Assembly: GCF_917563915.1 (NCBI RefSeq)
Contig: NZ_CAKJTI010000003.1
Location: 248,001 to 312,000 of the forward strand
Reading direction: 5' to 3'
Source of the DNA: Bacillus rhizoplanae
Lineage (GTDB): Bacteria > Bacillota > Bacilli > Bacillales > Bacillaceae_G
Length of the DNA stretch: 64,000 nt
The notes below the pieces were generated by a model. That model saw only the letters and a program-made list of their open reading frames with translations. It searched no databases and had not been told where the DNA came from. This document shows, piece after piece, positions 1 through 64,000 of this stretch. The position numbers and the translations under genes are program-made. Each line of letters opens with the position of its first letter. Positions within the stretch are counted from its first letter, which is position 1.

Positions 1-711
1 ATGTTATATGTAAATAAACGAGATGAAATTATAGGCAACATGAATCATAAAGGGCAAGAAGTTTTACAGAAAAACAATGAAATGTTAGTGGAAGTTGCGA
101 TTCGAGATGTGAAATCTGTATATGCTTATTTTAAAACAACAAGAAATGGTCTTTCCGTTAAAGAAGCAAAAAAACGTATCGCACAATATGGGAAAAATGA
201 ACGATATGCGAATAAAAAAATTATGCTGGCTTATATTATGATGAAGTTGATTGAAAAAGTAAGTCTGTTTGAAAAGGAAACGAATCAAACAAGTGCAACA
301 ACATCAAAAACGGTTGCTGTTTTAAGAGTAGTAAATGATAAAGCAAATGGAGTAGATACAAATTCTGAAATGATGAATATTCCTGTAGAAGAATTGGTTC
401 CAGGTGATGTAATTTGTCTTTCAGCAGGTGATACTGTACCAGCTGATGCCCGCATTATTTACGCAAAAGATTTATTAGTAGATGAATCTCCTTTAACAGG
501 AAAGGAAATGCTTGTAGAAAAATATGAAAGTTGTTATCATATCGAAAAAAAGCGATTTATGCCGTTAAAACGCATAAAAGATTACAATCCACTTTATCTT
601 GAAAATTTATGCTATAAAAGCACCCATATTGTTAATGGAACAGCAAAGGCAGTTGTTGTTTCAACTGGAAATAATACGTACGTGGAACTATTACATCAAT
701 ATTGTAAGTAA
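1..711 (+). CDS. P-type ATPase N-terminal/actuator fragment, probably non-catalytic
   Basis: A 236-residue protein that matches only the first part of a cation P-type ATPase. It has an N-terminal cation_ATPase_N-like segment (about residues 35-65) and an actuator domain (about 95-230) with the motifs VPGDV and GDTVPADAR. It ends before the membrane-embedded ion site, the phosphorylation motif DKTG and the nucleotide-binding domain. The actuator loop, TGES in working pumps, reads TGKE, so the dephosphorylation glutamate is displaced. The segment between residues 65 and 95 is not a convincing pair of membrane helices. The ATG is the first base of the window, so upstream signals cannot be seen. 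The stop is followed by a terminator near 780. It is either a decayed pump or a free-standing regulatory fragment; no function is assigned. Confidence 0.7.
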   Translation: MLYVNKRDEIIGNMNHKGQEVLQKNNEMLVEVAIRDVKSVYAYFKTTRNGLSVKEAKKRIAQYGKNERYANKKIMLAYIMMKLIEKVSLFEKETNQTSATTSKTVAVLRVVNDKANGVDTNSEMMNIPVEELVPGDVICLSAGDTVPADARIIYAKDLLVDESPLTGKEMLVEKYESCYHIEKKRFMPLKRIKDYNPLYLENLCYKSTHIVNGTAKAVVVSTGNNTYVELLHQYCK

Positions 712-779
712 TCTTTATGGATGCTAAATGGAGTAAATCATTGTATAATAAAAAGTACAATCATTATTGATTATTTATA

Positions 780-812
780 ACCTTGCGTAATGACGTGAGG
801 TTTTTATTTTTG
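780..812 (+). terminator. Rho-independent terminator
   Basis: Stem CCTTGCGT/ACGTGAGG (8 bp with two G-U pairs), AATG loop, then a T-rich tail. It separates the ATPase fragment from ypcP. Confidence 0.65.
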
Positions 813-829
813 TCATTAGGAGAGGAATT

Positions 830-1696
830 ATGAAAAAAGTATTATTAGTAGATGGTATGGCACTATTATTTCGTGCTTTTTATGCAACAAGTGTCTACGG
901 GCAATTTATGAAAAGACAAGATGGTACTCCGACAAACGGGATTCATGGTTATATGAAGCATTTATTAACAGCGTCTGGGACAATTGAACCGACTCATATT
1001 GTAACGTGCTGGGATATGGGGAGTACAACCTTTCGAACAGAAGCGTTTTCAAACTATAAGGCGAATCGCGGGGCACCGCCAGAAGAATTAATTCCACAAT
1101 TCGATTTAGTGCAAGAAATGACTGCGCATTTATCTATTCCAGTCATTGGTATGAAAGGATATGAAGCTGATGACTGTATTGGAACATTAGCAAAAGTGTA
1201 TCAAAATGAAGCAGAAGTGTTTATTTTAACGGGTGATACAGATTTGCTGCAGCTTGTTGATACAAATATTACCGTCATGCTCCTTCGCAAAGGAATTGGA
1301 AACTATGAATATTACACGCCTGAAAAAATTATCGAAGAAAAAGGTGTACAGCCGTGGCAAATTGTTCATGCAAAGGCATTTATGGGTGATTCAAGTGACA
1401 ATTATCCAGGAGTAAAGGGCATTGGTGAAAAGACAGCATATAAGCTCATTCAAGAGCACGAAACAGTTGCAGCTGTTTTAGAAAACATTGCACTATTAAC
1501 GAAAACACAGCGTACAAAAATTGAAAATGACTTAGACAATTTGCATATGTCATTACAACTTGCACAAATTCATTGTGAAGTGCCAATTTCTTGTGGATTA
1601 GAAGAAGCCCTTCACACAATTGATATAGAAAAAATCCGATTCGTTTGTGAGCAAATGAACTGGGGCAGACCCGAAATGTTTGTAAATATGTTATAA
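830..1696 (+). CDS. ypcP: 5'-3' exonuclease, YpcP family
   Basis: A 288-residue FEN/PolI-exonuclease-type nuclease that removes RNA primers or flaps from 5' ends. It is the free-standing relative of the DNA polymerase I 5' nuclease domain. Metal-binding acidic motifs are visible: Asp8 in LLVDG, EADD at 112-115, GDTD at 135-138 and GDSSDN at 186-191. The helix-3-turn-helix DNA-binding motif GVKGIGEKTA follows at 194-203. The length agrees with the Bacillus family. The start is supported by AGGAG just upstream (GGAGAGGAATT before ATG). It is single-gene, bounded by terminators. Assignment is secure at family level; the symbol follows the B. subtilis orthologue. Confidence 0.93.
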   Translation: MKKVLLVDGMALLFRAFYATSVYGQFMKRQDGTPTNGIHGYMKHLLTASGTIEPTHIVTCWDMGSTTFRTEAFSNYKANRGAPPEELIPQFDLVQEMTAHLSIPVIGMKGYEADDCIGTLAKVYQNEAEVFILTGDTDLLQLVDTNITVMLLRKGIGNYEYYTPEKIIEEKGVQPWQIVHAKAFMGDSSDNYPGVKGIGEKTAYKLIQEHETVAAVLENIALLTKTQRTKIENDLDNLHMSLQLAQIHCEVPISCGLEEALHTIDIEKIRFVCEQMNWGRPEMFVNML

Positions 1697-1701
1697 ATTG
1701 A

Positions 1702-1726
1702 AACTTCTATTAGTAGAAGCTTTTCT
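1702..1726 (+). terminator. Probable terminator of ypcP
   Basis: Short stem CTTCTA/TAGAAG followed by CTTTTCT directly after the ypcP stop codon. Confidence 0.45.
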
Positions 1727-1737
1727 GCATCCCGCAT

Positions 1738-1790
1738 TGATGGAAAGCCTGCCTAATAGGGTATTTACTGCCCAAAAGTAGCGGGATAAA
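1738..1790 (-). repeat. bcr1-like repeat, truncated copy
   Basis: Reads TGATGGAAAGCC...TTTACTGCCC...AGCGGGATAAA, which is the left half of the dispersed repeat in minus orientation with its right end missing. ATAAA (TTTAT on the other strand) bounds it. Confidence 0.55.
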
Positions 1791-1826
1791 AAGCGGTTCT
1801 TGAAAAGGATTTATTCTAGACTATAG

Positions 1827-1865
1827 ATAACGCCCAATCAAACTATACATTTGATTGGGCGTTAT
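1827..1865 (+). terminator. Strong hairpin, terminator-like
   Basis: Perfect 16-bp inverted repeat (ATAACGCCCAATCAAA and its complement) with a 7-nt loop and T-rich flank. No gene ends close by on either strand, so it may serve ypcP read-through or be a remnant. Confidence 0.6.
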
Positions 1866-1867
1866 TA

Positions 1868-2132
1868 TTTATATTTAAAACATTTCAACTGGATATGGTT
1901 TCTACCATATCTAATTTCTTTAGATTGATAGTAAAGGTAGTAAACAAACTGTTGGTAAAGTCACGTTTCAGTCGCAGAACTATACACATATTGACTCATG
2001 AAAAAATATACGTAGTTTTCATTTGAAGTTCAAATGGATTTCACACAAATCTTTTATTATTACACAATACAGGTAATTACTTATCTTTTATATAAATGAA
2101 ATTTTTCATAACAATTAAGGAGGAAATTAAGT
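1868..2132. other. AT-rich intergenic leader of the fbpB-like gene
   Basis: No gene seen. It should contain the promoter of the small basic protein downstream. A perfect small palindrome ATGAAATTTTTCAT lies at 2097-2110, where a Fur-type site could be expected, but it is not a good match to the 7-1-7 Fur consensus. Confidence 0.4.
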
Positions 2133-2273
2133 ATGCGAAAAAAAATAAGAAAATCCTTTAAACAATTACTAATAGAAAATAAACAATCATTATTAAATAA
2201 TAAGGAGAACATAAGAGAAATTGAAGAAAAAATTGAAAAAAGACATGTATCATATGGAGCAGCGAGTAACTGA
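2133..2273 (+). CDS. fbpB: Small basic protein, FbpB family (Fur-regulated basic protein type)
   Basis: A 46-residue basic protein beginning MRKKIRKSFKQLL, with core motif SFKQLLIENKQSLL and then a charged REIEEKIEKRH helix. This is the pattern of the FbpB family. In B. subtilis FbpB is a small protein made under iron starvation that helps the Fur-regulated sRNA FsrA down-regulate iron-rich enzymes. The start is fixed by a textbook AAGGAGG 9 nt before the ATG, and a strong terminator follows near 2381. The family call rests on the motif pattern. Iron regulation is inferred, because no clear Fur box is seen here. It could be one of several paralogues, so the symbol is by family only. Confidence 0.72.
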   Translation: MRKKIRKSFKQLLIENKQSLLNNKENIREIEEKIEKRHVSYGAASN

Positions 2274-2380
2274 GTAAAGGAAAATTTTTGATCAGGAAAA
2301 TCCACATAATAAGGAGTTAATCTATAAATCTTGAATAAGCATTTAAATAAAACATTGCAACTTAAAGTGCTGCTAATTCG

Positions 2381-2416
2381 AAAGTCCTTTCAGTGATAAC
2401 CTGAAAGGACTTTGTT
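2381..2416 (+). terminator. Terminator of the fbpB-like gene
   Basis: Perfect 13-bp stem AAAGTCCTTTCAG with loop TGATAAC, then TTTGTTT. Confidence 0.8.
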
Positions 2417-2620
2417 TATCTAACTTATTAGTTGGAAAGGATGTTAAAAAACTTTATTTGTAGTCGACTTCTTGTAAATGAGTAAGTAAACGACTATGAA
2501 TACGTAACAAAGTTTGAATAGATAGATTCTACAGCAGTTTTCAAAGAAAATTCATTCTCATAATGCCCGAAAACATGTATGATAGAGAGTGGAGAATTTT
2601 TCAAACTAGGTGGGGACATC

Positions 2621-2881
2621 ATGCAAACAGTTCAAGATTACCTTTCATTCTTACATACAAAAGGGTTTAAATTATCAGAGGAAGCACAAGGATTTATTAT
2701 GTTTGGTCAAGGGTATACAGGTTCATCTGATGGAATTGTGAATGTGGCGATTGAAGCGACGATTAAGCACCAATTACAATTTGATGGCAGTTACTTTATT
2801 GCTTTGTTAGAACGATTAAAGGAAGAGAAAATTACCGATAAAAAAAGCGCGATGGCTTTTATGCGGAAGTTACAAACATAA
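2621..2881 (+). CDS. Small conserved protein, possibly DUF6123 family
   Basis: An 86-residue soluble protein with no signal peptide or membrane helix. It is mainly helical and ends KSAMAFMRKLQT. An upstream in-frame start at 2579 exists, but AGGTGGGG lies 6 nt before the ATG at 2621, so that start was chosen. It stands convergently to the EamA transporter with only 2 nt between stop codons. The sequence looks like the DUF6123 proteins of Bacillaceae, a memory-based call that needs a profile search. No function can be given. Confidence 0.65.
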   Translation: MQTVQDYLSFLHTKGFKLSEEAQGFIMFGQGYTGSSDGIVNVAIEATIKHQLQFDGSYFIALLERLKEEKITDKKSAMAFMRKLQT

Positions 2882-2883
2882 CT

Positions 2884-3789
2884 TCATGCAGCCTGCGCTT
2901 CTTTTTTTTGTTTATTTGGGAGTTCCACAAAGATCATTCCTAAGAAAATACAAATGCACCCAATGATAGCTGATACTGACAATTGCTCATTCGCAACAAG
3001 AACACCTGTGATTGCTGCAAAGACTGGCTCCATTGCGAAAATAATGGCAACGCGGGTGGGTGACGTGTACTTTTGTGCTGTTGTCTGAATAAAGAATGCA
3101 AGAGAAGTGGCAAATAGCGATGTTAGCAATAGTGCGAACAAAAATGAGCGATTCGTCCATAATGATAGCGAAAATAACTTCTCCCAATCTTCAAACAAAA
3201 ATGCACAAATAGAAGAAAAGAGTCCAACTGCTAATATTTGTGTTGTACTTAATAATAACGGAGACACCTTTTTTGAAAAGAATCCATTTACAAGTATGTG
3301 AGCAGCAAATGCTACAGCGCAACCTATGATAAGAAGGTCTCCTATATTCAATTGAAAAGAATTTCCAGCTGTTAATAAAAACAATCCAATTGTAGCTACT
3401 GTAATTCCGAGTACAATAAATATATTCGCTTTTTGTTTTAAAAATATAAACGATAAAATAGGCACCATGACAATACTAAGTCCTGTTAAAAATCCTGCTT
3501 TAGAAGAAGTTGTATATAATAAGCCGAATGTTTGTAACAAGTAACCAATAAATAAAAAGAATCCTACTATAATACCAGCGAAGCTACTATACCCTGCACG
3601 TTTAATAGGTATTTTTTTCATAGAAATGAGCTGAATAACCAGTAAAATAAGTCCAGCTAATAAGAAACGTACAGCATTAAAAGAAAATGGTCCGACAAAT
3701 GACATAGCATTTTGAACAACAACAAACGTAGCTCCCCAAATAAAGGCAACGAACAACAATGCGAGAGGAGCAATCCACTCTTTTTTCAA
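2884..3789 (-). CDS. EamA/DMT-family transporter
   Basis: About 301 residues with ten hydrophobic helices in two EamA repeats. The N-terminal segment carries FIWGATFVVVQ and RFLLAGLILL, the usual first-repeat signature. Members of the drug/metabolite transporter superfamily export amino acids, metabolites or drugs; the substrate cannot be read here. The TTG at 3789 was preferred because GGGGGT lies about 7 nt upstream. An ATG at 3807 would overlap the end of the RNase H gene. It follows the RNase H gene by 4 nt, so the two are probably co-transcribed. Confidence 0.85.
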   Translation of the reverse strand: MKKEWIAPLALLFVAFIWGATFVVVQNAMSFVGPFSFNAVRFLLAGLILLVIQLISMKKIPIKRAGYSSFAGIIVGFFLFIGYLLQTFGLLYTTSSKAGFLTGLSIVMVPILSFIFLKQKANIFIVLGITVATIGLFLLTAGNSFQLNIGDLLIIGCAVAFAAHILVNGFFSKKVSPLLLSTTQILAVGLFSSICAFLFEDWEKLFSLSLWTNRSFLFALLLTSLFATSLAFFIQTTAQKYTSPTRVAIIFAMEPVFAAITGVLVANEQLSVSAIIGCICIFLGMIFVELPNKQKKEAQAA

Positions 3790-3793
3790 TACA

Positions 3794-4189
3794 CTACCCC
3801 CGTTCATTTTTTAAAATTGCTTTTCGCGCTAATTCATCTGCTACTTTATTTTGACTGCTTGGAATCCACTTCATAAAAAAGAGATCAAATTGCTGGGTCA
3901 TTTGCAATGCTTCTTCTAAAAGCGGCGCATATAATGGATTCTTCGCATATTGTTTTTCAACAGCTTGTTCTACAAGCTGGGAATCTGTTCGAAACGATAC
4001 AATTTTATAATTATGTTCGGTGCAATATTTTAATGCAGCAAGTAATGCGTGATACTCAGCTTCATGATTGCTCATAACTCCAAGTGGAACAGAAAGCTGC
4101 ACAGGCGGTTGAACACCTTTGATAAAAACCCCGGCGCCAGAAGGACCAGGGTTCCCTTTTGATGCACCATCAATGTACACTTCAATCAA
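3794..4189 (-). CDS. Ribonuclease HI family protein (YpdQ-like)
   Basis: A 131-residue single-domain RNase HI-like protein. All four catalytic acids are in place: Asp7 in VYIDGASKGN, Glu45 in NHEAEY, Asp69 in RTDSQ and Asp118 in NKVADELA. It lacks the basic protrusion of E. coli RNase HI, as is typical for the short Gram-positive type. It probably degrades RNA in RNA-DNA hybrids. It is the first gene of a two-gene unit with the EamA transporter. A second, degenerate paralogue lies at 5980; the pairing of two RNase H-like genes near queT matches the B. subtilis ypdP-ypdQ-ypeP neighbourhood. Confidence 0.9.
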   Translation of the reverse strand: MIEVYIDGASKGNPGPSGAGVFIKGVQPPVQLSVPLGVMSNHEAEYHALLAALKYCTEHNYKIVSFRTDSQLVEQAVEKQYAKNPLYAPLLEEALQMTQQFDLFFMKWIPSSQNKVADELARKAILKNERG

Positions 4190-4204
4190 ATTGAAAACCT
4201 CCGA

Positions 4205-5077
4205 TTAACCGATTGTAATGCTATAGCGGCATGTAAATGTTTCATTCGCTTTTAACATTTGAATTCCTTTTTTTTCTTTAAAGTCTTTTACGGGCTCTAC
4301 TTCATCAGCAATGCCATACCAAGGTTCAATACATAGAAACGGTGCGTCGTTTCCAGGCGTCCACACACCTACAAATGGAAATCCTTCAAATGCTACTTTA
4401 ATAAATTTATTATGTTTGTGAGAGCGGATGGCAATTTCGTTTTTGTTCATGTTTTCAAAAATAAGCGCATCGTTTTTAAATAAATCGTATGTAAGTGGAA
4501 GTTCGGTTGTTTCTTCTGCTACTATGAGTTTATTTTTAGAAAGAAACGGTCCTTCTAAAACGCTTGTTTCTAAGTGCTCTGGAGTGCTGAAAGATAAGTA
4601 GTAATCTGTGAAAGATTCATTTGATAGTAAAGGACAATTAAAACCAGGGTGTCCTCCAATTGAAAAATACATTTCTTTCGTGTTTGGATTGATTACTTCA
4701 TATGTTACGTATACAGATGTTTCATATAATTCATAAGAAACGAGTAATTCAAATGCAAACGGATAGTTTTGTAATGTTTCTTCATTACTCGTTACTACGT
4801 ATGTGATTTTTGATTCGCTTTGTTCTTTTATTGTAAATGTTAGATCACGAGCAAATCCATGCTGTGTTAACGAATAAGAGTTTTCATCAACATAATATGT
4901 ATTATCTACTAATCTTCCGACGATTGGGAATAAAATGGGAGCATGTCGTCCCCAATACTTTGAATCCCCTTGCCACATATATTCTGTATGATCTTCTTTT
5001 AAGCGAATGCTTTGCAATTCTGCACCTTTTTCAGAAATAGAAACGATCATTTTTTCATTTTGAATCGTTGCTGTCAT
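4205..5077 (-). CDS. Aldose 1-epimerase (mutarotase)-like protein, LacX type
   Basis: About 290 residues of a galactose-mutarotase-like beta-sandwich. Visible family features are PILFPIVGRL (about 50-60), the HGFARDL segment, the GGHPGFNCP motif holding the catalytic His, and CIEPWYGIAD with the catalytic-type Glu near the C-terminus. It probably interconverts alpha and beta anomers of a hexose or acts on a phosphosugar; the natural substrate of the LacX/YeaD branch is unclear. ATG at 5077 was chosen because AGGAGGG lies 7 nt upstream. It appears to be the promoter-proximal gene of the leftward set. Confidence 0.88.
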   Translation of the reverse strand: MTATIQNEKMIVSISEKGAELQSIRLKEDHTEYMWQGDSKYWGRHAPILFPIVGRLVDNTYYVDENSYSLTQHGFARDLTFTIKEQSESKITYVVTSNEETLQNYPFAFELLVSYELYETSVYVTYEVINPNTKEMYFSIGGHPGFNCPLLSNESFTDYYLSFSTPEHLETSVLEGPFLSKNKLIVAEETTELPLTYDLFKNDALIFENMNKNEIAIRSHKHNKFIKVAFEGFPFVGVWTPGNDAPFLCIEPWYGIADEVEPVKDFKEKKGIQMLKANETFTCRYSITIG

Positions 5078-5242
5078 GAACAAACCCTCCTAAATCTTTC
5101 ATGTTTTTTATTATACGTCCTATAAAAAGAAAAGGATAGTTTATGACTATCCCTTTGTAATTCAGTTCATTTGATGCATCTTCTGCCATATTGACTTGAA
5201 TTTAAATTATAAATATAATGTAATTTTGTTCATTTACATATT

Positions 5243-5282
5243 CACGTGGTTCGTAACCATCCCACGTAAAAAAACTAAGGAG
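5243..5282 (+). promoter_or_regulatory. preQ1-I riboswitch overlapping the queT ribosome binding site
   Basis: Stem ACGTGG (5244-5249)/CCACGT (5262-5267) encloses a 12-nt loop with TTCGTAACC. It is followed by the A-rich tail TAAAAAAACTAAGGAG, which contains the Shine-Dalgarno sequence. Size, loop and A-tail fit the class I preQ1 aptamer, the smallest known type. The SD placement implies that ligand binding blocks translation of queT. Confidence 0.87.
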
Positions 5283-5290
5283 ATTATACA

Positions 5291-5776
5291 ATGAAAATTA
5301 AGACACTTGTTGGTAACGGGGTTTTAGCAGCTTTATATATTGCCGTTTCCATGCTTATTCAGCCTTTTGGTTTTACGAATATTCAATTTCGTATTTCGGA
5401 AATGTTCAATCATCTTGTTGTGTTCAATAAAAAATATATTTACGGGATTGTGTTGGGAGTGTTTTTAACAAACCTCTTTTTCTCACCAATGATTGCATAT
5501 GATCTTGTATTTGGGGTGGGGCAATCTATTATTGCCTTGCTTTGTACAATTGTTTCTATGCGTTTCATAAAAGGGATATGGGCGCGGATGATTTTTAACA
5601 CAGTTGTCTTTACGTTTACAATGTCCCTTATTGCCATCGAACTACATCTTGCATTTGATTTACCATTTTTGCTTACATGGCTAACATGTGCAATTGGTGA
5701 ATTTGTTGTAATGGCTATTGGAGCACCTGTTATGTATTTTATTAATAAACGAGTGCAGTTTGAGAAATTTGTGTAA
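5291..5776 (+). CDS. queT: Queuosine precursor transporter QueT
   Basis: A 161-residue integral membrane protein with about five helices. Family hallmarks are the N-terminal NGVLAALYIAVSML and the conserved FRISEMFNHLVVF. QueT is the substrate-binding S component of an ECF transporter that takes up preQ0/preQ1 for queuosine tRNA modification. The preQ1-I riboswitch directly upstream independently supports the call. It is monocistronic with a terminator at 5794. The energising ECF module must be elsewhere. Confidence 0.93.
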   Translation: MKIKTLVGNGVLAALYIAVSMLIQPFGFTNIQFRISEMFNHLVVFNKKYIYGIVLGVFLTNLFFSPMIAYDLVFGVGQSIIALLCTIVSMRFIKGIWARMIFNTVVFTFTMSLIAIELHLAFDLPFLLTWLTCAIGEFVVMAIGAPVMYFINKRVQFEKFV

Positions 5777-5793
5777 GATGGATAAGAATAAGA

Positions 5794-5830
5794 GAGTTGT
5801 TCACTTAATCGTGACAACTCTTATTTCTTT
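5794..5830 (+). terminator. Terminator of queT
   Basis: Stem GAGTTGT-CAC/GTGACAACTC with one bulge, followed by TTATTTCTTTTT. Confidence 0.7.
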
Positions 5831-5979
5831 TTCTCAATTTATATTTGCAGGAGTTTCACTTCATCGTTCGGAGATGTGATGTATTCGGAATAGAATACTG
5901 TGCTCATAGACAAAATATTATAAAATGAACATGTAATATTTGGTAGTGTATTGATTTTGTATGTAAAAGGGGGAGCAAA

Positions 5980-6639
5980 ATGAAATATAAAATAACTTGG
6001 TTATATCGAACAAAACATGGTTTAGAGACTAACCTTGAAACAGATTACCTTCGTTTAGAAGAGGCGATGCAGTTTGCAGTGGACTTTGAAAAAACAGGGA
6101 GAGCGAAAGAACTGTTGTTTTATGATGAAATGGGGACGAAGTGGACGTTAAAAGAAGTTAAGAAATTGAGTAAACAAGTTGAAGAGGAGCCGCAAGATCT
6201 CTTATTGTATTTCGATGGAGGGTACGATATTGAGACGAAAGAAGCGGGCGTGGGAGTGAGTATTTATTATAAGAAGCAGGGAAAAACATATCGAATTCGT
6301 CGCAATGCTTACATAGAAGGAATTGCTGATAATAATGAAGCGGAATATGCTGCGTTATTATACGGAATGAATGTGCTAGAAGAGCTAGGAGTTAAGTATG
6401 AATCCGTTATACTTCGCGGTGATTCTCAAGTGGTGCTCCAGCAATTAGCGGGTGAATGGCCATGTTATGAGGAACATTTAATCCATTATTTAGATCAAGT
6501 CGAACAAAAAGCAAAACAGATGAGAATAAAACTGATATGTGAACCTGTTTCTAGAAAACAGAATAAAGAAGCTCATCAATTGGCAACGCAAGCACTTGAA
6601 GGAACGAATATTGATAGTCATAAAGAAATAACAGAGTAG
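5980..6639 (+). CDS. Degenerate RNase H-like protein (YpeP-like)
   Basis: A 219-residue protein. An N-terminal region of about 70 residues resembles neither RNase H nor a known hybrid-binding domain with certainty. A C-terminal RNase H fold keeps Asp79 (LYFDGG), Glu122 (NNEAEY) and Asp148 (RGDSQ). The fourth active-site aspartate is His199 in NKEAHQLA. Activity is therefore doubtful. AAGGGGGAG upstream supports the start. It is followed after 12 nt by the small zinc-finger gene; both probably form an operon, as ypeP-ypeQ do in B. subtilis. Confidence 0.85.
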   Translation: MKYKITWLYRTKHGLETNLETDYLRLEEAMQFAVDFEKTGRAKELLFYDEMGTKWTLKEVKKLSKQVEEEPQDLLLYFDGGYDIETKEAGVGVSIYYKKQGKTYRIRRNAYIEGIADNNEAEYAALLYGMNVLEELGVKYESVILRGDSQVVLQQLAGEWPCYEEHLIHYLDQVEQKAKQMRIKLICEPVSRKQNKEAHQLATQALEGTNIDSHKEITE

Positions 6640-6651
6640 GGGTGTGAAGGA

Positions 6652-6828
6652 GTGGATCGTAAGCAGTTGATTACGGAAGTGAATGATTTATTAGAAACAT
6701 ATTGCGATGGCTGCTTTTTACAGCAGCATTTTCGAAAAGAACATAGTAAATATTATGCCCACTCCTTTTGCATTCGGCAATGTACAATAGGAGCAAAGTT
6801 AAAAGAGTATGGAGAAAGACTGTCTTGA
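6652..6828 (+). CDS. Small zinc-finger protein, YpeQ type (zf-C2HCIx2C-like)
   Basis: A 58-residue protein with a metal-binding pattern: YCDGC, His ten residues further, then HSFC and RQC. This is the Cys/His layout of the short Bacillus YpeQ-like zinc fingers. An in-frame TAG at 6637 limits the start. GTG at 6652 is the only reasonable start and has AGGGGTG 7 nt upstream. It directly follows the YpeP-like gene. The binding partner is unknown. Confidence 0.82.
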   Translation: MDRKQLITEVNDLLETYCDGCFLQQHFRKEHSKYYAHSFCIRQCTIGAKLKEYGERLS

Positions 6829-6832
6829 ACGA

Positions 6833-6866
6833 TTCCCTATTTACTTTGTTGAGATAGGGAATTTTA
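6833..6866 (+). terminator. Terminator of the ypeP-ypeQ-like operon
   Basis: Stem TTCCCTAT/ATAGGGAA followed by TTTTAT. Confidence 0.7.
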
Positions 6867-6897
6867 TACGATTATATGTAGAAAACTTACAGCAGTT

Positions 6898-7002
6898 TTT
6901 ATCCTGCTATTTTGGGGCTGTAAGACCCCCACCTCAAGATTTAGAGAGAAACGAGGAAGATAGGTGGGGGATGAAAAAACACTGATGGAAGTTTCACTTT
7001 AT
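6898..7002 (+). repeat. bcr1-like repeat, internally deleted copy
   Basis: Bounded by TTTAT on both sides. It has the first hairpin (ACCCCCACCT...AGGTGGGGG) but jumps from GGTGGGGGATGAAAAA straight to CACTGATGGAAG, lacking the middle of the full element. Confidence 0.85.
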
Positions 7003-7055
7003 AGCTCGTTACGTACATAATAGAAACATCCAGAGAAAAATCCCCTGGATGTTTT

Positions 7056-7304
7056 TTAATGCTTTGCTTCTTGTAATTGATGCTCGCATTTCTCTAATTT
7101 TGCTTCTTGATCTAATAAAAATGGTGCATCTAAATCTGTCGCTACTTCTTTCATTGTTTCGAGCTGAAGGCGAGCTGAGTCAACAGCATTTGTAGCATGC
7201 TGCAATGATTCAGGGTCCATTGTGACCGTCGCGGAACCAACCATCTTTTGAGCAGTTTCTACGCGAAATCTTACTTCCTCAAAATCATTTACAGGTGAAC
7301 CCAT
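7056..7304 (-). CDS. DUF2564 family protein (YpzA-like)
   Basis: An 82-residue acidic helical protein with RVETAQKMVGSATVTMDPES and several heptad-like leucines, ending QLQEAKH. This matches the small DUF2564 family found beside cspD in Bacillus. A GGAGG lies upstream of the ATG. No membrane segment or catalytic residue is apparent, and the function is unknown. It lies downstream of cspD on the same strand but is separated from it by the cspD terminator. Confidence 0.78.
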   Translation of the reverse strand: MGSPVNDFEEVRFRVETAQKMVGSATVTMDPESLQHATNAVDSARLQLETMKEVATDLDAPFLLDQEAKLEKCEHQLQEAKH

Positions 7305-7380
7305 TGTTTTCTCCTCCTTTATTTTCTCATTTCACATAGTTTTCGCTCTGTGAAAAAGAAATATACAGAGGAATAAACAA

Positions 7381-7408
7381 AGGAGGTTACCGATGGGTAA
7401 CCTCCTGT
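7381..7408 (-). terminator. Terminator of cspD
   Basis: Perfect 10-bp stem GGAGGTTACC with loop GATG. The T-rich stretch lies on the minus-strand side, just past the cspD stop. Confidence 0.8.
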
Positions 7409-7419
7409 TATATGTTGAA

Positions 7420-7617
7420 TTAAAGTTTTACTACGTTAGTAGCTTGAGGTCCACGGTTTCCTTCAACGATTTCGAAAGAAACTTCTTGACCTTCTTCTAG
7501 AGATTTGTAGCCTTCTCCTTGAATTGCAGTGAAGTGTACGAATACATCGTCTCCGCCTTCAGCTTCGATAAATCCAAAACCTTTTTCGCTATTAAACCAT
7601 TTTACTTTACCTTGCAT
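7420..7617 (-). CDS. cspD: Cold shock protein CspD
   Basis: A 65-residue cold-shock-domain protein. RNP1 (KGFGFIE) and RNP2 (DVFVHF) bind single-stranded RNA/DNA, making it an RNA chaperone and translation facilitator. The C-terminal half ([19 protein letters not shown]) is closest to B. subtilis CspD among the paralogues, and the DUF2564 neighbour is the same. AGGAGGC precedes the ATG. Confidence 0.93.
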
Positions 7618-7892
7618 GTTATGATGCCTCCTAAATATGATTACTTTCTCATTTAGTGAATAATACAGAAAACATTCACAAATTCATAAAATCGAAATTG
7701 CTATATTCTTGAATATTCTACTAAATGATAAATTAAATATACATGAAATGGGAGATTTTAGTCAAGTAAGCGGTTTTATCTTTTTGTATTTTTAAATAAT
7801 TTTTTACACTAGCTAATGTAAATAGGTATAGGACAACTGCTACTTTTAATTTTAAATGAAGGCTGTACATAAAGAGCTGAGAGAATGAGTTG

Positions 7893-7978
7893 GTCTTACT
7901 GCTGGCATATGCCCGATTGGGCGGGCTTTCCATCGGTGGGGGATGAAAAAAACCCCACTGATGGAAGTTTCACTTTAT
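7893..7978 (+). repeat. bcr1-like repeat, left-truncated copy
   Basis: Retains GCCCGATTGGGCGGGCTTTCCATC, the second hairpin (GGTGGGG/CCCCACTGATGG) and the right end TTTCACTTTAT. The first hairpin is lost. Confidence 0.8.
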
Positions 7979-8395
7979 TAGATAATGAGGGAATGAAAAA
8001 AAGGACGATATACCAACTTTGATATCATAGGAATTTGAAAGCTGTCATTTAAGGGGTGGTTTTGTATAAATTTGGATGGATAAGGATATTTTAACTATGT
8101 ATATTCCTCATAAAAGCTAGTCTATTTTTTGCAGTCATGTACTGCACAGAATTTTTTTGTTTTATCTTGAATTTCAAAGTGTAAAACAAGGAATTTTACA
8201 TTCAAATATGGAATATAAAGAGGAAGAGGAATTTCTTTCGCAAATACGTTAAATATTGCTTTTTCTGTTCATTTTGGAAAAACGATGCGGCGGTCCAAGT
8301 CACAGCCGGACCGGGGATTATATGAGTCGGTTATTCCATTCATTTTGCGTATAAAGCTTTACAGTTGTTCATATAAGATTGAAGGGGAGATTTTT
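7979..8395. other. Long intergenic region without a recognisable gene
   Basis: Hairpins are present at about 8131-8163 (GCAGT/ACTGC followed by a T-run, terminator-like) and about 8286-8315 (GGTCC/GGACC in a locally GC-rich patch). No coding region is supported. The second half presumably carries the promoter and leader of the gene at 8396. Confidence 0.4.
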
Positions 8396-8704
8396 ATGTA
8401 TCGAACCATAGTAAATGAAAAAGAAATTATTATTACATTAGCACCGAAAATTCGTAAAGAAGTAACAGATAGAAATCCATTATACGAGGCTGTTCTTCAA
8501 ACTGTTGAACGATTACTTCAAACAAAACAACCGACATTTGCTGTAAATCATGAAATATTAGGGCTAATTATTGGAGAAGTACAAAGAGGAGAAGTAACAG
8601 TTTTTGCAGTGGAACATATTATTCCGAAACAGAATATATTTGGCTCAAGTAATTTTTTCTATCAAAATGGAGAAGCAAGTAAGTTTATAATGGGAATAGA
8701 ATAG
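8396..8704 (+). CDS. Conserved hypothetical protein
   Basis: A 102-residue soluble protein with a C-terminal FYQNGEASKFIMGIE. I do not recognise the family. ATG at 8396 is chosen over an upstream in-frame start because GAAGGGGAG is 8 nt before it, and the upstream part (from 8285) has no SD and covers a GC-rich hairpin. A terminator follows at once, and the fatty acid hydroxylase gene begins 62 nt further, so it is probably monocistronic. Confidence 0.65.
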   Translation: MYRTIVNEKEIIITLAPKIRKEVTDRNPLYEAVLQTVERLLQTKQPTFAVNHEILGLIIGEVQRGEVTVFAVEHIIPKQNIFGSSNFFYQNGEASKFIMGIE

Positions 8705-8712
8705 AGATAAAA

Positions 8713-8747
8713 GAAAGCGGCCATAACAATACGTTACGGCCGTTTTC
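8713..8747 (+). terminator. Terminator
   Basis: Stem GAAAGCGGCCATAAC/GTTACGGCCGTTTTC with one mismatch, followed by T-rich sequence. Confidence 0.75.
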
Positions 8748-8766
8748 TAAAGAGAGGAATATAGGG

Positions 8767-9387
8767 ATGAAGCGAGTTATAAAAGAGTTTTTCTTTCAGC
8801 ATGATATTTTCATTATGATTGGAATTTTAATTGCTTTTATCGTTTTTTTGAACATGCAATTGTTTACATTGATTGCAGCTAGTGCAGTCATTGCGGGTAT
8901 TATCTTTTATACAATTAACGAATATGTAACACATCGTTTTTTATTTCATTTAAAACCGCCGAAGAATCCATTTTTATTAAAAATGTTAAAACGTCTTCAT
9001 TATGATCATCACGTATATCCGAATGATTTAAAGTTATTATTTTTACCCGTGTGGTATAGTCTTCCGGGATTTACGATATATTTATGCATTGTATACGGTA
9101 TTACTTCTAGCGTCACGGTGACATTATCATTTGGAATTGGAATGATCTTCATGCTTTTAGTATATGAATGGAAACATTACATTGCTCATCGGCCAATTCG
9201 TCCAATGACTCCATATGGAAGGTGGCTAAAGAAGCAGCATATACTCCATCATTATAAAAATGAGAATTACTGGTTTGGAGTATCAAATCTATTTTACGAT
9301 TTTCTGTTTAAGACATATAGAGAAGGAAAAGATGTCGAAACGAGTGAAACAGCTCGTAATTTGGAAGGTGAGAAAGCAGTGCAATAA
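8767..9387 (+). CDS. Membrane fatty acid hydroxylase / sterol desaturase superfamily protein
   Basis: A 206-residue di-iron membrane oxygenase-like protein. Two N-terminal and two central hydrophobic helices carry the eight-histidine pattern of the superfamily: HRFLFH (about 57-62), HYDHH (about 79-83), HYIAHR (about 139-144) and HILHHY (about 159-164). Such enzymes hydroxylate lipid acyl chains or carotenoids. The Bacillus substrate is unknown. GAGAGGAAT precedes the ATG. The stop codon lies in the loop of its own terminator. Confidence 0.88.
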   Translation: MKRVIKEFFFQHDIFIMIGILIAFIVFLNMQLFTLIAASAVIAGIIFYTINEYVTHRFLFHLKPPKNPFLLKMLKRLHYDHHVYPNDLKLLFLPVWYSLPGFTIYLCIVYGITSSVTVTLSFGIGMIFMLLVYEWKHYIAHRPIRPMTPYGRWLKKQHILHHYKNENYWFGVSNLFYDFLFKTYREGKDVETSETARNLEGEKAVQ

Positions 9388-9401
9388 GCACTGCTTTTTT
9401 T
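9374..9401 (+). terminator. Terminator whose loop holds the hydroxylase stop codon
   Basis: Stem AGCAGTGC/GCACTGCT with AATAA loop and a T-run. The bcr1-like element begins in the T-run (TTTAT at 9399). Confidence 0.8.
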
Positions 9402-9554
9402 ATCTCGCTATTCGCGGGCAGTAAGCCCCCACCTTAAGATTGAGAGAGAAGCGAGGAAGATAGGTGGGGGATAACTGCCCGTAAAAGCCCGATTGGTTCA
9501 ACTAACCATCAGTGGGGAATGAAAAACCCCCCACTAATGGAAGTTTCACTTTAT
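9399..9554 (+). repeat. bcr1-like repeat, full length
   Basis: Bounded by TTTAT at 9399-9403 and 9550-9554. The first long hairpin pairs CGGGCAGT...CCCCCACCT with AGGTGGGGG...ACTGCCCG. The second pairs CCATCAGTGGGG with CCCCACTAATGG. Confidence 0.9.
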
Positions 9555-9741
9555 TGTAATAAATCATATTGGAAAATTGGAAAAATATAGCGTAATTTGT
9601 CTATCGAAAAATCTTTGCTTATAAAAATAGATTGTCTACAATGAGAATAAGTTTCTGAATATTTATAAAATTTAGTAATTAACACATTCATGGGAGGGGA
9701 TTTTCTATTATTCGCATTGAAAAGAAAGGGGACGATATGAA

Positions 9742-10080
9742 GTGAAACAAGAAACGTCTGCTCGTAAATTAAATAGTGAAATCAATTACACAGAAGTAGT
9801 ACAATCTGCTGAATTTCAAAATTTGTTACAAGCAAAGAAAAAATTTATTGTACCGATGAGCATTTTCTTTTTTAGTTTTTTTATTGCCTTGCCTATTTTA
9901 ACATCATATTCAAAAGTGCTTAATACACCAGTGTTTGGTGATATTACATGGGCATGGGTGTTTGCTTTTGCTCAGTTCGTTATGACGTGGGCCCTGTGTA
10001 TGATCTATAGTAAAAAAGCAGAATCATTTGATCGGTTATCGAATCAGATTCTTGAAAACATAGATAAAGAGAGGGGATAA
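9742..10080 (+). CDS. DUF485 membrane protein (YwcB/YjcH-like)
   Basis: A 112-residue protein with an N-terminal soluble segment containing EFQNLLQAKKKFIVPM, the DUF485 signature, and two membrane helices (about 38-58 and 70-92). DUF485 proteins are encoded directly before acetate-type sodium symporters and are thought to be their accessory subunits. GTG at 9742 is preceded by AAAGGGGACG. Its stop lies only 3 nt before the symporter start, indicating translational coupling. Confidence 0.85.
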   Translation: MKQETSARKLNSEINYTEVVQSAEFQNLLQAKKKFIVPMSIFFFSFFIALPILTSYSKVLNTPVFGDITWAWVFAFAQFVMTWALCMIYSKKAESFDRLSNQILENIDKERG

Positions 10081-10083
10081 ATC

Positions 10084-11634
10084 TTGAATACAACAGCTTT
10101 TACATTGTTTTTAGTAATTGTTCTTGGAACGCTCGTCATTACGTACTATGCATCGAAAAAAACAAAAAATGCAAGCGATTTTTATACAGCAGGCGGTGGA
10201 TTAACAGGGTGGCAAAATGGTTTGGCGATTGCGGGTGATTACATGTCCGCTGCTTCTTTTCTTGGAATTGCTGGAGCAATAGCATTAACAGGGTTTGATG
10301 GGTTCTTTTATAGTATTGGTTTTCTTGTTGCCTATTTAGTTGTATTATATCTTGTTGCAGAGCCGCTTCGAAATCTGGGGAAATTTACGTTAGCAGATAT
10401 GATTGCAGCACGTTTTGATGCAAGAAAAGTACGCGGAGTAGCAGCGCTTAATACGATGACAATTTCGATTTTTTATATGATCGCACAGTTAGTCGGGGCA
10501 GGAGCACTTATTAAATTATTATTAGGAATCGAATACACAACATCTGTATTGATTGTTGGGACATTGATGACTGTATATGTTATTTTTGGCGGAATGACAG
10601 CAACGAGCTGGGTCCAAATTGTTAAAGCAGTATTATTAATGGCAGGTACATTTATTATTTCTGTTATTGTGTTTGCGAAGTTTAATTTTAGTATTACAGA
10701 AATGTTTGCACAAATGAAGACAGCAACACCGTTGAAAGAAGCATTTTTAAATCCAGGTGTAAAGTATAAAGATGGTTTAGATACCATTTCTTTGAATTTA
10801 GGACTTGTTCTTGGTACAGCGGGATTGCCGCATATTCTCGTTCGTTTCTTTACGGTTCGTGATGCCAAAACAGCTCGTCAATCCGTTGTATATGCAACAT
10901 GGTTAATCGGAGCTTTTTATATTATGACAATCTTCTTAGGGTTTGGAGCGGCGGCATTTGTTGGGAATGGGGCAATTGTGAAAGCGAATGCAGCAGGTAA
11001 TATGGCAGCGCCAATGCTAGCGAAAGCGTTAGGTGGAGACCTTTTGTTTGCTTTCGTTTCGGCAGTAGCATTTGCGACAATTTTAGCTGTAGTAGCAGGA
11101 CTTGTTTTAACAGCTGCATCAGCGTTTGCTCATGATTTCTATAATGAAATTTTACGCCGCGGAAAAGCGACGGAAAAAGAACAAGTGAAAATGGCACGCT
11201 ATGCTTCAGTTGGAGTTGCAGTATTTTCTATTATTTTAGCGTTATTTGCACAAACATTAAATGTAGCGTTCCTTGTATCGCTTGCATTTGCTGTTGCGGC
11301 GAGTGCAAACTTACCAGTTATTTTATTCACGATATATTGGAAGCGTTTTAATACGACCGGTGCAATTTGTGGTATGCTTGTTGGCTTAATTTCTGCTATT
11401 GTCCTCGTTGCGCTGAGTCCAAATGTATGGAATCCGGTGGCTGGAAAAGCAATTTTTGTTGGGGAGCCGTTATTTCCATATACAACACCAGGCATAGTCT
11501 CCATTCCACTTGGATTTTTAGCTGCCTATTTAGGGACGATTTTATCTAGTAAGAAAGAAGATGCCGCGAAATTTGATGAGATATTAGTAAAGTCGAATAC
11601 AGGACATGGCATTAGTGATGTATCGGCGCATTAA
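10084..11634 (+). CDS. Cation/acetate-type sodium:solute symporter (ActP/YwcA-like)
   Basis: A 516-residue SSS-family transporter with about 13 membrane helices. The N-terminal SDFYTAGGGLTGWQNGLAIA and GDYMSAASFLGIAG motifs and the central GTAGLPHILVRFFTV segment are diagnostic for the ActP branch, which takes up acetate and related short-chain acids with a cation. The start is a TTG after GAGGGGATAAATC. The DUF485 gene upstream is the usual partner. A strong terminator follows. Confidence 0.9.
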   Translation: MNTTAFTLFLVIVLGTLVITYYASKKTKNASDFYTAGGGLTGWQNGLAIAGDYMSAASFLGIAGAIALTGFDGFFYSIGFLVAYLVVLYLVAEPLRNLGKFTLADMIAARFDARKVRGVAALNTMTISIFYMIAQLVGAGALIKLLLGIEYTTSVLIVGTLMTVYVIFGGMTATSWVQIVKAVLLMAGTFIISVIVFAKFNFSITEMFAQMKTATPLKEAFLNPGVKYKDGLDTISLNLGLVLGTAGLPHILVRFFTVRDAKTARQSVVYATWLIGAFYIMTIFLGFGAAAFVGNGAIVKANAAGNMAAPMLAKALGGDLLFAFVSAVAFATILAVVAGLVLTAASAFAHDFYNEILRRGKATEKEQVKMARYASVGVAVFSIILALFAQTLNVAFLVSLAFAVAASANLPVILFTIYWKRFNTTGAICGMLVGLISAIVLVALSPNVWNPVAGKAIFVGEPLFPYTTPGIVSIPLGFLAAYLGTILSSKKEDAAKFDEILVKSNTGHGISDVSAH

Positions 11635-11641
11635 GAAACAG

Positions 11642-11675
11642 AGTGCTTTCTGGCTAAAGGAAAGCACTTTTGTTT
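11642..11675 (+). terminator. Terminator of the DUF485-symporter operon
   Basis: Perfect 9-bp stem AGTGCTTTC/GAAAGCACT, followed by TTTGTTTG. Confidence 0.85.
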
Positions 11676-11711
11676 GTTATTTTACTAAATAACATTTACT
11701 AATTTTCTCTT

Positions 11712-11853
11712 GTCAACTACCCCCCACTTAAATTCTAACGAATCTTGAAGTGGGGGCTTGTAACTCTACTACACGTTATACAAACAGTCTAGCGACCTCT
11801 AACCTCAAGCGTAGGTTACTATAGGTAGGCTGACAGCTACCCAACATAAGAAG
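11712..11853 (-). ncRNA. Probable omega RNA (TnpB guide RNA scaffold)
   Basis: The conserved, structured segment immediately downstream of the tnpB stop ends in the hairpin CCCCCACTTC/AAGTGGGGG and GTTGAC. In characterised TnpB systems the guide RNA scaffold comes from exactly this right-end region, overlapping the tnpB 3' end. The guide would be read from the flanking DNA, about 11711 down to 11692 on the minus strand. The 5' boundary is not known and probably lies inside tnpB. Confidence 0.6.
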
Positions 11854-12966
11854 TCATGCTTCTAATGTCATTTTGTGATGGTACTCAATTCCCATTTGTC
11901 TTAGATTCATTGCTCCGATTCTATCGTCATTCGATTCGTATTGGCATGTTGTACAACAAAATGTATGTGCCTTCTGATTGCGATTCTTTTTGTTTGTATT
12001 TCCACACTTCGGACATTTTTGGCTTGTATACGCAGGGTCAAATGCAATTACTTTTATATTGTTCATAATCCCTTTATACTCAAGCATTTGTCGTAGTTGG
12101 TGAAACGCCCATGATAGACGATAGTATCTGTCACGTTTACGAACAGTAGTTGTTAAATTAATCCCTGTTAAGTCTTCAATCGCAATTAACGAGTGTTTTC
12201 CTGCAAATTGGATAAGTGCCTTCGACAATACATGATTTATGTTTGTCATGAAACGGTTTTCTTTTCCACTTACTTTTTGGAGTTTTCGTTTTGCCGATTT
12301 TGTACCATGGGCTTGCAGTCCTTTTCGTAAACGGACATATCTTGCTTTTGTTTCCTTTATGGATGCTCCACTTTTAAATAGGTGATTGTCGTTACTGTCG
12401 ATAGCTGTAGCTAAAAAGCGCATACCAAAATCAACACCAACAATATTTTTAATGGTGAAAGTGTCTTCAAATATTTTCTTTACTGCAAAATGCAAAAAGA
12501 ATTTGCCTTTTTTATATACAAGTGTAGCTGTGCCGAATTCCCAAGAACCATCAAAATAGTGCTCTAACCCTTTTGTGATGAACGGAATTTTAATACGCCC
12601 TTGTAATGTACCAACGCTAACTAGCCCATCTTTTGTAAACGAGTAATCACGTCCATATGAGTATTGCAGTTTAGAACGTTTATATTTTACAAGTGTGTTT
12701 TCACCTTGTTCTTTTACGGTAGCATAACTTCCTGCAACAACCGTACACACATTACAAGCCATTTGAGATTTCAAACCAAATTGTTCTCGTAAGCCTGTAT
12801 ATACCAGTTGTTGTAACGACTTAAACTTAGATAACAAATTGTGTTTATAGGCTATTTGTGATGCATAATTTAATGCTTTTCGATTGACATGTAAAGTGTC
12901 TTGTAGCAACACCGCTTGTTCATTGGTAGGTAATATTTTTGTTTTTGCGGTAATAATAAGTTCCAT
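11854..12966 (-). CDS. tnpB: RNA-guided DNA endonuclease TnpB family protein
   Basis: A 370-residue OrfB/TnpB protein, the ancestor-type relative of Cas12. A split RuvC domain has Asp179 (IVGVDFGM), Glu264 (LIAIEDL) and Asp348 (SNDDRIGAMN), and a zinc ribbon has CPKC at 318-321 and CTTC at 338-341. The length is slightly short of the usual ~380-410 but all catalytic parts are present, so it appears intact. GGAGG is 7 nt before the ATG and lies partly inside a hairpin (12977-13025). There is no tnpA beside it. Confidence 0.93.
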   Translation of the reverse strand: MELIITAKTKILPTNEQAVLLQDTLHVNRKALNYASQIAYKHNLLSKFKSLQQLVYTGLREQFGLKSQMACNVCTVVAGSYATVKEQGENTLVKYKRSKLQYSYGRDYSFTKDGLVSVGTLQGRIKIPFITKGLEHYFDGSWEFGTATLVYKKGKFFLHFAVKKIFEDTFTIKNIVGVDFGMRFLATAIDSNDNHLFKSGASIKETKARYVRLRKGLQAHGTKSAKRKLQKVSGKENRFMTNINHVLSKALIQFAGKHSLIAIEDLTGINLTTTVRKRDRYYRLSWAFHQLRQMLEYKGIMNNIKVIAFDPAYTSQKCPKCGNTNKKNRNQKAHTFCCTTCQYESNDDRIGAMNLRQMGIEYHHKMTLEA

Positions 12967-12976
12967 TTTTCCACCT

Positions 12977-13025
12977 CCTTATTTTCAGTATATATATATT
13001 ATATCATTATTTACTGAAAATAAGG
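12977..13025 (-). promoter_or_regulatory. 14-bp inverted repeat covering the tnpB ribosome binding site
   Basis: CCTTATTTTCAGTA at 12977-12990 and TACTGAAAATAAGG at 13012-13025 are perfect complements. In the tnpB mRNA the 3' arm includes part of the GGAGG Shine-Dalgarno, so folding should limit tnpB translation. It could also act as a left-end structure in transposition. Confidence 0.6.
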
Positions 13026-13257
13026 AATATTCTTCCGTGCAAAAAGGCAATTCCTCCCCTACCTACTTACTGGTGCTATCGCATCTTCACGTTCCTTGAG
13101 AAAGGGGACACCTTGCCTAAAAGCGTTGAATTTTTTTATTAGCCGGTAGGATTTACATCATTTTTGTGGAATGAAAGTTTAGGAAGAGAAAAATTTAAAT
13201 CATCATGAGGCACCGAACAGCTTTAGATATAAAAAGTTGTAATGGAAGGTGGAATGT

Positions 13258-14610
13258 ATGGTGAAAACGAAGCAATCTGGAGAATTATTAGCAAAAGATG
13301 AAAAATACGTATGGCATGGAATGCGTCCGTATAGTCCAAGCAGTACAATGATTGGAACAAAGGCAGAGGGCTGCTGGGTGGAGGATAGTGAAGGAAAACG
13401 CTATCTAGATGGAATGAGCGGTCTTTGGTGTGTGAATAGTGGTTATGGAAGAAAAGAACTAGCTGATGCTGCGTATGAACAGTTACAAAAGCTTTCCTAT
13501 TTTCCAATGTCACAATCACATGAGCCGGCAATTCAATTAGCAGAGAAATTAAATGAGTGGCTTGGTGGGGAATACGTTATTTTCTTCTCTAATAGTGGAT
13601 CAGAGGCAAATGAGACAGCATTTAAAATTGCTCGTCAATATTATGCGTATAAAGGAGAACCGCATCGTTTTAAAGTTATGTCACGCTACCGCGGTTATCA
13701 TGGAAATACAATGGCAGCAATGGCAGCAACAGGACAAGCACAGCGGAAATATCAATATGAGCCGTTAGCTGCAGGGTTCTTACATGTCACACCGCCAGAC
13801 TGTTACCGCATGCCAGGAATTGATGTAGAGGATATTTATGATGTGGAATGTGTAAAAGAAATTGATCGCGTGATGACATGGGAATTGAGTGAAACGATAG
13901 CAGCATTTATTATGGAACCAATTATCACAGGCGGAGGTATTTTAATGCCGCCGCAAAATTATATGAAGGCTGTTCATGAAACGTGCAAAAAGCATGGGGC
14001 ACTTCTTATTAGTGATGAGGTCATTTGTGGTTTTGGACGTACAGGAAAACCATTTGGATTCATGCATTATGATGTAAAGCCAGATATTATTACGACGGCA
14101 AAAGGAATTACAAGTGGATATTTACCATTGTCCGTAACGGCAGTGAAAAAAGAAATTTATGAGGCGTTTCAAGGGGCGGGAGAATACGAGTTTTTCCGTC
14201 ATATTAATACATTTGGCGGAAATCCAGCAGCTTGTGCATTAGCACTTAAAAATTTAGAAATTATGGAGAACGAAGGATTGATTGATCGTTCTGCTCAAAT
14301 GGGATCTCTTCTATTAGAACAATTAAAAGAAGCGATTGGTGACCATCCATATGTAGGAGATATTCGCGGAAAGGGGTTACTCGTTGGAATTGAACTTGTA
14401 AACGATAAAGCGACGAAAGAGCCAATTGATGGGGACAAAATTGCAACGGTGATGAATGCTTGTAAAGAGAAAGGATTACTTATTGGTCGCAACGGTATGA
14501 CAACAGCTGGTTATAATAATATTTTAGCATTAGCACCGCCGCTTGTAATTTCTAGCGAAGAAATTACGTTTGTTGTAGAAACAGTGAAAGCGGCGATGGA
14601 ACGTATTTGA
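13258..14610 (+). CDS. PLP-dependent class III aminotransferase (omega-amino acid:pyruvate type, YhxA-like)
   Basis: A 450-residue fold-type I aminotransferase. The phosphate-binding NSGSEANETA, the hydrolytic-type SDEVICGFGRTG with Asp253, and the PLP lysine Lys282 in TTAKGITSGYLPL are all present. It probably transfers an amino group from an omega-amino acid or amine to pyruvate; the substrate cannot be told from the sequence. ATG at 13258 follows GGAAGGTGG. Single gene, bounded by the tnpB element and a terminator. Confidence 0.9.
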   Translation: MVKTKQSGELLAKDEKYVWHGMRPYSPSSTMIGTKAEGCWVEDSEGKRYLDGMSGLWCVNSGYGRKELADAAYEQLQKLSYFPMSQSHEPAIQLAEKLNEWLGGEYVIFFSNSGSEANETAFKIARQYYAYKGEPHRFKVMSRYRGYHGNTMAAMAATGQAQRKYQYEPLAAGFLHVTPPDCYRMPGIDVEDIYDVECVKEIDRVMTWELSETIAAFIMEPIITGGGILMPPQNYMKAVHETCKKHGALLISDEVICGFGRTGKPFGFMHYDVKPDIITTAKGITSGYLPLSVTAVKKEIYEAFQGAGEYEFFRHINTFGGNPAACALALKNLEIMENEGLIDRSAQMGSLLLEQLKEAIGDHPYVGDIRGKGLLVGIELVNDKATKEPIDGDKIATVMNACKEKGLLIGRNGMTTAGYNNILALAPPLVISSEEITFVVETVKAAMERI

Positions 14611-14619
14611 TAAAAGGTG

Positions 14620-14652
14620 AAAGCGGGCCAGAAGGATAAGGCTCGCTTTTTA
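14620..14652 (+). terminator. Terminator of the aminotransferase gene
   Basis: Stem AAGCGGGCC/GGCTCGCTT with one G-U pair and a T-run. Confidence 0.8.
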
Positions 14653-14693
14653 GTTTGCTATTTTTTGCAAAGAATACATACATGTATAATATA

Positions 14694-14728
14694 CTTACTG
14701 CCCGCAATAGCGGGTTAAAGTGAAACTG
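14694..14728 (-). repeat. bcr1-like repeat remnant
   Basis: TTACTGCCCGCAATAGCGGG followed by TTAAAGTGAAACT: the left end of one minus-oriented copy abutting the right end of another, both degenerate. Confidence 0.55.
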
Positions 14729-14792
14729 TTGTTAACGGAACAATAAAAAGTGTGATTAGGTTAATGAATTTGAAATGAACGGAGAAATAGAT

Positions 14793-15626
14793 ATGTTATT
14801 AAATCAACGTTTTACAATCGGAGAAATGGCGAAAATGCATAATATTCCTGAATCAACATTGCGTTATTATGATGAAAAGGGTATCTTTCATCCAGCAATT
14901 GTTGATTCACAAACGAATTATCGATACTATACAATTGATCAATTTTCAATGCTAGATACGATTAAGTTTTTACGTCAGTTAAACATACCGCTAAAAGAAA
15001 TTAAACGATATATAGATGAAAGAACACCATCATTTGCATTGAATTTATTAGAAAAGCAGGAAGAGATGTTATTAAAAAAACAAAGGGAAATTGAATATAC
15101 GTTAGCAAAAATAAAACATAAAATTCATTTAATGAAAGAAGCTATACAAACAGATGCTCACACTGTCTTTTTTACAGAACTACCAACGCGAAAAATTACG
15201 GCTCTTCCTATTACCAAAAATATAACGGATGACATGTTTGAATATTATATTCATTCACTTCAAAAAAATATGAAGCAAGTAGATGATAGCTTATTTTCAG
15301 GGGATCTAGGCGTTACTCTAGCAAAAGAGGCACTATTGAAGCATGATTTTCAAGCATACAATAGCGTATTTATTCTTCTTGATTATATGCTATTTGAAAG
15401 TGCTACTTCTAATGTAATTGAAGAGGGAATATATGCGTGTGCGTATCATCATGGACCATACGAAGAAACAGGTAAGACCTATAAGAGGTTGTTACAAGCT
15501 ATTGAAAAAGATGATTATGAAATATGTGGTGATGCAATTGAATTAGCGTTAATTGATTGGTCTGTAACAAGTAATCCAATGGAGCAAGTAACAGAAATCC
15601 AAATCCCTGTGATCAAAAAAAGATAA
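14793..15626 (+). CDS. MerR family regulator with GyrI-like effector domain (BmrR type)
   Basis: A 277-residue activator. An N-terminal MerR DNA-binding domain has FTIGEMAKMHNIPESTLRYY and then RQLNIPLKEIK. A coiled-coil dimer helix (about 75-115) follows, then a C-terminal GyrI/BmrR-type ligand domain. ATG at 14793 was chosen because GGAG is 8 nt upstream. It lies directly before a MATE exporter whose promoter has a MerR-type palindrome, so it very likely controls that exporter in response to a lipophilic ligand. The TAA stop is formed by the ATAAA boundary of a bcr1-like repeat. Confidence 0.88.
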   Translation: MLLNQRFTIGEMAKMHNIPESTLRYYDEKGIFHPAIVDSQTNYRYYTIDQFSMLDTIKFLRQLNIPLKEIKRYIDERTPSFALNLLEKQEEMLLKKQREIEYTLAKIKHKIHLMKEAIQTDAHTVFFTELPTRKITALPITKNITDDMFEYYIHSLQKNMKQVDDSLFSGDLGVTLAKEALLKHDFQAYNSVFILLDYMLFESATSNVIEEGIYACAYHHGPYEETGKTYKRLLQAIEKDDYEICGDAIELALIDWSVTSNPMEQVTEIQIPVIKKR

Positions 15627-15677
15627 AGTGAAACTTCCATCAGTGGGTGGCTTACTATCCGCAAATAGCGAGATACA
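15623..15677 (-). repeat. bcr1-like repeat, internally deleted copy
   Basis: Starts ATAAAGTGAAACTTCCATC, has a collapsed centre, and ends TTACTATCCGCAAATAGCGAGATA. It overlaps the MerR gene stop codon. Confidence 0.75.
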
Positions 15678-15723
15678 ATAAGTAAGGCATCATTAATAAC
15701 AAAGTATATTTTTTACTTCTCTC

Positions 15724-15754
15724 TTGACCTTCAAGTAACTTGAAGGTTTAAAAT
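15724..15754 (+). promoter_or_regulatory. MerR-type promoter/operator of the MATE gene
   Basis: -35 TTGACC (15724-15729) and -10 TAAAAT (15749-15754) are separated by 19 bp, the overlong spacer typical of MerR-activated promoters. The spacer is filled by a perfect 10-bp inverted repeat ACCTTCAAGT-A-ACTTGAAGGT (15727-15747). Confidence 0.88.
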
Positions 15755-15786
15755 ATGAGCAGAGAGTCGTAAAGGAGAGTTTTGTT

Positions 15787-17139
15787 ATGGAAGCAACTGA
15801 GAATTTAAGAGAAAAACCGATTAAAAGTTTATTTACTTCGTATTTAGTTCCGGCTGTACTTGGAATGGTACTGATGTCGGTGAATATTATGATTGATGCA
15901 GTTATGGTTAGCCGAGGTGTGGGTGCGAATGGTTTGGCAGGAGTGAATGTTGCCGTTCCCGCATTTTCTATCTTTTTCTCGATCTCATTATGGATTGGAA
16001 TGGGCGGAGCAACAATGTATTCTATCGCTTTAGGAGAAAATAAAGTAGAGCGAGCACGTTCTATTTTCACGCAATCTATGACGGTAGCCGTTGCTATTGT
16101 TGGTGTGTTAATGATTATTTGTTTATGGAAAATAGAAGATATAGCTTACTTATTTGGAGCAAATGATGTAATTTTACCGTATTCATTAGATTATCTCCAT
16201 GTATTATTCACATTTGGAATGGTATATGTATTAGAAAATGTTTTGAGTACATTTATACGAAATGATGGAAATCCGAATTTAGCTATGGCAGGTTTAATTA
16301 TCACAGCGGTATTAAACATTGTATTTAATTATATTTTTATCTTCATTCTTGGCTGGGGTGTGACAGGATCAGCATCTGCTACAATTTTATCTGCAGCAAT
16401 TGGCTTTCTTGTACTATTGAGTCATTTCTTTAGAAAAAACAGCATTTTAAAATGGACGAAACTAAAATTAGAGTGGCAAACAATAAAAGAAATTCTCGTG
16501 ATTGGCTTTCCTAGCTTTACAACAGAAATCACAGCGGCGATTGTAACAATAGGTTTTAACGTTACTTTTATTCAATACGCTGGAGAGCAGGGCGTTGCAT
16601 CATTTGCTATGGTAAACAGTATTCATGCCATAACGTTACTTTTATTCTTTGGAGTTGGGGCAGCACTACAACCTATCGCGAGCTTCCATTATGGTGCAAA
16701 TTTATCGGAAAGGTTGAAAGAAGGGTTACAGCTTGCGGTAAAAACAGCTGTTGTACTCGGTGCTATCGCAACAATTATCGGTTTATTCTTTGGGAAATAT
16801 CTTATCGGTTTATTTGACGTTCAATCTGCAGAATTATTAAATATGACGATAACAGGAATCTGTTTATTCTTCACGCAATATGTATTTTTAGGCTATAACA
16901 TTGTATATGGAGAGTATTTTCAATCTGTAAGACAAACAATAAAATCTGCTTTTATTATATTGAGTCGCGGGTTACTGCTTATCATACCTCTTCTGTGGAT
17001 CATGCCGAAATTGTTTGGTGTAAATGGAATATGGCTTGTAATGCCCGTGGCAGAATTATTAACAGCGTGTGTTGTATTTGCAATGAATCGCTTTTCACAT
17101 CCAGTTTCTATACGAGTGTTGGCAGAAAAACATATATAA
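15787..17139 (+). CDS. MATE family efflux transporter
   Basis: A 450-residue membrane protein with 12 predicted helices and two MatE repeats. It should export a cationic or lipophilic compound with sodium or protons. AAAGGAG lies before the ATG. The upstream promoter with a 19-bp spacer and palindrome, plus the adjacent MerR/GyrI-like gene, indicates ligand-induced expression. The first-repeat segment VLMSVNIMIDAVMVSRGVG is typical. The exported compound is unknown. Confidence 0.9.
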   Translation: MEATENLREKPIKSLFTSYLVPAVLGMVLMSVNIMIDAVMVSRGVGANGLAGVNVAVPAFSIFFSISLWIGMGGATMYSIALGENKVERARSIFTQSMTVAVAIVGVLMIICLWKIEDIAYLFGANDVILPYSLDYLHVLFTFGMVYVLENVLSTFIRNDGNPNLAMAGLIITAVLNIVFNYIFIFILGWGVTGSASATILSAAIGFLVLLSHFFRKNSILKWTKLKLEWQTIKEILVIGFPSFTTEITAAIVTIGFNVTFIQYAGEQGVASFAMVNSIHAITLLLFFGVGAALQPIASFHYGANLSERLKEGLQLAVKTAVVLGAIATIIGLFFGKYLIGLFDVQSAELLNMTITGICLFFTQYVFLGYNIVYGEYFQSVRQTIKSAFIILSRGLLLIIPLLWIMPKLFGVNGIWLVMPVAELLTACVVFAMNRFSHPVSIRVLAEKHI

Positions 17140-17144
17140 TGATG

Positions 17145-17178
17145 AAATCCCCTTAATGTGTTAAGGGGATTTTTTGTT
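17145..17178 (+). terminator. Terminator of the MATE gene
   Basis: Perfect stem AAATCCCCTTAA/TTAAGGGGATTT plus T-run. Confidence 0.9.
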
Positions 17179-17410
17179 ATTCATAAACAGGATTCCTACT
17201 TCAAAATTCTAAACAACACAAATAGGAGTCTCATTTTAATCTCAGTACGCTCTATGTAAAAAAATGCATTGGATACATGATTCGATATTCCTACTTGGAG
17301 TAGAAATATTACTTTTAAAGGATAGATTGGGTTGTATTGGAAAAAAGGCTACACAAGTGATTGGAAGAATATTAAGATGAAAAAATAAAGAGAGGGGAGT
17401 ATTTGTAGAA

Positions 17411-17992
17411 ATGCTAAAAAGAAAAAAGTGGATAACGTACGGCATGATTCTTTTGATGATTATAGTTGGCTATATGTGTGTATTACAATATATTATTTAC
17501 AAGCATGGACATATGGAAGCGCCAAATGATGCAGATTATATGATTGTACTTGGTGCGCGTGTGAAAGGAACAGAACCTTCTTATTCTCTGCAATATCGTA
17601 TTGATAAAGCCGCGGAATATTTAAAAACACATCAACAAACAATTGTAATTGTATCTGGTGGTAAAGGAAAAGGAGAGGATATTTCCGAAGCTTTGGCTAT
17701 GAAACGAGGATTGATAAAACAGGGGATTCAAGAAGAACGAATTATAATGGAAGATCGCTCTACAAATACAGATGAAAACATAAAATTTTCAAAATCTCTT
17801 ATTCCAGCAAATAAGAAAAAAGGAATTATCGTAACGAACGATTTTCATATGTATCGTGCAAAAAAGATTGCTGAAAAACAAGGATTGCAGTTAGAGGGAT
17901 TGTCTGCAAGAACACCAAAACCTATTATCATTCAATCTAATGTTCGAGAATATTTAGCAATTACAAAGTATTGGCTCATGAATCAAATATAA
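17411..17992 (+). CDS. YdcF/SanA family (DUF218) membrane-anchored protein
   Basis: A 193-residue protein with a single N-terminal membrane anchor (about 8-30), then an extracytoplasmic DUF218 domain. It carries DYMIVLGARVKG, the IVIVSGGKGKGE loop, EDRSTNTDENIKFS and VTNDFHMYRA, all core DUF218 motifs. The domain is implicated in envelope metabolism or SAM-type ligand binding; the biochemical role is not established. GAGAGGGGAG lies before the ATG. Monocistronic. Confidence 0.85.
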   Translation: MLKRKKWITYGMILLMIIVGYMCVLQYIIYKHGHMEAPNDADYMIVLGARVKGTEPSYSLQYRIDKAAEYLKTHQQTIVIVSGGKGKGEDISEALAMKRGLIKQGIQEERIIMEDRSTNTDENIKFSKSLIPANKKKGIIVTNDFHMYRAKKIAEKQGLQLEGLSARTPKPIIIQSNVREYLAITKYWLMNQI

Positions 17993-18104
17993 CGAGAAAT
18001 CTTACAAAACTGTAATTTAGCTGAAAGGTAAAACGATAGTTTCTAAAGTTTTGGAATGGCATAATAAAAGTAACAAAAACAACAAAACTTTAGAGGTGAA
18101 TCGT

Positions 18105-18422
18105 ATGAAAAGCAATAATATTTTATCTTCATTATGTTATTTTAGTATTTTCTTTGCACCGTTCCTATTTCCAATTATCGTCTATTTTATTGCCGAAGGT
18201 GACGTGAAATATCATGCAAAAAAAGCACTATGGACGCACATAATTCCATTCATTATCTTATTTGGAGGCTTTGCTCTTTCGGGGGCAGTTGGTATTGGTA
18301 TGGGAGACGCTGCAAGTATTGGTGTTGGTGTGATTGTAACCTATGTCATTTGTGCAGTTGTAGGAATTTATTATTGTGTTTGGAATATTGTAAAAGGTGT
18401 GAAGGTGTTGAAAGCAGCTTAA
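18105..18422 (+). CDS. DUF4870 family small membrane protein
   Basis: A 105-residue protein with three or four hydrophobic segments. The conserved FFAPFLFPIIVYFIA and DVKYHAKKALWTHI segments match DUF4870. ATG at 18105 follows AGAGGTG. Function unknown. A terminator follows immediately, so it is a single-gene unit. Confidence 0.85.
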   Translation: MKSNNILSSLCYFSIFFAPFLFPIIVYFIAEGDVKYHAKKALWTHIIPFIILFGGFALSGAVGIGMGDAASIGVGVIVTYVICAVVGIYYCVWNIVKGVKVLKAA

Positions 18423-18432
18423 TTATGTATGA

Positions 18433-18464
18433 AAGGATCAATCAAATAAGATTGGTCCTTTTTG
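18433..18464 (+). terminator. Terminator of the DUF4870 gene
   Basis: Stem AAGGATCAAT/ATTGGTCCTT, then TTTTG. Confidence 0.85.
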
Positions 18465-18552
18465 TGTATCATTTTGTTATAAGCATATCGTTTGTCTGTA
18501 TGCGAAAAATGTGTTAATTATTGAGTATTCAGACTACAGGAGGCGGGATGTT

Positions 18553-19287
18553 ATGAATGAAATTATACATAAAATGGAACAACACGTATCAGTCCGTAAG
18601 TATAAGAAAGAATCGATTCCAAAGAATATAATCGAAAGAATGATTGAAGCAGCACAGCATGCGGCATCATCACATTTTGTGCAAGCATATTCAGTTGTCT
18701 ATGTAACAGATGAAGCATTGAAAGAACAACTAGCGGAGCTATCTGGAAATCGTCACGTGAAAAGTTGCGCGGCATTCTTTGTTTGCTGCGCAGATTTAAA
18801 GCGATTAGAAATTGCATGCGAGAAGCATGGAACAGAAATTAAATCTGATACAACAGAAAATTTTATTGTGGCAACGGTAGATGCTGCCCTCTTTGCTCAA
18901 AATTTAGCGCTTGCTGCTGAATCCCTTGGATACGGTATTTGTTATATTGGCGGAATTCGTAATAACCCAGAGCAAGTAAGTGCATTGTTACATTTACCAG
19001 AGAAAGTATATCCAGTCTTTGGAATGACAATTGGTGTACCAGATGAAAATCATGGAGTGAAACCTCGCTTACCAGTTGGAGCTATTTTACATGAAAATGT
19101 ATACGATGAGAAAAAATATAATGAATTATTAGATGAATATGATCACACGACAAACCAGTATTATAAGGAAAGATTGACAAATCAAAAGGATGTGACATGG
19201 ACTGGTTCAATGAGTACGTTCATGTCGCAGGAGAAGCGATTGCATATGAAAGAGTTTTTAGTTAAAAAAGGATTTAATAAAAAATAA
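18553..19287 (+). CDS. NADPH-dependent FMN nitroreductase (NfsA/NfrA type)
   Basis: A 244-residue flavoprotein of the nitroreductase superfamily. It has the N-terminal HVSVRKYKKESIP (FMN phosphate-binding Arg), AAQHAASSHFVQAY and the LAAESLGYGICYIGGIRN motif typical of the NfsA/NfrA branch. It likely reduces FMN, quinones or nitro compounds using NADPH. AGGAGG lies 9 nt before ATG 18553. The TAA stop coincides with the ATAAA boundary of a bcr1-like repeat. Confidence 0.9.
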   Translation: MNEIIHKMEQHVSVRKYKKESIPKNIIERMIEAAQHAASSHFVQAYSVVYVTDEALKEQLAELSGNRHVKSCAAFFVCCADLKRLEIACEKHGTEIKSDTTENFIVATVDAALFAQNLALAAESLGYGICYIGGIRNNPEQVSALLHLPEKVYPVFGMTIGVPDENHGVKPRLPVGAILHENVYDEKKYNELLDEYDHTTNQYYKERLTNQKDVTWTGSMSTFMSQEKRLHMKEFLVKKGFNKK

Positions 19288-19430
19288 AGTGAAACTTCCA
19301 TCAGTGGGGGGGCTTCATTCCCCACTGATGGAAAGCTCTCACCAATCGGGCTTTTACGGGCAGTTACCCCCACCTCGATTTTCTCTGAATCTCGAGGTGG
19401 GGGTCTTATTGCCCGTTAATGTGGGATAAT
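19284..19430 (-). repeat. bcr1-like repeat, near full length
   Basis: Begins ATAAAGTGAAACTTCC, has both hairpins (the second perfect: TCAGTGGGG/CCCCACTGA) and ends GTGGGATAAT, a slightly degraded boundary. Confidence 0.88.
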
Positions 19431-19436
19431 GTAGAA

Positions 19437-19465
19437 AAAGCGGCTACTACATATGCCGCTTTTTT
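19437..19465. terminator. Bidirectional terminator
   Basis: Stem AAAGCGGC/GCCGCTTT with A/T-rich flanks on both sides; it lies past the stop of the leftward HD-domain gene. Confidence 0.75.
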
Positions 19466-19485
19466 TAACGTATTTTGTAACCTTT

Positions 19486-20088
19486 CTACTGTTTACAAGC
19501 CTCTACATCAATCCCAGCAGCAATTAATTTCTTTTCCCCTTCTTGCTCAATAATCTTTTGTAATTTTGATAAGAACGAATCAAAATCTGTATGCTGTGCA
19601 ACTTGGAATGTCATTTTATGTTCAATTGGAAGCCATGTATCAATGTCTGCCTCATTATGCTGGATTTTTACTTCTAGTTTATCTAGAGCGTTCGCTACTT
19701 TTGCTTCATATGTTTCTTTTTCTTCAAACTCCATCCATAGGTCATATAATTCTTCTCCAAGTGGACCGGATAGTGTATGTTTAATATTCAGGATTGCTTG
19801 CTGTTCGTTTTCTTGTTTTTTTCGCTTTAATTCTTCACTATTCATTGTATCAAACGCAGGAATATCACCAGCTTCAGCTTCGACCAAATCGTGAATAATC
19901 ACCATTTTAAGTAACTTTTCTACATTCACTTCTTTATCTAAATAAGGCTGAACGAGGATAGCCATAAGTGACATACGCCATGTATGCTCTGCTACACTCT
20001 CTTGACGGCCGTTTGAAAGCCAGCTGTGCCGCATTTCATATTTTAGTTTTTCTGCTAGTGCAATGATTTTTAAAATACTATGTTCCAT
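19486..20088 (-). CDS. HD-domain phosphohydrolase (YfbR-like 5'-nucleotidase type)
   Basis: A 200-residue HD-superfamily protein. The metal ligands are His35 (SVAEHTWRMS), His66-Asp67 (VIIHDLVE) and a later Asp in ANALDKLEV, with the YfbR-type EAEAGDIPAFD segment between. YfbR relatives dephosphorylate deoxynucleoside monophosphates, but substrate choice in Bacillus homologues is untested here. GGGGG precedes the ATG. Single gene. Confidence 0.85.
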   Translation of the reverse strand: MEHSILKIIALAEKLKYEMRHSWLSNGRQESVAEHTWRMSLMAILVQPYLDKEVNVEKLLKMVIIHDLVEAEAGDIPAFDTMNSEELKRKKQENEQQAILNIKHTLSGPLGEELYDLWMEFEEKETYEAKVANALDKLEVKIQHNEADIDTWLPIEHKMTFQVAQHTDFDSFLSKLQKIIEQEGEKKLIAAGIDVEACKQ

Positions 20089-20133
20089 ATAAATCCCCCT
20101 TTATATATTTCAATCTTAATACGAAAATGAAAT

Positions 20134-20594
20134 GTGTCAATTTATGGATCTATATTTACAAAGTTTGATGAAACAGCAAGCAGTGGTGAATTACTAAAAA
20201 TTCCAGTTGTTTCATCTGCACCAATTGTATTTATAACAGATGGTCAAGATTTTACACAGCATATGCATATTGCAACAGCTGAACATTTAGCAAAACAAAT
20301 GAAGCGGTGCAGCAAAATATCGCGCGTCTACAAACAAAATCAGTTGATGCAAATATGAAAGCACGTCTTATGAAGCATGAAGACAAGAGCTTTACAATAG
20401 ATGGAACAAATATCGCTAATTTGCCAAATGGAACAGCAGTTGTTCACAATTATATGTTAGAAAACTCAAATGTTGATATGACGAAAGAAATGACCGATCT
20501 TATGACAAACCAAAAGATGGTTCAAGCATCGCAGCGTGTCATGACAACATTTGATAAAGTGTACAATAAAGTATCCAATGAATTATTAAGATAA
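20134..20594 (+). pseudogene. Frameshifted remnant of a flagellar rod/hook-like protein
   Basis: Two overlapping frames join at about 20300. The first ends ...ATAEHLAKQM, and the second continues AVQQNIARLQTKSVDAN and ends MLENSNVDMTKEMTDLM...ASQRVMTTFDKVYNK. The C-terminal part has the pattern of the flagellar basal-body/hook C-terminal domain (ENSNVD..KEM..LM..Q). A one-base deletion near 20297-20303 would explain the break. The N-terminal start is weak and much of a normal rod protein is missing. No other flagellar genes are near, so it is an orphan decayed gene. Confidence 0.55.
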
Positions 20595-20614
20595 AGAAAT
20601 GCTCGAAGAGGGCA

Positions 20615-21301
20615 ATGAAATTAAATATTGAAAGAGTTGTATTTATTGGACGTACGTTTGATGAGTATTGTGATATGTTCCAATTGCGTGATGAGGACAT
20701 ACAAAATGAAAAAATATTAGATTGCCCAGCGGGTGCTTGTTCATTTACTGCAGTCGCAAATGCAAAGGGCGGCGACGTAACATCCTGTGATATTGTATAC
20801 CAATTTGGTCAGAAAGATTTATATGAAAAAGGGCTGCAAGATGTGACACATACGATGGAACATATGGAAAAAGCAAAAGATAATTATATATGGAATTATT
20901 TTTCTAGTGGAGAAGATTTAAAGAAGCACCGCTTAGAAGCACTGCAAGTTTGTGCAGCTGACATGAAAAAAAATCCAGAGAGATACATATATGCAACATT
21001 GCCAAAGCTGCCATTTCAAGATGAAGAGTTTGATACGGTTGTATCAGCACATTTTTTATTCATGTATAGTGATAGTTTCGATTATGAGTTCCATGTTGAT
21101 ACGGTTACAGAGTTGCTCCGTGTTGTGAAAAAAGAAATAAGAATTTTCCCATGTATCGATTTAAAAGGTGAACGATATGAATTTTTAGATGAGCTCATAG
21201 AATACTTACGAAATAAAGGATGCGAAGTAGCAGAAGTACAAGTTCCTTATGAGTTTCAAAAAAATGGGGATACAATGCTGCAAATTAAGAAGGGCTGTTA
21301 G
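20615..21301 (+). CDS. SAM-dependent methyltransferase-like protein
   Basis: A 228-residue class I methyltransferase-type fold. Motif I is ILDCPAGACSF (about 35-45), an acidic residue follows in DVTSCDIVY, and EFDTVVSAHFLF acts as motif IV. The substrate is unknown. A GAGG-containing weak SD precedes the ATG, which lies 21 nt after the flagellar remnant, and a strong terminator follows. Motif I is somewhat atypical (CPAGAC instead of GxGxG), so the catalytic status is open. Confidence 0.75.
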   Translation: MKLNIERVVFIGRTFDEYCDMFQLRDEDIQNEKILDCPAGACSFTAVANAKGGDVTSCDIVYQFGQKDLYEKGLQDVTHTMEHMEKAKDNYIWNYFSSGEDLKKHRLEALQVCAADMKKNPERYIYATLPKLPFQDEEFDTVVSAHFLFMYSDSFDYEFHVDTVTELLRVVKKEIRIFPCIDLKGERYEFLDELIEYLRNKGCEVAEVQVPYEFQKNGDTMLQIKKGC

Positions 21302-21314
21302 TATAAGTATAAAA

Positions 21315-21347
21315 AAAGATGACTTTTAAAGTCGTCTTTTTTTGTTT
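21315..21347 (+). terminator. Terminator
   Basis: Stem AAAGATGACTTT/AAAGTCGTCTTT (one mismatch or G-U) and T-run. Confidence 0.85.
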
Positions 21348-21435
21348 ATTTAAAATTCAGAATATTATTGACTCAATTGAATTTTCTTTTTATATTAGTA
21401 GGTATAATCATAACTACTAAAGGGGAATGAGATTG

Positions 21436-21713
21436 TGAAAGAGTTGTAAAAGTTTGGTTTTTCTCAATATGAATGCAACGCTTATATCGGTTTATCCCGC
21501 ACTAACGGGCAGTAAGACTCCCACCTCAAGATTCTGAGAAAATAAAGAAGATAGGTGGGAGATAACTGCCCGTAAGAGCCTGATTGGTTCAACTAACCAT
21601 CAGTGGGGGAGGAAGAAAAACCCCCCACTGATGGAAGTTTCACTTTATTAGGTGAGCTGTTTTCTTACAAAAGGGTGAAGGGGGAGTTAGGGTGGAACGA
21701 GCAGCGGTATTAG
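21436..21713 (+). pseudogene. Remnant of a TrmB-type regulator interrupted by a bcr1-like repeat
   Basis: From 21436 the frame reads VKEL-stop-KFGFSQYECNAYIGL, the start of a TrmB winged-helix protein (compare LGFSxYEAKAYLALL). The bcr1-like element then interrupts it at TTTAT 21491. Joining the two flanks over one TTTAT continues the frame as LLGELFSYKRVKG. An in-frame stop and loss of the rest of the gene show it is dead. It lies directly before azlC, whose regulator it may have been. Confidence 0.55.
21491..21648 (+). repeat. bcr1-like repeat, full length, inside a gene remnant
   Basis: Bounded by TTTAT at 21491-21495 and 21644-21648, with both hairpins intact. It disrupts the TrmB-like remnant and shows a TTTAT target footprint. 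Confidence 0.92.
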
Positions 21714-22411
21714 AGTCGCAAGATGAAACGTTTATGCAGGGTGTGAAAGATTGTTTACCAACAGTTCTCGGTTATTTAAGCATTGGCGTTGCTTCAGGTG
21801 TTATTGAGAAAACAGCTGGATTCTCAATAACAGAAATTGCACTTATTTCATTACTGATTTATGCTGGCTCGGCACAGTTTATTATGGCTGGAATGTTTGT
21901 AGCGGGTGCACCAGCTTCTACTATTATTTTTACCGTTTTCTTTGTGAATCTAAGACATTTTTTAATGAGCGCAGTATTAGCTCCATACTTAAAAAAGGTA
22001 TCAATTTGGAAAAATATAGTGATTGGCTCGCAAATTACTGATGAAACATTTGGCGTTGCAGCCCAGCATGTAACAGGAAAACAATATGTAAGTGAAAAAT
22101 GGATGCTCGGTTTAAATGTGACAGGTTATGTAAATTGGGTAATAGCAAATATTATTGGAGGTATTTTGGCAGATTGGATACCAGACCCGCATACATACGG
22201 GATGGATTATGCACTTCCAGCGATGTTTATCGGATTGTTTGTTTTGCAACTTATGAATAGTCGTCCAAAGTTATTTGTTCATCTTTGCGTTGCCATTTCC
22301 TCAATTATGATTGCATTTCTTGCTCATTTCTTTGTATCAAATAGTGTTGCTGTTATTGTTGCAACACTTGCAGCAGCAACAATTGGGACGGTGATTGAAA
22401 AATGGAAGTAA
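21692..22411 (+). CDS. azlC: Branched-chain amino acid exporter subunit AzlC
   Basis: A 239-residue membrane protein with the AzlC signature: DCLPTVLGYLSIGVASGV near the N-terminus, IYAGSAQFI and FFVNLRHFLMSA. With AzlD it forms a two-subunit exporter of branched-chain amino acids or azaleucine. GTG start with GGGGGAG upstream. It overlaps azlD by 10 nt. The sequence just upstream holds a repeat insertion and a dead TrmB-like gene. Confidence 0.92.
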   Translation: MERAAVLESQDETFMQGVKDCLPTVLGYLSIGVASGVIEKTAGFSITEIALISLLIYAGSAQFIMAGMFVAGAPASTIIFTVFFVNLRHFLMSAVLAPYLKKVSIWKNIVIGSQITDETFGVAAQHVTGKQYVSEKWMLGLNVTGYVNWVIANIIGGILADWIPDPHTYGMDYALPAMFIGLFVLQLMNSRPKLFVHLCVAISSIMIAFLAHFFVSNSVAVIVATLAAATIGTVIEKWK

Positions 22412-22719
22412 GATGGGATGTATTACTTGTTGTACTTGGATCTGCAATCGTCACATTGCTTCCGAGAGTAGTGCCACTGCTTGTATTAAGTAAAGTAGAA
22501 ATTCCAGAATGGGGGTTAAGATGGCTAAATTATATTCCAATTGCAATATTGGCTGCATTGTTAGCACAAACATTATTTATGAACGAAACGATGCAAGTGG
22601 ATTATTTATTAGCGGCTATTCCGACGTTCCTTGTTGCAATTTTTACACGGAGCTTATTAGGTGCAGTACTAACGGGAGTTATTGTAATGTTTTTGTTACG
22701 TTTATTTCTCCCATTTTAA
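22402..22719 (+). CDS. azlD: Branched-chain amino acid exporter small subunit AzlD
   Basis: A 105-residue protein with three or four membrane helices and the AzlD motif IVTLLPRVVPLLVLSK plus RWLNYIPIAILAALL. It is the obligate partner of AzlC; the 10-nt overlap implies coupled translation and equal amounts. Confidence 0.92.
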   Translation: MEVRWDVLLVVLGSAIVTLLPRVVPLLVLSKVEIPEWGLRWLNYIPIAILAALLAQTLFMNETMQVDYLLAAIPTFLVAIFTRSLLGAVLTGVIVMFLLRLFLPF

Positions 22720-22757
22720 TGGGGGTTAAGAAAACGATTGGTAGGGCTTGAGTAAAT

Positions 22758-22788
22758 AAAATCCTCACTGATGAAAGTTTCATTTTTT
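22758..22788 (+). repeat. bcr1-like repeat, right-end remnant
   Basis: ATCCTCACTGATGAAAGTTTC matches the right end of the family; the remainder is gone. Confidence 0.5.
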
Positions 22789-22853
22789 GTAACAAGGATT
22801 ATCTCATATTGCATCGAACTTTGTAATATAACGATTACAAAAGGGGTGGTGCC

Positions 22854-23066
22854 ATGTTTATTTTAACAATTGGTGTTGTTATGTTTACAATGTTTTTATT
22901 TTTTATTATTGGGCTTACAACATATACAATGTTTGTTCAAAAAGTGACGCCTCAAATTTACTACACACCGTTTGAATCAATTACTGCACAATCACCTGTA
23001 GAGTTTCATGAGGAGCAGGAAGATAGGGAAGAAAGTGCGGATGTGGGTAAGGATAAAGATAGATAA
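22854..23066 (+). CDS. DUF3951 small membrane protein
   Basis: A 70-residue protein with one strong N-terminal membrane helix, then MFVQKVTPQIYYTPFESITAQ and VEFHEEQ, the DUF3951 pattern, and a highly charged tail. AAAGGGGTGG lies before the ATG. Function unknown. It is followed 30 nt later by another small membrane-anchored protein, so the two may be co-transcribed. Confidence 0.82.
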   Translation: MFILTIGVVMFTMFLFFIIGLTTYTMFVQKVTPQIYYTPFESITAQSPVEFHEEQEDREESADVGKDKDR

Positions 23067-23095
23067 AAAGTAATTTTGGTTGAAGGGGAAAAGAA

Positions 23096-23389
23096 ATGAA
23101 GAAGTCGAAGGTAGCTAATATTACTGCTATTGTAACAATTTTTATCGTGCTAGGAATCTCTATTTTCTCACCTTACAATTATTTGAAACATGTTCATGCA
23201 GAAGGAATTTTGCAAGAACAAGGAATAAAAGAAGAATTTGAAGATAAAAACGTACAGAGTGTTACATATAAAGGCGATAATACTTATATTGTTAAAACAG
23301 ATACGAAAGAATATGTTGTAATTCAAGAATATTACACACTTATGAATTATAAATGGAAGATATACGCGCTTGAGAAAACATGGGAATAA
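23096..23389 (+). CDS. Small membrane-anchored hypothetical protein
   Basis: A 97-residue protein with an N-terminal signal anchor (about 7-27) and an extracytoplasmic domain rich in charged residues and beta-prone stretches (VTYKGDNTYIVKTDTKEYVV). The family is not recognised. GAAGGGGAAAAG precedes the ATG. A shared bidirectional terminator follows. Confidence 0.7.
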   Translation: MKKSKVANITAIVTIFIVLGISIFSPYNYLKHVHAEGILQEQGIKEEFEDKNVQSVTYKGDNTYIVKTDTKEYVVIQEYYTLMNYKWKIYALEKTWE

Positions 23390-23402
23390 ACGAAAAATAA
23401 AT

Positions 23403-23439
23403 ATAACAGAGGAGTAGGAGTTACTTCTCTGTTATGTTT
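23403..23439. terminator. Bidirectional terminator
   Basis: Stem ATAACAGAG/CTCTGTTAT with further pairing inside. It lies between convergent genes and contains the stop codon of the leftward one. Confidence 0.75.
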
Positions 23440-24020
23440 TGAAGAAAAGAATTTATCATCTGATACCCTTGATCCGCAGCTTCCTCGTTGTATTTTGCAG
23501 AAAATGGATCAAGAAACCCGTGTTCTCCGTTAAGCTGTTTTATGTTTACAAGTGGTTGCCCTTTACTTTGTAAATTATTAATTAAAGCAGAAACTGAAAA
23601 ACTAGTTTCGTTTGAAGGGAATAATAATAATGTAGGGCATGTCGGCACAATGTTTGTGTAATCACGAATACGTGAACCATAGCATCCGATAACAAAATCA
23701 ATTTTATGATCTTCACTACATAACCAGGCAAGCGTTGCACCAACGCTAAACCCGAGAATTCCCACATGCATATAGTTATTTCGTAGTTCAGCGAGCATAT
23801 CTTCAATATGTTGTATCCCCTGTTGAAATCCAACGTTCTTGAGAAAATGTGAATATGCCTCTGTTTCCTCATCGTAATGAAAAGGAGAGGAGCGATGTAA
23901 TAAATTTGGACAAATAACATCTATAGTCGAAGAGGAAAATGTGTGAATGACATGCTTCATATGTTGGTTGATTCCATATATTTCGTGCAGAAGTAGAAGA
24001 GCAGTTTTCGGTTTTATCAT
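23421..24020 (-). CDS. Dienelactone hydrolase-family alpha/beta hydrolase
   Basis: A 199-residue protein of the DLH branch. It has LLLHEIYGIN near the N-terminus (the conserved Glu), the nucleophile elbow GFSVG with Ser instead of the Cys of true dienelactone hydrolases, and GEHGF with the catalytic His. The likely function is hydrolysis of an ester or lactone, substrate unknown. The stop lies 3 nt after the next gene's start region; it is co-transcribed with the monooxygenase-like gene upstream. Confidence 0.85.
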   Translation of the reverse strand: MIKPKTALLLLHEIYGINQHMKHVIHTFSSSTIDVICPNLLHRSSPFHYDEETEAYSHFLKNVGFQQGIQHIEDMLAELRNNYMHVGILGFSVGATLAWLCSEDHKIDFVIGCYGSRIRDYTNIVPTCPTLLLFPSNETSFSVSALINNLQSKGQPLVNIKQLNGEHGFLDPFSAKYNEEAADQGYQMINSFLQNITEK

Positions 24021-24023
24021 TTA

Positions 24024-24341
24024 CTATTCTCCTTTTGTAGTACGGTACTCTCTTTCAACAAGGCAAATTCTTGTATGAAATTGTTCATACCATTGTTCTC
24101 GTCCTCTTTTTCTAGCAATCGTATGGGCTGCATGTTCTTTCCATTGTTGAATAGCTTCAAGTGATTCCCAGTACGAAATGGTAATACCAAAGCCAGTTTC
24201 ATCGCGTACACTTTCAACATCGACAAATCCAGGTTGCTGCTTTGCTAACTTTACCATTTCATCTGCAACGATTTCGTAATCATCTGTTTCAGTTGAGAGT
24301 TGAGAAGTGAAAATAACCGCGTAGTATGGTGCTTTGTTCAT
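24024..24341 (-). CDS. Antibiotic biosynthesis monooxygenase (ABM) domain protein
   Basis: A 105-residue ferredoxin-like fold protein with YYAVIFTSQLS, PGFVDVESVRDETGFGITISYW and WKEHAAHTIARKRGRE, the ABM pattern. Such proteins are cofactorless oxygenases or structural relatives; a specific role is not evident. AAGGAGAA upstream supports the ATG. It forms a two-gene unit with the DLH-type hydrolase. Confidence 0.87.
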   Translation of the reverse strand: MNKAPYYAVIFTSQLSTETDDYEIVADEMVKLAKQQPGFVDVESVRDETGFGITISYWESLEAIQQWKEHAAHTIARKRGREQWYEQFHTRICLVEREYRTTKGE

Positions 24342-24487
24342 TTTGTTTTCTCCTTGCTATAAATTTTTTCTTTTTAGTTTATCATGAAAACTGAATAGTG
24401 TGTCATTTAATGCGTATTTTAATTTCATTTACCGAATTGAATTTAATATGAAAAAATTCATGAAAAACCAAAAATAGTCTCGTTAAA

Positions 24488-24530
24488 TAAGCAGTAAGAC
24501 ATCTACGCAAGGGATTAACTGCCTGTAAGT
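24488..24530 (+). repeat. bcr1-like repeat, degenerate fragment
   Basis: GCAGTAAGACATCTACGC and GGGATTAACTGCCTGTAAG correspond to the base of the first hairpin with the CCCCC stem lost. Confidence 0.45.
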
Positions 24531-24541
24531 ACGAGAAATAT

Positions 24542-24581
24542 AAGAAATCCCACTTCAAAATAAAATGAAGTGGGATTTCTT
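24542..24581 (-). terminator. Terminator of sspH
   Basis: Perfect 15-bp stem AAGAAATCCCACTTC with A-rich loop, directly after the sspH stop. Confidence 0.88.
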
Positions 24582-24759
24582 ATATTTCCTCTAAGCTGTT
24601 AACTGGAACAGTGAGTTCACGATTTGGATTTGTTGCCTCGTATATGTGTACTGTTTCGTTTTTTTCGTCGACATGTTGAATCGTAACAGGCATACCTTGA
24701 AAAGTTACATTGGTTTGTTCCGTTGATTCTGAAATTTCTTTTGCTCTTTGAATGTTCAT
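24580..24759 (-). CDS. sspH: Small acid-soluble spore protein H
   Basis: A 59-residue minor SASP. MNIQRAKEISES at the start, PVTIQHVDEKNETVHIY in the middle and the LTVPVNSLEE end match SspH. It is packed in the spore core and should be made in the forespore under SigG. ATG at 24759 was chosen because GAGGAG is upstream; an in-frame start at 24798 would run into a repeat fragment. It indicates a spore-forming host. Confidence 0.92.
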   Translation of the reverse strand: MNIQRAKEISESTEQTNVTFQGMPVTIQHVDEKNETVHIYEATNPNRELTVPVNSLEEI

Positions 24760-24779
24760 TTTTAAACTCCTCTCTGTGT

Positions 24780-24825
24780 CCGATTGGTTAACCATCAAGA
24801 GAGCTTCCGCTGATGGAAGTTATGC
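24780..24825 (+). repeat. bcr1-like repeat, degenerate fragment upstream of sspH
   Basis: CCGATTGGTTAACCATCAAG...CTGATGGAAGT matches the second-hairpin region. It lies within about 60 nt of the sspH start, in its promoter area. Confidence 0.55.
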
Positions 24826-24878
24826 TGTACTACTATTTTGGCTCACAGTAAGGAATAATATACCAATTGATAGAGAGT

Positions 24879-26093
24879 TTAAAGTTTTTGAATCATTTGT
24901 AATGTTTCTTCAGTGAACGAAGAAAACATTGGAGCATGATAATCTTGAATGGCATGATGTGCTTGCTTTGCTTCATACAGAGCTTGTTCTTTATTCTGCA
25001 GGTGCATATAGCATAAAGCACGAAAAGAGCCAGCTGTAGTCAGTAATGCTTTGTCTATCGGATGATGTGAATAAGCGGGAATTGTGACTTGTTGCAACGA
25101 TTCTAACGCTTCATGATAACGATCTAGGCCATATAATGCTTTGCCTTTTTCGAGATAATAAAAGCCATCTTTTTCGGGTCCTAGTACCTTTATTGACTGT
25201 TCTCCGTATGCTTCAATGTGCGCGAGTGCAACTTCATATTGTTTCGTAAGCATATTATGAAAATAAGCCTGCAATATATGAAGAAGAGTTGTTGATATGG
25301 CGTTTTCTGTAAAAATGGCAAATTGCTCTGCTTTCTTTAAATAGTGTAAGTAACCTTCTGTATCTTTAGCAAATGTTGCTTGATAGGACAAAATACGATA
25401 AAATTCATCCATCTTATAGTACACTTGATTTTTTTTAGAAAAAGCAATTGCTTGTAAAATAATATCTTTGCAGTCGTCATAATCTCCAATCGCTAATAAA
25501 ATAATTGCCTCATCTAAAAAAAGTTCAATTTGCATAATTAAATCCATTTCTAAATGTTTTTCTTTATACTCATCCCGAATGGAATTAATTAATTGTAAAC
25601 ACTCATGGTATTTATTATTGAGAAACAATAATCGAAAGAAGATAAGTTTTGTTTCTGTACTTTCGCGATATAAAGCATACTTTTCAAAAATTAGTGTTGC
25701 TTTTTCAATATATGCATGTACATGATAATCTTTCATGTGAAGTGCTGCTTTAGCGTATTGTTTATATAAGCGGGCAGCATCTAGTGTAGATGATAGTACA
25801 TCATGCACAATAGGATGAAGAATTTCGTATACATCTTTAAAACGCATATCTTGTATATTTTGCTCCATTTTTTGCACAAGAGTAGCAAATTCATTCGCTT
25901 CTTCTTCTAATAAAAAGCTTGCATCACAGCCGAGCTTATCAGCAAGATAATGCAACGTTTTCATGGAAGGAGTTGCCTTACCATTTTCAATTTGACTGAG
26001 CATACTTTTTGTTAGTTCTGTCCCAGCAAGTTCAGATTGGGTAAGTTTTTTTTCTTTTCGTAATGTCCGTATTTTTTCTCCGAGAGTGGCCAT
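24879..26093 (-). CDS. XRE-family regulator with TPR-like C-terminal domain
   Basis: A 404-residue protein. The N-terminal HTH_3 domain (about 4-60) has IRTLRKEKKLTQSELAGTEL and SMLSQIENGKATPS. The remainder is an array of helical TPR-like repeats. The architecture resembles the peptide-binding RNPP regulators (PlcR, NprR, Rap) but also many stand-alone XRE-TPR regulators. No adjacent signal-peptide gene was seen. ATG at 26093 follows GGAGGAG. It is divergent from an MFS exporter with paired palindromes in between, so it probably controls that exporter and itself. Confidence 0.87.
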   Translation of the reverse strand: MATLGEKIRTLRKEKKLTQSELAGTELTKSMLSQIENGKATPSMKTLHYLADKLGCDASFLLEEEANEFATLVQKMEQNIQDMRFKDVYEILHPIVHDVLSSTLDAARLYKQYAKAALHMKDYHVHAYIEKATLIFEKYALYRESTETKLIFFRLLFLNNKYHECLQLINSIRDEYKEKHLEMDLIMQIELFLDEAIILLAIGDYDDCKDIILQAIAFSKKNQVYYKMDEFYRILSYQATFAKDTEGYLHYLKKAEQFAIFTENAISTTLLHILQAYFHNMLTKQYEVALAHIEAYGEQSIKVLGPEKDGFYYLEKGKALYGLDRYHEALESLQQVTIPAYSHHPIDKALLTTAGSFRALCYMHLQNKEQALYEAKQAHHAIQDYHAPMFSSFTEETLQMIQKL

Positions 26094-26112
26094 GGAACTC
26101 CTCCTTTTTTCA

Positions 26113-26191
26113 AAAAAGTTAAATATAATTAAACTTTTTATTGTCAAATTCAGAAAATTAATTATATAATAAGTTTAACACAATTTAACTT
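26113..26191. promoter_or_regulatory. Divergent promoter region with two imperfect palindromes
   Basis: AAAAAGTT...AACTTTTT at 26113-26139 and AAGTTTAA...TTTAACTT at 26171-26191 share the half-site AGTTTAA. They are candidate operators for the XRE-TPR regulator. Confidence 0.5.
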
Positions 26192-26210
26192 TTAAAGGGA
26201 GAGTGATTAT

Positions 26211-27485
26211 GTGGAAGGTGTAATAGAAAAGCAAAATGATGCACGATTAAAAATTGCGACGCGAAATATTGTTTTGATGATGATTGGGAAATTATCATCA
26301 ATGCTTGGGGCAAATATTTACACGTTTGCAATGGGGCTGTACGTTTTAAAAACGACAGGATCTGGCATGGGGTTTGCTATTACCCTTGTTTGTGGTTCCG
26401 TTCCGCGTTTGATTTGCGGGCCCATTGCCGGAGCAGCTGCAGACCGAATTAACCGGAAGTGGCTCGCTGTTGGAGGAGATGTATTAAGTGCTCTTATTAT
26501 GTTTACTATGTTCTTACTTTCAACTTCATTTGGACTTTCACTGATCTTCATCTATGTATCCGCAGCACTGTTATCCATATGTGCAAGCTTTTTCTCTATT
26601 GCTTTAACATCCTCAATTCCATCTCTAGTTGATACTACACGTATTCAAAAAGCGAATTCATTAAATCAAACAGCTACATCGCTTGCGACAATTTTAGGAC
26701 CGATTATTGGTGGTCTTGTATACGGCTTATTTTCTATGAAATTCTTTTTTTTACTGAATGGTATTACATTTGCTTTTGCAGCGATAATAGAAGTATTTAT
26801 GGTATTTGATTTGTATAAAGCAGACAAAAAAGAAAATAAGGATCATTTTTTAACGAGCATAAAAGAAGGCTTTGTATATGTGAAAGAGCAAAGTGACATA
26901 TTTTCGATGCTGAAACTTTCACTTTGGCTGAATTTCTTTTTTTGTGCAGTTACGGTCTCACTTCCATATATTATCGTTCAAAAATTATCACTTTCCTCTC
27001 AACAATTTGGGGTAATTGAAGGTATGTTTGCTGTTGGGATGTTAATCGCTTCTATTGTTTTATCCGTTCGAGCAGAAGCAACAAATAAGTTTCGGACGAT
27101 TCGTAGGAACCTTTTCATACTGTCTGGATTATTGTTGTGTATTGTATTACCAATGTTTCTTCCGTTATCTAAAACAATGATTTTCATATATTACATTACA
27201 CTTATGATGCTTTTTGGAGTGAATATCATCACGATTAATGTCCCATTACAAGTCTTTGTTCAAAAAACGACGGCACCAGAATATTTAGGACGTGTATTCG
27301 GATTAATTGAAACAATTGCAACAGCAATTGTCCCTCTTGGAACACTTTTGTACGGCGTACTTTTAGACTATATACCAGCATCTACTGTTATGCTTATATC
27401 TGTCTTTGGATTGTTTGTTGTTGTTTTTTTGGGAACGAAGCAATGGAAGAATGTGCAAAAACAGGAGGAAGTGTCTATATCTTAA
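26211..27485 (+). CDS. MFS efflux transporter (macrolide-efflux-like, MFS_3 branch)
   Basis: A 424-residue protein with 12 membrane helices. It has GSGMGFAITLVCGSVPRL and GAAADRINRKW in the first loop, the MFS motif A equivalent, and TAPEYLGRVFGLIE in the second half, typical of the MefA/enterobactin-exporter branch. The exported substrate is unknown. GTG start at 26211 with AAAGGGAGA upstream. It is divergent from the XRE-TPR regulator gene. Confidence 0.87.
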   Translation: MEGVIEKQNDARLKIATRNIVLMMIGKLSSMLGANIYTFAMGLYVLKTTGSGMGFAITLVCGSVPRLICGPIAGAAADRINRKWLAVGGDVLSALIMFTMFLLSTSFGLSLIFIYVSAALLSICASFFSIALTSSIPSLVDTTRIQKANSLNQTATSLATILGPIIGGLVYGLFSMKFFFLLNGITFAFAAIIEVFMVFDLYKADKKENKDHFLTSIKEGFVYVKEQSDIFSMLKLSLWLNFFFCAVTVSLPYIIVQKLSLSSQQFGVIEGMFAVGMLIASIVLSVRAEATNKFRTIRRNLFILSGLLLCIVLPMFLPLSKTMIFIYYITLMMLFGVNIITINVPLQVFVQKTTAPEYLGRVFGLIETIATAIVPLGTLLYGVLLDYIPASTVMLISVFGLFVVVFLGTKQWKNVQKQEEVSIS

Positions 27486-27583
27486 AGAATAAGTAGTCAT
27501 TGTTACAAAAAGATGAACTCCCTGCATTTGGATAAAAAAAGGAGTATACTAATATTATTATCCTATGATAAGGAAGTGTCGTT

Positions 27584-27745
27584 ATGAGTACTGTTGGTGT
27601 TGTATATGGAGTTATTCTTTCTTCTATTTTTGTTTCTTTTACTGTAGGTGTAACGCGTTACATTCATAAGTGGAAAGAAGGGGTTGTAAAGTTAAATCAT
27701 ATTGAAGAAGAAGCAAGTGATTTCATGTTACATCACGGGAAATAA
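27584..27745 (+). CDS. Small single-pass membrane protein
   Basis: A 53-residue protein, MSTVGVVYGVILSSIF..., with one membrane helix (about 3-22), a basic RYIHKWKEG patch and an acidic tail. AAGGAAGTG is before the ATG. The family is not recognised. The TAA stop is part of the ATAAA boundary of the following repeat, so the natural C-terminus may be preserved or altered by the insertion. Confidence 0.6.
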   Translation: MSTVGVVYGVILSSIFVSFTVGVTRYIHKWKEGVVKLNHIEEEASDFMLHHGK

Positions 27746-27893
27746 AGTGAAACTTCCATCAGTGGACGTCTTTTCCCACTGATGGAAAGCTCTCACCAAT
27801 CGGGCTTTTACGGACAGTTATCATCCACCTATCTTCTTCGCTTTTCTCTGAATCTTGAGGTGGGGGTCTTACTGTCCGTTAATTCGGGATAAA
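27742..27893 (-). repeat. bcr1-like repeat, full length
   Basis: Bounded by ATAAA at 27742-27746 and 27889-27893. Both hairpins are present, though the first has decayed on one arm (ATCCACCT/AGGTGGGGG). Confidence 0.88.
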
Positions 27894-28134
27894 ACATTAC
27901 CTTTACAAAATTTACTGTTAATGGGATGTTTTCTAGAATAGTTAAAAATTCATAATTTTATTATGTAAACAAAAAGTGTGGTGCGGAGTATGTTAGAAAT
28001 ACAAACATCACACTTTTTGTTATGTAATGTATTTTATTTCTATATTACCAAATTTACATAAATTTGGTTAATCCCTTCCGCTATAGTTGTAGTAGTTATT
28101 ATATAATTATGAAAAATGCAAAGGGGATAGGGGA
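27894..28134. other. Intergenic region with a long hairpin
   Basis: ACAAAAAGTGTGGTG (27969-27983) pairs with CATCACACTTTTTGT (28006-28020), a 15-bp stem that could terminate in either direction. No gene is seen. The promoter of the phosphatase gene should lie after 28030. Confidence 0.6.
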
Positions 28135-28707
28135 ATGACTAATATTTACTTTGTACGTCACGCACATTCTACATATACGCCAGATGAGAGAGAAAGACCA
28201 TTGTCTGAGAAAGGATGGCAAGCAGCAGAGAGTGTGATAGAAGTATTACAAAATGAATCGATAGATGTTGTGATTGCTAGTCCATATAAAAGGGCTATTC
28301 AAACAGTAGAAGGGATTGCTGAACATTTCGACTTATCGATTGAGTTAGAGGAAGATTTAAGAGAACGTTTATTAAGTTTAGAGCCTGTCGAAGATTTCGA
28401 GAAATCCATTACGAAAGTATGGGAGAATCCTTCTTTTCAGTTTGAAGGTGGAGAATCTAACGTTATTGCCCAGCAGCGCGGAGTTTCTTGCATGATGAAA
28501 GTCTTGCAGAAATATGAAGGGAAAAATATTGTAATAGGAACACACGGGAATATTATGGTCCTTATTATGAATTATTTTGATTCCCAATATGATTTTTCAT
28601 TTTGGAAGGAGCTTCATATGCCTGACATATATAAGCTGACATTTTCAGAAGATCAGTTTGTTCAAGCAAGTCGACTTTGGAAAGAGGACATTGTAAAAAA
28701 TGTGTGA
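28135..28707 (+). CDS. Histidine phosphatase family protein (phosphoglycerate mutase-like)
   Basis: A 190-residue protein with the RHG-type motif FVRHAHSTYT (phosphohistidine His and Arg, with H instead of G after Ala), IASPYKRAIQT and a second catalytic His in VIGTHGN. The short form typical of Bacillus, substrate unknown. GGGGATAGGGG is upstream of the ATG. Confidence 0.88.
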   Translation: MTNIYFVRHAHSTYTPDERERPLSEKGWQAAESVIEVLQNESIDVVIASPYKRAIQTVEGIAEHFDLSIELEEDLRERLLSLEPVEDFEKSITKVWENPSFQFEGGESNVIAQQRGVSCMMKVLQKYEGKNIVIGTHGNIMVLIMNYFDSQYDFSFWKELHMPDIYKLTFSEDQFVQASRLWKEDIVKNV

Positions 28708-28797
28708 AGATTGACGAAAAGAGCAGGAGATTATGTAACAGTTATAGAAATCAATGGCTGGAGTGAAAAAGTTTTTTAATAAAAGGAGGCTGTTCAT

Positions 28798-29187
28798 ATG
28801 TTCGAGAAAAACAATAGATTTTCATCCATGCCAGGAGAAGTTGTAGAAGTTCACAATGTGTATGAGATTTTACCACCTGACGGAACGATTATTGGTATGG
28901 CAACACCTGAGGAAATGGAAATTGCTGCAGAACTAGAACTAAAGCATTACGCTTTTTCACGTTTAATGGAAGTAAATATTCAGTTAGACGGTGCCTCCTA
29001 TAAAGAGATGTTAGAAGAGTTAGAAGAATATGAGAGAAAGTCGATGGCTTTCTGGCGGGCACTGCATGAGCGTTTATCTGTGCCGTGGGCATGGGTGTTA
29101 CGCGTTGATGTTGCAAACGGCCCTATTCATGTAAACAATGGAAACTTGTTTTATGATGTAGAAGAGTTAGAAGAAGACTTTGAATAA
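28798..29187 (+). CDS. Conserved hypothetical acidic protein
   Basis: A 129-residue acidic protein (C-terminus VEELEEDFE) with no signal or membrane segment. It is likely helical in the middle (YKEMLEELEEYERKSMAFW). The family is not recognised. AAAGGAGG with good spacing precedes the ATG, and a strong terminator follows, so it is a real gene of unknown role. Confidence 0.65.
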   Translation: MFEKNNRFSSMPGEVVEVHNVYEILPPDGTIIGMATPEEMEIAAELELKHYAFSRLMEVNIQLDGASYKEMLEELEEYERKSMAFWRALHERLSVPWAWVLRVDVANGPIHVNNGNLFYDVEELEEDFE

Positions 29188-29196
29188 GAAGAAGGG

Positions 29197-29228
29197 GGAA
29201 AGCAGTATAGACACTGCTTTCCTCTTTC
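29197..29228. terminator. Bidirectional terminator
   Basis: Perfect stem GGAAAGCAGT/ACTGCTTTCC followed by TCTTTCT, between convergent coding stretches. Confidence 0.85.
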
Positions 29229-29404
29229 TATAAGTTCTGTATATTTTTGATTTGTTTTACTGCTTCAATTATAATATCGGGCCGATCTATTTCAATGGAG
29301 TGTCCCGATTTAGTAGCAACAACAAGTTGACTTTGTTTTGAAAGTGTAGTTTGTTCATGAATGAGTTCTTGCCACACATTTTCTAATACCTCTGCTGTAA
29401 TCAA
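29228..29404 (-). pseudogene. C-terminal remnant of an alpha/beta hydrolase
   Basis: A 58-codon stretch reads ...VWQELIHEQTTLSKQSQL, then VVATKSGHSIEIDRPDII and EAVKQI. This is the usual C-terminal end of an alpha/beta hydrolase, holding its catalytic His in SGHSI. The nucleophile elbow and everything before it are missing. A TTG with AAGGGGGG upstream could start a short product, but it is best read as a deletion remnant. Confidence 0.6.
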
Positions 29405-29417
29405 AATAAAGCCCCCC

Positions 29418-29747
29418 TTAAGTTTGAAGAAACCTTTGGCATACCAATAATATTGCCCATACTCCTATACCGCATAGAATAGAAGTGCTAAGTGAAAATG
29501 AATTGCGAAGACCTAAATATACAATGAATAACAGTAAGGCTGATGCTGGAAAACCATATAACACTCCTAGTGCAAAATCACTTAATTTTTCTCGAGAACC
29601 TCCTTCCACAGAAATCCAAAATAAACTGAGCAAACTAATTAATGGAAGGGCGGCAATGAAGCCGCCAAGTGTACTATAGTGCTTAGCGATTTCTGTAACT
29701 CCTCCAATAATAAGTGCAGAGACAATCACTTTAATGAGAAAAGACAT
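29418..29747 (-). CDS. DUF3147 family membrane protein
   Basis: A 109-residue protein with four membrane helices. The N-terminal ALIIGGVTEIAKHYSTLGGFIAAL-type segment (about 11-34) is the DUF3147 pattern. Function unknown. Its ATG overlaps the end of the MarR gene by 17 nt, so translation is coupled and the MarR-type repressor probably controls it. Confidence 0.82.
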   Translation of the reverse strand: MSFLIKVIVSALIIGGVTEIAKHYSTLGGFIAALPLISLLSLFWISVEGGSREKLSDFALGVLYGFPASALLLFIVYLGLRNSFSLSTSILCGIGVWAILLVCQRFLQT

Positions 29748-30141
29748 CGTAAGCCTCCTTCGCTAATAATTCAAATGCAGATTGAATCAGCTGTTTTTCT
29801 TCTTCAGATAACTTCTCTTCTATTTTTTTTAGCTTTGTTTCATCGAGCAATGTGTGTGTAGCTAATGCATTCTTTCCTTTTTTTGTTACTGTCACAAGTA
29901 CAACTCGTTCATCTTGTTTACTACGCTTTTTTACTACAAATTCTTTCTGAATTAACCGTTTAATATGTTCAGAAGCTGTGTTATGAGAGAGAGAGAGTTT
30001 TGCAGCGATATCACTAATGGTTTGTGCTTCTTTTCGAGAAATCATTTGTAAAATACGAATGGCTTGGTGAGATAAATTTTCTTCGTATTCATGACGGAGG
30101 TAAAAATAAATTGTTTCCCAATGTTTATTTAAAGTTAGCAT
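29731..30141 (-). CDS. MarR family transcriptional regulator
   Basis: A 136-residue winged-helix protein. The recognition-helix segment LSLSHNTASEHIKRLIQKEF and the wing RSKQDERVVLVTVTKKGK are typical. It is first gene of an operon with the DUF3147 protein. A perfect 11-bp palindrome 20 nt upstream is a good autoregulatory operator. The ligand is unknown. Confidence 0.9.
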   Translation of the reverse strand: MLTLNKHWETIYFYLRHEYEENLSHQAIRILQMISRKEAQTISDIAAKLSLSHNTASEHIKRLIQKEFVVKKRSKQDERVVLVTVTKKGKNALATHTLLDETKLKKIEEKLSEEEKQLIQSAFELLAKEAYDVFSH

Positions 30142-30160
30142 GATTACAACCCCCTTTTTT

Positions 30161-30183
30161 TTATATCGTATAATACGATATAA
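30161..30183. promoter_or_regulatory. Palindromic operator of the MarR-DUF3147 operon
   Basis: TTATATCGTAT-A-ATACGATATAA is a perfect 11-bp inverted repeat directly upstream of the MarR gene, the size and position expected for MarR binding. Confidence 0.75.
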
Positions 30184-30206
30184 TTGTTTGTAAAGATATA
30201 AATGTT

Positions 30207-30260
30207 TTTATCTCACATTAACGGGCAGTAAGCCCTCCACTGATGGAAGTTTCACTTTAT
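30207..30260 (+). repeat. bcr1-like repeat, minimal 54-bp form
   Basis: TTTAT on both sides. The left arm ACGGGCAGTAAG is joined directly to CCCTCCACTGATGG, deleting everything between the two CCCCCAC motifs of the full element. Confidence 0.82.
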
Positions 30261-30346
30261 TTATTAAATTTTTCTGTAAAAAAGTATCTTTTTTTTAGTA
30301 GATAATATAATCTTATCTTAAAATCACAATGAAACGAGGGATGAGG

Positions 30347-31171
30347 ATGGAAGCCGTACATACCTTTAAATGGACTGGTGATGAAAAAGCGTATTTAAAT
30401 GAGATTCATGTAGAAAAGCTAGATCCTCTTTCTATCGGATTATATGGTGGAAATACAGAAGCTGGTGCAAGCGAAAATGAAGATGCTGTGCTTGCTTGGT
30501 GTGATCCACAAGGAACATGGGAATTTGTTATGATTTTTGATGCACAAAGTACTATCGAAAGAGCAAAGCTTATTATAGATATAATTTGTAAAAGAAAAGA
30601 GAAGTTATTGCAGCTTTTCACTTATCCTTCTCATTTAGTTTTTCATCATACGCATATGTATTTATTATCGCTCTTTACAGATGAAAAATTTATTGAAGAA
30701 AGTGAACGAATACAAGGACAAACATCATGCCTTATTTGTCTTCGGAAAGGAAAGTTTGTGTATTGGTTGTCAGTAGGAGAATGTTTTGTCTACTTATTTC
30801 ATCCAAGACTATTACAATGTGACCAGGGGCGTTTGAATAAACGGCAATGTTATGAGAGGATTGGCAGAAAGAATATTTTTTCAGCAGCAACACCTTGTTT
30901 TACTTCGGGGATTCGTGAATTACAAGAAGGAACCAATCATCTTGTGATGGCAACAGATGGGATTGTTGAATGTGGTGAACGGATATTTGAAGACGATCAT
31001 CTATTATATCAATCGTTACATGCAGAAGATGCCCTTCATATTGGACAAATACTTGTCAAGGTAGATTCTTGGAAAGAAGCAAAAGGTGTCACAATTATAG
31101 GTTGGTCCGTTGATATAGAAAATATAGATTGGACCTGTGAGGGTGATGAAAGCAGATATGATAAAAATTAG
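30347..31171 (+). CDS. PP2C-like protein phosphatase domain protein
   Basis: About 274 residues resembling the PP2C/SpoIIE fold: GNTEAGASENEDAVLAW near the N-terminus (metal-binding Glu/Asp equivalent), FVMIFDAQST and HLVMATDGIVECGE (the late Asp motif). The DG of the second PP2C motif (usually DGHGG) reads FDAQS, so metal coordination may be altered. It may still be a serine/threonine phosphatase or a degenerate binding protein. ATG at 30347 was chosen over 30329 because of its SD position. Confidence 0.68.
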   Translation: MEAVHTFKWTGDEKAYLNEIHVEKLDPLSIGLYGGNTEAGASENEDAVLAWCDPQGTWEFVMIFDAQSTIERAKLIIDIICKRKEKLLQLFTYPSHLVFHHTHMYLLSLFTDEKFIEESERIQGQTSCLICLRKGKFVYWLSVGECFVYLFHPRLLQCDQGRLNKRQCYERIGRKNIFSAATPCFTSGIRELQEGTNHLVMATDGIVECGERIFEDDHLLYQSLHAEDALHIGQILVKVDSWKEAKGVTIIGWSVDIENIDWTCEGDESRYDKN

Positions 31172-31182
31172 AAGTAATATGT

Positions 31183-31230
31183 AAAACATACCGCACAGAA
31201 GAAAATACATTCTTCTATGCGGTATGTTTT
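31183..31230 (+). terminator. Terminator of the PP2C-like gene
   Basis: 13-bp stem AAAACATACCGCA/TGCGGTATGTTTT. Confidence 0.85.
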
Positions 31231-31331
31231 ATTTTAAAGAAACACTACTAAAGAAAGAGTTTAGAAGGCTGGATGGAATGTTAATACTTGATGTAATCAT
31301 TCCGGATATAAGAAGTAGAATGTTCAATAAA

Positions 31332-31366
31332 AAAGATCTCAAAAATTGTCATGAGATCTTTTTTTG
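31332..31366 (+). terminator. Second terminator-like hairpin
   Basis: Stem AAAGATCTCA/TGAGATCTTT plus T-run. There is no clear gene between this and the previous terminator. Confidence 0.7.
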
Positions 31367-31504
31367 TGCATATATATGTATAATGTGGCCACAAAACGTT
31401 CGTGTAGTAAATTATTTATATGATAATCTAACTTCCTAAAAACCTATTTTATAACTGGTAAAGGTTATGATAGGGGAATTGTCGAAAGGAGTTTTGAAGA
31501 AAGA

Positions 31505-31675
31505 ATGAGTTATGGGCTCCGTTATGCTGTAGAACAAAGGAAAAAACAATTGATTGAGAAGTTAATTGATGTAGGTGTATACAAAGTATTAAATAAACAA
31601 TTGTATGAATTATCACTAGATGAATTAGAAAAAGAATATAATGATAGCTTAAAATATGAAGATGTACGCGCGTAG
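31505..31675 (+). CDS. fbpA: Small basic protein, FbpA family (Fur-regulated basic protein type)
   Basis: A 56-residue protein, MSYGLRYAVEQRKKQLIEKL followed by GVYKVLNKQLYELSLDELEKEY, matching the FbpA family pattern (REAVEKRR..LI..LI..GVYK...LYELTL.ELE). In B. subtilis fbpA belongs to the iron-sparing fbp set with FsrA. AAAGGAG is 13 nt from the ATG, rather far; no better in-frame start exists. No convincing Fur box was found, only a half site TGATAAT near 31420. The stop abuts a bcr1-like repeat. Confidence 0.72.
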   Translation: MSYGLRYAVEQRKKQLIEKLIDVGVYKVLNKQLYELSLDELEKEYNDSLKYEDVRA

Positions 31676-31784
31676 TTTATCCCGCATTAACGGGCAGTAA
31701 GACCCCCACCTCAAGATTCAGAGAGGAGCAAGGAAGCTAGGTGGGGGATAAAGAAAACCCCCACTGATGGAAGTTTCACTTTAT
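31676..31784 (+). repeat. bcr1-like repeat, internally deleted copy
   Basis: TTTAT on both sides. It joins GGTGGGGGATAAAGAAAA to CCCCCACTGATGG, the same deletion class as the copy at 6898. It starts immediately after the fbpA-like stop codon. Confidence 0.88.
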
Positions 31785-31815
31785 CCAACATTGTTCTTTT
31801 TAGATGAATTAAAGA

Positions 31816-31876
31816 GGCATGGTTAACCATTAGTAGTAGATGAAGAAATCTTTTACTTATGGAAAGTTCACCTTAA
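31816..31876 (+). repeat. bcr1-like repeat, highly degenerate right half
   Basis: GGTTAACCATTAGTAG...CTTATGGAAAGTTCACCTTA resembles the second hairpin and right end. It may be the decayed remains of an older tandem copy. Confidence 0.4.
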
Positions 31877-31925
31877 ACAAAATCCCCTTTCTCAATACTA
31901 CACTGAGAAAGGGGATTTTGTTTAA
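31873..31925. terminator. Terminator with a 22-bp perfect stem
   Basis: TTAAACAAAATCCCCTTTCTCA (31873-31894) pairs perfectly with 31904-31925. It contains the stop codon of the leftward COG0523 gene. Confidence 0.88.
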
Positions 31926-33106
31926 GATGCAGTCGTAAATGAAGGGATAGGATCAAGAAACGTATCCCAGTCTTCATACATTTCTTGTTCAGTTAATAAG
32001 CAGTGGTCCAAAGATTGTTCTATTTCTTCTCTGTTCATGTCAATACCGATAAAGACTAACTCTGTAATTCGGTCTCCGTATGCGTCATCCCAACGGTTTA
32101 AAATGTCTGGGTCTTCTGCAATAATTTGTTGTTGTTCTTCTTTTGAAGTAGCTGCAATCCACTCACCAGCTCCTTGAATCGTGATAGATGAACCAGCTTG
32201 AGAGAGAAGTCCAATGATATTGTTGCGAGAAGCAAGCCAGAAGAAGCCTTTCGCTCTCACGACGTCAAGTGGCCAGCTTTCGAGCCATTTCATCAATCTT
32301 TCAGAGTGGAACGGGCGCTTACGGCGGTATACAAATGATGAAATGTTATACTCGTCTGTCTCAGGTGTGTGTTCGCTGTTTAATTCTTTAATCCATCCAG
32401 CTGCTTGACTTGCTTTTTCATAGTCAAATAGATTCGTATTTAGGATTGTGTATAACGGCACTTGCGAATAAACTGCTTCAATAATACGAGCTTCTGGATT
32501 TAACCTTTGTAATAGTTTGTGAAGTTCTGTAATATCATCCTGCTCTAGCATATCTGTTTTGTTTAAAATAATTACATTTGCAAATTCAATTTGATCGATG
32601 AGTAAATCAATTACTTCGCGCGTATCTGTCTCATCAAGTGCTTCTTGGCGATCTAATAAACTTTCACCAGAAGCATAATCATCCCAGAAACGATTCGCAT
32701 CTACGACAGTAACCATCGTATCTAAACGACATGTATTTGATAAGTTGATTGCTAATTCTTCGTCCATATATGTGAATGTTTGTGCAACTGGAATAGGCTC
32801 ACTAATACCTGAAGATTCGATGACAATATAATCAATATCCCCAGATTCAACGAGACGGTTCACTTCTATAATTAAATCTTCACGTAATGTACAGCAAATA
32901 CATCCATTTTGAATTTCAACAAGTTTTTCCTCTGTTCTAGAAAATCCACCTTGTTTGACAAGTGCAGCATCAATGTTAATTTCGCTCATGTCATTAACAA
33001 TGACAGCTACTTTCATTCCGTCGCGATTTGTAAGTATATGATTTAGTAATGTTGTTTTTCCAGATCCTAAATACCCGCTTAATACTGTAACAGGAATTTT
33101 TTTCAT
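31922..33106 (-). CDS. Zinc-responsive COG0523 (CobW/YciC-type) GTPase metallochaperone
   Basis: A 394-residue G3E GTPase. The P-loop [10 protein letters not shown] is at residues 10-19, the metal-binding GCICC motif at 68-72 (Cys69, Cys71, Cys72), NKTD lies in the middle, and a CobW C-terminal domain follows. YciC-type members are thought to deliver scarce zinc to client proteins during zinc starvation. A near-perfect Zur box lies 19 nt upstream of the start codon and a second one about 85 nt upstream, which makes zinc regulation very likely. It is divergent from the permease/YcgQ-type pair. Confidence 0.9.
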
Positions 33107-33124
33107 ATAAAGACTCTCCTTTTT

Positions 33125-33145
33125 AAATCGTAATCATTACGTTTT
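33125..33145. promoter_or_regulatory. Zur box 1
   Basis: AAATCGTAAT-C-ATTACGTTTT matches the B. subtilis Zur consensus AAATCGTAATNATTACGATTT with two mismatches. It lies just upstream of the COG0523 gene. Confidence 0.88.
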
Positions 33146-33190
33146 ATTTCTTGTTATATCTTAAAGGATGCAAAATAAAATTGCAACAAT

Positions 33191-33211
33191 AAATCATAAT
33201 GGTTACGATTT
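33191..33211. promoter_or_regulatory. Zur box 2
   Basis: AAATCATAAT-G-GTTACGATTT, two mismatches from consensus, lies in the divergent region and could control transcription in either direction. Confidence 0.85.
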
Positions 33212-33273
33212 GTAAATAAGATATAGTAAGTATGCTGCGGATGAAACATGTCATAGAAAAAGAGGACAAGCAT

Positions 33274-33378
33274 ATGTTTACAATAGAGTGGAGCTTCTAT
33301 CAGAAAGGATTTTATTCATTTAGAATTCCATTACGGGACCTTACGAATAGTGTTTTTAAAAATTTTTCGGAATTTTGA
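33274..33378 (+). CDS. Possible short peptide downstream of Zur box 2
   Basis: A 34-codon frame starting MFTIEWSFYQKG with GAGG 8 nt upstream, ending just before a repeat insertion. It may be a genuine small protein, a leader or the remnant of a longer gene. No family is recognised, and evidence is limited to the SD and its position. Confidence 0.3.
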   Translation: MFTIEWSFYQKGFYSFRIPLRDLTNSVFKNFSEF

Positions 33379-33387
33379 AGTGGCGAT

Positions 33388-33542
33388 TTTATCCCGCATT
33401 AACGGGCAGTAAGACCCCCATCTCAAGATGCAGAGAGAAGCAAAGAAGATAGGTGGGGGATAGCTACCCGTAAAAGCCCGATTGAGCGGGCTTTCTATCA
33501 GTGGGGGTGAAAAACCCTCCACTGATGGAAGTTTTACTTTAT
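33388..33542 (+). repeat. bcr1-like repeat, full length, in the zinc locus
   Basis: TTTAT at 33388-33392 and 33538-33542 with both hairpins present. It lies between Zur box 2 and the permease gene. Confidence 0.92.
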
Positions 33543-33583
33543 TGCTAGGTGCATGAGATAACGATATAAAGGAGGAGATTGTA

Positions 33584-34564
33584 ATGACACTTGCACGGAT
33601 TTCTAGAGAAATTCTTGGTATGATGCTAATTGGACTATTTCTGTTCTTATTGTTTTTTGTTGATTTTACAAATGTATCATCGTTGCAAGCACTGATTCCG
33701 AAAAAGTGGATGAATGTAAATACAATCTTTTTGAGTATCTTTTTTGAAGCAGTTCCATTTATATTACTTGGCGTATTAATTTCAGGGATTATTCAAGTAT
33801 TTGTGACAGAAGAAGTGATCAGGAAAGTGTTGCCGAAGCATCCGATTGTTGCCATGTTTCCAGCTGCATTTGTTGGGGTGTTATTTCCGATGTGTGAGTG
33901 CGTAATTATTCCAATTGTAAGAAGGCTGATCCAAAAAGGACTACCACTTCATGTAGGAATGGTTATTCTTGTTAGTGCTCCTATATTGAACCCAATTGTA
34001 TTTTTATCGACATATTATGCGTTTCGTACGAATCACACAATTGTATATGGACGCTTTGGACTAGCTTTTCTTGTTGCTATATGTATGGGATGTATCGTGT
34101 ATTACTTGTATCGTAACAAAAATGTATTAAAAGAAAGCAGTGTGGTAAGTGAACATAAACATTCGAAGAGAAGTTGGAAAGAGGTTGCTTCACATGCAGC
34201 AGATGAGTTTTTTAGTACAGGAAAGTATTTGCTAATCGGCGCATTTTTGGCTAGCTTATTTCAAACGTTTTTAGATCGTCAAATTTTGACTGAATTAGGG
34301 AGCAGTAGTTTTATTTCTCCACTTGCGATGATGGCTTTTGGTTATGTTTTATCTCTTTGTTCTGAAGCAGATGCATTTATTGCAGCATCGTTTGGGCATA
34401 TTTTTTCAGCAAAAGCTCTTCTCGCTTTTTTAGTGTTTGGACCAATGCTTGATTTGAAAAATACAGTTATGTTATTTGCATATTTTCAAAAGAAGTTCGT
34501 GTTTCTATTTATGGCGATTGTGACGATTAGCGTGTATGTAATCGTGCAACTTGCGATGGGATAG
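33584..34564 (+). CDS. COG0701-type permease (YcgR-like)
   Basis: A 326-residue membrane protein with eight or more helices and the family motifs FFEAVPFILLGVLISG, FPMCECVIIPIVRRL and SLCSEADAFIAASF (Cys-containing membrane motifs). It is always paired with a YcgQ/TIGR03943 protein, as here (12 nt gap). Neighbouring Zur boxes and the COG0523 GTPase suggest a role in zinc homeostasis, possibly transport; the activity is not established. GGAGGAG precedes the ATG. Confidence 0.85.
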   Translation: MTLARISREILGMMLIGLFLFLLFFVDFTNVSSLQALIPKKWMNVNTIFLSIFFEAVPFILLGVLISGIIQVFVTEEVIRKVLPKHPIVAMFPAAFVGVLFPMCECVIIPIVRRLIQKGLPLHVGMVILVSAPILNPIVFLSTYYAFRTNHTIVYGRFGLAFLVAICMGCIVYYLYRNKNVLKESSVVSEHKHSKRSWKEVASHAADEFFSTGKYLLIGAFLASLFQTFLDRQILTELGSSSFISPLAMMAFGYVLSLCSEADAFIAASFGHIFSAKALLAFLVFGPMLDLKNTVMLFAYFQKKFVFLFMAIVTISVYVIVQLAMG

Positions 34565-34576
34565 GAGGCAAAGAAG

Positions 34577-35443
34577 ATGGAGGAGCAGGAGAAAAGGGGA
34601 TTTCATATTTATATTCGCGGCATTATATTGATTGGATTTGCTATGCTATTATTCAAATTACTTGTTACGGGACATATAACTAACTTTATTGCACCGCGTA
34701 TGATAAAACTTATTTATGTTGCAACAATTGTGTCTTTACTGCTTGGTTGTTTACAAGTGTGGCGAAGTGGAAATGAGAAGGTAAAGGCATGTCATTGCTG
34801 CGAGGGACATGGTTTCCCAAAAACGAAAATAGGAACTTGCTTCTTGTATGGATTATTTCTTATACCTATCATCAGCGCCTTTTTATTCTCGAGTGTAGCA
34901 ATTGATGGAAGTGTTGCTGCTAAACGCGGAATGAATCAAAGTACACAAACGAAGATACAGAAAGAAAATGAAGATTGGAAGAGTTTATTAGTAGATGAAG
35001 AGGAACGGCCAATTGCTAATGTACCAAGTTCTCAAAAACCATCGGAAGACTTAGAAAAGGACTTTTTGAAAAAGAAAAGCATACAAATAAATGATACGAA
35101 CTATATTGCTGCTATGGATATAATAGGTCGTGATGTTCTTGGTTTTAAAGGGAAAGAAGTTACGTATTCAGGTTTTGTATATCATGATAAAGAAGTGGAA
35201 GGAAATAACGTGGTAGTCGCACGTTATGGTATTACGTGCTGCGTGGCAGATGCGACGGTTTGGGGAATGATTGCTTCAGGAGAAGGAATTACTGAGTTGC
35301 AAGATGAGACGTGGGTTACGATTACAGGAATTTTAGATGAAACAACATATAGGGGCGCTTTATTTCCACTTGTAAAAGTAAATAAAGTAGAAAAAATAGC
35401 AGCTCCAAAGCAACCATATGTATATGAACAATTAATACCGTAA
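34577..35443 (+). CDS. TIGR03943/YcgQ-type membrane protein
   Basis: A 288-residue protein with three membrane helices (about 10-30, 38-58, 85-105), a cysteine/histidine cluster KACHCCEGHG between them that could bind metal, and a C-terminal extracytoplasmic OB-like domain with RYGITCCVADA. It is the usual partner of the permease upstream. AGGAGGC and close spacing indicate an operon. The partner cysteines fit a metal-handling role, but this is inference. Confidence 0.82.
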   Translation: MEEQEKRGFHIYIRGIILIGFAMLLFKLLVTGHITNFIAPRMIKLIYVATIVSLLLGCLQVWRSGNEKVKACHCCEGHGFPKTKIGTCFLYGLFLIPIISAFLFSSVAIDGSVAAKRGMNQSTQTKIQKENEDWKSLLVDEEERPIANVPSSQKPSEDLEKDFLKKKSIQINDTNYIAAMDIIGRDVLGFKGKEVTYSGFVYHDKEVEGNNVVVARYGITCCVADATVWGMIASGEGITELQDETWVTITGILDETTYRGALFPLVKVNKVEKIAAPKQPYVYEQLIP

Positions 35444-35480
35444 ACAAAAAGATGAGCTCATAATTGAGCTCATCTTAATT
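35443..35480. terminator. Bidirectional terminator
   Basis: Perfect 12-bp stem AAGATGAGCTCA with TAAT loop between convergent operons. T-runs are better on the minus strand. Confidence 0.82.
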
Positions 35481-35552
35481 TGTATGTCAAATCATAGATT
35501 CTTCGCAATTTATTTCACACTTTTTTGAGATTCAAAATCATTCGTTTTTACT

Positions 35553-37532
35553 TCACTTACATAAAGGGTTGTCAACTTTTACATAAAAATAGGCATGTGC
35601 TTCTCCCATTATACGCATAAGAGTTAAAGCTTTATAATCTACTTTATCTGCAAAAAAGACAGCATAGTCAGATATTGCATGCTCTTTATAGTTAGAATCT
35701 TTTTGTAAATCTATAAAAATATTGTTCAAGACTCGTTTTACAACATTCCACAGCAGTTGCTCATCTAGTTGATAGAACTGACTTATATGTAAAAATAACT
35801 CGCCAAAGTGATTTTGCATCACAGAGTAAAATACTTTATTACGCATACTTTTTTCATCATCTACTAGAATTCTTGATTTATGATGAAATACGTTTACATC
35901 AAATCCCGCATTTTGTAAACGACTACGATGAACTCGAATACCCTCCCAATCTCGCACGAGTAGTCGGTCCGGTGTACCATCTTTTTTAAATACAGGAACT
36001 GTATTTTGCAGGTGTCCTTCTAAACCAATGCCGTATTTAACCATGAGCGGAATAAAGCCGACAAGGGCATTTGTTACATATTTTTCAATAAACCTAGCAA
36101 TTGCATCGTGTAATGGTAGGTTGTGGCTATCTTTATATAACTCAATTAGTTCTACTATGACGGGTTTATTCGCACCGTGTACTGAAGCGACAAGGGCAGA
36201 GCCTACAATAGCCCATTCATCGTGTTTTACATAAGCATGAATGTTGTCGCGAATGACACAAGCGAGATTTTCGCTTCGTAATGTTTGTGTTTCTTCATCT
36301 ATGTCATTTGGATGAAGAAAATGAGCGCCAGCTCGTTCCATAATTGGAACAAAGCGAGTTTCGTCAATCATCGTATCTTGCGTAACAACTTGTTTTAAAA
36401 TATTGCTCATAAGTGGTCCATTATGAATGGTTTGTTCGGATAACGTCCGCACTTCTCCTGTTAAATGAATATTTGTTGTCAGTTTATAATGCGGTCTAAT
36501 CGTTTCATATTGTTCAGGAAAGATTGTACGAAATGACATGCCTGCTAAATAATTCGCTTCATAATCGAATAAAATGATGATTTGTTTTTCGAGTTCATCA
36601 CTGTAAATTTCACGTAGCGTATGAGTAGCTTGCCATGGATGAATCGGTAATAAAATGTAGTCATCTATTTTATCGCCAAGTCTTATTTCGGCTTCTACTT
36701 GGAGTACAGGTTCAAAAGAAAACAATAATGCATTCCAATTTTGTTCTTCCATAAAAGCAGCGCTTACATAATCTTGATGTATAGCTACAAAGCGCAATGG
36801 AATTGTATTTTTAAACTCAGCTGAATAGGCAAGTGTTTCTTCCGGACTTAAACCTTTTCTCATTTTGGTACCAGGGTGACAAGGGTGACCTTCTATAACG
36901 AGCTGTTCAAAAAAGGCATATGGATCTTGCGCTCGAGAAGCAGCTTGTAGCGTTGAAACATTCTCAGTTTGTTCATGAGATGTATAAGCAAGAGCTAAAT
37001 TGGCAGCGCTATTTGCGAGATCATCTTCAAACATATGAAAATAGGAAAGTGGTCCTTGCCAATCTTCATGTAGTAATAATGCCAATACTTCATTTGGATG
37101 TATAATTTCTGTTTGACTAGACGGTGAGACGAGAATGTACGGTCCCTTTACAAAAGGACGTTCAAAGGCATATACGTGTTGAATCGGTATAAGTAGATAT
37201 GTATTTTGTTGTTTAAAATATAGTCCTTGTATCATTGAAAACTCGTCAAATTGATGAATATGAGTGTTTATATAATCTAGTAAATAATCTGGGCAACGAT
37301 GATCTGAAAATGATGCAAACACCCCTTCGTGTTTTCTAAATATGATTCCAGTTTTTGTCATGTTACATATATTTTCACGTATGAAGGACGATAGTAGTCG
37401 TTCGAGTATACCAGTTCGTCCCTTTCGAATCATTTGTTGATAGGTTTCATGTAATGGAGCATGATGTTGTTGTAAAAAAGAAAGTAAATTTTGTTCTTCT
37501 ACTGCTAACGTTTGAATTTTATTTAGGTTCAT
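35553..37532 (-). CDS. sfaD: NIS siderophore synthetase, SfaD-like (IucA/IucC family)
   Basis: A 659-residue nucleotide-dependent siderophore synthetase. The ATP/substrate motif EGHPCHPGTK is at 214-223, HPWQ at 298-301, and the FhuF-type C-terminal segment has RDWEGIRVHRSRL, ending DNPLCK. In staphyloferrin A biosynthesis SfaD joins citrate to D-ornithine. The gene is divergent from the exporter and second synthetase, exactly as sfaD is in Staphylococcus. ATG at 37532 was chosen for AAAGGTGG 6 nt upstream; longer starts would run over the Fur box. The name is by gene order and family and needs phylogenetic testing. Confidence 0.82.
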   Translation of the reverse strand: MNLNKIQTLAVEEQNLLSFLQQHHAPLHETYQQMIRKGRTGILERLLSSFIRENICNMTKTGIIFRKHEGVFASFSDHRCPDYLLDYINTHIHQFDEFSMIQGLYFKQQNTYLLIPIQHVYAFERPFVKGPYILVSPSSQTEIIHPNEVLALLLHEDWQGPLSYFHMFEDDLANSAANLALAYTSHEQTENVSTLQAASRAQDPYAFFEQLVIEGHPCHPGTKMRKGLSPEETLAYSAEFKNTIPLRFVAIHQDYVSAAFMEEQNWNALLFSFEPVLQVEAEIRLGDKIDDYILLPIHPWQATHTLREIYSDELEKQIIILFDYEANYLAGMSFRTIFPEQYETIRPHYKLTTNIHLTGEVRTLSEQTIHNGPLMSNILKQVVTQDTMIDETRFVPIMERAGAHFLHPNDIDEETQTLRSENLACVIRDNIHAYVKHDEWAIVGSALVASVHGANKPVIVELIELYKDSHNLPLHDAIARFIEKYVTNALVGFIPLMVKYGIGLEGHLQNTVPVFKKDGTPDRLLVRDWEGIRVHRSRLQNAGFDVNVFHHKSRILVDDEKSMRNKVFYSVMQNHFGELFLHISQFYQLDEQLLWNVVKRVLNNIFIDLQKDSNYKEHAISDYAVFFADKVDYKALTLMRIMGEAHAYFYVKVDNPLCK

Positions 37533-37599
37533 AGAAACCACCTTTCTCAATTTTTTAGTCTTTACAAAGAAGTGAGAATATTTTATATTGTTTTTACAG

Positions 37600-37620
37600 T
37601 GATATTGATAATCAATTTCA
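37600..37620. promoter_or_regulatory. Fur box in the divergent siderophore promoter
   Basis: Two overlapping 7-1-7 motifs, TGATATTGATAATCA (37600-37614) and TGATAATCAATTTCA (37606-37620), each two mismatches from TGATAATNATTATCA. They lie between the sfaD-like and sfaA-like genes and predict iron-repressed expression both ways. Confidence 0.85.
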
Positions 37621-37661
37621 ATTATAAAAGAAGCATTTAAAAATGCAACAAAAAATTTGAG

Positions 37662-38855
37662 GTGGTTCATATTCGCAAACTCTTCTTTAGTAGTTCATTT
37701 TTCTTATTTATGGGGAATTGGCTTGGAATGACTGCAATCAATTGGTACGTCTATGATGTGTATCATAGTGCTACATATTTAGGATGGATAAACTTTGTAC
37801 GACTCATTCCAATTGCATTGTTTAGTGTATATGCAGGGAAGCTTTGTGATCTGCATCCGCGTATTAAGTTAATGAAGTTGTATTCATTTTGGGGGCTAGT
37901 AGTTACAACGTTACTTGCCATTTATGTTGTGTTTATTGCTCCGTCCTTTTTTATTTTCCTTCTTTTCTCATTTGTAAGAGGAGTAATTAGTGCATTAGAA
38001 ACACCAAATCGAAATACACTTCTTTCGGATATTGATACGAACAATCAAATTAGTAAACTTATATCTATGAATTCGTTTGTGATGAATGTTTGTCGCTCGA
38101 CAGGGCCGGCTGTAGCTGGATTTCTAATTGCAGGAGGACATATTGAACTTACATTTACGATGCAGGCAGTTTGTTCACTTATTGCATTCATTCTTGTCTT
38201 ACCAATGAAAGATCAAACGATGAAAAAACGAAAAGAAAAGAAAAAGGCAAGCTGGGAACAAATTGTTCAATATTTCTCTCATGATCATATGGGAAGAGAC
38301 ATTTTTATCACATCAATGATTATAATGGCTTTTGGTTTTTCGTATACGTCTGTATTGCCTGTACTTGTTTCGCATCAATTTACTGGAAAAGCAGAGGTAT
38401 TTGGCATTGCGATGTCTTCGGCAGCAATCGGTGCCATTATAGCAACTATTATTCTTCCTAAAGTGTTAGAGTACATCTCAGAAATTAGGATCTATTATAT
38501 TAGTTTAGTTTTGTTTTCTATTAGTATAGCGCTCCTTATTATTAGTAATACATTTGTATTTTTTATATTACTATTCTCTATTGGCCTTTTTGGACAGTTG
38601 TTACGTTCCAGTAATCGTGTTTATTTTCAAAACAATGTCTGTGAAGAGGAACGAGGACTTATGCTTAGTGTTGTATTAATGGATCGAGGAATGATTCCAC
38701 TCGGTTCAATTGTAGTAAGTTATGCCATTGAATATGTGGGTATTTCTGAAACATTTGTAATGATGGGTACTTTATGTATAATCCCATTTGTATTTCAGTA
38801 TATAAAAGTGAAACAACAAAAAGGGAAGGTGAAGAATTTTGTCCATTCAAAGTAA
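37662..38855 (+). CDS. sfaA: MFS siderophore exporter, SfaA-like
   Basis: A 397-residue transporter with 12 membrane helices. N-terminal RKLFFSSS and GNWLGMTAINWYVYDVY resemble the SfaA/MFS_3 exporters. Its place between two NIS synthetases argues that it secretes their product. The start is unusual: GTG at 37662 has no good SD, while the in-frame ATT at 37671 has AGGTGG at ideal spacing. The listed start is the conventional one. It overlaps the next gene by 17 nt, so translation is coupled. Confidence 0.82.
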   Translation: MVHIRKLFFSSSFFLFMGNWLGMTAINWYVYDVYHSATYLGWINFVRLIPIALFSVYAGKLCDLHPRIKLMKLYSFWGLVVTTLLAIYVVFIAPSFFIFLLFSFVRGVISALETPNRNTLLSDIDTNNQISKLISMNSFVMNVCRSTGPAVAGFLIAGGHIELTFTMQAVCSLIAFILVLPMKDQTMKKRKEKKKASWEQIVQYFSHDHMGRDIFITSMIIMAFGFSYTSVLPVLVSHQFTGKAEVFGIAMSSAAIGAIIATIILPKVLEYISEIRIYYISLVLFSISIALLIISNTFVFFILLFSIGLFGQLLRSSNRVYFQNNVCEEERGLMLSVVLMDRGMIPLGSIVVSYAIEYVGISETFVMMGTLCIIPFVFQYIKVKQQKGKVKNFVHSK

Positions 38856-40644
38856 ACAATCAAATCGAGTACAAGCGGAATATCGTATTTTAAATCGTTT
38901 TTGTAATGCATTAATTCGTGAAAAAAAATTATTAGAAAGTTGTGCTGTGCTAAAGCATGATTATGGTATTGAAATTATAGATTGTATGAATGAAGCAGAA
39001 TTATTATTAGAAGTGCAACAAGAAGGGGCATTTGAACGATACGAATTTGCTTTTCCACTCCGGTTTAAAGTAAGAGGACATGTTAGATGGATTGATTCAT
39101 TACAAATGTTTTTTGAGGAAGTAGCACCATTCTTTCAGCTTCATATTTCAGACTCCTTACAGAAAGAGTTACAGAATAGCGTGGAGAACCTAGAATTAGC
39201 TTATGAAGCATGGGAACAAAAACAAGAATGGGTAAAGCAGCAACTTGAAACAAACGTGATGTTTTTTGCGAAATACAGGCCAAATAATCTATACAAATTC
39301 TTTGAAGAATTAAAAATATGTATGCCGTTTGATGAATTATTATATACAGAGTCATTAGTAATTGAAGGGCACCCACTTCATCCTTCAACAAAAACAAAAC
39401 TAGGTTTATCAAAAGAAGAAGTAAAACGTTATGCTCCTGAGTTTGAGCAAGTTGTTCCGTTATACGTATTGCTTGTTCATAAAGATGTAACAGCAGTTAC
39501 AGGAGATAGCTTTGAAAAACCTGTATTATATGAAAATTTACCAGATTTATATGAAACTGCTTCTCAAATATTAGTAAGCAGAGGGGGCAGAATAGAAGAC
39601 TTTTATCCATTTCTTGTTCATCCATGGCAATATGAGCATGTACTAACAGAGGAGTATGGGGAAGAGTTAGAGGAAGGACGTATTATTCCAATCCCATATC
39701 AACTTTCGTCCAGAGCGACGCTTTCATTTCGAACAATGAATCTATTAGAGTTACCGTATCATGTGAAGCTTCCAGTACGCGCCCAAGCAACAAGTGCAGT
39801 TAGAACGGTATCACCAGAAATAACAGTAAATGGGCCAATTCTTTCTTCGCTGTTTGATACGATTTATGCGAATGAGAAAGAGTTAGCGCAGTCAGTAGTT
39901 GTCGTTCGTGAACGAGTTGGAGCTACTTTTACAAAACAGAATGATTTTCATTTAGGAAGGAATTTAGCATTTATTTTACGAGAAAGCCCAAATGCATATA
40001 AGCAAGAGGGAGAATTATTATGGGTTGGAGCTAGTTTAACAGCAAGCAATCCATTAAAAGAAGAGGAACCCGTTATTGTAGATATGATACGTACATATTT
40101 TGAAACAGAAACGATTGGTAAAAAAGAGGTATTTCACTATGTTGCTCATTACACTGAGAAAGTTATGATTCCTTTATTACAACTTGTTTTACAATATGGA
40201 ATTGCTTTAGAAGGACATATGCAAAACTCTATTATTGTTACAAAAAACGGAGAGGTCCAACGTATTTTTGTACGTGATTTAGGCGGAGTCAGAATTCATA
40301 AGAAGACATTAGCAAAGGTAGTGGATTTTGCTGAGGTTAAAGAAGCAGTCGTATTTACAGATGATATGAATGAGGTTTATAACAAGTTTATTCATTCGGT
40401 ACTGCAGAACCATTTTGGGGATTTATTATTTACGTTAGCTCGCTCGATAGATGACGTACAGGAAAAAGAATTATGGAGAATTGTTGCTGCTATTGTTAAA
40501 GAGTACATGGTAGATGCAACCGAAGAGGAAAAGGCAGCTATATTTGCAAAGCAAATTGAAACGAAAGCATTGTTCGCAATGAGAATACAAGATCAAGCAA
40601 AATCTTATTTGTATACAAGTTTTCATAACCCGCTTTGTATATAA
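38839..40644 (+). CDS. sfaB: NIS siderophore synthetase, SfaB-like (IucA/IucC family)
   Basis: A 601-residue synthetase of the same superfamily as the divergent gene but clearly a different clade by length and motifs: EGHPLHPSTK at 176-185, HPWQYEH and C-terminal RDLGGVRIHKKTL with HNPLCI at the end. SfaB adds a second citrate to the citryl-D-ornithine made by SfaD. Start is TTG with AAGGTGAAG upstream, inside the end of the exporter gene. Both synthetases appear complete. Confidence 0.83.
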   Translation: MSIQSKQSNRVQAEYRILNRFCNALIREKKLLESCAVLKHDYGIEIIDCMNEAELLLEVQQEGAFERYEFAFPLRFKVRGHVRWIDSLQMFFEEVAPFFQLHISDSLQKELQNSVENLELAYEAWEQKQEWVKQQLETNVMFFAKYRPNNLYKFFEELKICMPFDELLYTESLVIEGHPLHPSTKTKLGLSKEEVKRYAPEFEQVVPLYVLLVHKDVTAVTGDSFEKPVLYENLPDLYETASQILVSRGGRIEDFYPFLVHPWQYEHVLTEEYGEELEEGRIIPIPYQLSSRATLSFRTMNLLELPYHVKLPVRAQATSAVRTVSPEITVNGPILSSLFDTIYANEKELAQSVVVVRERVGATFTKQNDFHLGRNLAFILRESPNAYKQEGELLWVGASLTASNPLKEEEPVIVDMIRTYFETETIGKKEVFHYVAHYTEKVMIPLLQLVLQYGIALEGHMQNSIIVTKNGEVQRIFVRDLGGVRIHKKTLAKVVDFAEVKEAVVFTDDMNEVYNKFIHSVLQNHFGDLLFTLARSIDDVQEKELWRIVAAIVKEYMVDATEEEKAAIFAKQIETKALFAMRIQDQAKSYLYTSFHNPLCI

Positions 40645-40658
40645 TAGGAGGAATAAAC

Positions 40659-41756
40659 ATGCTACCTATCATGAAAGTAAACCTTTCAAAATTGAAGTAT
40701 AATGCCATGATAATGAAACGATTATGCGAGCGTTCAAATATTATATGTTTTCCTGTAACAAAAGGGGTCGGCGCTGCAAAAGAAGTAATTGAAACCCTTC
40801 AAGAGACAGGGTATACAAGATTTGCTGATTCTAGATTACAGCATCTTTATAAAATCCGTTCTATTGTAGGGAAAGAAGCTGAGCTTTTATTAATTCGTGC
40901 ACCAGCTTTGTCAGAAGTAGAAGAAACGGTTCTTTGTGCAGATATTAGTTTGAACTCTGAACTATGCATCATAGAAGCATTGGGAAGAGCAGCAAGAAGA
41001 TACAGAACAACGCATCGTGTGATTCTAATGGTTGATTTAGGTGATCTACGCGAAGGAATAATGCCATATCAAGTTGTGGAAGCAGCGCAGAAAGTATCGA
41101 ATATATCTGGAATTGTACTCGATGGTATTGGAGCGAATTTCACTTGTTTTAGCGGTGTTATTCCAACTGAACATTCTTTACAAGAATTAACGCAATTAGC
41201 AAAAATGGTAGAGAAGAAAATTGGGAAACCGCTTCGGTTTATCTCAGGCGGTAATTCAAGTTCGTTACCACTTATCATGCAAAGAAAACAAATTGGACGT
41301 GTTAACTCTTTACGGGTTGGAGAAGCTATTTTTCTTGGAAAAGAAACAGCATATGGAAAGAATATTTCTTTTATGTACCAAGATGTATTCTCAATAGAAG
41401 CAGAAATCATTGAAATAAAAAGAAAGCCGTCTATGCCCAAAGGCGTTATTGGAAAAGATGCATTTGGGCAAGTTCCGTATTTTGAAGATAAAGGGGAGCG
41501 ATTACGAGCGATTGTTGCAATAGGAAGGCAGGATCTTGATATTAGCGGTTTACGACCCTTCGATAGGAATATTGAAATTCTTGGTGGAAGTAGTGACCAT
41601 TTAATTGTTGATATAACGGATAGTACACCGTATAGCATAGGAGATAAAATGACATTCGTTCCGACGTATAGTGCATTGCAAAGCGGCATGGTTTCTTCAC
41701 TTGTACAAAAAGAATATGTATATGATGATGTACTGCAAAAAGCGCTTATCTTATAA
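40659..41756 (+). CDS. sfaC: Fold-type III PLP racemase, SfaC-like (putative ornithine racemase)
   Basis: A 365-residue alanine-racemase-superfamily protein with PLP lysine candidate Lys35 in FPVTKGVGA, RFISGGNSSSLP and GRVNSLRVGEAIFLG around the phosphate site. In the staphyloferrin A locus SfaC is the PLP racemase thought to supply D-ornithine. AGGAGG is 7 nt before ATG 40659. It is the last gene of the biosynthetic operon and is followed by two repeat copies. Its TAA stop is part of the first copy's ATAAA boundary. Confidence 0.8.
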   Translation: MLPIMKVNLSKLKYNAMIMKRLCERSNIICFPVTKGVGAAKEVIETLQETGYTRFADSRLQHLYKIRSIVGKEAELLLIRAPALSEVEETVLCADISLNSELCIIEALGRAARRYRTTHRVILMVDLGDLREGIMPYQVVEAAQKVSNISGIVLDGIGANFTCFSGVIPTEHSLQELTQLAKMVEKKIGKPLRFISGGNSSSLPLIMQRKQIGRVNSLRVGEAIFLGKETAYGKNISFMYQDVFSIEAEIIEIKRKPSMPKGVIGKDAFGQVPYFEDKGERLRAIVAIGRQDLDISGLRPFDRNIEILGGSSDHLIVDITDSTPYSIGDKMTFVPTYSALQSGMVSSLVQKEYVYDDVLQKALIL

Positions 41757-41864
41757 AAGTAAAACTTCTGTAAGTGGGGGGATTCTTCATCCCCCCACTT
41801 ATTTTTTTCGTTTTTCTCTGAATGTTGAGGTGGGCGTCTTATTGCCCATGAATAGCGGGATAAA
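41753..41864 (-). repeat. bcr1-like repeat, internally rearranged copy
   Basis: ATAAA at 41753-41757 and 41860-41864. It contains GTAAGTGGGGGGATTCTTCATCCCCCCACTTA-type palindrome at 41771-41801 and one arm of the first hairpin. Confidence 0.82.
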
Positions 41865-41951
41865 GTGAAACTTTCATTAATTGTGATTGTATTCTCTCCT
41901 AGTTCCATTAAATATCGATGTGAGAGTCTTACTGTTTGTTAGTACGAGAGA
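41860..41951 (-). repeat. Second, older bcr1-like repeat in tandem
   Basis: Starts at the shared ATAAAGTGAAACTTTCATTA and ends ...GTCTTACTGTTTGTTAGTACGAGAG. The copies share one ATAAA, so one inserted at the boundary of the other. Confidence 0.65.
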
Positions 41952-42030
41952 GTGCGTGAATTATTATATATTAATAAATATTCTCTCAATAAATGGTAGA
42001 CAATTCTTAAAATTATGTTATTATATTAAA

Positions 42031-42045
42031 TGAAAATGATTATCA
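42031..42045. promoter_or_regulatory. Fur box of the siderophore uptake operon
   Basis: TGAAAATGATTATCA differs from TGATAATNATTATCA at one position. It lies 26 nt upstream of the lipoprotein start codon. Confidence 0.9.
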
Positions 42046-42071
42046 ATACTGTTTAAATGGGGGACTACATA

Positions 42072-43034
42072 ATGAAGGGGAAAAAACTTAGCACTTTACT
42101 TGTAGCTATGTCATTAATGGTGGGAGCACTTGCCGGCTGCAGTGGAGGAGCAAAAGAAACAGCAAAGAAAGAAGATAAAGCGGAAGCAACGAAACAAGCA
42201 AGCTCAGTGAAAGTTAAACATGAGTGGGGAGAAACAGAGTTAAAGGAAACACCGAAAAATATAGTAACTCTTGATTTTTCATTTATTGATACATTAACGG
42301 CTTTAGGCGTTACACCAGTTGGGAATGCTGGGGTAGGAACAACAAAAATACCAGAGTATTTACAAGATAAAGTATCAAAAGTGACAGATGTTGGGGAGCG
42401 AAAAGCACCGAACTTGGAAGTTGTTTCATCCGTGAATCCAGACTTAATTATTGCAAGTAAGGATCGCCACAATATGATTCAAAAAGAATTACAAGATATA
42501 GCGCCAACAATTGCATTTGATGATAACAGTTATGAAGAAGTAATGAAAAATATGGATACGATTGCAAAAGCAGTTGGAAAAGAAGAAGAAGCGAAAAAGG
42601 TTAAAACAGACTTAGATAATAAAATTTCAAAAGCAAAAGAGAAAGTAAAAGGAAATCCAACAGTACTTGTAATCGGAGCTTTTGATGATGAGTTTTCTGT
42701 ATGGATTAAAGATTCCTTTATTGGTACTTTAATGACAGACATTGGCGTTACATATGCATATGAAGGAGAAAAAGCAAAAACAGAGGGTAAGGCAGAAATT
42801 GCAAAAATTACGATGGAACGTCTAAATGAAATTAATCCTGACTATATTTTCTTATATGGAGAGAATGTAGAGAAGTTTAAAAATAATCCACTATATAATA
42901 ACTTAAAAGCAGTGAAAGAAAAGCATGTAGTTGACGTTGATCGTAATCTTTGGGCTCGCGGACGCGGACCAATTGCAGCAGATAAAATTTTAGATGAGGC
43001 GATTCCGGCATTAACAGGTCAGTCTTCTAAATAA
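42072..43034 (+). CDS. Ferric siderophore/ferric citrate-binding lipoprotein (YfmC/HtsA-like)
   Basis: A 320-residue helical-backbone substrate-binding protein with signal peptide and lipobox LAGC (Cys23), then a charged linker and a FecB/BtuF-type domain (NIVTLDFSFIDTLTALG, NPDLIIASKD). The closest recognised relatives by pattern are B. subtilis YfmC (ferric citrate) and staphylococcal HtsA (staphyloferrin A). Being next to a citrate-siderophore biosynthetic operon and under its own Fur box, it most likely captures the ferric product. ATG at 42072 has GGGGG upstream. Confidence 0.87.
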   Translation: MKGKKLSTLLVAMSLMVGALAGCSGGAKETAKKEDKAEATKQASSVKVKHEWGETELKETPKNIVTLDFSFIDTLTALGVTPVGNAGVGTTKIPEYLQDKVSKVTDVGERKAPNLEVVSSVNPDLIIASKDRHNMIQKELQDIAPTIAFDDNSYEEVMKNMDTIAKAVGKEEEAKKVKTDLDNKISKAKEKVKGNPTVLVIGAFDDEFSVWIKDSFIGTLMTDIGVTYAYEGEKAKTEGKAEIAKITMERLNEINPDYIFLYGENVEKFKNNPLYNNLKAVKEKHVVDVDRNLWARGRGPIAADKILDEAIPALTGQSSK

Positions 43035-43047
43035 GGAGTTGGAGACT

Positions 43048-44079
43048 TTGTATCATACACAAACTAGAAGCAGACGGGCATTAAACCCGTATGCTTCTTC
43101 TACTTTGCAATTTATCTTCTTTTTTCTACTATTAGTAATGTTTGGAGCCCTCTCCGCATTATTTCGTGTAAAAGGATTATCATTTCATAACATATCAGAA
43201 GTATTTGCAATAGATACAAAAAACTTAATTTACTATACTGTTTGGCAAGTACGTGTGCCGCGTGTACTACTAGGAGCTCTACTAGGAGCAGCGTTAGCCG
43301 TAGCGGGATGTCTATTACAAGGAATTACACGAAATCCTTTATCTGATCCGGAAATTATGGGAGTAAACCAAGGAGCTTCTTGCTTTGTTGTGATTGCCCT
43401 TTTAGTGTTTGGAGAGAAGGAGGCATCTTTCGTTATTTTACTAGCAGCTTTTCTTGGAGCAGCAGTAGGCGGAAGTGTCATTTATTCATTAGCGTTTCGC
43501 GGTGAATATACACCTTCACGTCTTGTTCTTGCCGGTATTGCAGTGAGTTTATTTCTTGGATCATTAACAACAGGAGCGATTTTGTTATACGAAACGAAAC
43601 TAACAGAAATTTTATATTGGATGGCTGGGAAATTATCAGGAGCAAGTTGGTTAGATGTAAAAATGATGTTAGTATCGGCACTTCCTGTTACAATCATTAC
43701 TTTTTTTCTAGCAAATCAATTGAACATTTTGTCTCTAGGTGAAGAGACAGCACGTGGGCTTGGCATAAACGTTCTTCGTATTCGGCGAGTATTTGCGCTT
43801 TTAATTGTTCTTCTTGTCGGTAGTGCGGTTGCGGTAGCGGGGCCAATTGGGTTTATTGGACTCATAGTTCCGCATGTTGCAAGAAAACTAGTCGGTCAAG
43901 ATTATCGAGTTATTTTACCATTTTCAGCATTGCTCGGTGCAAACCTTCTTGTCATAGCGGATTTTGCAGCGCAGTGGGTTTCTTATCCAGCGGATACACC
44001 TGTGGGTGTTATAACCGCACTCTTAGGCACACCGTTCTTCATCTATTTAATGAGAAGAAAGCGAGGTGCTGTCAAATGA
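43048..44079 (+). CDS. Iron-siderophore ABC permease (FecCD family) 1, YfmD/HtsB-like
   Basis: A 343-residue permease with about nine membrane helices. FecCD hallmarks are RVPRVLLGALLGAALAVAG, GITRNPLSDPEIMGVNQGA and the cytoplasmic coupling GIPRLVG-type site, here GPIGFIGLIVPHVARKLVG. It pairs with the next gene as a heterodimer. TTG at 43048 was chosen for the AAGGAG 9 nt upstream. Confidence 0.88.
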   Translation: MYHTQTRSRRALNPYASSTLQFIFFFLLLVMFGALSALFRVKGLSFHNISEVFAIDTKNLIYYTVWQVRVPRVLLGALLGAALAVAGCLLQGITRNPLSDPEIMGVNQGASCFVVIALLVFGEKEASFVILLAAFLGAAVGGSVIYSLAFRGEYTPSRLVLAGIAVSLFLGSLTTGAILLYETKLTEILYWMAGKLSGASWLDVKMMLVSALPVTIITFFLANQLNILSLGEETARGLGINVLRIRRVFALLIVLLVGSAVAVAGPIGFIGLIVPHVARKLVGQDYRVILPFSALLGANLLVIADFAAQWVSYPADTPVGVITALLGTPFFIYLMRRKRGAVK

Positions 44080-45053
44080 AGAAGTTTGGTCGATTTACAA
44101 TTGTTATGATAGTAGGCCTTATATTGCTAATTGCAGTTGCTCTGCTTAGTTTACGGCTTGGAGCTGTGCCAACACCAATTGCTGATATTATAGAAGGAAT
44201 GATGACAGGACAAGGTGTTGTAGTAAAATATCGTTTACCGCGTCTTGTTATAGCGATTTTAGTTGGAATTAATATGGCATTATCAGGGGCCATTTTACAA
44301 AGTGTTACACGTAATCCACTTGCTGCACCTGACATTATTGGGATTTCTGCTGGCGGAGGATTAGCAGCTGTTATTATGTTGCTTATGTTTCCAAATGTAC
44401 CGCCAATTATGCTGCCTATTGCTGCATTTGTCGGAGCAATGCTTGCGAGTTTATTAGTATACGCTTTATCGTATCAAAAAGGAGGAGTGAAGCCAGAGCG
44501 TCTTGCACTATGCGGCGTTGCAATTTCTGCGGGCTTACATGCGCTCATTACATTTATTATTGTGAAATTTGCACTTGACTCCTCACAAGCTCTCGTATGG
44601 TTAAAGGGAAGTTTATATGCGAGGTCTTGGCAACATGTTGAAATGCTATGGCCATGGACCTTGATTGGTGCGGTGATTACATTTATGAGTTATAAACAAA
44701 TTAATCTTTTATTATTAAATGAAGAAACTGTAAAGGGTTTAGGAATGCGTATTGATGTTGTTCGTCTTGTACTTATCGGTGTAGCAGTTGCTTTAGCAGC
44801 AAGCTCAGTAGCGGTAGCAGGTACAATTGGTTTTGTAGGGCTTGTTATTCCGCATGCAGCGCGTTTACTTGTTGGCTCAGACAGTAGATTATTTTTGCCG
44901 GTGTCTGCATTGCTCGGTGCATTGCTTGTTACCGGGGCAGATATGGTAGGGAGAATTATTATTCCGCCAATTGAAATACCAGCTGGCATTATTACCGCAT
45001 TAATTGGAGCGCCGTATTTTATATATTTATTGGTAATTAGAAAAACAACATAA
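44076..45053 (+). CDS. Iron-siderophore ABC permease (FecCD family) 2, YfmE/HtsC-like
   Basis: A 325-residue permease sharing the FecCD motifs (RLPRLVIAILVGINMALSG, VTRNPLAAPDIIGISAG, TIGFVGLVIPHAARLLVG). Its ATG overlaps the stop of the first permease (ATGA), the usual coupling for a heterodimer. GCGAGGTG lies upstream. It completes the membrane channel for the ferric siderophore. Confidence 0.9.
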   Translation: MKKFGRFTIVMIVGLILLIAVALLSLRLGAVPTPIADIIEGMMTGQGVVVKYRLPRLVIAILVGINMALSGAILQSVTRNPLAAPDIIGISAGGGLAAVIMLLMFPNVPPIMLPIAAFVGAMLASLLVYALSYQKGGVKPERLALCGVAISAGLHALITFIIVKFALDSSQALVWLKGSLYARSWQHVEMLWPWTLIGAVITFMSYKQINLLLLNEETVKGLGMRIDVVRLVLIGVAVALAASSVAVAGTIGFVGLVIPHAARLLVGSDSRLFLPVSALLGALLVTGADMVGRIIIPPIEIPAGIITALIGAPYFIYLLVIRKTT

Positions 45054-45073
45054 ATAAAAAAGGAGTGAACAAG

Positions 45074-45895
45074 ATGACAAGTTTATATACGGAACACTTG
45101 GAGCTTACGTACGGAGATCAAACAATTATTAATCATCTTGATTTACATATACCAGAAGGGAAAATTACGGCACTTGTCGGTCGAAATGGATGTGGAAAGT
45201 CAACGATTTTAAAATCGTTAGCGCGGTTGCTGCAGCCAACTAAGGGACATGTATACTTAGATGGCAAAGCAATTCATACGATACCAACAAAAGAAGTATC
45301 AAAGAAATTAGCCATCTTACCGCAATCCCCGACGGCTCCCGAAGGATTAACGGTAGAAGGACTTGTTTGGCATGGGCGTTATCCGCATCAGCGATTACTT
45401 GGAAAACGAACAGAGAAAGATCATGAAATGGTAAATTGGGCACTTGAAGTAACTGGTATGAATCAATTTACAGAACGTACATTAGATGAACTGTCAGGTG
45501 GGCAGCGTCAGCGCGTTTGGATTGCAATGGCACTTGCGCAAGATACAGAGTTATTGTTATTAGATGAACCGACAACATATTTAGACATGGCTCATCAGCT
45601 AGAAGTACTAGAGTTACTGAAAAAATTAAATGAAGAAGAAAATCGAACTGTTGTGATGGTTGTACATGATTTAAATCACGCGGCCAAGTATGCGGATCAC
45701 ATTGTTGCGATTAAAGATGGGGATAAAGTAATGGAAGGTGAGCCAAAGGATGTTTTAAATGATGAATTGTTTGAAACAGTGTTTGGTGTGAAAGCGCGCG
45801 TTGTATATGATCCAGTTGCCATGGCGTATATGTGTACGCCGTATGCTTTACTTTCAGAGAAAAAAGAAAAGCAGGAAGAAAGAATTGTTGGGTGA
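45074..45895 (+). CDS. Iron-siderophore ABC transporter ATPase (FecE-type, YfmF-like)
   Basis: A 273-residue ATPase. Walker A GRNGCGKST, Q-loop LPQSP, signature LSGGQRQR, Walker B LLLLDEPT and switch His in VVHDLNH are all present. It energises uptake with the two permeases and the lipoprotein. ATG at 45074 has AAAGGAG 8 nt upstream. Last gene of the operon, followed by a strong terminator. Confidence 0.93.
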   Translation: MTSLYTEHLELTYGDQTIINHLDLHIPEGKITALVGRNGCGKSTILKSLARLLQPTKGHVYLDGKAIHTIPTKEVSKKLAILPQSPTAPEGLTVEGLVWHGRYPHQRLLGKRTEKDHEMVNWALEVTGMNQFTERTLDELSGGQRQRVWIAMALAQDTELLLLDEPTTYLDMAHQLEVLELLKKLNEEENRTVVMVVHDLNHAAKYADHIVAIKDGDKVMEGEPKDVLNDELFETVFGVKARVVYDPVAMAYMCTPYALLSEKKEKQEERIVG

Positions 45896-45930
45896 AAAAC
45901 TGTTGAGAATTGTTTCTCAACAGTTTTTTA
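45896..45930 (+). terminator. Terminator of the uptake operon
   Basis: Perfect stem AAAACTGTTGAGAA/TTCTCAACAGTTTT plus T-run. Confidence 0.9.
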
Positions 45931-45944
45931 TTACGGAAGTTATT

Positions 45945-45999
45945 TTTATCCGGCTATTCGCGGACAGTAAGACCCTCACCGATGGAAGTTTCATTTTAT
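45945..45999 (+). repeat. bcr1-like repeat, minimal ~55-bp form
   Basis: TTTAT both sides; CGGACAGTAAGACCC joined to TCACCGATGGAAG, the same minimal deletion class as at 30207. Confidence 0.78.
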
Positions 46000-46158
46000 A
46001 TAAAAACTAAAGAAGAAAAATAATGCCTTTTTTCGAATAGGCATTGCGAAATACATGATGTGCTTTTACAATAAAACAGTCGTTATATTTATTATACTAA
46101 AAAAACAAATCGAAATTATGCGAATATTCGTATTGTTGTTTGTGAGGAGAGAAGAAAT

Positions 46159-47562
46159 TTGAAAAGTGTAAGATTACCATCGATGATAGAAATCATCATT
46201 CTTTTGCTGTTGTTTTTAGGTGTTGTCTTTTCATTTCAGACAATTTTTGATTTACCAATTCAGCTGGCGTTATTTATTTCATGGTTTCTTGTCATTGCGC
46301 TTGGATTAAGGCTTGGGTTTCGTTATCAAGAATTACAAGATGCGATTACGAAAGGAATTTCCAATGGTCTTGAAGCGATTTTAATTTTAGTATCGGTTGG
46401 CGCACTTATTGGAACGTGGATTGCTGGCGGCGTTGTACCAACATTAATTTATTATGGTTTAGAATTTATTCATCCGAGTATCTTTCTATTAGCAACATTA
46501 ATTATTTGTTCTATTACATCTATTGCAACAGGTACTTCTTGGGGGACGGTAGGTACAGCTGGTATTGCAATGATGGCAATTGGAGAAGGACTTGGATTAC
46601 CACTTCCTCTTGTAGCAGGTGCAGTTCTGTCCGGTGCATATTTCGGAGATAAATTATCACCATTATCTGACAGCACAGTACTTGCAGCTTCTATGGCGAA
46701 AGTAGATGTTATTGCGCATGTCCGTGCGATGTTGTATTTAGATATTCCAGCTTATATTATTACGGGTATTATGTTTACGGTTGCAGGATGGATATATGGC
46801 GGTAAGAATGTAGATTTAGAAAAAGTAGATTTTCTAAAGTCATCTTTACTAAAGCAGTTTGATATTCACATATGGATGCTCGTTCCAGCAGTAATTGTAA
46901 TTATACTTTTGGCGATGAAACGTCCATCTATGCCTACAATTGCAATGGGAGCACTTCTTGGTGCCATTTGGGCAGCTTTGTTCCAAGGTATGCCTTTTGG
47001 AGAAGCGATTGGCACAGCTTATAAAGGTTTTTCTATTGATTCTGGAATCGATTTCATTGATAAGTTATTAAATCGTGGTGGAATTGAAGGAATGCTCGGC
47101 TCAGTTGCCGTTATTATTTTTGGACTTGGTTTTGGTGGCCTATTAGAAAAGCTTGGTGTTTTAAAAGTTATTGTATCTAAGTTTGAGAAAAAATTAACCT
47201 CAGCAGGTAATGTAACACTTTCGACTTTAATCGTTGCTTTTTTAGCAAACGTATTTGGCTGTGCAATGTATGTATCACTAATTTTAACGCCAAAAATTAT
47301 GGAAGAAAGTTATGATAAATTAAAATTAGATCGCCGCATTTTAGCGCGCAACTCAGAGGTTGGCGGAACACTAACGTCGGGGATGGTTCCATGGTCTGAT
47401 AACGGTATTTTTATGGCTGGTATTCTAGGCGTTTCGACGTTATCTTACCTTCCGTTTATGTGGCTGAGCTTTGTATCGTTAGCGATTGCTGTTATTTACG
47501 GATATACAGGTAAATTTATTTGGTATGTAGATGATGTGGAGAAAAGCAAGCAAGTATCATAG
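46159..47562 (+). CDS. nhaC: Na+/H+ antiporter, NhaC family
   Basis: A 467-residue transporter with about 11 membrane helices. NhaC features are ATGTSWGTVGTAGIAMMAIG, GAYFGDKLSPLSDSTVLAA and AVIIFGLGFGGLLEKLG. It exchanges sodium for protons (some relatives exchange malate/lactate). TTG start with GGAGAG upstream. Monocistronic with a terminator. Confidence 0.9.
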   Translation: MKSVRLPSMIEIIILLLLFLGVVFSFQTIFDLPIQLALFISWFLVIALGLRLGFRYQELQDAITKGISNGLEAILILVSVGALIGTWIAGGVVPTLIYYGLEFIHPSIFLLATLIICSITSIATGTSWGTVGTAGIAMMAIGEGLGLPLPLVAGAVLSGAYFGDKLSPLSDSTVLAASMAKVDVIAHVRAMLYLDIPAYIITGIMFTVAGWIYGGKNVDLEKVDFLKSSLLKQFDIHIWMLVPAVIVIILLAMKRPSMPTIAMGALLGAIWAALFQGMPFGEAIGTAYKGFSIDSGIDFIDKLLNRGGIEGMLGSVAVIIFGLGFGGLLEKLGVLKVIVSKFEKKLTSAGNVTLSTLIVAFLANVFGCAMYVSLILTPKIMEESYDKLKLDRRILARNSEVGGTLTSGMVPWSDNGIFMAGILGVSTLSYLPFMWLSFVSLAIAVIYGYTGKFIWYVDDVEKSKQVS

Positions 47563-47566
47563 TATG

Positions 47567-47609
47567 AAAAAATCATCCTTTTGCTTATAGCGGGGGATGA
47601 TTTTTTGTT
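47567..47609 (+). terminator. Terminator of nhaC
   Basis: Stem AAAAAATCATCC/GGATGATTTTTT with a G-rich loop. Confidence 0.82.
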
Positions 47610-47776
47610 TTAATGGGCTATTATATTTGTGTAGTAATTTATATTATAAAAATCATCATTTAATAGAATCTATAGAAAGTAATAAATGACTCTCATTATT
47701 AATGGAAATATTTATCATTTATTAGTATTTTTAGTAAAATGAAAAAGAAGGTAGTTCAATTTAAGGGGATGAAAAA

Positions 47777-49165
47777 ATGAAGTACAGAATTGAAAGAGAT
47801 ACATTAGGAGAAATAAAAGTTCCAGCTGATAAATTATGGGCAGCACAAACGCAGCGCAGTAAAGAAAACTTTCCGATTGGTACAGAGCATATGCCGCTTG
47901 AAATTGTTCGAGCATTTGCGATTTTAAAGAAGAGTGCAGCGATTAGTAATCAGAAGTTAGGAAAACTGGCAGACGAAAAAGCAGCTGTGATTGTAGAGGC
48001 GGTTGATGAAATTTTATCTGGAAAATGGGACGAACATTTTCCGCTTGTTGTTTGGCAGACAGGAAGTGGTACACAGTCTAACATGAATGTGAATGAAGTG
48101 ATCGCAAACCGCGGGAATCAAATTTTAAAAGAAAAAGGGCTGGATGTACATATTCATCCAAACGACGATGTAAACATGTCTCAAAGTTCAAATGATACGT
48201 TCCCCACAGCACTTCATGTTGCGTGTGTTATTGCAGTAGAAGAACAAGTATTACCAGCAATAGCTAAATTAAAGGAAACGTTAAAAGAAAAAGTAACTGC
48301 ATTTTCGCATATTATTAAAATTGGTCGTACTCATTTGCAGGATGCAACGCCATTAACGTTAGGACAAGAAGTGAGTGGCTGGCATCGTATGCTTGAAAAG
48401 ACAGAGCGTATGATTATAGAAAGCAGTACATATATGAAAGAACTCGCAATCGGTGGTACTGCGGTTGGAACAGGAATTAATGCCCATCCAAAATTCGGTG
48501 ACATGGCCGCGGAAGAAATTAGTAACTTTACAGGAAAACAATTTGTATCAGCACCAAATAAATTTCATGCGCTAACAAGTCATGATGAAGTTGTCTATAC
48601 GCACGGTGCCCTAAAAGCGTTAGCTGCTGATTTAATGAAAATTGCAAACGATGTACGCTGGCTTGCAAGTGGTCCGCGCGGTGGTCTTGGCGAAATTATT
48701 ATTCCAGCAAACGAGCCAGGAAGTTCGATTATGCCAGGGAAAGTAAATCCAACGCAAAGTGAAGCTTTAACGATGGTTGCAGCGCAAGTAATGGGAAATG
48801 ATGCAACAATTGGATTTGCGGCAAGTCAAGGGAATTTCGAATTAAACGTCTTTAAGCCGGTTATTGCATATAACTTTTTGCAATCAGCTAGATTATTAGC
48901 AGATGCAATTGTTGCATTTAACGATAATTGTGCAGTAGGTATTGAAGCAAACGAAGAAGTGATCGGACAACATTTAAATAACTCTTTGATGCTTGTAACA
49001 GCCTTAAACCCACATATCGGTTATGAAAATGCAGCAAAAATTGCCAAGCATGCACATAAAGAAGGGTTAACATTAAAGGAAGCGGCATTACAATCAGGAT
49101 TATTAACAGAGGAACAATTCGATGAAATTGTAGATCCAAAGAAAATGATTGAGCCAATGGAATAA
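47777..49165 (+). CDS. fumC: Class II fumarate hydratase
   Basis: A 462-residue cofactor-free fumarase of the TCA cycle (fumarate to malate). The superfamily signature [15 protein letters not shown] begins at residue 315; [16 protein letters not shown] and [14 protein letters not shown] are the other two active-site regions. AAGGGGATG lies before the ATG. Terminator at 49180. A stand-alone gene; being iron-independent it suits an organism facing iron limitation, but its proximity to the siderophore locus is probably coincidence. Confidence 0.96.
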
Positions 49166-49179
49166 ATGAAATGTTTTAT

Positions 49180-49219
49180 AACAAGTAGGATTCTCACTTG
49201 AGAATCCTATTTGTTGTTT
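49180..49219 (+). terminator. Terminator of fumC
   Basis: Perfect 17-bp stem AACAAGTAGGATTCTCA and its complement with a 2-nt loop. Confidence 0.88.
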
Positions 49220-49252
49220 TTTGTATGTATACGTAAAAAAAATTGGCATTCG

Positions 49253-49305
49253 TTTATCCTGCATTAACGAGCAGTTATCCCCCACTGATGGAAGTTTTAC
49301 TTTAT
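49253..49305 (+). repeat. bcr1-like repeat, minimal 53-bp form
   Basis: TTTAT both sides; CGAGCAGTTATCC joined to CCCACTGATGG. A third example of the minimal class. Confidence 0.8.
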
Positions 49306-49603
49306 TTAGGAATACATGTAACGTTTATGAATCGCAAACGTTATTGTATGTGGACTAAGAGATGTAAATAATAATTATCATATCTGTTACACTTCTTTGT
49401 CTTGTATTTACATACTTAAAAAATAAATTTACTCTGTAACTGATAATAAGAATGTTTAGTGAAATAGTAAACATTATTTGTTTTTGTTTGAAAATAGGTA
49501 AACAATGTATTGAAAAGTTTATTTTTGTTATGATAATATGATGGAGTAAACTAAATCATAATTTGCTTGTTTTTAGAATAAACTTTTTGGGGGATTGTTT
49601 AGT
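49306..49603. other. AT-rich intergenic region
   Basis: No gene recognised. It includes TTGAAA...TATGATAAT near 49510-49540, a plausible SigA-type promoter for the DUF2087 gene. Confidence 0.4.
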
Positions 49604-50368
49604 GTGAATGATATTTCGGAATGGTTTTGGAATGCCTCAGTAGAAGAATTGAAAAAAGGATATGTATTTGAGAAGGAAACTGAAGAATACATTTGTTTAG
49701 CGTGCGGAGAAAGATTTGTGAAAGGTGTGATTTATCAAGAGCAAAACGTTTTTTATGAAGCGGAGAAGTTTGCACAGCTTCACATCGCAAACGAACATAC
49801 TTCTATGTTTGATTATTTATTAGGTTTGGATAAGAAGCTAACAGGTTTAACAGATTTACAGAAGAAGATGGTACAGTTCTTTCATATGGGCTTAAACGAT
49901 AAAGAAATTGTAAAAGAAATGGACGGTGGAAGCACATCAACAATTCGGAATCATCGTTTTACATTAAGAGAGAAGATGAAGCAAGCAAAAGTGTTTCTTG
50001 CGTTGATGGAGTTGTCAGAAGAAAAGGTATCGAATCAGCCTACATTCTTGCCAATTCATAGAACAGCTACAATGGTCGACCAAAGATATAATATTACGGA
50101 AGATGAGAATGAAGAAATTTTGAAGTTACATTTTACAGAAGGATTAGATGGACCACTTTCTAAATTTCCGAAGAAACAAAAGCGAAAGCTAATTATTTTG
50201 AAACATTTAGTGAAAAAGTTTGATAGTAATCAAAAGTATACAGAAAAAGAAGTTAATGAGATTTTAGAAAATGTGTATTCTGACTATGTCACGTTAAGAA
50301 GATATTTGATTGAATATGGCTTTCTAGATAGAACACCTGATGGAAGTCAGTACTGGGTGAAATTATAG
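49604..50368 (+). CDS. DUF2087-domain transcriptional regulator with LuxR-type HTH
   Basis: A 254-residue protein with three parts. The N-terminal zinc-ribbon-like region has ICLACGERFVKG and HIANEH. A LuxR-like HTH has LTDLQKKMVQFFHMGLNDKEIVKEM and STIRNHRFTLREKMKQAK. The C-terminal DUF2087 domain (about 170-250) has LSKFPKKQKRKLIILKHL and the end YGFLDRTPDGSQYWV. GTG at 49604 has GGGGGA 9 nt upstream. It is followed 35 nt later by the GIY-YIG gene, likely in the same operon. The target is unknown. Confidence 0.85.
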   Translation: MNDISEWFWNASVEELKKGYVFEKETEEYICLACGERFVKGVIYQEQNVFYEAEKFAQLHIANEHTSMFDYLLGLDKKLTGLTDLQKKMVQFFHMGLNDKEIVKEMDGGSTSTIRNHRFTLREKMKQAKVFLALMELSEEKVSNQPTFLPIHRTATMVDQRYNITEDENEEILKLHFTEGLDGPLSKFPKKQKRKLIILKHLVKKFDSNQKYTEKEVNEILENVYSDYVTLRRYLIEYGFLDRTPDGSQYWVKL

Positions 50369-50403
50369 AAAAAAATGCAGATAACATGAAAGGAGAAAGG
50401 AAA

Positions 50404-50760
50404 TTGAATAGAAGAGAAGAATTAAAACAGCTGTACAAAGAAACAGAAATAGAGGCTGGGGTTTACTGTATTAAAAATACAAAAAATGAAAAAGTGTATG
50501 TTGAGAGAACGATGAATTTGAAAACAATGAGTGGAAGACGACTTTTACTTAATATGGGTACTCATATGAATAAGGCATTGCAAGATGATTGGAAGGAATA
50601 CGGGGCAGATGCTTTTGAGTTTGAAATATTAGAAGTGTTGAAAAAGAAAGAGACTGGATATTTTAACGCAAAAGAAGAATTGAAAAAATTAGAAGAGAAA
50701 TGGTTAGAGGAATTGCAGCCATATGGAGAGCGTGGATATAACCGCGAAACATCTCGATAA
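50404..50760 (+). CDS. GIY-YIG nuclease-domain protein
   Basis: A 118-residue protein. GVYCIKNTKNEKVYVERT carries the GIY..YIG-equivalent (GVY/VYVE) and a later Glu in KLEEKWLEEL may be the metal-binding residue. The second tyrosine-containing motif is altered (YVE for YIG). It has no intron or mobile-element context, so a housekeeping or defence-like role is open. TTG at 50404 was preferred for AAAGGAG; an ATG at 50386 has no SD. Confidence 0.75.
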   Translation: MNRREELKQLYKETEIEAGVYCIKNTKNEKVYVERTMNLKTMSGRRLLLNMGTHMNKALQDDWKEYGADAFEFEILEVLKKKETGYFNAKEELKKLEEKWLEELQPYGERGYNRETSR

Positions 50761-50775
50761 AAGGGGTTATGAAAT

Positions 50776-52152
50776 TTGAAAAAAATTGAAGAAGGAACAG
50801 AAAGTAAACCGATATGGCGTTCTATGTCTATGTTTCTCATTCCTTTACTGTTAAGTAATGTATTGCAGTCGCTTGGACAGTTGTTTGGTATGGTAGTAGT
50901 GGGGCGTTGGCTTGGCATTAATGACTTAGCTGCTATTTCGGCCTTCTTCCCGTTGTTTTTTCTACTTATTTCATTTGTAATTGGTATTGGTTCTGGTAGC
51001 TCGATTTTAATCGGTCAGGCTTATGGAGCTCGGAATGAAGAACGTTTAAAGGCGATTGTTGGTACAACGTTGACATTTACGTTTGTTCTTGGAGCGATTT
51101 TAGCGGTAGTGGGTAGTATGTTTGCGATGGATATTATGCGCCTTGTTGGTACGCCAGAAAACATAATTAACATGAGTGTTCATTATGCACGAATTTTATT
51201 TATTTCTATGCCAATTCTGTTTTTATATTTTGCTTATACGACTTTTATGCGTGGTACAGGGGACTCTAAAACACCATTTTATTTTTTAATTGTTAGTACA
51301 GGACTAAATATGGCATTATTACCTATTCTTATTTTTGGTTGGTTAGGCCTGCCGAAACTTGGTGTGTACGGCGCAGCATATGCTTCTGTTATATCAACAA
51401 TTGTTACATTTATTATTCTGTTAGTTTATTTAAGAAAAACGAAACATCCATTGCAATTTGATGCAACAGTTCGAAAGTATCTTCGTATGGATTGGGACTT
51501 GTTAAAATTATTATTACGTCTTGGTATTCCAGCAAGTATTAATATGATACTAGTTTCATTATCTGAGATTGCGGTTATTTCATTTGTAAATCGCTTTGGA
51601 TCAGATGCAACTGCGGCATACGGAGTAGTGAACCAAGTGGCAAGTTATGTACAGATGCCAGCTGTGAGTCTTGGGATTACCGTTTCTATATTTGCAGCTC
51701 AGTCCATTGGAGCTAATCGATTTGATCGCCTGCAAAAAGTAATCCGAGCAGGAATTGTAATGAACTATGTAATCGGAGGAGTATTAGTATCTCTTATTTA
51801 TTTGTTCTCAAAAGAAATTTTAGCGCTGTTTTTAACGAGTCAGAGTACGATTGATATTGCACATAGTCTCATTATGATTACGTTATGGAGTTACTTAATT
51901 TTCGGTCATGCGCAAATTATTGGTGCAACAATGCGAGCGAGCGGAACTGTATTGTGGCCGACTATTTTTGCGGTTGTATCGATTTGGCTTGTAGAAGTTC
52001 CGGTAGCCTATTTCCTATCGTATCATACGAGCCTTGGAATAAAAGGTATATGGATTGGATATCCAGCTGCGTTTATTGCGAGCTTGCTTTTACAATACGG
52101 ATATTATAGGTTGTCGTGGAAGAAGAAGCGAATTACGCGTCTTATTAGCTAA
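50776..52152 (+). CDS. MATE family efflux transporter
   Basis: A 458-residue NorM/DinF-type transporter with two MatE domains and 12 helices (LGQLFGMVVVGRWLGINDLA, IGIGSGSSILIGQAYGA, GTGDSKTPFYF). TTG start with AAAGGGG upstream. It lies 15 nt after the GIY-YIG gene, so it may be co-transcribed with it. It differs from the MerR-controlled MATE at 15787. Confidence 0.9.
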   Translation: MKKIEEGTESKPIWRSMSMFLIPLLLSNVLQSLGQLFGMVVVGRWLGINDLAAISAFFPLFFLLISFVIGIGSGSSILIGQAYGARNEERLKAIVGTTLTFTFVLGAILAVVGSMFAMDIMRLVGTPENIINMSVHYARILFISMPILFLYFAYTTFMRGTGDSKTPFYFLIVSTGLNMALLPILIFGWLGLPKLGVYGAAYASVISTIVTFIILLVYLRKTKHPLQFDATVRKYLRMDWDLLKLLLRLGIPASINMILVSLSEIAVISFVNRFGSDATAAYGVVNQVASYVQMPAVSLGITVSIFAAQSIGANRFDRLQKVIRAGIVMNYVIGGVLVSLIYLFSKEILALFLTSQSTIDIAHSLIMITLWSYLIFGHAQIIGATMRASGTVLWPTIFAVVSIWLVEVPVAYFLSYHTSLGIKGIWIGYPAAFIASLLLQYGYYRLSWKKKRITRLIS

Positions 52153-52231
52153 AGATTTGGTATCATTTTTCTTGTTAAACAAATGGAGCACTAATAGAAA
52201 TAAGATACAAAAATAAATATGTGAACAAAAG

Positions 52232-52268
52232 ATCTCTTCTAGATTACTTATCTGGAGGGGATTTTTTC
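52232..52268 (+). terminator. Terminator of the MATE gene
   Basis: 13-bp stem ATCTCTTCTAGAT/ATCTGGAGGGGAT with G-U pairs, then a T-run. Confidence 0.75.
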
Positions 52269-52622
52269 ATAGGATTCTAGATAAAGTACTGTGATTTATA
52301 AAATTATAGTAAAATAGTCAATCCAAATAAACTTGGGGGAATTTTCATACGAAACAAATAAGATTAACTAAACAATCATGTTATTGTCTAAACTGCTTTT
52401 TGATCCTTGATTTAATTTGCTTCCTATAAGAGTAAACTCCTTTTACATTTTCTCTCTTATTAAGTGGACTTGCTAAAAAAAGTATAACCCCGAACAGCTT
52501 TAATAAATTACTTAATGCTTTCATGCAACATAAATATAGGTATTGGGAATAGTAAATTTATTGCTAAAAAATAAAAATTATATTTTTGAAATATATTCAT
52601 TAAGAGGTGAAGATTTGTAGAT
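52269..52622. other. Intergenic region, possible small leftward peptide
   Basis: A 47-codon leftward frame at 52381-52524 encodes MKALSNLLKLFGVILFL followed by a strongly basic tail. It has no Shine-Dalgarno sequence, so it is not called a gene. Nothing else was recognised; the promoter of the MFS gene should lie after 52540. Confidence 0.35.
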
Positions 52623-53816
52623 ATGGATAGAAAAGAAAAATGGAGCTTATGGGCCCTTTCATCTGTTCCTTTAGTTATGACGCTTGGAAACTCCATGTTA
52701 ATCCCTGTACTTCCAGTAATTGAAAAGAAATTAAATATTAATGACTTTCAAGCTTCTCTTATCATTACCGTTTATTCTGTTGTCGCTATTATTTTAATTC
52801 CTATAGCGGGTTATTTATCTGATAAGTGGGGAAGAAAGAAAGTAATTATACCTAGTTTATTTATAGCGGCTATAGGAGGAGCTATTACAGGTTGGGTATC
52901 ATGGAAGCTTGAAAATCCTTATATATGGATTTTAATAGGGAGGATAATTCAAGGAATTGGCTCAGCTGGGGCAATGCCTGTTGTGATTCCTTGTGTAGGC
53001 GATATGTTTCAAGATGAAAAACAAGTGAGCAGTGGCCTAGGTCTAGTCGAGACATCGAATACTTTAGGTAAGGTTTTAAGTCCAATTTTAGGATCTTTAC
53101 TAGCTTCGTTTGTTTGGTTTCTTCCTTTTTGGTTCATTCCGGTTTTGTGTATAATATCCATCATTTTAATTTTCTTTTTTGTGAAGCCGCCTAAACAAAA
53201 ACAAGAAGCTCCTCCATTACGTATTTTTCTTCAAAATGTAAAGTTGATTTTATGCGAGAAAGGTCGTTGGCTTTTTCCTATTTTTTTACTTGGAGGTATT
53301 ATTATGTTTATTCTGTTTGGTATCCTTTTTTATTTATCTTCAATTTTAGAAAAGCGATATCACTTAGAGGGCGTTTGGAAAGGCTTTGTATTAGCTATTC
53401 CGTTAGCTTCACTTTCTCTTACTTCTTATATAACAGGAAAAAAGATTGGAGATAAGAAAGTAATAATGAAGTGGTGTATATGTATTGGTTTTTTCTTATT
53501 AGGAATAACATTAATAACTCCAATATTTCTCAAAAATATTTACATGATTATAATAAGTCTTGTAATTAGTGGAATTGGGATTGGTGTTGCTCTTCCTAGC
53601 TTAGACGCTCTAATAACAGAAGGAATCCAGAAGGAACAGAGAGGATCGATTACATCTCTTTATAGCTCAATGCGATTTGTAGGAGTAGCCGCAGGCCCTC
53701 CGTTGTTTGCAGTATTAATGAAAGGGCCGGATAATTATATATTTTATCTGTCAATTTTTTTAGCATTTATAGGAGCTTTATTATCTTTACTATGCATTAA
53801 ACCAAAAAAAGCCTAA
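52623..53816 (+). CDS. MFS multidrug-type transporter (DHA1 branch)
   Basis: A 397-residue protein with 12 helices, motif A GYLSDKWGRKKVI in the first cytoplasmic loop and GRIIQGIGSAGAMPV (motif B-like). It probably exports a drug or metabolite. GAGGTG is upstream of the ATG. Single gene, ended by the terminator at 53857. Confidence 0.88.
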   Translation: MDRKEKWSLWALSSVPLVMTLGNSMLIPVLPVIEKKLNINDFQASLIITVYSVVAIILIPIAGYLSDKWGRKKVIIPSLFIAAIGGAITGWVSWKLENPYIWILIGRIIQGIGSAGAMPVVIPCVGDMFQDEKQVSSGLGLVETSNTLGKVLSPILGSLLASFVWFLPFWFIPVLCIISIILIFFFVKPPKQKQEAPPLRIFLQNVKLILCEKGRWLFPIFLLGGIIMFILFGILFYLSSILEKRYHLEGVWKGFVLAIPLASLSLTSYITGKKIGDKKVIMKWCICIGFFLLGITLITPIFLKNIYMIIISLVISGIGIGVALPSLDALITEGIQKEQRGSITSLYSSMRFVGVAAGPPLFAVLMKGPDNYIFYLSIFLAFIGALLSLLCIKPKKA

Positions 53817-53856
53817 TAAAAATACAAATTTTAAAGATTACTCTTTCGTAATAAAG

Positions 53857-53905
53857 AAGGAAGCATAAACCTTCAATTTACGTAAAGTTATGCTTCCTTT
53901 TTTTA
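53857..53905 (+). terminator. Terminator of the MFS gene
   Basis: Stem AAGGAAGCATAA/TTATGCTTCCTT with a T-run. Confidence 0.85.
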
Positions 53906-53936
53906 GTACATATGCTACTGATTAAAGGGTACAAAT

Positions 53937-54090
53937 ATAAAGTGAAACTTCCATCAGTGGGGGCTCTTCATCCCCCACTGATGGTTAGTTGAACCAATCG
54001 GGCTCTTACAGGCAGTTATCCCCCACCTAGCTTCTTCGCTTTCTCTGAATCTTGAGGTGGGGGTCTTACTGCCCGTTAGTGCGGGATAAA
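53937..54090 (-). repeat. bcr1-like repeat, full length
   Basis: ATAAA at 53937-53941 and 54086-54090. Both hairpins are intact; one of the best-preserved copies here. Confidence 0.92.
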
Positions 54091-54193
54091 TTTGACACTT
54101 GTACACATTGAACAAAAGAAATAGGAGGTAAGTTACTAGAAGTTAGAGAAATTATGGAGGAGAAAGAATGATGCAAGTAGGGGGGAATATATA

Positions 54194-54622
54194 ATGATAT
54201 CATTTTTAATCATTGTAGACGCTGGTATCCTTGCATTCATCAGCCTTATTCATATGTATTGGGCATGTGGTGGAACTTGGGGAAGTAAGGTTGTTCTTCC
54301 GATGAAAAAAGATAGCGGAGAATATGCTTTTATTCCACACAAAACAGGGACTTTTCTAGTGGCACTTGCCATTTTATGTTTTGCTATGATGCTATTAGCT
54401 CAAAGTGGATATTTGTCTTTTTGGAATGCGAGTCGTTACACAAAATGGGGATGTATGATTCTAGCGGGAATTTTCTTTTTACGTGCAGTTGGTGATAGAA
54501 AGTATGTCGGAATCTTTAAAAAGGTAAAGGGAACAAAATTTTCAGTGTATGATACGTGGTTATACAGTCCGCTTTGTTTGTATATTGCACTTTCTTTTTT
54601 CGTAGCGGTTTATAGTCAGTAG
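54194..54622 (+). CDS. DUF3995 membrane protein
   Basis: A 142-residue protein with four membrane helices and the DUF3995 signature HMYWACGGTWG near the N-terminus. GGGGGG upstream of the ATG. The role is unknown. A terminator follows 65 nt later. Confidence 0.87.
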   Translation: MISFLIIVDAGILAFISLIHMYWACGGTWGSKVVLPMKKDSGEYAFIPHKTGTFLVALAILCFAMMLLAQSGYLSFWNASRYTKWGCMILAGIFFLRAVGDRKYVGIFKKVKGTKFSVYDTWLYSPLCLYIALSFFVAVYSQ

Positions 54623-54686
54623 TATGCGAAAGGAAACCTTTCATCAATAAGGGATTGCTGAATTGCTAACAATTTCATGAAGTTGT

Positions 54687-54718
54687 AAAACGAGGGGCGT
54701 ATAATCCTCTCGTTTTTG
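54687..54718 (+). terminator. Terminator
   Basis: Stem AAAACGAGGGG/CCTCTCGTTTT with one G-U pair and T-run. Confidence 0.75.
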
Positions 54719-54875
54719 TTATGCATTTCTTTGTTATTTTCGACGTGGTTTATTATAGTATATATATATGCTTTTGTTGAAGAAAATTTGGGGTCTATAC
54801 ATAAAGGTCTAAATGATTCAATGAATTTACAAATTGAGAGGTTTACTTTACATAATAAGAGGATGTGGGAATACA

Positions 54876-56123
54876 ATGTCACTACAGTCAAAATATTTAG
54901 CAGGAATTTCACTTGGAGTAATGGGAGTTGGTTTTGTTGCAACAATCCCGTTTCAAGGAACGATAGTAGGGAATATTATACAAGGTGGATTTGAAGCTGG
55001 TTTAGTAGGGGGACTCGCGGATTGGTTTGCAGTTACGGCACTGTTTCGCCATCCGATGGGGATACCAATTCCGCATACGGCTCTATTGCCAAAAAATAGA
55101 AAACGGATTACAAAAGGGCTCGTTTCCACACTGGAGAATGATTGGCTTACGAAAGAAAGTATTACCGATAAAATAAAAGAAATGAAGTTGGCTGCAACGG
55201 TATTACATATTGCGGAAAGAGAGCTGCATTCCGATGCGTTAAAGAAAGGGATTGTTACAATTGCTGAAAAGGCGATTCTGCAATTGAATACAAAACAGTT
55301 AGCTATTGTTTTGGAAAAAGAATTAAAAAGGTATTTACATACAATTAACGTAGGTAATATTCTTCAAGTACTTGTCGATCAAATAGTTACGCAACAATAT
55401 GATGAAAAGGCGTTAGATTATCTGTTAGTCAAAGCGAAAGAATGGACAGCGCAAGATGCAGCACGCTATCAACTTGGTAGTTTAGGTATGAAGGCGCTGG
55501 AAAATATAAAAGTAGACGGTTTCTTACAGTTTACGCTTAAATCCTTTATGAGTATTGTCGATGAAGAAAAAGTTGGCAGCATTCTGCAAAAGTTTATTAT
55601 TAATAATATTAGTAGTTTGCAAAACGTTGATAATAGCACGAGACAAGCTCTATTGATGAAAATTCGCTACGAAATCCTACATACTAAGGAGAATGAAGCG
55701 GTATTAAAAGAACTGGAGAATTGGAAAGAAAATTGGATTGTGAATTGGGAGGCAGCTGAGAAGATAACAGAATTTCTTGAGCAAGCAAAGCAAAAATTTG
55801 TAGATTTTATTCAAAAAGATGAGTTTACGGACAAATATCTTCTGCCGTTTCTGACAACACAAATGAATAAAATGAAAGAAGATGCAGCAACAGTTCAGCG
55901 TATGGAAGATTGGTTACAAAAACAAATTGTAAAATTAGTTGAAAGCAATCATTCTAAAATCGGAAAACTTGTACAGGAAAATTTAGATAAATTAGATGAT
56001 AAAACACTTATTGAGATGATTGAAAATAATGTAGGAAAAGATTTGCAGTGGATTCGTGTAAATGGCGCTGTTTGTGGATTTATGATTGGATTGGTTTTGG
56101 AAAGCTTAAAAGCGGTTATATAA
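54876..56123 (+). CDS. DUF445 family membrane-associated protein
   Basis: A 415-residue protein. The N-terminal membrane hairpin has GFEAGLVGGLADWFAVTALFRHPMG-type signature (about 40-62) and IPHTALLPKNRKRI; a long helical middle and a C-terminal helix ending FMIGLVLESLKAV follow. DUF445 proteins are widespread but of unknown function. ATG at 54876 was chosen because the family begins close to it and an upstream start at 54834 has no support. Confidence 0.87.
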   Translation: MSLQSKYLAGISLGVMGVGFVATIPFQGTIVGNIIQGGFEAGLVGGLADWFAVTALFRHPMGIPIPHTALLPKNRKRITKGLVSTLENDWLTKESITDKIKEMKLAATVLHIAERELHSDALKKGIVTIAEKAILQLNTKQLAIVLEKELKRYLHTINVGNILQVLVDQIVTQQYDEKALDYLLVKAKEWTAQDAARYQLGSLGMKALENIKVDGFLQFTLKSFMSIVDEEKVGSILQKFIINNISSLQNVDNSTRQALLMKIRYEILHTKENEAVLKELENWKENWIVNWEAAEKITEFLEQAKQKFVDFIQKDEFTDKYLLPFLTTQMNKMKEDAATVQRMEDWLQKQIVKLVESNHSKIGKLVQENLDKLDDKTLIEMIENNVGKDLQWIRVNGAVCGFMIGLVLESLKAVI

Positions 56124-56191
56124 TAAAAAACAACTTGAATAGTGATAAGGAAAAATATATATCATATTCCTACATATAAAAGATAGGAATT

Positions 56192-56234
56192 AAAACCTTT
56201 CACAGCTTGAAATGTAGCAGTGAAAGGTTTTTTT
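56192..56234 (+). terminator. Terminator of the DUF445 gene
   Basis: Stem AAAACCTTTCAC/GTGAAAGGTTTT and T-run. Confidence 0.85.
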
Positions 56235-56388
56235 ATGGCGTTTTGTCTTCAATGTTTTATTGAGTGCAATTTTTTTATAGTTTTTTCTTCTAAGTAATGA
56301 AGGTATATGAATTATATTCACGGAAATACTTACATATTTGTTTTCATATGATAAGTACATGTATCAACAAAAAGGAGGTTTTCGTACA

Positions 56389-57276
56389 ATGCAAGTAAGA
56401 TTTAATGAATATCGTCTTCCTATGGTTGAATCAGGTCCATATGGAATTACGGTCGGTGTTGATAGAGCTCTTTGGTTTACGGAACATAAGGGTAATAGAA
56501 TAGGAAGAATGACTGTAACCGGTGAAATACAGGAATTCTTCGTTCCTACATCAGATGCTGGGCTTTCATGCATAGCATCTGATACGAATGGGGATTTATG
56601 GTTTACAGAATACAAGACCGATAAGATTGGAAAGATTACAACGCAAGGTGAGATTACTGAATATATGCTACCTACTACAAAATCAGCTCCTTATGGAATA
56701 ACGGAAGGACCTGATGGAGCAATATGGTTTACGGAACTAACAGGTAATAAGATAGGAAGAATTTCATTGTTAGGCGAGATTACCGAGTATACATTACCTA
56801 ATTTGGAATCTTATCCGTCATTTATCGTATCAGGACCAGACGGGGCACTTTGGTTTACGGAGAACAAAAGTAATAAAATAGGGAAAATTACTACATCTGG
56901 TCAAATTGTCGAATACTCTATACCTACAATGAATTCTGCTCCAGTAGGCATTACAAATGGACCTGATGGAGCGCTATGGTTTGTAGAAATAAACGGAAAT
57001 AAAATAGGAAGAATTACTACATCGGGAAAAATTAGCGAGTATCCTATCCCAACTTTAAATGCCCGACCACATGCTATTGTTGCAGGGATGGATGGAGTAC
57101 TTTGGTTTACAGAGTGGGCAAGCAATCAGATTGGACGAATTACGGTGAATGGAGAAATTACGGAATATCAAATTCCTAAGGAAAACTCTGAACCACATGG
57201 GATTGTACTAGGACCAGATGGAGCAATATGGTTTGCAGAAGAATGTAATCAGATCGGACAGTTAATTTGTTTATAA
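56389..57276 (+). CDS. vgb: Virginiamycin B lyase (streptogramin B resistance)
   Basis: A 295-residue seven-bladed beta-propeller made of repeats like [10 protein letters not shown]...NKIGRIT...GEITEY every ~42 residues. Vgb linearises type B streptogramins by an elimination reaction at the ester bond. The catalytic residues reported for the staphylococcal enzyme, His270 and Glu284, fall at the same numbers here (SEPH270GI and WFAE284E). ATG at 56389 has AAAGGAGG 10 nt upstream. Monocistronic with no mobile-element context, so it is probably an intrinsic gene. Confidence 0.92.
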
Positions 57277-57472
57277 AACTGTGTAATTCTAAATGAACTA
57301 TTAATATTTCAGTAATAAGGGTACCACAAATGTGAATTTAATAGGATAAGAAAGAAACTTTTTCTGTAACTGTAGAGTAGGAGAGAAAATAAAAAATGTT
57401 ACTTATGAAATGATGCAATGTGTATATTGAAAGGATGTGAATGTTAGTAAGGTAACACCTATACTAACAACT

Positions 57473-58111
57473 ATGAAAATAAAAGTGATAATAGCTGATG
57501 ATAATTCCTTTATTAGAGAAGGCATGAAGATCATTTTAAGTACATACGCGGAATTTGAAGTGTTAGTAACGGTAAATGATGGTCAAGAAGCGCTAGAGTA
57601 TTGCAAAAAATATGATGTGGATATTGCACTTTTAGATGTACGTATGCCGAATATGAACGGCGTGGAAGCAACGAAATTAATTTGTGAACAAACAAAAACG
57701 AAGCCGCTCATTTTAACTACATTTGATGATGACGAATATATTTTAGATGCAGTGAAAAATGGAGCAAAAGGTTATTTATTAAAAAATAATGATCCAGAAC
57801 GAATCCGAGATGCGATAAAAAGTGTTTATCACGGACATACTGTGATTCAAGATGTAGTCCTCGATAAAATTAAATCAAACTTACAAGAAAATAAAGAAGA
57901 AGAACCGAAAATAGATAAGAATCTTTTCACAGAAAGAGAACTTAGTATTATTGCTCTTATTGCTAAAGGTTTTTCGAATAAAGAGATTTCAAAACAGCTT
58001 TTTATATCAGAAGGGACGATTGCGAACTATATTACCTCTATTCTTAGTAAAACGGGGCTTGAGCATCGTACGCAAATCGCAATTTACTATTTAACAGGAA
58101 CAGTGGATTAG
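57473..58111 (+). CDS. lnrK: NarL-family response regulator, LnrK (YfiK)-like
   Basis: A 212-residue regulator. The receiver domain starts MKIKVIIADDN and has phospho-acceptor Asp55 (IALLDVRMPN) and a conserved Lys in AKGYLLK. A C-terminal LuxR-type HTH has FTERELSIIALIAKGFSNKEISKQ. A GTG at 57437 would add 12 residues; the ATG at 57473 was chosen because the domain starts there, although neither has a strong SD. It is 4 nt before the kinase gene. Together with the ABC genes the set resembles B. subtilis YfiJK-LMN (LnrJK-LMN). Confidence 0.87.
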   Translation: MKIKVIIADDNSFIREGMKIILSTYAEFEVLVTVNDGQEALEYCKKYDVDIALLDVRMPNMNGVEATKLICEQTKTKPLILTTFDDDEYILDAVKNGAKGYLLKNNDPERIRDAIKSVYHGHTVIQDVVLDKIKSNLQENKEEEPKIDKNLFTERELSIIALIAKGFSNKEISKQLFISEGTIANYITSILSKTGLEHRTQIAIYYLTGTVD

Positions 58112-58115
58112 AAAT

Positions 58116-59219
58116 ATGGAATTTTGGATCATTATTAGTAAGCTCATAGTTTTTCTATATATTGTGTTCAGTTATATCCATTCCAACGTTACGAATCTAC
58201 CATGGATTGTATTTGCTTTACTTCTGTATCTTTGTATAAATGTTACGATTTATATTTTGAAAAAAGATGCAGCGAAGAAAGTGGTTATATTTACATCGAT
58301 TGTCATTGCAATTGTTTCATATGGACAGATTCATCCGTTATTACTTTTATTGTTACCTCTGAATTTATATGAATTTATTTCTTATTACATAAATGAAAAA
58401 TGGCTGATTTTTTTCATTGTGCTTCTTCCGATTGTGTTTGTTGAGGAAGATTTACGTATGACATACGGTTTAATTGCTGTATTTAATTTTGTTATTTTCA
58501 CAATGGCAAGGCTATATACGGAAAGGTTGTTGAAATTTGAGACGCAAAATGACATCATGCGAAAAGATATGCAAAGGCTCACAAAAAACTTGAATGAAAA
58601 TAAAGAATACATCAGACAATCTGAATACACATTTAAGTTAGAAGAACGAAATCGATTATCACAAGAAATTCATGATAAAATTGGTCATTCTATGACCGGT
58701 GCGTTAATTCAAATGGAAGCGGCAAAAAGATTGATGGATATCGATAAGGAGAAAGCGGCGGAGCTTCTTCAAAATGCTATTCATATTTCCAAAGATGGAA
58801 TTGAAAGTATTAGAATTACGTTAAAGAACATGAAACCACCAACTGAGCAAATCGGTATTCATCGTATGAAATTATTCATAGACGAATTTGCAGCGAAACA
58901 TGATACGAAAATTTCATTTTTATATAAAGGGAATTTGGATGCTATTTCTCCAATTCAATGGAAAATCATTGGAGAAAATGTAACGGAAACGTTAACGAAT
59001 GCTATGAAATATGCGGAGGCAACTGTTATTTCAATCGATATACATGTTCTCAATACTGTTGTGAAGGTGCAAGTGAAAGATAACGGAAAAGGTGTACCTC
59101 AAGTAAAAAAAGGACTTGGCATTATTGGCATGGAAGAACGTACCGCATCTATTAACGGAACGATTATTGTAGATGGTACAAATGGTTTTTCAGTAACAAT
59201 GTTATTACCGATACAGTAA
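58116..59219 (+). CDS. lnrJ: Sensor histidine kinase, LnrJ (YfiJ)-like
   Basis: A 367-residue kinase with five or six N-terminal membrane helices (to about 130) and almost no extracellular loop, a coiled coil, then a HisKA_3 domain with His186 in SQEIHDKIGHSM and a C-terminal ATPase with KDNGKGVPQ and GLGIIGMEER. This short-loop layout is typical of kinases that sense membrane stress or act with their ABC exporter. It partners the regulator 4 nt upstream. Confidence 0.87.
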   Translation: MEFWIIISKLIVFLYIVFSYIHSNVTNLPWIVFALLLYLCINVTIYILKKDAAKKVVIFTSIVIAIVSYGQIHPLLLLLLPLNLYEFISYYINEKWLIFFIVLLPIVFVEEDLRMTYGLIAVFNFVIFTMARLYTERLLKFETQNDIMRKDMQRLTKNLNENKEYIRQSEYTFKLEERNRLSQEIHDKIGHSMTGALIQMEAAKRLMDIDKEKAAELLQNAIHISKDGIESIRITLKNMKPPTEQIGIHRMKLFIDEFAAKHDTKISFLYKGNLDAISPIQWKIIGENVTETLTNAMKYAEATVISIDIHVLNTVVKVQVKDNGKGVPQVKKGLGIIGMEERTASINGTIIVDGTNGFSVTMLLPIQ

Positions 59220-59271
59220 GGAATAGATAAGATGAATGATCTCACAGGAAAAAAGTGAATATTCTCATGTG

Positions 59272-59316
59272 AAAAGAATGAACTTCTGCACTGAGCAGGT
59301 TCATTCTTTTTGTTTA
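59272..59316 (+). terminator. Terminator between regulators and ABC genes
   Basis: Stem AAAAGAATGAAC/GTTCATTCTTTT plus T-run. The ABC operon should therefore have its own promoter or depend on partial read-through. Confidence 0.85.
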
Positions 59317-59352
59317 TAATAACAGCAGAGAAACCGAAATAGGGGTGAAATG

Positions 59353-60288
59353 ATGAACGCATTGGAAATAAAAAACTTAACGAAAAAATTTGGTGATTTC
59401 ATCGCAGTAGATAATATGTCTTTAGCGATTAAAGAGGGAGAGATATTTGGATTTTTAGGTTCAAATGGTGCTGGTAAAAGTACAACAATTAATATGATTG
59501 CTGGATTGCTAAGAAGTAACGAAGGTGAGATTAATATATTAGGAAAAAATAGTAAGAAGCATAGCCGATTTGCAAAAATGAACATCGGTATTGTGCCGCA
59601 AGACTTAGCGATTTACGAGGAGTTAACCGCCTATGAAAATGTAAAATTCTTTGCAGGATTATATGGGTTACGAGGAGCTGAACTGAAAGCGAGAGTAGAA
59701 GAAGCGCTCCAGTTTGTAGGCCTCAGTGATAAACATAAAAGCTATCCGAAAAATTTCTCTGGTGGAATGAAGCGAAGACTTAACATTGCTTGTGCGATTG
59801 CGCATCATCCGAAATTAATTATTATGGATGAGCCGACAGTAGGGATTGATCCACAGTCAAGAAACTACATTCTCCAGTCTGTACGAAAATTAAACGAAAT
59901 GGGTAGCACAATCATTTATACAAGTCACTATATGGAGGAAGTAGAAGAGATTTGTACGAAGATTGCGATTGTTGATCACGGGAAGATTATTGCGGAAGGA
60001 ACGAAAGAACAGTTAAAAGCTATCATTACTGATACGAAAGATATTTGGATTGAAGTAAAATCACTTGAAAATATGGATGTGAACCAACTAAAAGAAATTA
60101 GCGGGGTTAAAGCTGTTCAAATAGAAGAAAACGTAATTAAAGTGAATTCCGATACAGGAGTGAACAATTTAAATAAAATTATTCAATATTTTATTAGTCA
60201 TGATATAGAAATACGATCAGTAGAAGAACAGGCACCCAACTTAGAAACAGTGTTTCTGACGTTAACGGGGAGAAAATTACGAGACTAA
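59353..60288 (+). CDS. lnrL: ABC transporter ATPase, LnrL (YfiL)-like
   Basis: A 311-residue ATPase of the drug-exporter (DrrA/Nod) type: Walker A GSNGAGKST, signature FSGGMKRRL, Walker B LIIMDEPTVG, switch His in YTSHYMEE, and a C-terminal regulatory extension. It powers the two permeases downstream. ATG at 59353 has AGGGGTG 5 nt upstream. B. subtilis LnrLMN expels the polyene linearmycin; substrate here is inferred from gene order only. Confidence 0.87.
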   Translation: MNALEIKNLTKKFGDFIAVDNMSLAIKEGEIFGFLGSNGAGKSTTINMIAGLLRSNEGEINILGKNSKKHSRFAKMNIGIVPQDLAIYEELTAYENVKFFAGLYGLRGAELKARVEEALQFVGLSDKHKSYPKNFSGGMKRRLNIACAIAHHPKLIIMDEPTVGIDPQSRNYILQSVRKLNEMGSTIIYTSHYMEEVEEICTKIAIVDHGKIIAEGTKEQLKAIITDTKDIWIEVKSLENMDVNQLKEISGVKAVQIEENVIKVNSDTGVNNLNKIIQYFISHDIEIRSVEEQAPNLETVFLTLTGRKLRD

Positions 60289-60325
60289 CAAGATTAAGAG
60301 TGAATAGAAAAAGGAGGTTCATCGC

Positions 60326-61435
60326 TTGAACATCTTCAATATTGCTTTCATGCAAATTAAAAGAGATTTTCGAGATATAAGAACATTAGTTTTTATGTTA
60401 GCATTCCCAATTGTGCTTATGCTAGTCTTGGGAACAGCTTTAACAAATGCATTTAATAGTGACAGTCTTTCTATTAACAATATACAGGTATTATATAAAG
60501 ATGAAGCCGATAGTAAGTTTTCACAGTCCTTTGAAGCATTTATAAAAGAAACAGGTAAATCGGGAATTCACTTTAAAAAAGCTTCAACCGATGTAGATGG
60601 AAAAGAAGAAGTGAAACAAAATAAATATGCTGGCTATGTAGAAATGAATCAAGATGGCGTGAAGTTATATGAGAGTGATCGGAATAGTATTGAAGGAAGT
60701 ATTGTTGAGGGAATGCTTACTACATTTGTCGATAAGTACAACGTAGCAGTAGAAGTTGCGAAAGTAGATCCTGGGAAAGTTAGTACAGTTATTTCGAGTG
60801 GAAATCATGATGATTATATAAAAGAAAGATCTTTACAAGCTGCTAAAAAACCAAGTTCTATGGATTACTATGCAATTGTGATGACGACAATGATTGCCTT
60901 GTACGGAGCGATGGGAGCGAGTTATCTCATTCGTGGAGAGCGATTACGAAGAACGGGAGATCGTTTAATCGCGGCACCTGTTAGTAAAGCGGAGATTTTC
61001 ATAGGGAAAATACTTGGTAGTCTTGTAGCAAATGGGCTTTGTCTTCTTCTTGTTATTTTCTTTAGTAAGTTTGTGTATAAGGCAAATTGGGGTGACCATC
61101 TTGGAGTAGTTTTTCTTATTTTACTGACAGAAGTATTACTCGCGATTAGCTTTGGACTAGGGATAGGATATATTACGAAAACAGGTGAGGCAGCTAAAGC
61201 GGTTATTATGGTTGTTGTACAATTGGCCTCTATTTTTGGAGGAGCATATTTTGTGGTCGAAGAAAATATGCTTACAAATATGTCGCCATTAACATGGGCA
61301 AATACAGCGATTATGAAAATTATTTATGCGAATGATTTAGGGGCAGCACTTCCGGTAATTTCTTTAAATCTTGGAATTTCAGCATTGTTTTTATTGATTG
61401 CGATTATCGCATTACGTAGACGGGAGGGGCTATAA
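60326..61435 (+). CDS. lnrM: ABC-2 type permease, LnrM (YfiM)-like
   Basis: A 369-residue permease: one N-terminal helix (about 22-42), a large extracytoplasmic domain (about 45-180) and five C-terminal helices with SYLIRGERLRRTGDRLIAAPVSK, the usual ABC-2 intracellular loop. TTG start with AAGGAGG upstream. The stop is 1 nt before the next start. Confidence 0.85.
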   Translation: MNIFNIAFMQIKRDFRDIRTLVFMLAFPIVLMLVLGTALTNAFNSDSLSINNIQVLYKDEADSKFSQSFEAFIKETGKSGIHFKKASTDVDGKEEVKQNKYAGYVEMNQDGVKLYESDRNSIEGSIVEGMLTTFVDKYNVAVEVAKVDPGKVSTVISSGNHDDYIKERSLQAAKKPSSMDYYAIVMTTMIALYGAMGASYLIRGERLRRTGDRLIAAPVSKAEIFIGKILGSLVANGLCLLLVIFFSKFVYKANWGDHLGVVFLILLTEVLLAISFGLGIGYITKTGEAAKAVIMVVVQLASIFGGAYFVVEENMLTNMSPLTWANTAIMKIIYANDLGAALPVISLNLGISALFLLIAIIALRRREGL

Positions 61436-61436
61436 T

Positions 61437-62582
61437 ATGAAAGATATTTTATGGCTCATACAAAAAACATTATCTGTACTTTTGAAAAATAAAAAAGGGT
61501 TACTTATTATTATTGGATTGCCAATAGCGGGATCACTCATTGCGTTTCTAATGTATGGAAATGCAGGACAAGGGACATTAAACATTGGGGTTGTAAATAA
61601 TGAAAATCATTATATAGCAAATGATACAGTGAAATTTATAGAAGGATTAAATCATGTAAAAGTGAGTAAAATTCAAGCATCGGAAATAGAGGAGAAGCTT
61701 GCCTCGAAAAAGCTGGATGGAGTGATTACGTTAGATTCAGGTTTTTCAGAAAGTGTTCGCAATGGTAAACCGAGTCACATTCAAATTTCCTCAATTAAAG
61801 GTGCTCAAGTAACAGAATTTATAAAATCGTATTTGTATAATTATATTGATAATATAACGGCAATTAGTAAAGTAGCACAAAATGATCAAAATATGTTCGA
61901 GAAAATGTATGCAGATTATCAAAAAAATTCATTTAAGTTAACAGCCGAGACGCTTAAGGACACTTCAAAAAATAAAGATATGACGAATCAAACAGTTGGT
62001 TATCTCATTATGTTTATGCTTTTTTCAGCAGTGAATTTCTCAGAATTAATTTTGAAAGAAAAAGAGAACAGAACGTATTTCAGGTTATTATCAACACCGA
62101 TAGATGGGAAGAAATATATTTTATCTAATGTTGCTGTTAATATGCTTATTTTGATCGTGCAAATTGTTGTAACAGTATTATTTATGACCAATGTATTTCA
62201 TATTGATATAAATATGCCTTTAATTGTTATGATTGGAGTACTGATGTTGTTTGGTTTAGTCGCAATTGGTTTATCATTAGCGATTGTATCTTTTGCGAAA
62301 AACTCAACTTCTGCGAATGCAATGCAAAATATTATTATTACACCAACATGTTTGCTTGCCGGATGCTTCTTTCCATTTGAAATTATGCCAGCATCTGTGC
62401 AAAAAATTGCTGAATTTCTTCCGCAGCGTTGGCTATTAGACACAATCACGAAATTACAGCAAGGGACACAGTTCGCAGATTTATATTTAAACATTTTAAT
62501 TTTATTTGCCTTTGCCATTGCCTTTTTCCTAATCGCAATTTATAAGTTTGGGCGTAATAACGATGCAAGGAATTTTATTTAA
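61437..62582 (+). CDS. lnrN: ABC-2 type permease, LnrN (YfiN)-like
   Basis: A 381-residue permease of the same layout (ILKEKENRTYFRLLSTPIDGKKY loop about residues 207-229). ATG at 61437 was chosen for GGGAGGGG just upstream and the 1-nt spacing; an earlier in-frame start would overlap the preceding gene. It forms a heterodimer with the previous permease. Confidence 0.85.
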   Translation: MKDILWLIQKTLSVLLKNKKGLLIIIGLPIAGSLIAFLMYGNAGQGTLNIGVVNNENHYIANDTVKFIEGLNHVKVSKIQASEIEEKLASKKLDGVITLDSGFSESVRNGKPSHIQISSIKGAQVTEFIKSYLYNYIDNITAISKVAQNDQNMFEKMYADYQKNSFKLTAETLKDTSKNKDMTNQTVGYLIMFMLFSAVNFSELILKEKENRTYFRLLSTPIDGKKYILSNVAVNMLILIVQIVVTVLFMTNVFHIDINMPLIVMIGVLMLFGLVAIGLSLAIVSFAKNSTSANAMQNIIITPTCLLAGCFFPFEIMPASVQKIAEFLPQRWLLDTITKLQQGTQFADLYLNILILFAFAIAFFLIAIYKFGRNNDARNFI

Positions 62583-62585
62583 TTA

Positions 62586-62632
62586 AAGATACAAAAGGGA
62601 TGCAGTTTGATACTGCATCCCTTTTGTATCTT
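62586..62632 (+). terminator. Terminator of the ABC operon
   Basis: Perfect 21-bp stem (62586-62606 with 62612-62632) and a 5-nt loop. Confidence 0.9.
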
Positions 62633-62805
62633 GGCTGACTAAAGCAGCTTTTGTAATATTGATATGCTTTTATAGAGTTCCATACAGTCTCCTTTTAAAA
62701 GAAAAATACTATTCGTAATGACGTTAAGCATTAAAACGAGCATTAAAAGCAGCTGCTTTTGAAATACTATGTAGAGAAAATTATTTTGTGCGGAAGGAAA
62801 ACAAA

Positions 62806-64000
62806 ATGATGAAAAAGGTATTTCGGATTATTTCTATTATTATTGCCATATTAGCTTTTCTCATAATTTGGATGCATTTTGATGTAACACTGGGAAGAAA
62901 AATAGAAGCGAAAAAAAATCAATCTAAAGAATATGAGCTGCACTATAGTGATTTCCAATTATTTGCTGAGGGGAAATCCTTATATGAGCAGTTATTTTCT
63001 GATATAAAAGAAGCGAAACATTCCATCTTCACTTATTTCTTCATTATTTCAGATGATAAAAGCAGTCATTCTTTTTTGAAGTTGTTAAAAGAAAAAGCAG
63101 AAGAAGGTGTACAAGTATACTTATCAGTCGATTGGATTAATGATTTGTCTTTCGAAAGAAAAATGAAAAATGAATTACAAGCGAGCGGTGTTCATTTTAC
63201 ATATAGTAGAAAACCTGAATTTCCATTCTTTTTTTATTCATTACACCATCGGAATCACCGTCGTATTACAACGATTGATGGGAAAATAGGATATAGCGGT
63301 GGTTTCAATATAGGTGATGAGTACTTAGGAAAAGACAAGCGTTTTGGATATTGGCGAGATTATCATATACGAATACAAGGAGAAGGAGTGCAAGATTTAG
63401 AAAAACAGTTTGTATCAGACTGGAAACGAGATACTTCTGAAGGAATAACAAGCACTTTTAAGCAGATTGTCCCAGGTAAAACGTTACATACATTGTCTTG
63501 TTATAATGGTCATGATGTGATTAAAAAGTACATTGAATTAATAAAGCAGGCAAAACAATCTATCGTTATTGCCACACCGTATTTTATACCAAAAGATGAA
63601 AAACTTATGAACGCTTTAATTCAAGCGAGGCAGCGTGGTGTTTCCGTTAAAATACTTTGGTCTTTTAAGCCAGATATTCCTCTTATAAAAGAGGCTGCAT
63701 ATCCTTATATTCGTCAAGCTATCGAGAATGGTATTTCCGTATACGGATATAAAAAAGGAATGTTTCATGGAAAAGCTATGGTATTTGATCATGAAACAAT
63801 CGTTACAGGAACAACAAATTTTACTTCACGTAGTTTTCGTATTAATGACGAGATGAATTTCTATATAAAGGGTGGTCCTATTCTTCAACAAGTAAATAAG
63901 GTATTGGCACAGGATTTTCAAGATTCAAAAGAAATGACGATATCATTCTTTGATAAGTTATCTTTTTGGGATCGGTGTAAAGAAAAGATAGCAGGGTTGT
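62806..64000 (+). CDS. Cardiolipin synthase-like phospholipase D family protein (partial)
   Basis: The first 398 codons of a PLD-superfamily protein, cut by the window end. An N-terminal membrane anchor (about 5-25) precedes two catalytic modules. The first HKD-type motif is HRRITTID followed by GYSGGFNIGDEY (the usual Lys is Arg), and the second is HGKAMVFD followed by TGTTNFTSRS. It probably condenses phosphatidylglycerol into cardiolipin, as ClsB/YwjE-type proteins do. AAGGAAAAC precedes the ATG pair at 62806. Confidence 0.87.
   Translation, partial: MMKKVFRIISIIIAILAFLIIWMHFDVTLGRKIEAKKNQSKEYELHYSDFQLFAEGKSLYEQLFSDIKEAKHSIFTYFFIISDDKSSHSFLKLLKEKAEEGVQVYLSVDWINDLSFERKMKNELQASGVHFTYSRKPEFPFFFYSLHHRNHRRITTIDGKIGYSGGFNIGDEYLGKDKRFGYWRDYHIRIQGEGVQDLEKQFVSDWKRDTSEGITSTFKQIVPGKTLHTLSCYNGHDVIKKYIELIKQAKQSIVIATPYFIPKDEKLMNALIQARQRGVSVKILWSFKPDIPLIKEAAYPYIRQAIENGISVYGYKKGMFHGKAMVFDHETIVTGTTNFTSRSFRINDEMNFYIKGGPILQQVNKVLAQDFQDSKEMTISFFDKLSFWDRCKEKIAGL

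Follow-up and report, generated by a model that had tools for sequence, protein, structure and literature searches.

A staphyloferrin A-type locus for siderophore synthesis, export and uptake predicted in Bacillus rhizoplanae

Gene content and order of the locus

Positions 35553-45895 of the window, the 64,000-nucleotide stretch of B. rhizoplanae DNA analysed here, hold eight genes whose reading frames are all open: a leftward sfaD, the rightward sfaA, sfaB and sfaC, and a separate uptake operon encoding a receptor, two permeases and an ATPase (Table 1). The domains are those expected, namely IucA_IucC with FhuF in two proteins, followed by MFS, Ala_racemase_N, Peripla_BP_2, two FecCD and ABC_tran. 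The order and domains bear out the preliminary description, which placed two different IucA/IucC synthetases on opposite strands, with an MFS gene between them and a racemase gene after them.

Table 1. Features of the locus and its flanks (positions in the window; gene starts refined by eye from the sequence)
Feature	Positions	Strand	Basis
Terminator-like hairpin downstream of sfaD	35449..35476	scored on both strands	12 pairs
sfaD-type NIS synthetase, 659 aa	35553..37532	-	IucA_IucC and FhuF domains; SfaD clade
Two overlapping Fur-box-like 7-1-7 sites, sfaD-sfaA gap	37600..37620 (37600, 37606)		2 mismatches each
sfaA-type MFS exporter	37662..38855	+	MFS domain; 44-47% identity to six SfaA proteins
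sfaB-type NIS synthetase, 601 aa, TTG start	38839..40644	+	Domains; SfaB clade
sfaC/orr-type ornithine racemase, 365 aa	40659..41756	+	NCBIfam Orr model; ORF listed from 40635
Terminator-like hairpin after sfaC	41770..41802	+	14 pairs, T-rich tail
Fur-box-like site, uptake operon	42031..42045		1 mismatch; just behind promoter-like hexamer pair 41997-42024
HtsA-like receptor lipoprotein	42072..43034	+	Best solved relative HtsA; ORF listed from 42057
FecCD permease, HtsB position	43039..44079	+	Domain; tree
FecCD permease, HtsC position	44076..45053	+	Domain; ORF listed from 43974
FecE-type uptake ATPase	45065..45895	+	Domain; none in the 23 Staphylococcus loci fetched

The sfaD frame, listed to 37670, is likely over-called, its start probably being the ATG at 37532 behind AAAGGTGG; a start at this position leaves the gap to sfaA in which the overlapping Fur-box-like site lies. 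The listed GTG start of sfaA sits within AGGTGG, and the ATT at 37671 may be the actual start. The tabulated starts of sfaC, the receptor gene and the second permease gene are probably correct. The hairpin after sfaC marks off sfaABC from the uptake operon, for which there is a separate Fur-box-like site. By sequence match, such sites stand at both promoters of the locus and in the same places in all 12 relatives checked, and both promoters carried them in each of eight staphylococcal loci checked. Sites with up to three mismatches to the Fur pattern numbered 15 against a shuffle mean of 13.8 and are no commoner than in shuffled sequence.

Searching with the two-synthetase alignment brought up 27 genome loci, 23 of them from Staphylococcus, for comparison of gene order. 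As the preliminary description had proposed, the arrangement is the staphylococcal one: sfaB, sfaC and a divergent sfaD were found in 23/23 Staphylococcus loci, with sfaA in 16 and a receptor gene and two permease genes downstream in 17, and the likeness to this gene order exceeds chance. The window shares with the staphylococcal sfaABCD and htsABC genes the order and orientation of its four genes for synthesis and export, the Fur-box-like sites at both promoters, and a receptor with five arginines of HtsA. It differs in sequence, the seven shared proteins being 32-44% identical to those of S. schweitzeri, in a receptor without His209 and Tyr239, and in an uptake operon with its own ATPase gene, found in 0/23 staphylococcal loci. 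In staphylococci the ATPase role is filled by FhuC, according to excerpts of two papers (PMC3996567, PMC12864493).

The eight-gene locus, ATPase gene included, also occurs in three Bacillales genomes (G051, G076 and G093, the sfaD of G076 being partial at a contig edge) and in Brevibacillus sp. SYP-B805. Gene order in the three Bacillales genomes matches that of the window, whereas in Brevibacillus the MFS gene is displaced and its product only 26% identical. Identities to the window proteins in G051, G093 and Brevibacillus are 45-48% for SfaD, 38-43% for SfaB and 44-47% for SfaC.

Relationships of the encoded proteins

Both synthetases fall where the preliminary description had predicted. They are included in the SfaB and SfaD clades (supports 100/100 and 100/99; 100 and 98 in a larger quick tree) and lie apart from petrobactin-, schizokinen- and sbn-type enzymes, in trees whose comparison types were named from neighbouring genes rather than represented by proven AsbA/AsbB or IucA/IucC sequences. 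Each keeps 25/25 near-invariant NIS columns. At the 27 columns that separate SfaB from SfaD, the SfaD-type protein has the SfaD residue at 21 and the SfaB residue at 3, and the SfaB-type protein has the SfaB residue at 15 and the SfaD residue at 4.

Three other locus types were considered and rejected. The petrobactin (asb) type is represented by L119, in which AMP-ligase, DUF6005 and isomerase-like domains neighbour the synthetases; positions 35553-45895 encode none of these, and the window synthetases group apart from the L119 pair. Nor does this segment encode a lysine/ornithine-type monooxygenase or an acyltransferase, as a schizokinen/aerobactin locus would, and the synthetases are separate from those of L118, the only schizokinen-type comparison, which has the monooxygenase beside them. 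For the staphyloferrin B (sbn) type there are two synthetases rather than three and no domains like those of the citrate-synthase-like SbnG or the decarboxylase SbnH, and the enzymes stand apart from those of the sbn locus L115 and the staphyloferrin B-like locus L113 (Cytobacillus), both of which have citrate-lyase-like and Orn/Arg-decarboxylase-like neighbours. The SfaA-type MFS protein gave no significant match to SbnD.

The racemase matched a single NCBIfam model at E <= 0.001, that for ornithine racemase (Orr), at 394.7 bits against a cut-off of 480; no alanine-racemase model matched at this threshold. The fit is better than that of the one staphylococcal SfaC scored, from S. schweitzeri (246.6 bits), and the Orr of Acetoanaerobium (L002) reached 549.6 bits. 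The latter protein is 45% identical to the window racemase and shares its family and near-invariant positions, but adjoins D-ornithine 4,5-aminomutase genes and not siderophore synthetases. All 38 near-invariant family columns are kept in the window protein. The earlier assignment as SfaC-type therefore stands as regards the Orr/SfaC family, but an exclusive clade with staphylococcal SfaC was not recovered in the tree. A single-protein scan of the genome contigs with six patterns, which rules on close copies only, found no relatives of the racemase.

The uptake operon had been described in advance as of the YfmCDEF/Hts type. A receptor, two FecCD permeases and an ABC_tran ATPase are present, and the best solved relative of the receptor is HtsA (133 bits), slightly ahead of YfmC (125 bits). 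In alignment the receptor keeps R104, R126, R299, R304 and R306 of HtsA, the first two having equivalents in YfmC too, and lacks Lys203, His209 and Tyr239, with R86 replaced by Lys; His209 is named as critical in an excerpt of PMC10553834. Its best NCBIfam model is the ferric dicitrate receptor, at 191 of 320 bits and so below cut-off. The receptor and first permease of the window and Brevibacillus form a subtype of their own (supports 100/99 and 100/100), distinct from HtsA as well as from the remaining Bacillales loci, and the receptors of G051, G076 and G093 are closer to HtsA and have both His209 and Tyr239. The uptake side is a modest variation on the known sfa-hts kind of locus.

Predicted product and alternative readings

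On the evidence of these comparisons the locus is an orthologue of the well-studied staphylococcal locus, and we consider it quite probably a Fur-controlled system for making, exporting and taking back up a siderophore of the staphyloferrin A type. By analogy, the likeliest product, which we propose with good confidence, would be staphyloferrin A itself, two citrates on D-ornithine. The racemase would convert L-ornithine to D-ornithine, the MFS protein would export the product, and re-import of the ferric complex would fall to the HtsA-like lipoprotein, the permease pair and the ATPase encoded in the operon itself. The roles of SfaD, SfaB, SfaC, SfaA and HtsABC in staphylococci are described in portions of PMC3996567 and PMC9598555, of which the former gives the second amine used as alpha and the latter as delta. 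Sequence comparison establishes that the four genes for synthesis and export are orthologous, that gene order is conserved and that the receptor arginines and Fur-box-like sites are present, while every chemical step, control by iron and the nature of the compound made are carried over from the staphylococcal system.

The same chemistry might instead be applied to another D-amino acid, such as D-lysine, or with another linkage; the result would be a novel carboxylate siderophore that fits the divergent receptor. The receptor and permease subtype shared with Brevibacillus and lacking His209 and Tyr239 would suit such a product, as would the low identity of SfaB and SfaD to their S. schweitzeri counterparts (34% and 37%), and a lysine analogue, corynebactin, does exist, made by a fused double synthetase according to an excerpt of PMC7857480. 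We nevertheless think this unlikely, as the racemase fits the ornithine-racemase model with every near-invariant column in place and the closest sfa-type synthetases, those of G051, G076 and G093, adjoin receptors that have His209 and Tyr239. A broader form of the idea, in which the window and Brevibacillus would make a staphyloferrin A relative of differing backbone or linkage with its own receptor subtype, in which the arginines are retained and His209 and Tyr239 lost, and the sfa module combined with varied receptors would yield private siderophores in Bacilli, is speculative and in our view rather unlikely.

That the synthesis genes are intact in appearance yet unused, the strain chiefly importing ferric citrate or foreign staphyloferrin A and making little or no siderophore, is very unlikely. 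S. lugdunensis does take up the siderophore without synthesis (PMC3996567, in excerpt), and the ferric dicitrate model heads the receptor's matches; all eight frames, however, are open, the family near-invariants of synthetases and racemase are complete, and the synthesis promoter also has Fur-box-like sites. Production of rhizoferrin, two citrates on putrescine, appears extremely improbable. FslA is the top named NCBIfam profile of both synthetases (209 and 211 bits), but the cut-off is 1000, far above either score, and the profiles rank alike for the SfaB and SfaD of S. schweitzeri (177 and 160 bits). Rhizoferrin needs one synthetase, with a decarboxylase in addition in Francisella (PMC7857480, in excerpt), whereas positions 35553-45895 encode a racemase beside two synthetases and show no frame for a decarboxylase.

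Occurrence beyond staphylococci and origin

Discussion of staphyloferrin A has mostly centred on staphylococci. Its genes have been surveyed across the genus Staphylococcus (PMC12709192, in excerpt), and passages of further papers give staphyloferrin A to staphylococci or only mention staphyloferrin (PMC10740426, PMC13293324, PMC11865118, PMC8196777, PMC9352062, PMC12403628, PMC9309559, PMC12864493); none of these passages reports it outside staphylococci, though an earlier report elsewhere may exist. Since the window holds a full, staphylococcal-like gene set, staphyloferrin A or a close relative is probably also produced beyond the staphylococci. As complete, diverged and Fur-box-bearing copies occur in Bacillus-like and Brevibacillus genomes, siderophore prediction in such genomes should include staphyloferrin A. 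The locus is also a source of distant homologues for locating the specificity residues of SfaB, SfaD and HtsA, a use that follows from the retention of the synthesis genes while the receptor differs.

A plasmid origin is without support: all plasmid records matched by SfaB (1790/1790) or by the racemase (21/21) were below 60% identity, and near-identity plasmid searches with positions 1-25000, 25001-50000 and 50001-64000 gave csp and nhaC matches only, or none. Recent acquisition as an island was likewise rejected, as G+C content does not change markedly at the locus. Among 397 Bacillales genomes fumC was at most 76% identical, and in 19 genomes of the family B. cereus YfiY reached no more than 73% identity; this set seems to lack B. 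cereus-group members and so bears neither way on the B. cereus-group host named in the preliminary description. Elsewhere in the window, the PDB matches of an HTH regulator at 24879-26147 are limited to short HTH domains. Staphylococci are not nested inside other Bacilli in the SfaD tree; in the SfaB tree they are, with supports of 90/86 and 82/84.

Gene content and likely transcription

Read from its sequence, the locus at 35553–45895 carries the genetic features that define a staphyloferrin A locus and is predicted to work like one, and it sits outside the genus usually credited with this trait. ORF listing and a Pfam domain search gave eight genes (table below), whose domains account for the whole set named in the preliminary description: two synthetases, an MFS transporter, a racemase and an uptake operon. 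At 37660–37673, the listed GTG is the sole start codon upstream for sfaA; because it falls within the ribosome-binding site, translation from the ATT is possible. As a terminator-like hairpin of 14 pairs lies 3' of sfaC, sfaABC is probably transcribed apart from the uptake genes.

Genes of the locus, with window positions
Gene	Position	Strand	Basis
Leftward synthetase (sfaD)	start likely 37532	-	IucA/IucC domain; start read from sequence
MFS transporter (sfaA)	between both synthetases; listed GTG or ATT 37671	+	MFS domain
Rightward synthetase (sfaB)		+	IucA/IucC domain
PLP enzyme, alanine-racemase type (sfaC)	start likely 40659	+	Pfam; start read from sequence
Receptor lipoprotein	start likely 42072	+	Pfam; start read from sequence
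First FecCD permease		+	Pfam
Second FecCD permease	start likely 44076	+	Pfam; start read from sequence
Uptake ATPase	last of eight genes	+	Pfam

Four sites in the window lie within two mismatches of a 7-1-7 sequence that we take to be the Fur consensus, and three of these are inside the locus: two overlapping between sfaD and sfaA, and one shortly 5' of the receptor gene. In forty simulated sequences of 64 kb, such sites averaged 1.45 and never numbered more than 5; at one mismatch or fewer the window has 1 site against a simulated mean of 0.15, and at three mismatches no excess was found in the window (15 against a mean of 13.8). Fur-box-like sites occur at the same two places, within roughly 240 bases of the gene starts as listed, in 12/12 relatives checked, comprising four non-staphylococcal loci and 8 of 17 receptor-bearing staphylococcal loci. 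Fur boxes are described for S. lugdunensis htsA in one account (PMC3996567).

Synthetases and racemase

The two synthetases share 31% identity over 461 aligned positions. In a quick NIS tree (53 proteins), the rightward enzyme belongs to the SfaB clade with support 100 and the leftward enzyme to the SfaD clade with support 98; a careful tree of 36 of the 53, without 17 rows from six staphylococcal loci (12), the Ectobacillus pair L022 (2) and locus L117 (3), gave 100/100 and 100/99. Outside both clades fell the staphyloferrin B-type synthetases (L115 and L113), the petrobactin-type pair L119 (neighbours AMP-binding, DUF6005 and AP_endonuc_2), the schizokinen-type pair L118 (neighbour a lysine/ornithine monooxygenase), the three-synthetase loci L116 and, in the quick tree, L117, a Paenibacillus pair and rhizobial plasmid enzymes. 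These comparison types are named by neighbour genes, in trees that did not include proven AsbA/AsbB, IucA/IucC and FslA sequences, and the neighbour domain sets of L113, L115, L118 and L119 are ones that we take to mark the named siderophores. The SfaB and SfaD identities first proposed from the window are thus upheld by clades standing apart from petrobactin-, schizokinen- and staphyloferrin B-type rows.

Both enzymes have 25/25 of the NIS columns whose residue is conserved in 48 or more of the 51 other rows. At 27 columns distinguishing 11 staphylococcal SfaB from 11 SfaD rows, the window SfaB has 15 SfaB-type and 4 SfaD-type residues, and the window SfaD 21 SfaD-type and 3 SfaB-type. The top named NCBIfam profile for both is FslA, as it is for S. 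schweitzeri SfaB and SfaD.

The window racemase matches a single NCBIfam model at E ≤0.001, that for ornithine racemase, with 394.7 bits, below the cut-off of 480; S. schweitzeri SfaC scores 246.6 bits and Acetoanaerobium Orr, whose gene adjoins D-ornithine 4,5-aminomutase genes, 549.6 bits. It has all 38 near-invariant columns, those where 42 or more of the 43 relatives share a single residue. A quick 44-row tree puts the window racemase among eight weakly resolved rows, together with Orr, four other SfaC from outside Staphylococcus and two further Bacillales racemases. Support-100 branches set these eight off from 11 staphylococcal SfaC and from a 25-row clade of stand-alone Bacillales racemases, so that no exclusive clade of the window racemase with staphylococcal SfaC was found in this tree. 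Of the SfaC-type assignment, membership of the Orr/SfaC family, judged by score and columns, therefore stands, and an exclusive link to the staphylococcal enzymes gains no support here.

Two adjoining synthetases of Ectobacillus funiculus (L022:9734-13398) lie immediately outside the SfaD clade in the quick tree, the only one to include them, and a similar pair occurs at G068:C4:78688-82348; both possibly make a related carboxylate siderophore. The E. funiculus genome has no racemase match, nor was one found in any of 19 Ectobacillus-family genomes. On rhizobial plasmids (L003:3795-7830, L004:3567-7599), a synthetase accompanies cysteine-synthase-like, octopine-dehydrogenase-like and Y4yA PLP genes.

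Export and uptake

Window SfaA shares 44–47% identity with six SfaA proteins, of which three are staphylococcal and three come from Bacillales; among seven MFS-position proteins from elsewhere, only the displaced Brevibacillus protein matched SfaA significantly (26%, 117 bits). The receptor's top solved relative is HtsA (133 bits), with YfmC a close second (125 bits), and its top NCBIfam model is the ferric dicitrate receptor, under cut-off. We compared the pockets of 14 sfa-locus receptors (window, Brevibacillus, three Bacillales, nine staphylococcal) and four from other loci, taking R299, R304, R306, R86, K203 and Y239 to be HtsA residue names. R104, R126, R299 and R306 are present in 14/14 sfa-locus receptors and R304 in 11/14 (Lys in three); the four others have R126 in 3/4 and R104, R299, R304 and R306 in 0/4. 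His209 and Tyr239 are present in 12/14, being absent from the window and Brevibacillus, and YfmC in printed alignments has the R104 and R126 equivalents without the C-terminal three arginines. HtsA contacts described in one source include R104, R126, H209 and F146 (PMC10553834). The window and Brevibacillus proteins pair in trees of the receptor (19 rows, 100/99) and first permease (11 rows, 100/100). Identity to S. schweitzeri HtsA is 32% for the window receptor and 47% for that of the Bacillales genome G051.

Distribution and neighbouring features

A two-synthetase alignment scan of genome contigs found 27 loci, 23 of them in Staphylococcus, where sfaD, sfaB and sfaC occur in 23/23, sfaA in 16/23 and receptor plus permeases in 17/23. 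Among the species with loci that lack sfaA are S. pettenkoferi, S. argensis and S. hominis, for which its loss is also described elsewhere (PMC12709192). Brevibacillus sp. SYP-B805 has the full gene set with the MFS gene displaced, and is alone at Sfa level among 39 genomes of its family, 23 of which have any synthetase match. In a Bacillales sample (n=397), 44 genomes had a racemase match and 30 loci were fetched; SfaB and receptor adjoin the racemase in three (G051, G076, G093), all ordered sfaA-sfaB-sfaC-receptor-permease-permease-ATPase with sfaD divergent (cut at the contig edge in G076). In a Bacilli sample (n=398), 55 genomes had a match, and 17 of 25 newly fetched loci have SfaB adjoining, SYP-B805 included; 7 of 398 genomes sampled across the phylum had a synthetase match of any kind. 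Because G093 carries both an sfa-type locus (L111) and the petrobactin-type L119, the two types can coexist in one genome. No marked base-composition step was found at the locus within the 64-kb window. The window fumC reaches no more than 76% identity in the 397 Bacillales genomes, and the family set of 19 genomes, judged by YfiY, seems to include no B. cereus-group member.

Next to the locus, at 31922–35443, a ZigA-type GTPase gene (NCBIfam 537.6 bits, under the cut-off of 600) faces genes for an ArsP_1 permease and a DUF1980 protein. Between them are Zur-box-like sites at 33128–33142 (1 mismatch) and 33194–33208 (2 mismatches), scored against what we take to be the Zur consensus; no clear window-wide excess was found (8 against a mean of 4.9). 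This is likely a zinc-response cluster. The window also contains matches to a PreQ1 riboswitch (5240–5284, + strand) and a cspA thermoregulator (7377–7729, - strand), and, at a distance of over 20 kb from the locus, a TnpB-like gene (11854–12966) with OrfB_IS605 and Cas12f1-like TNB domains.
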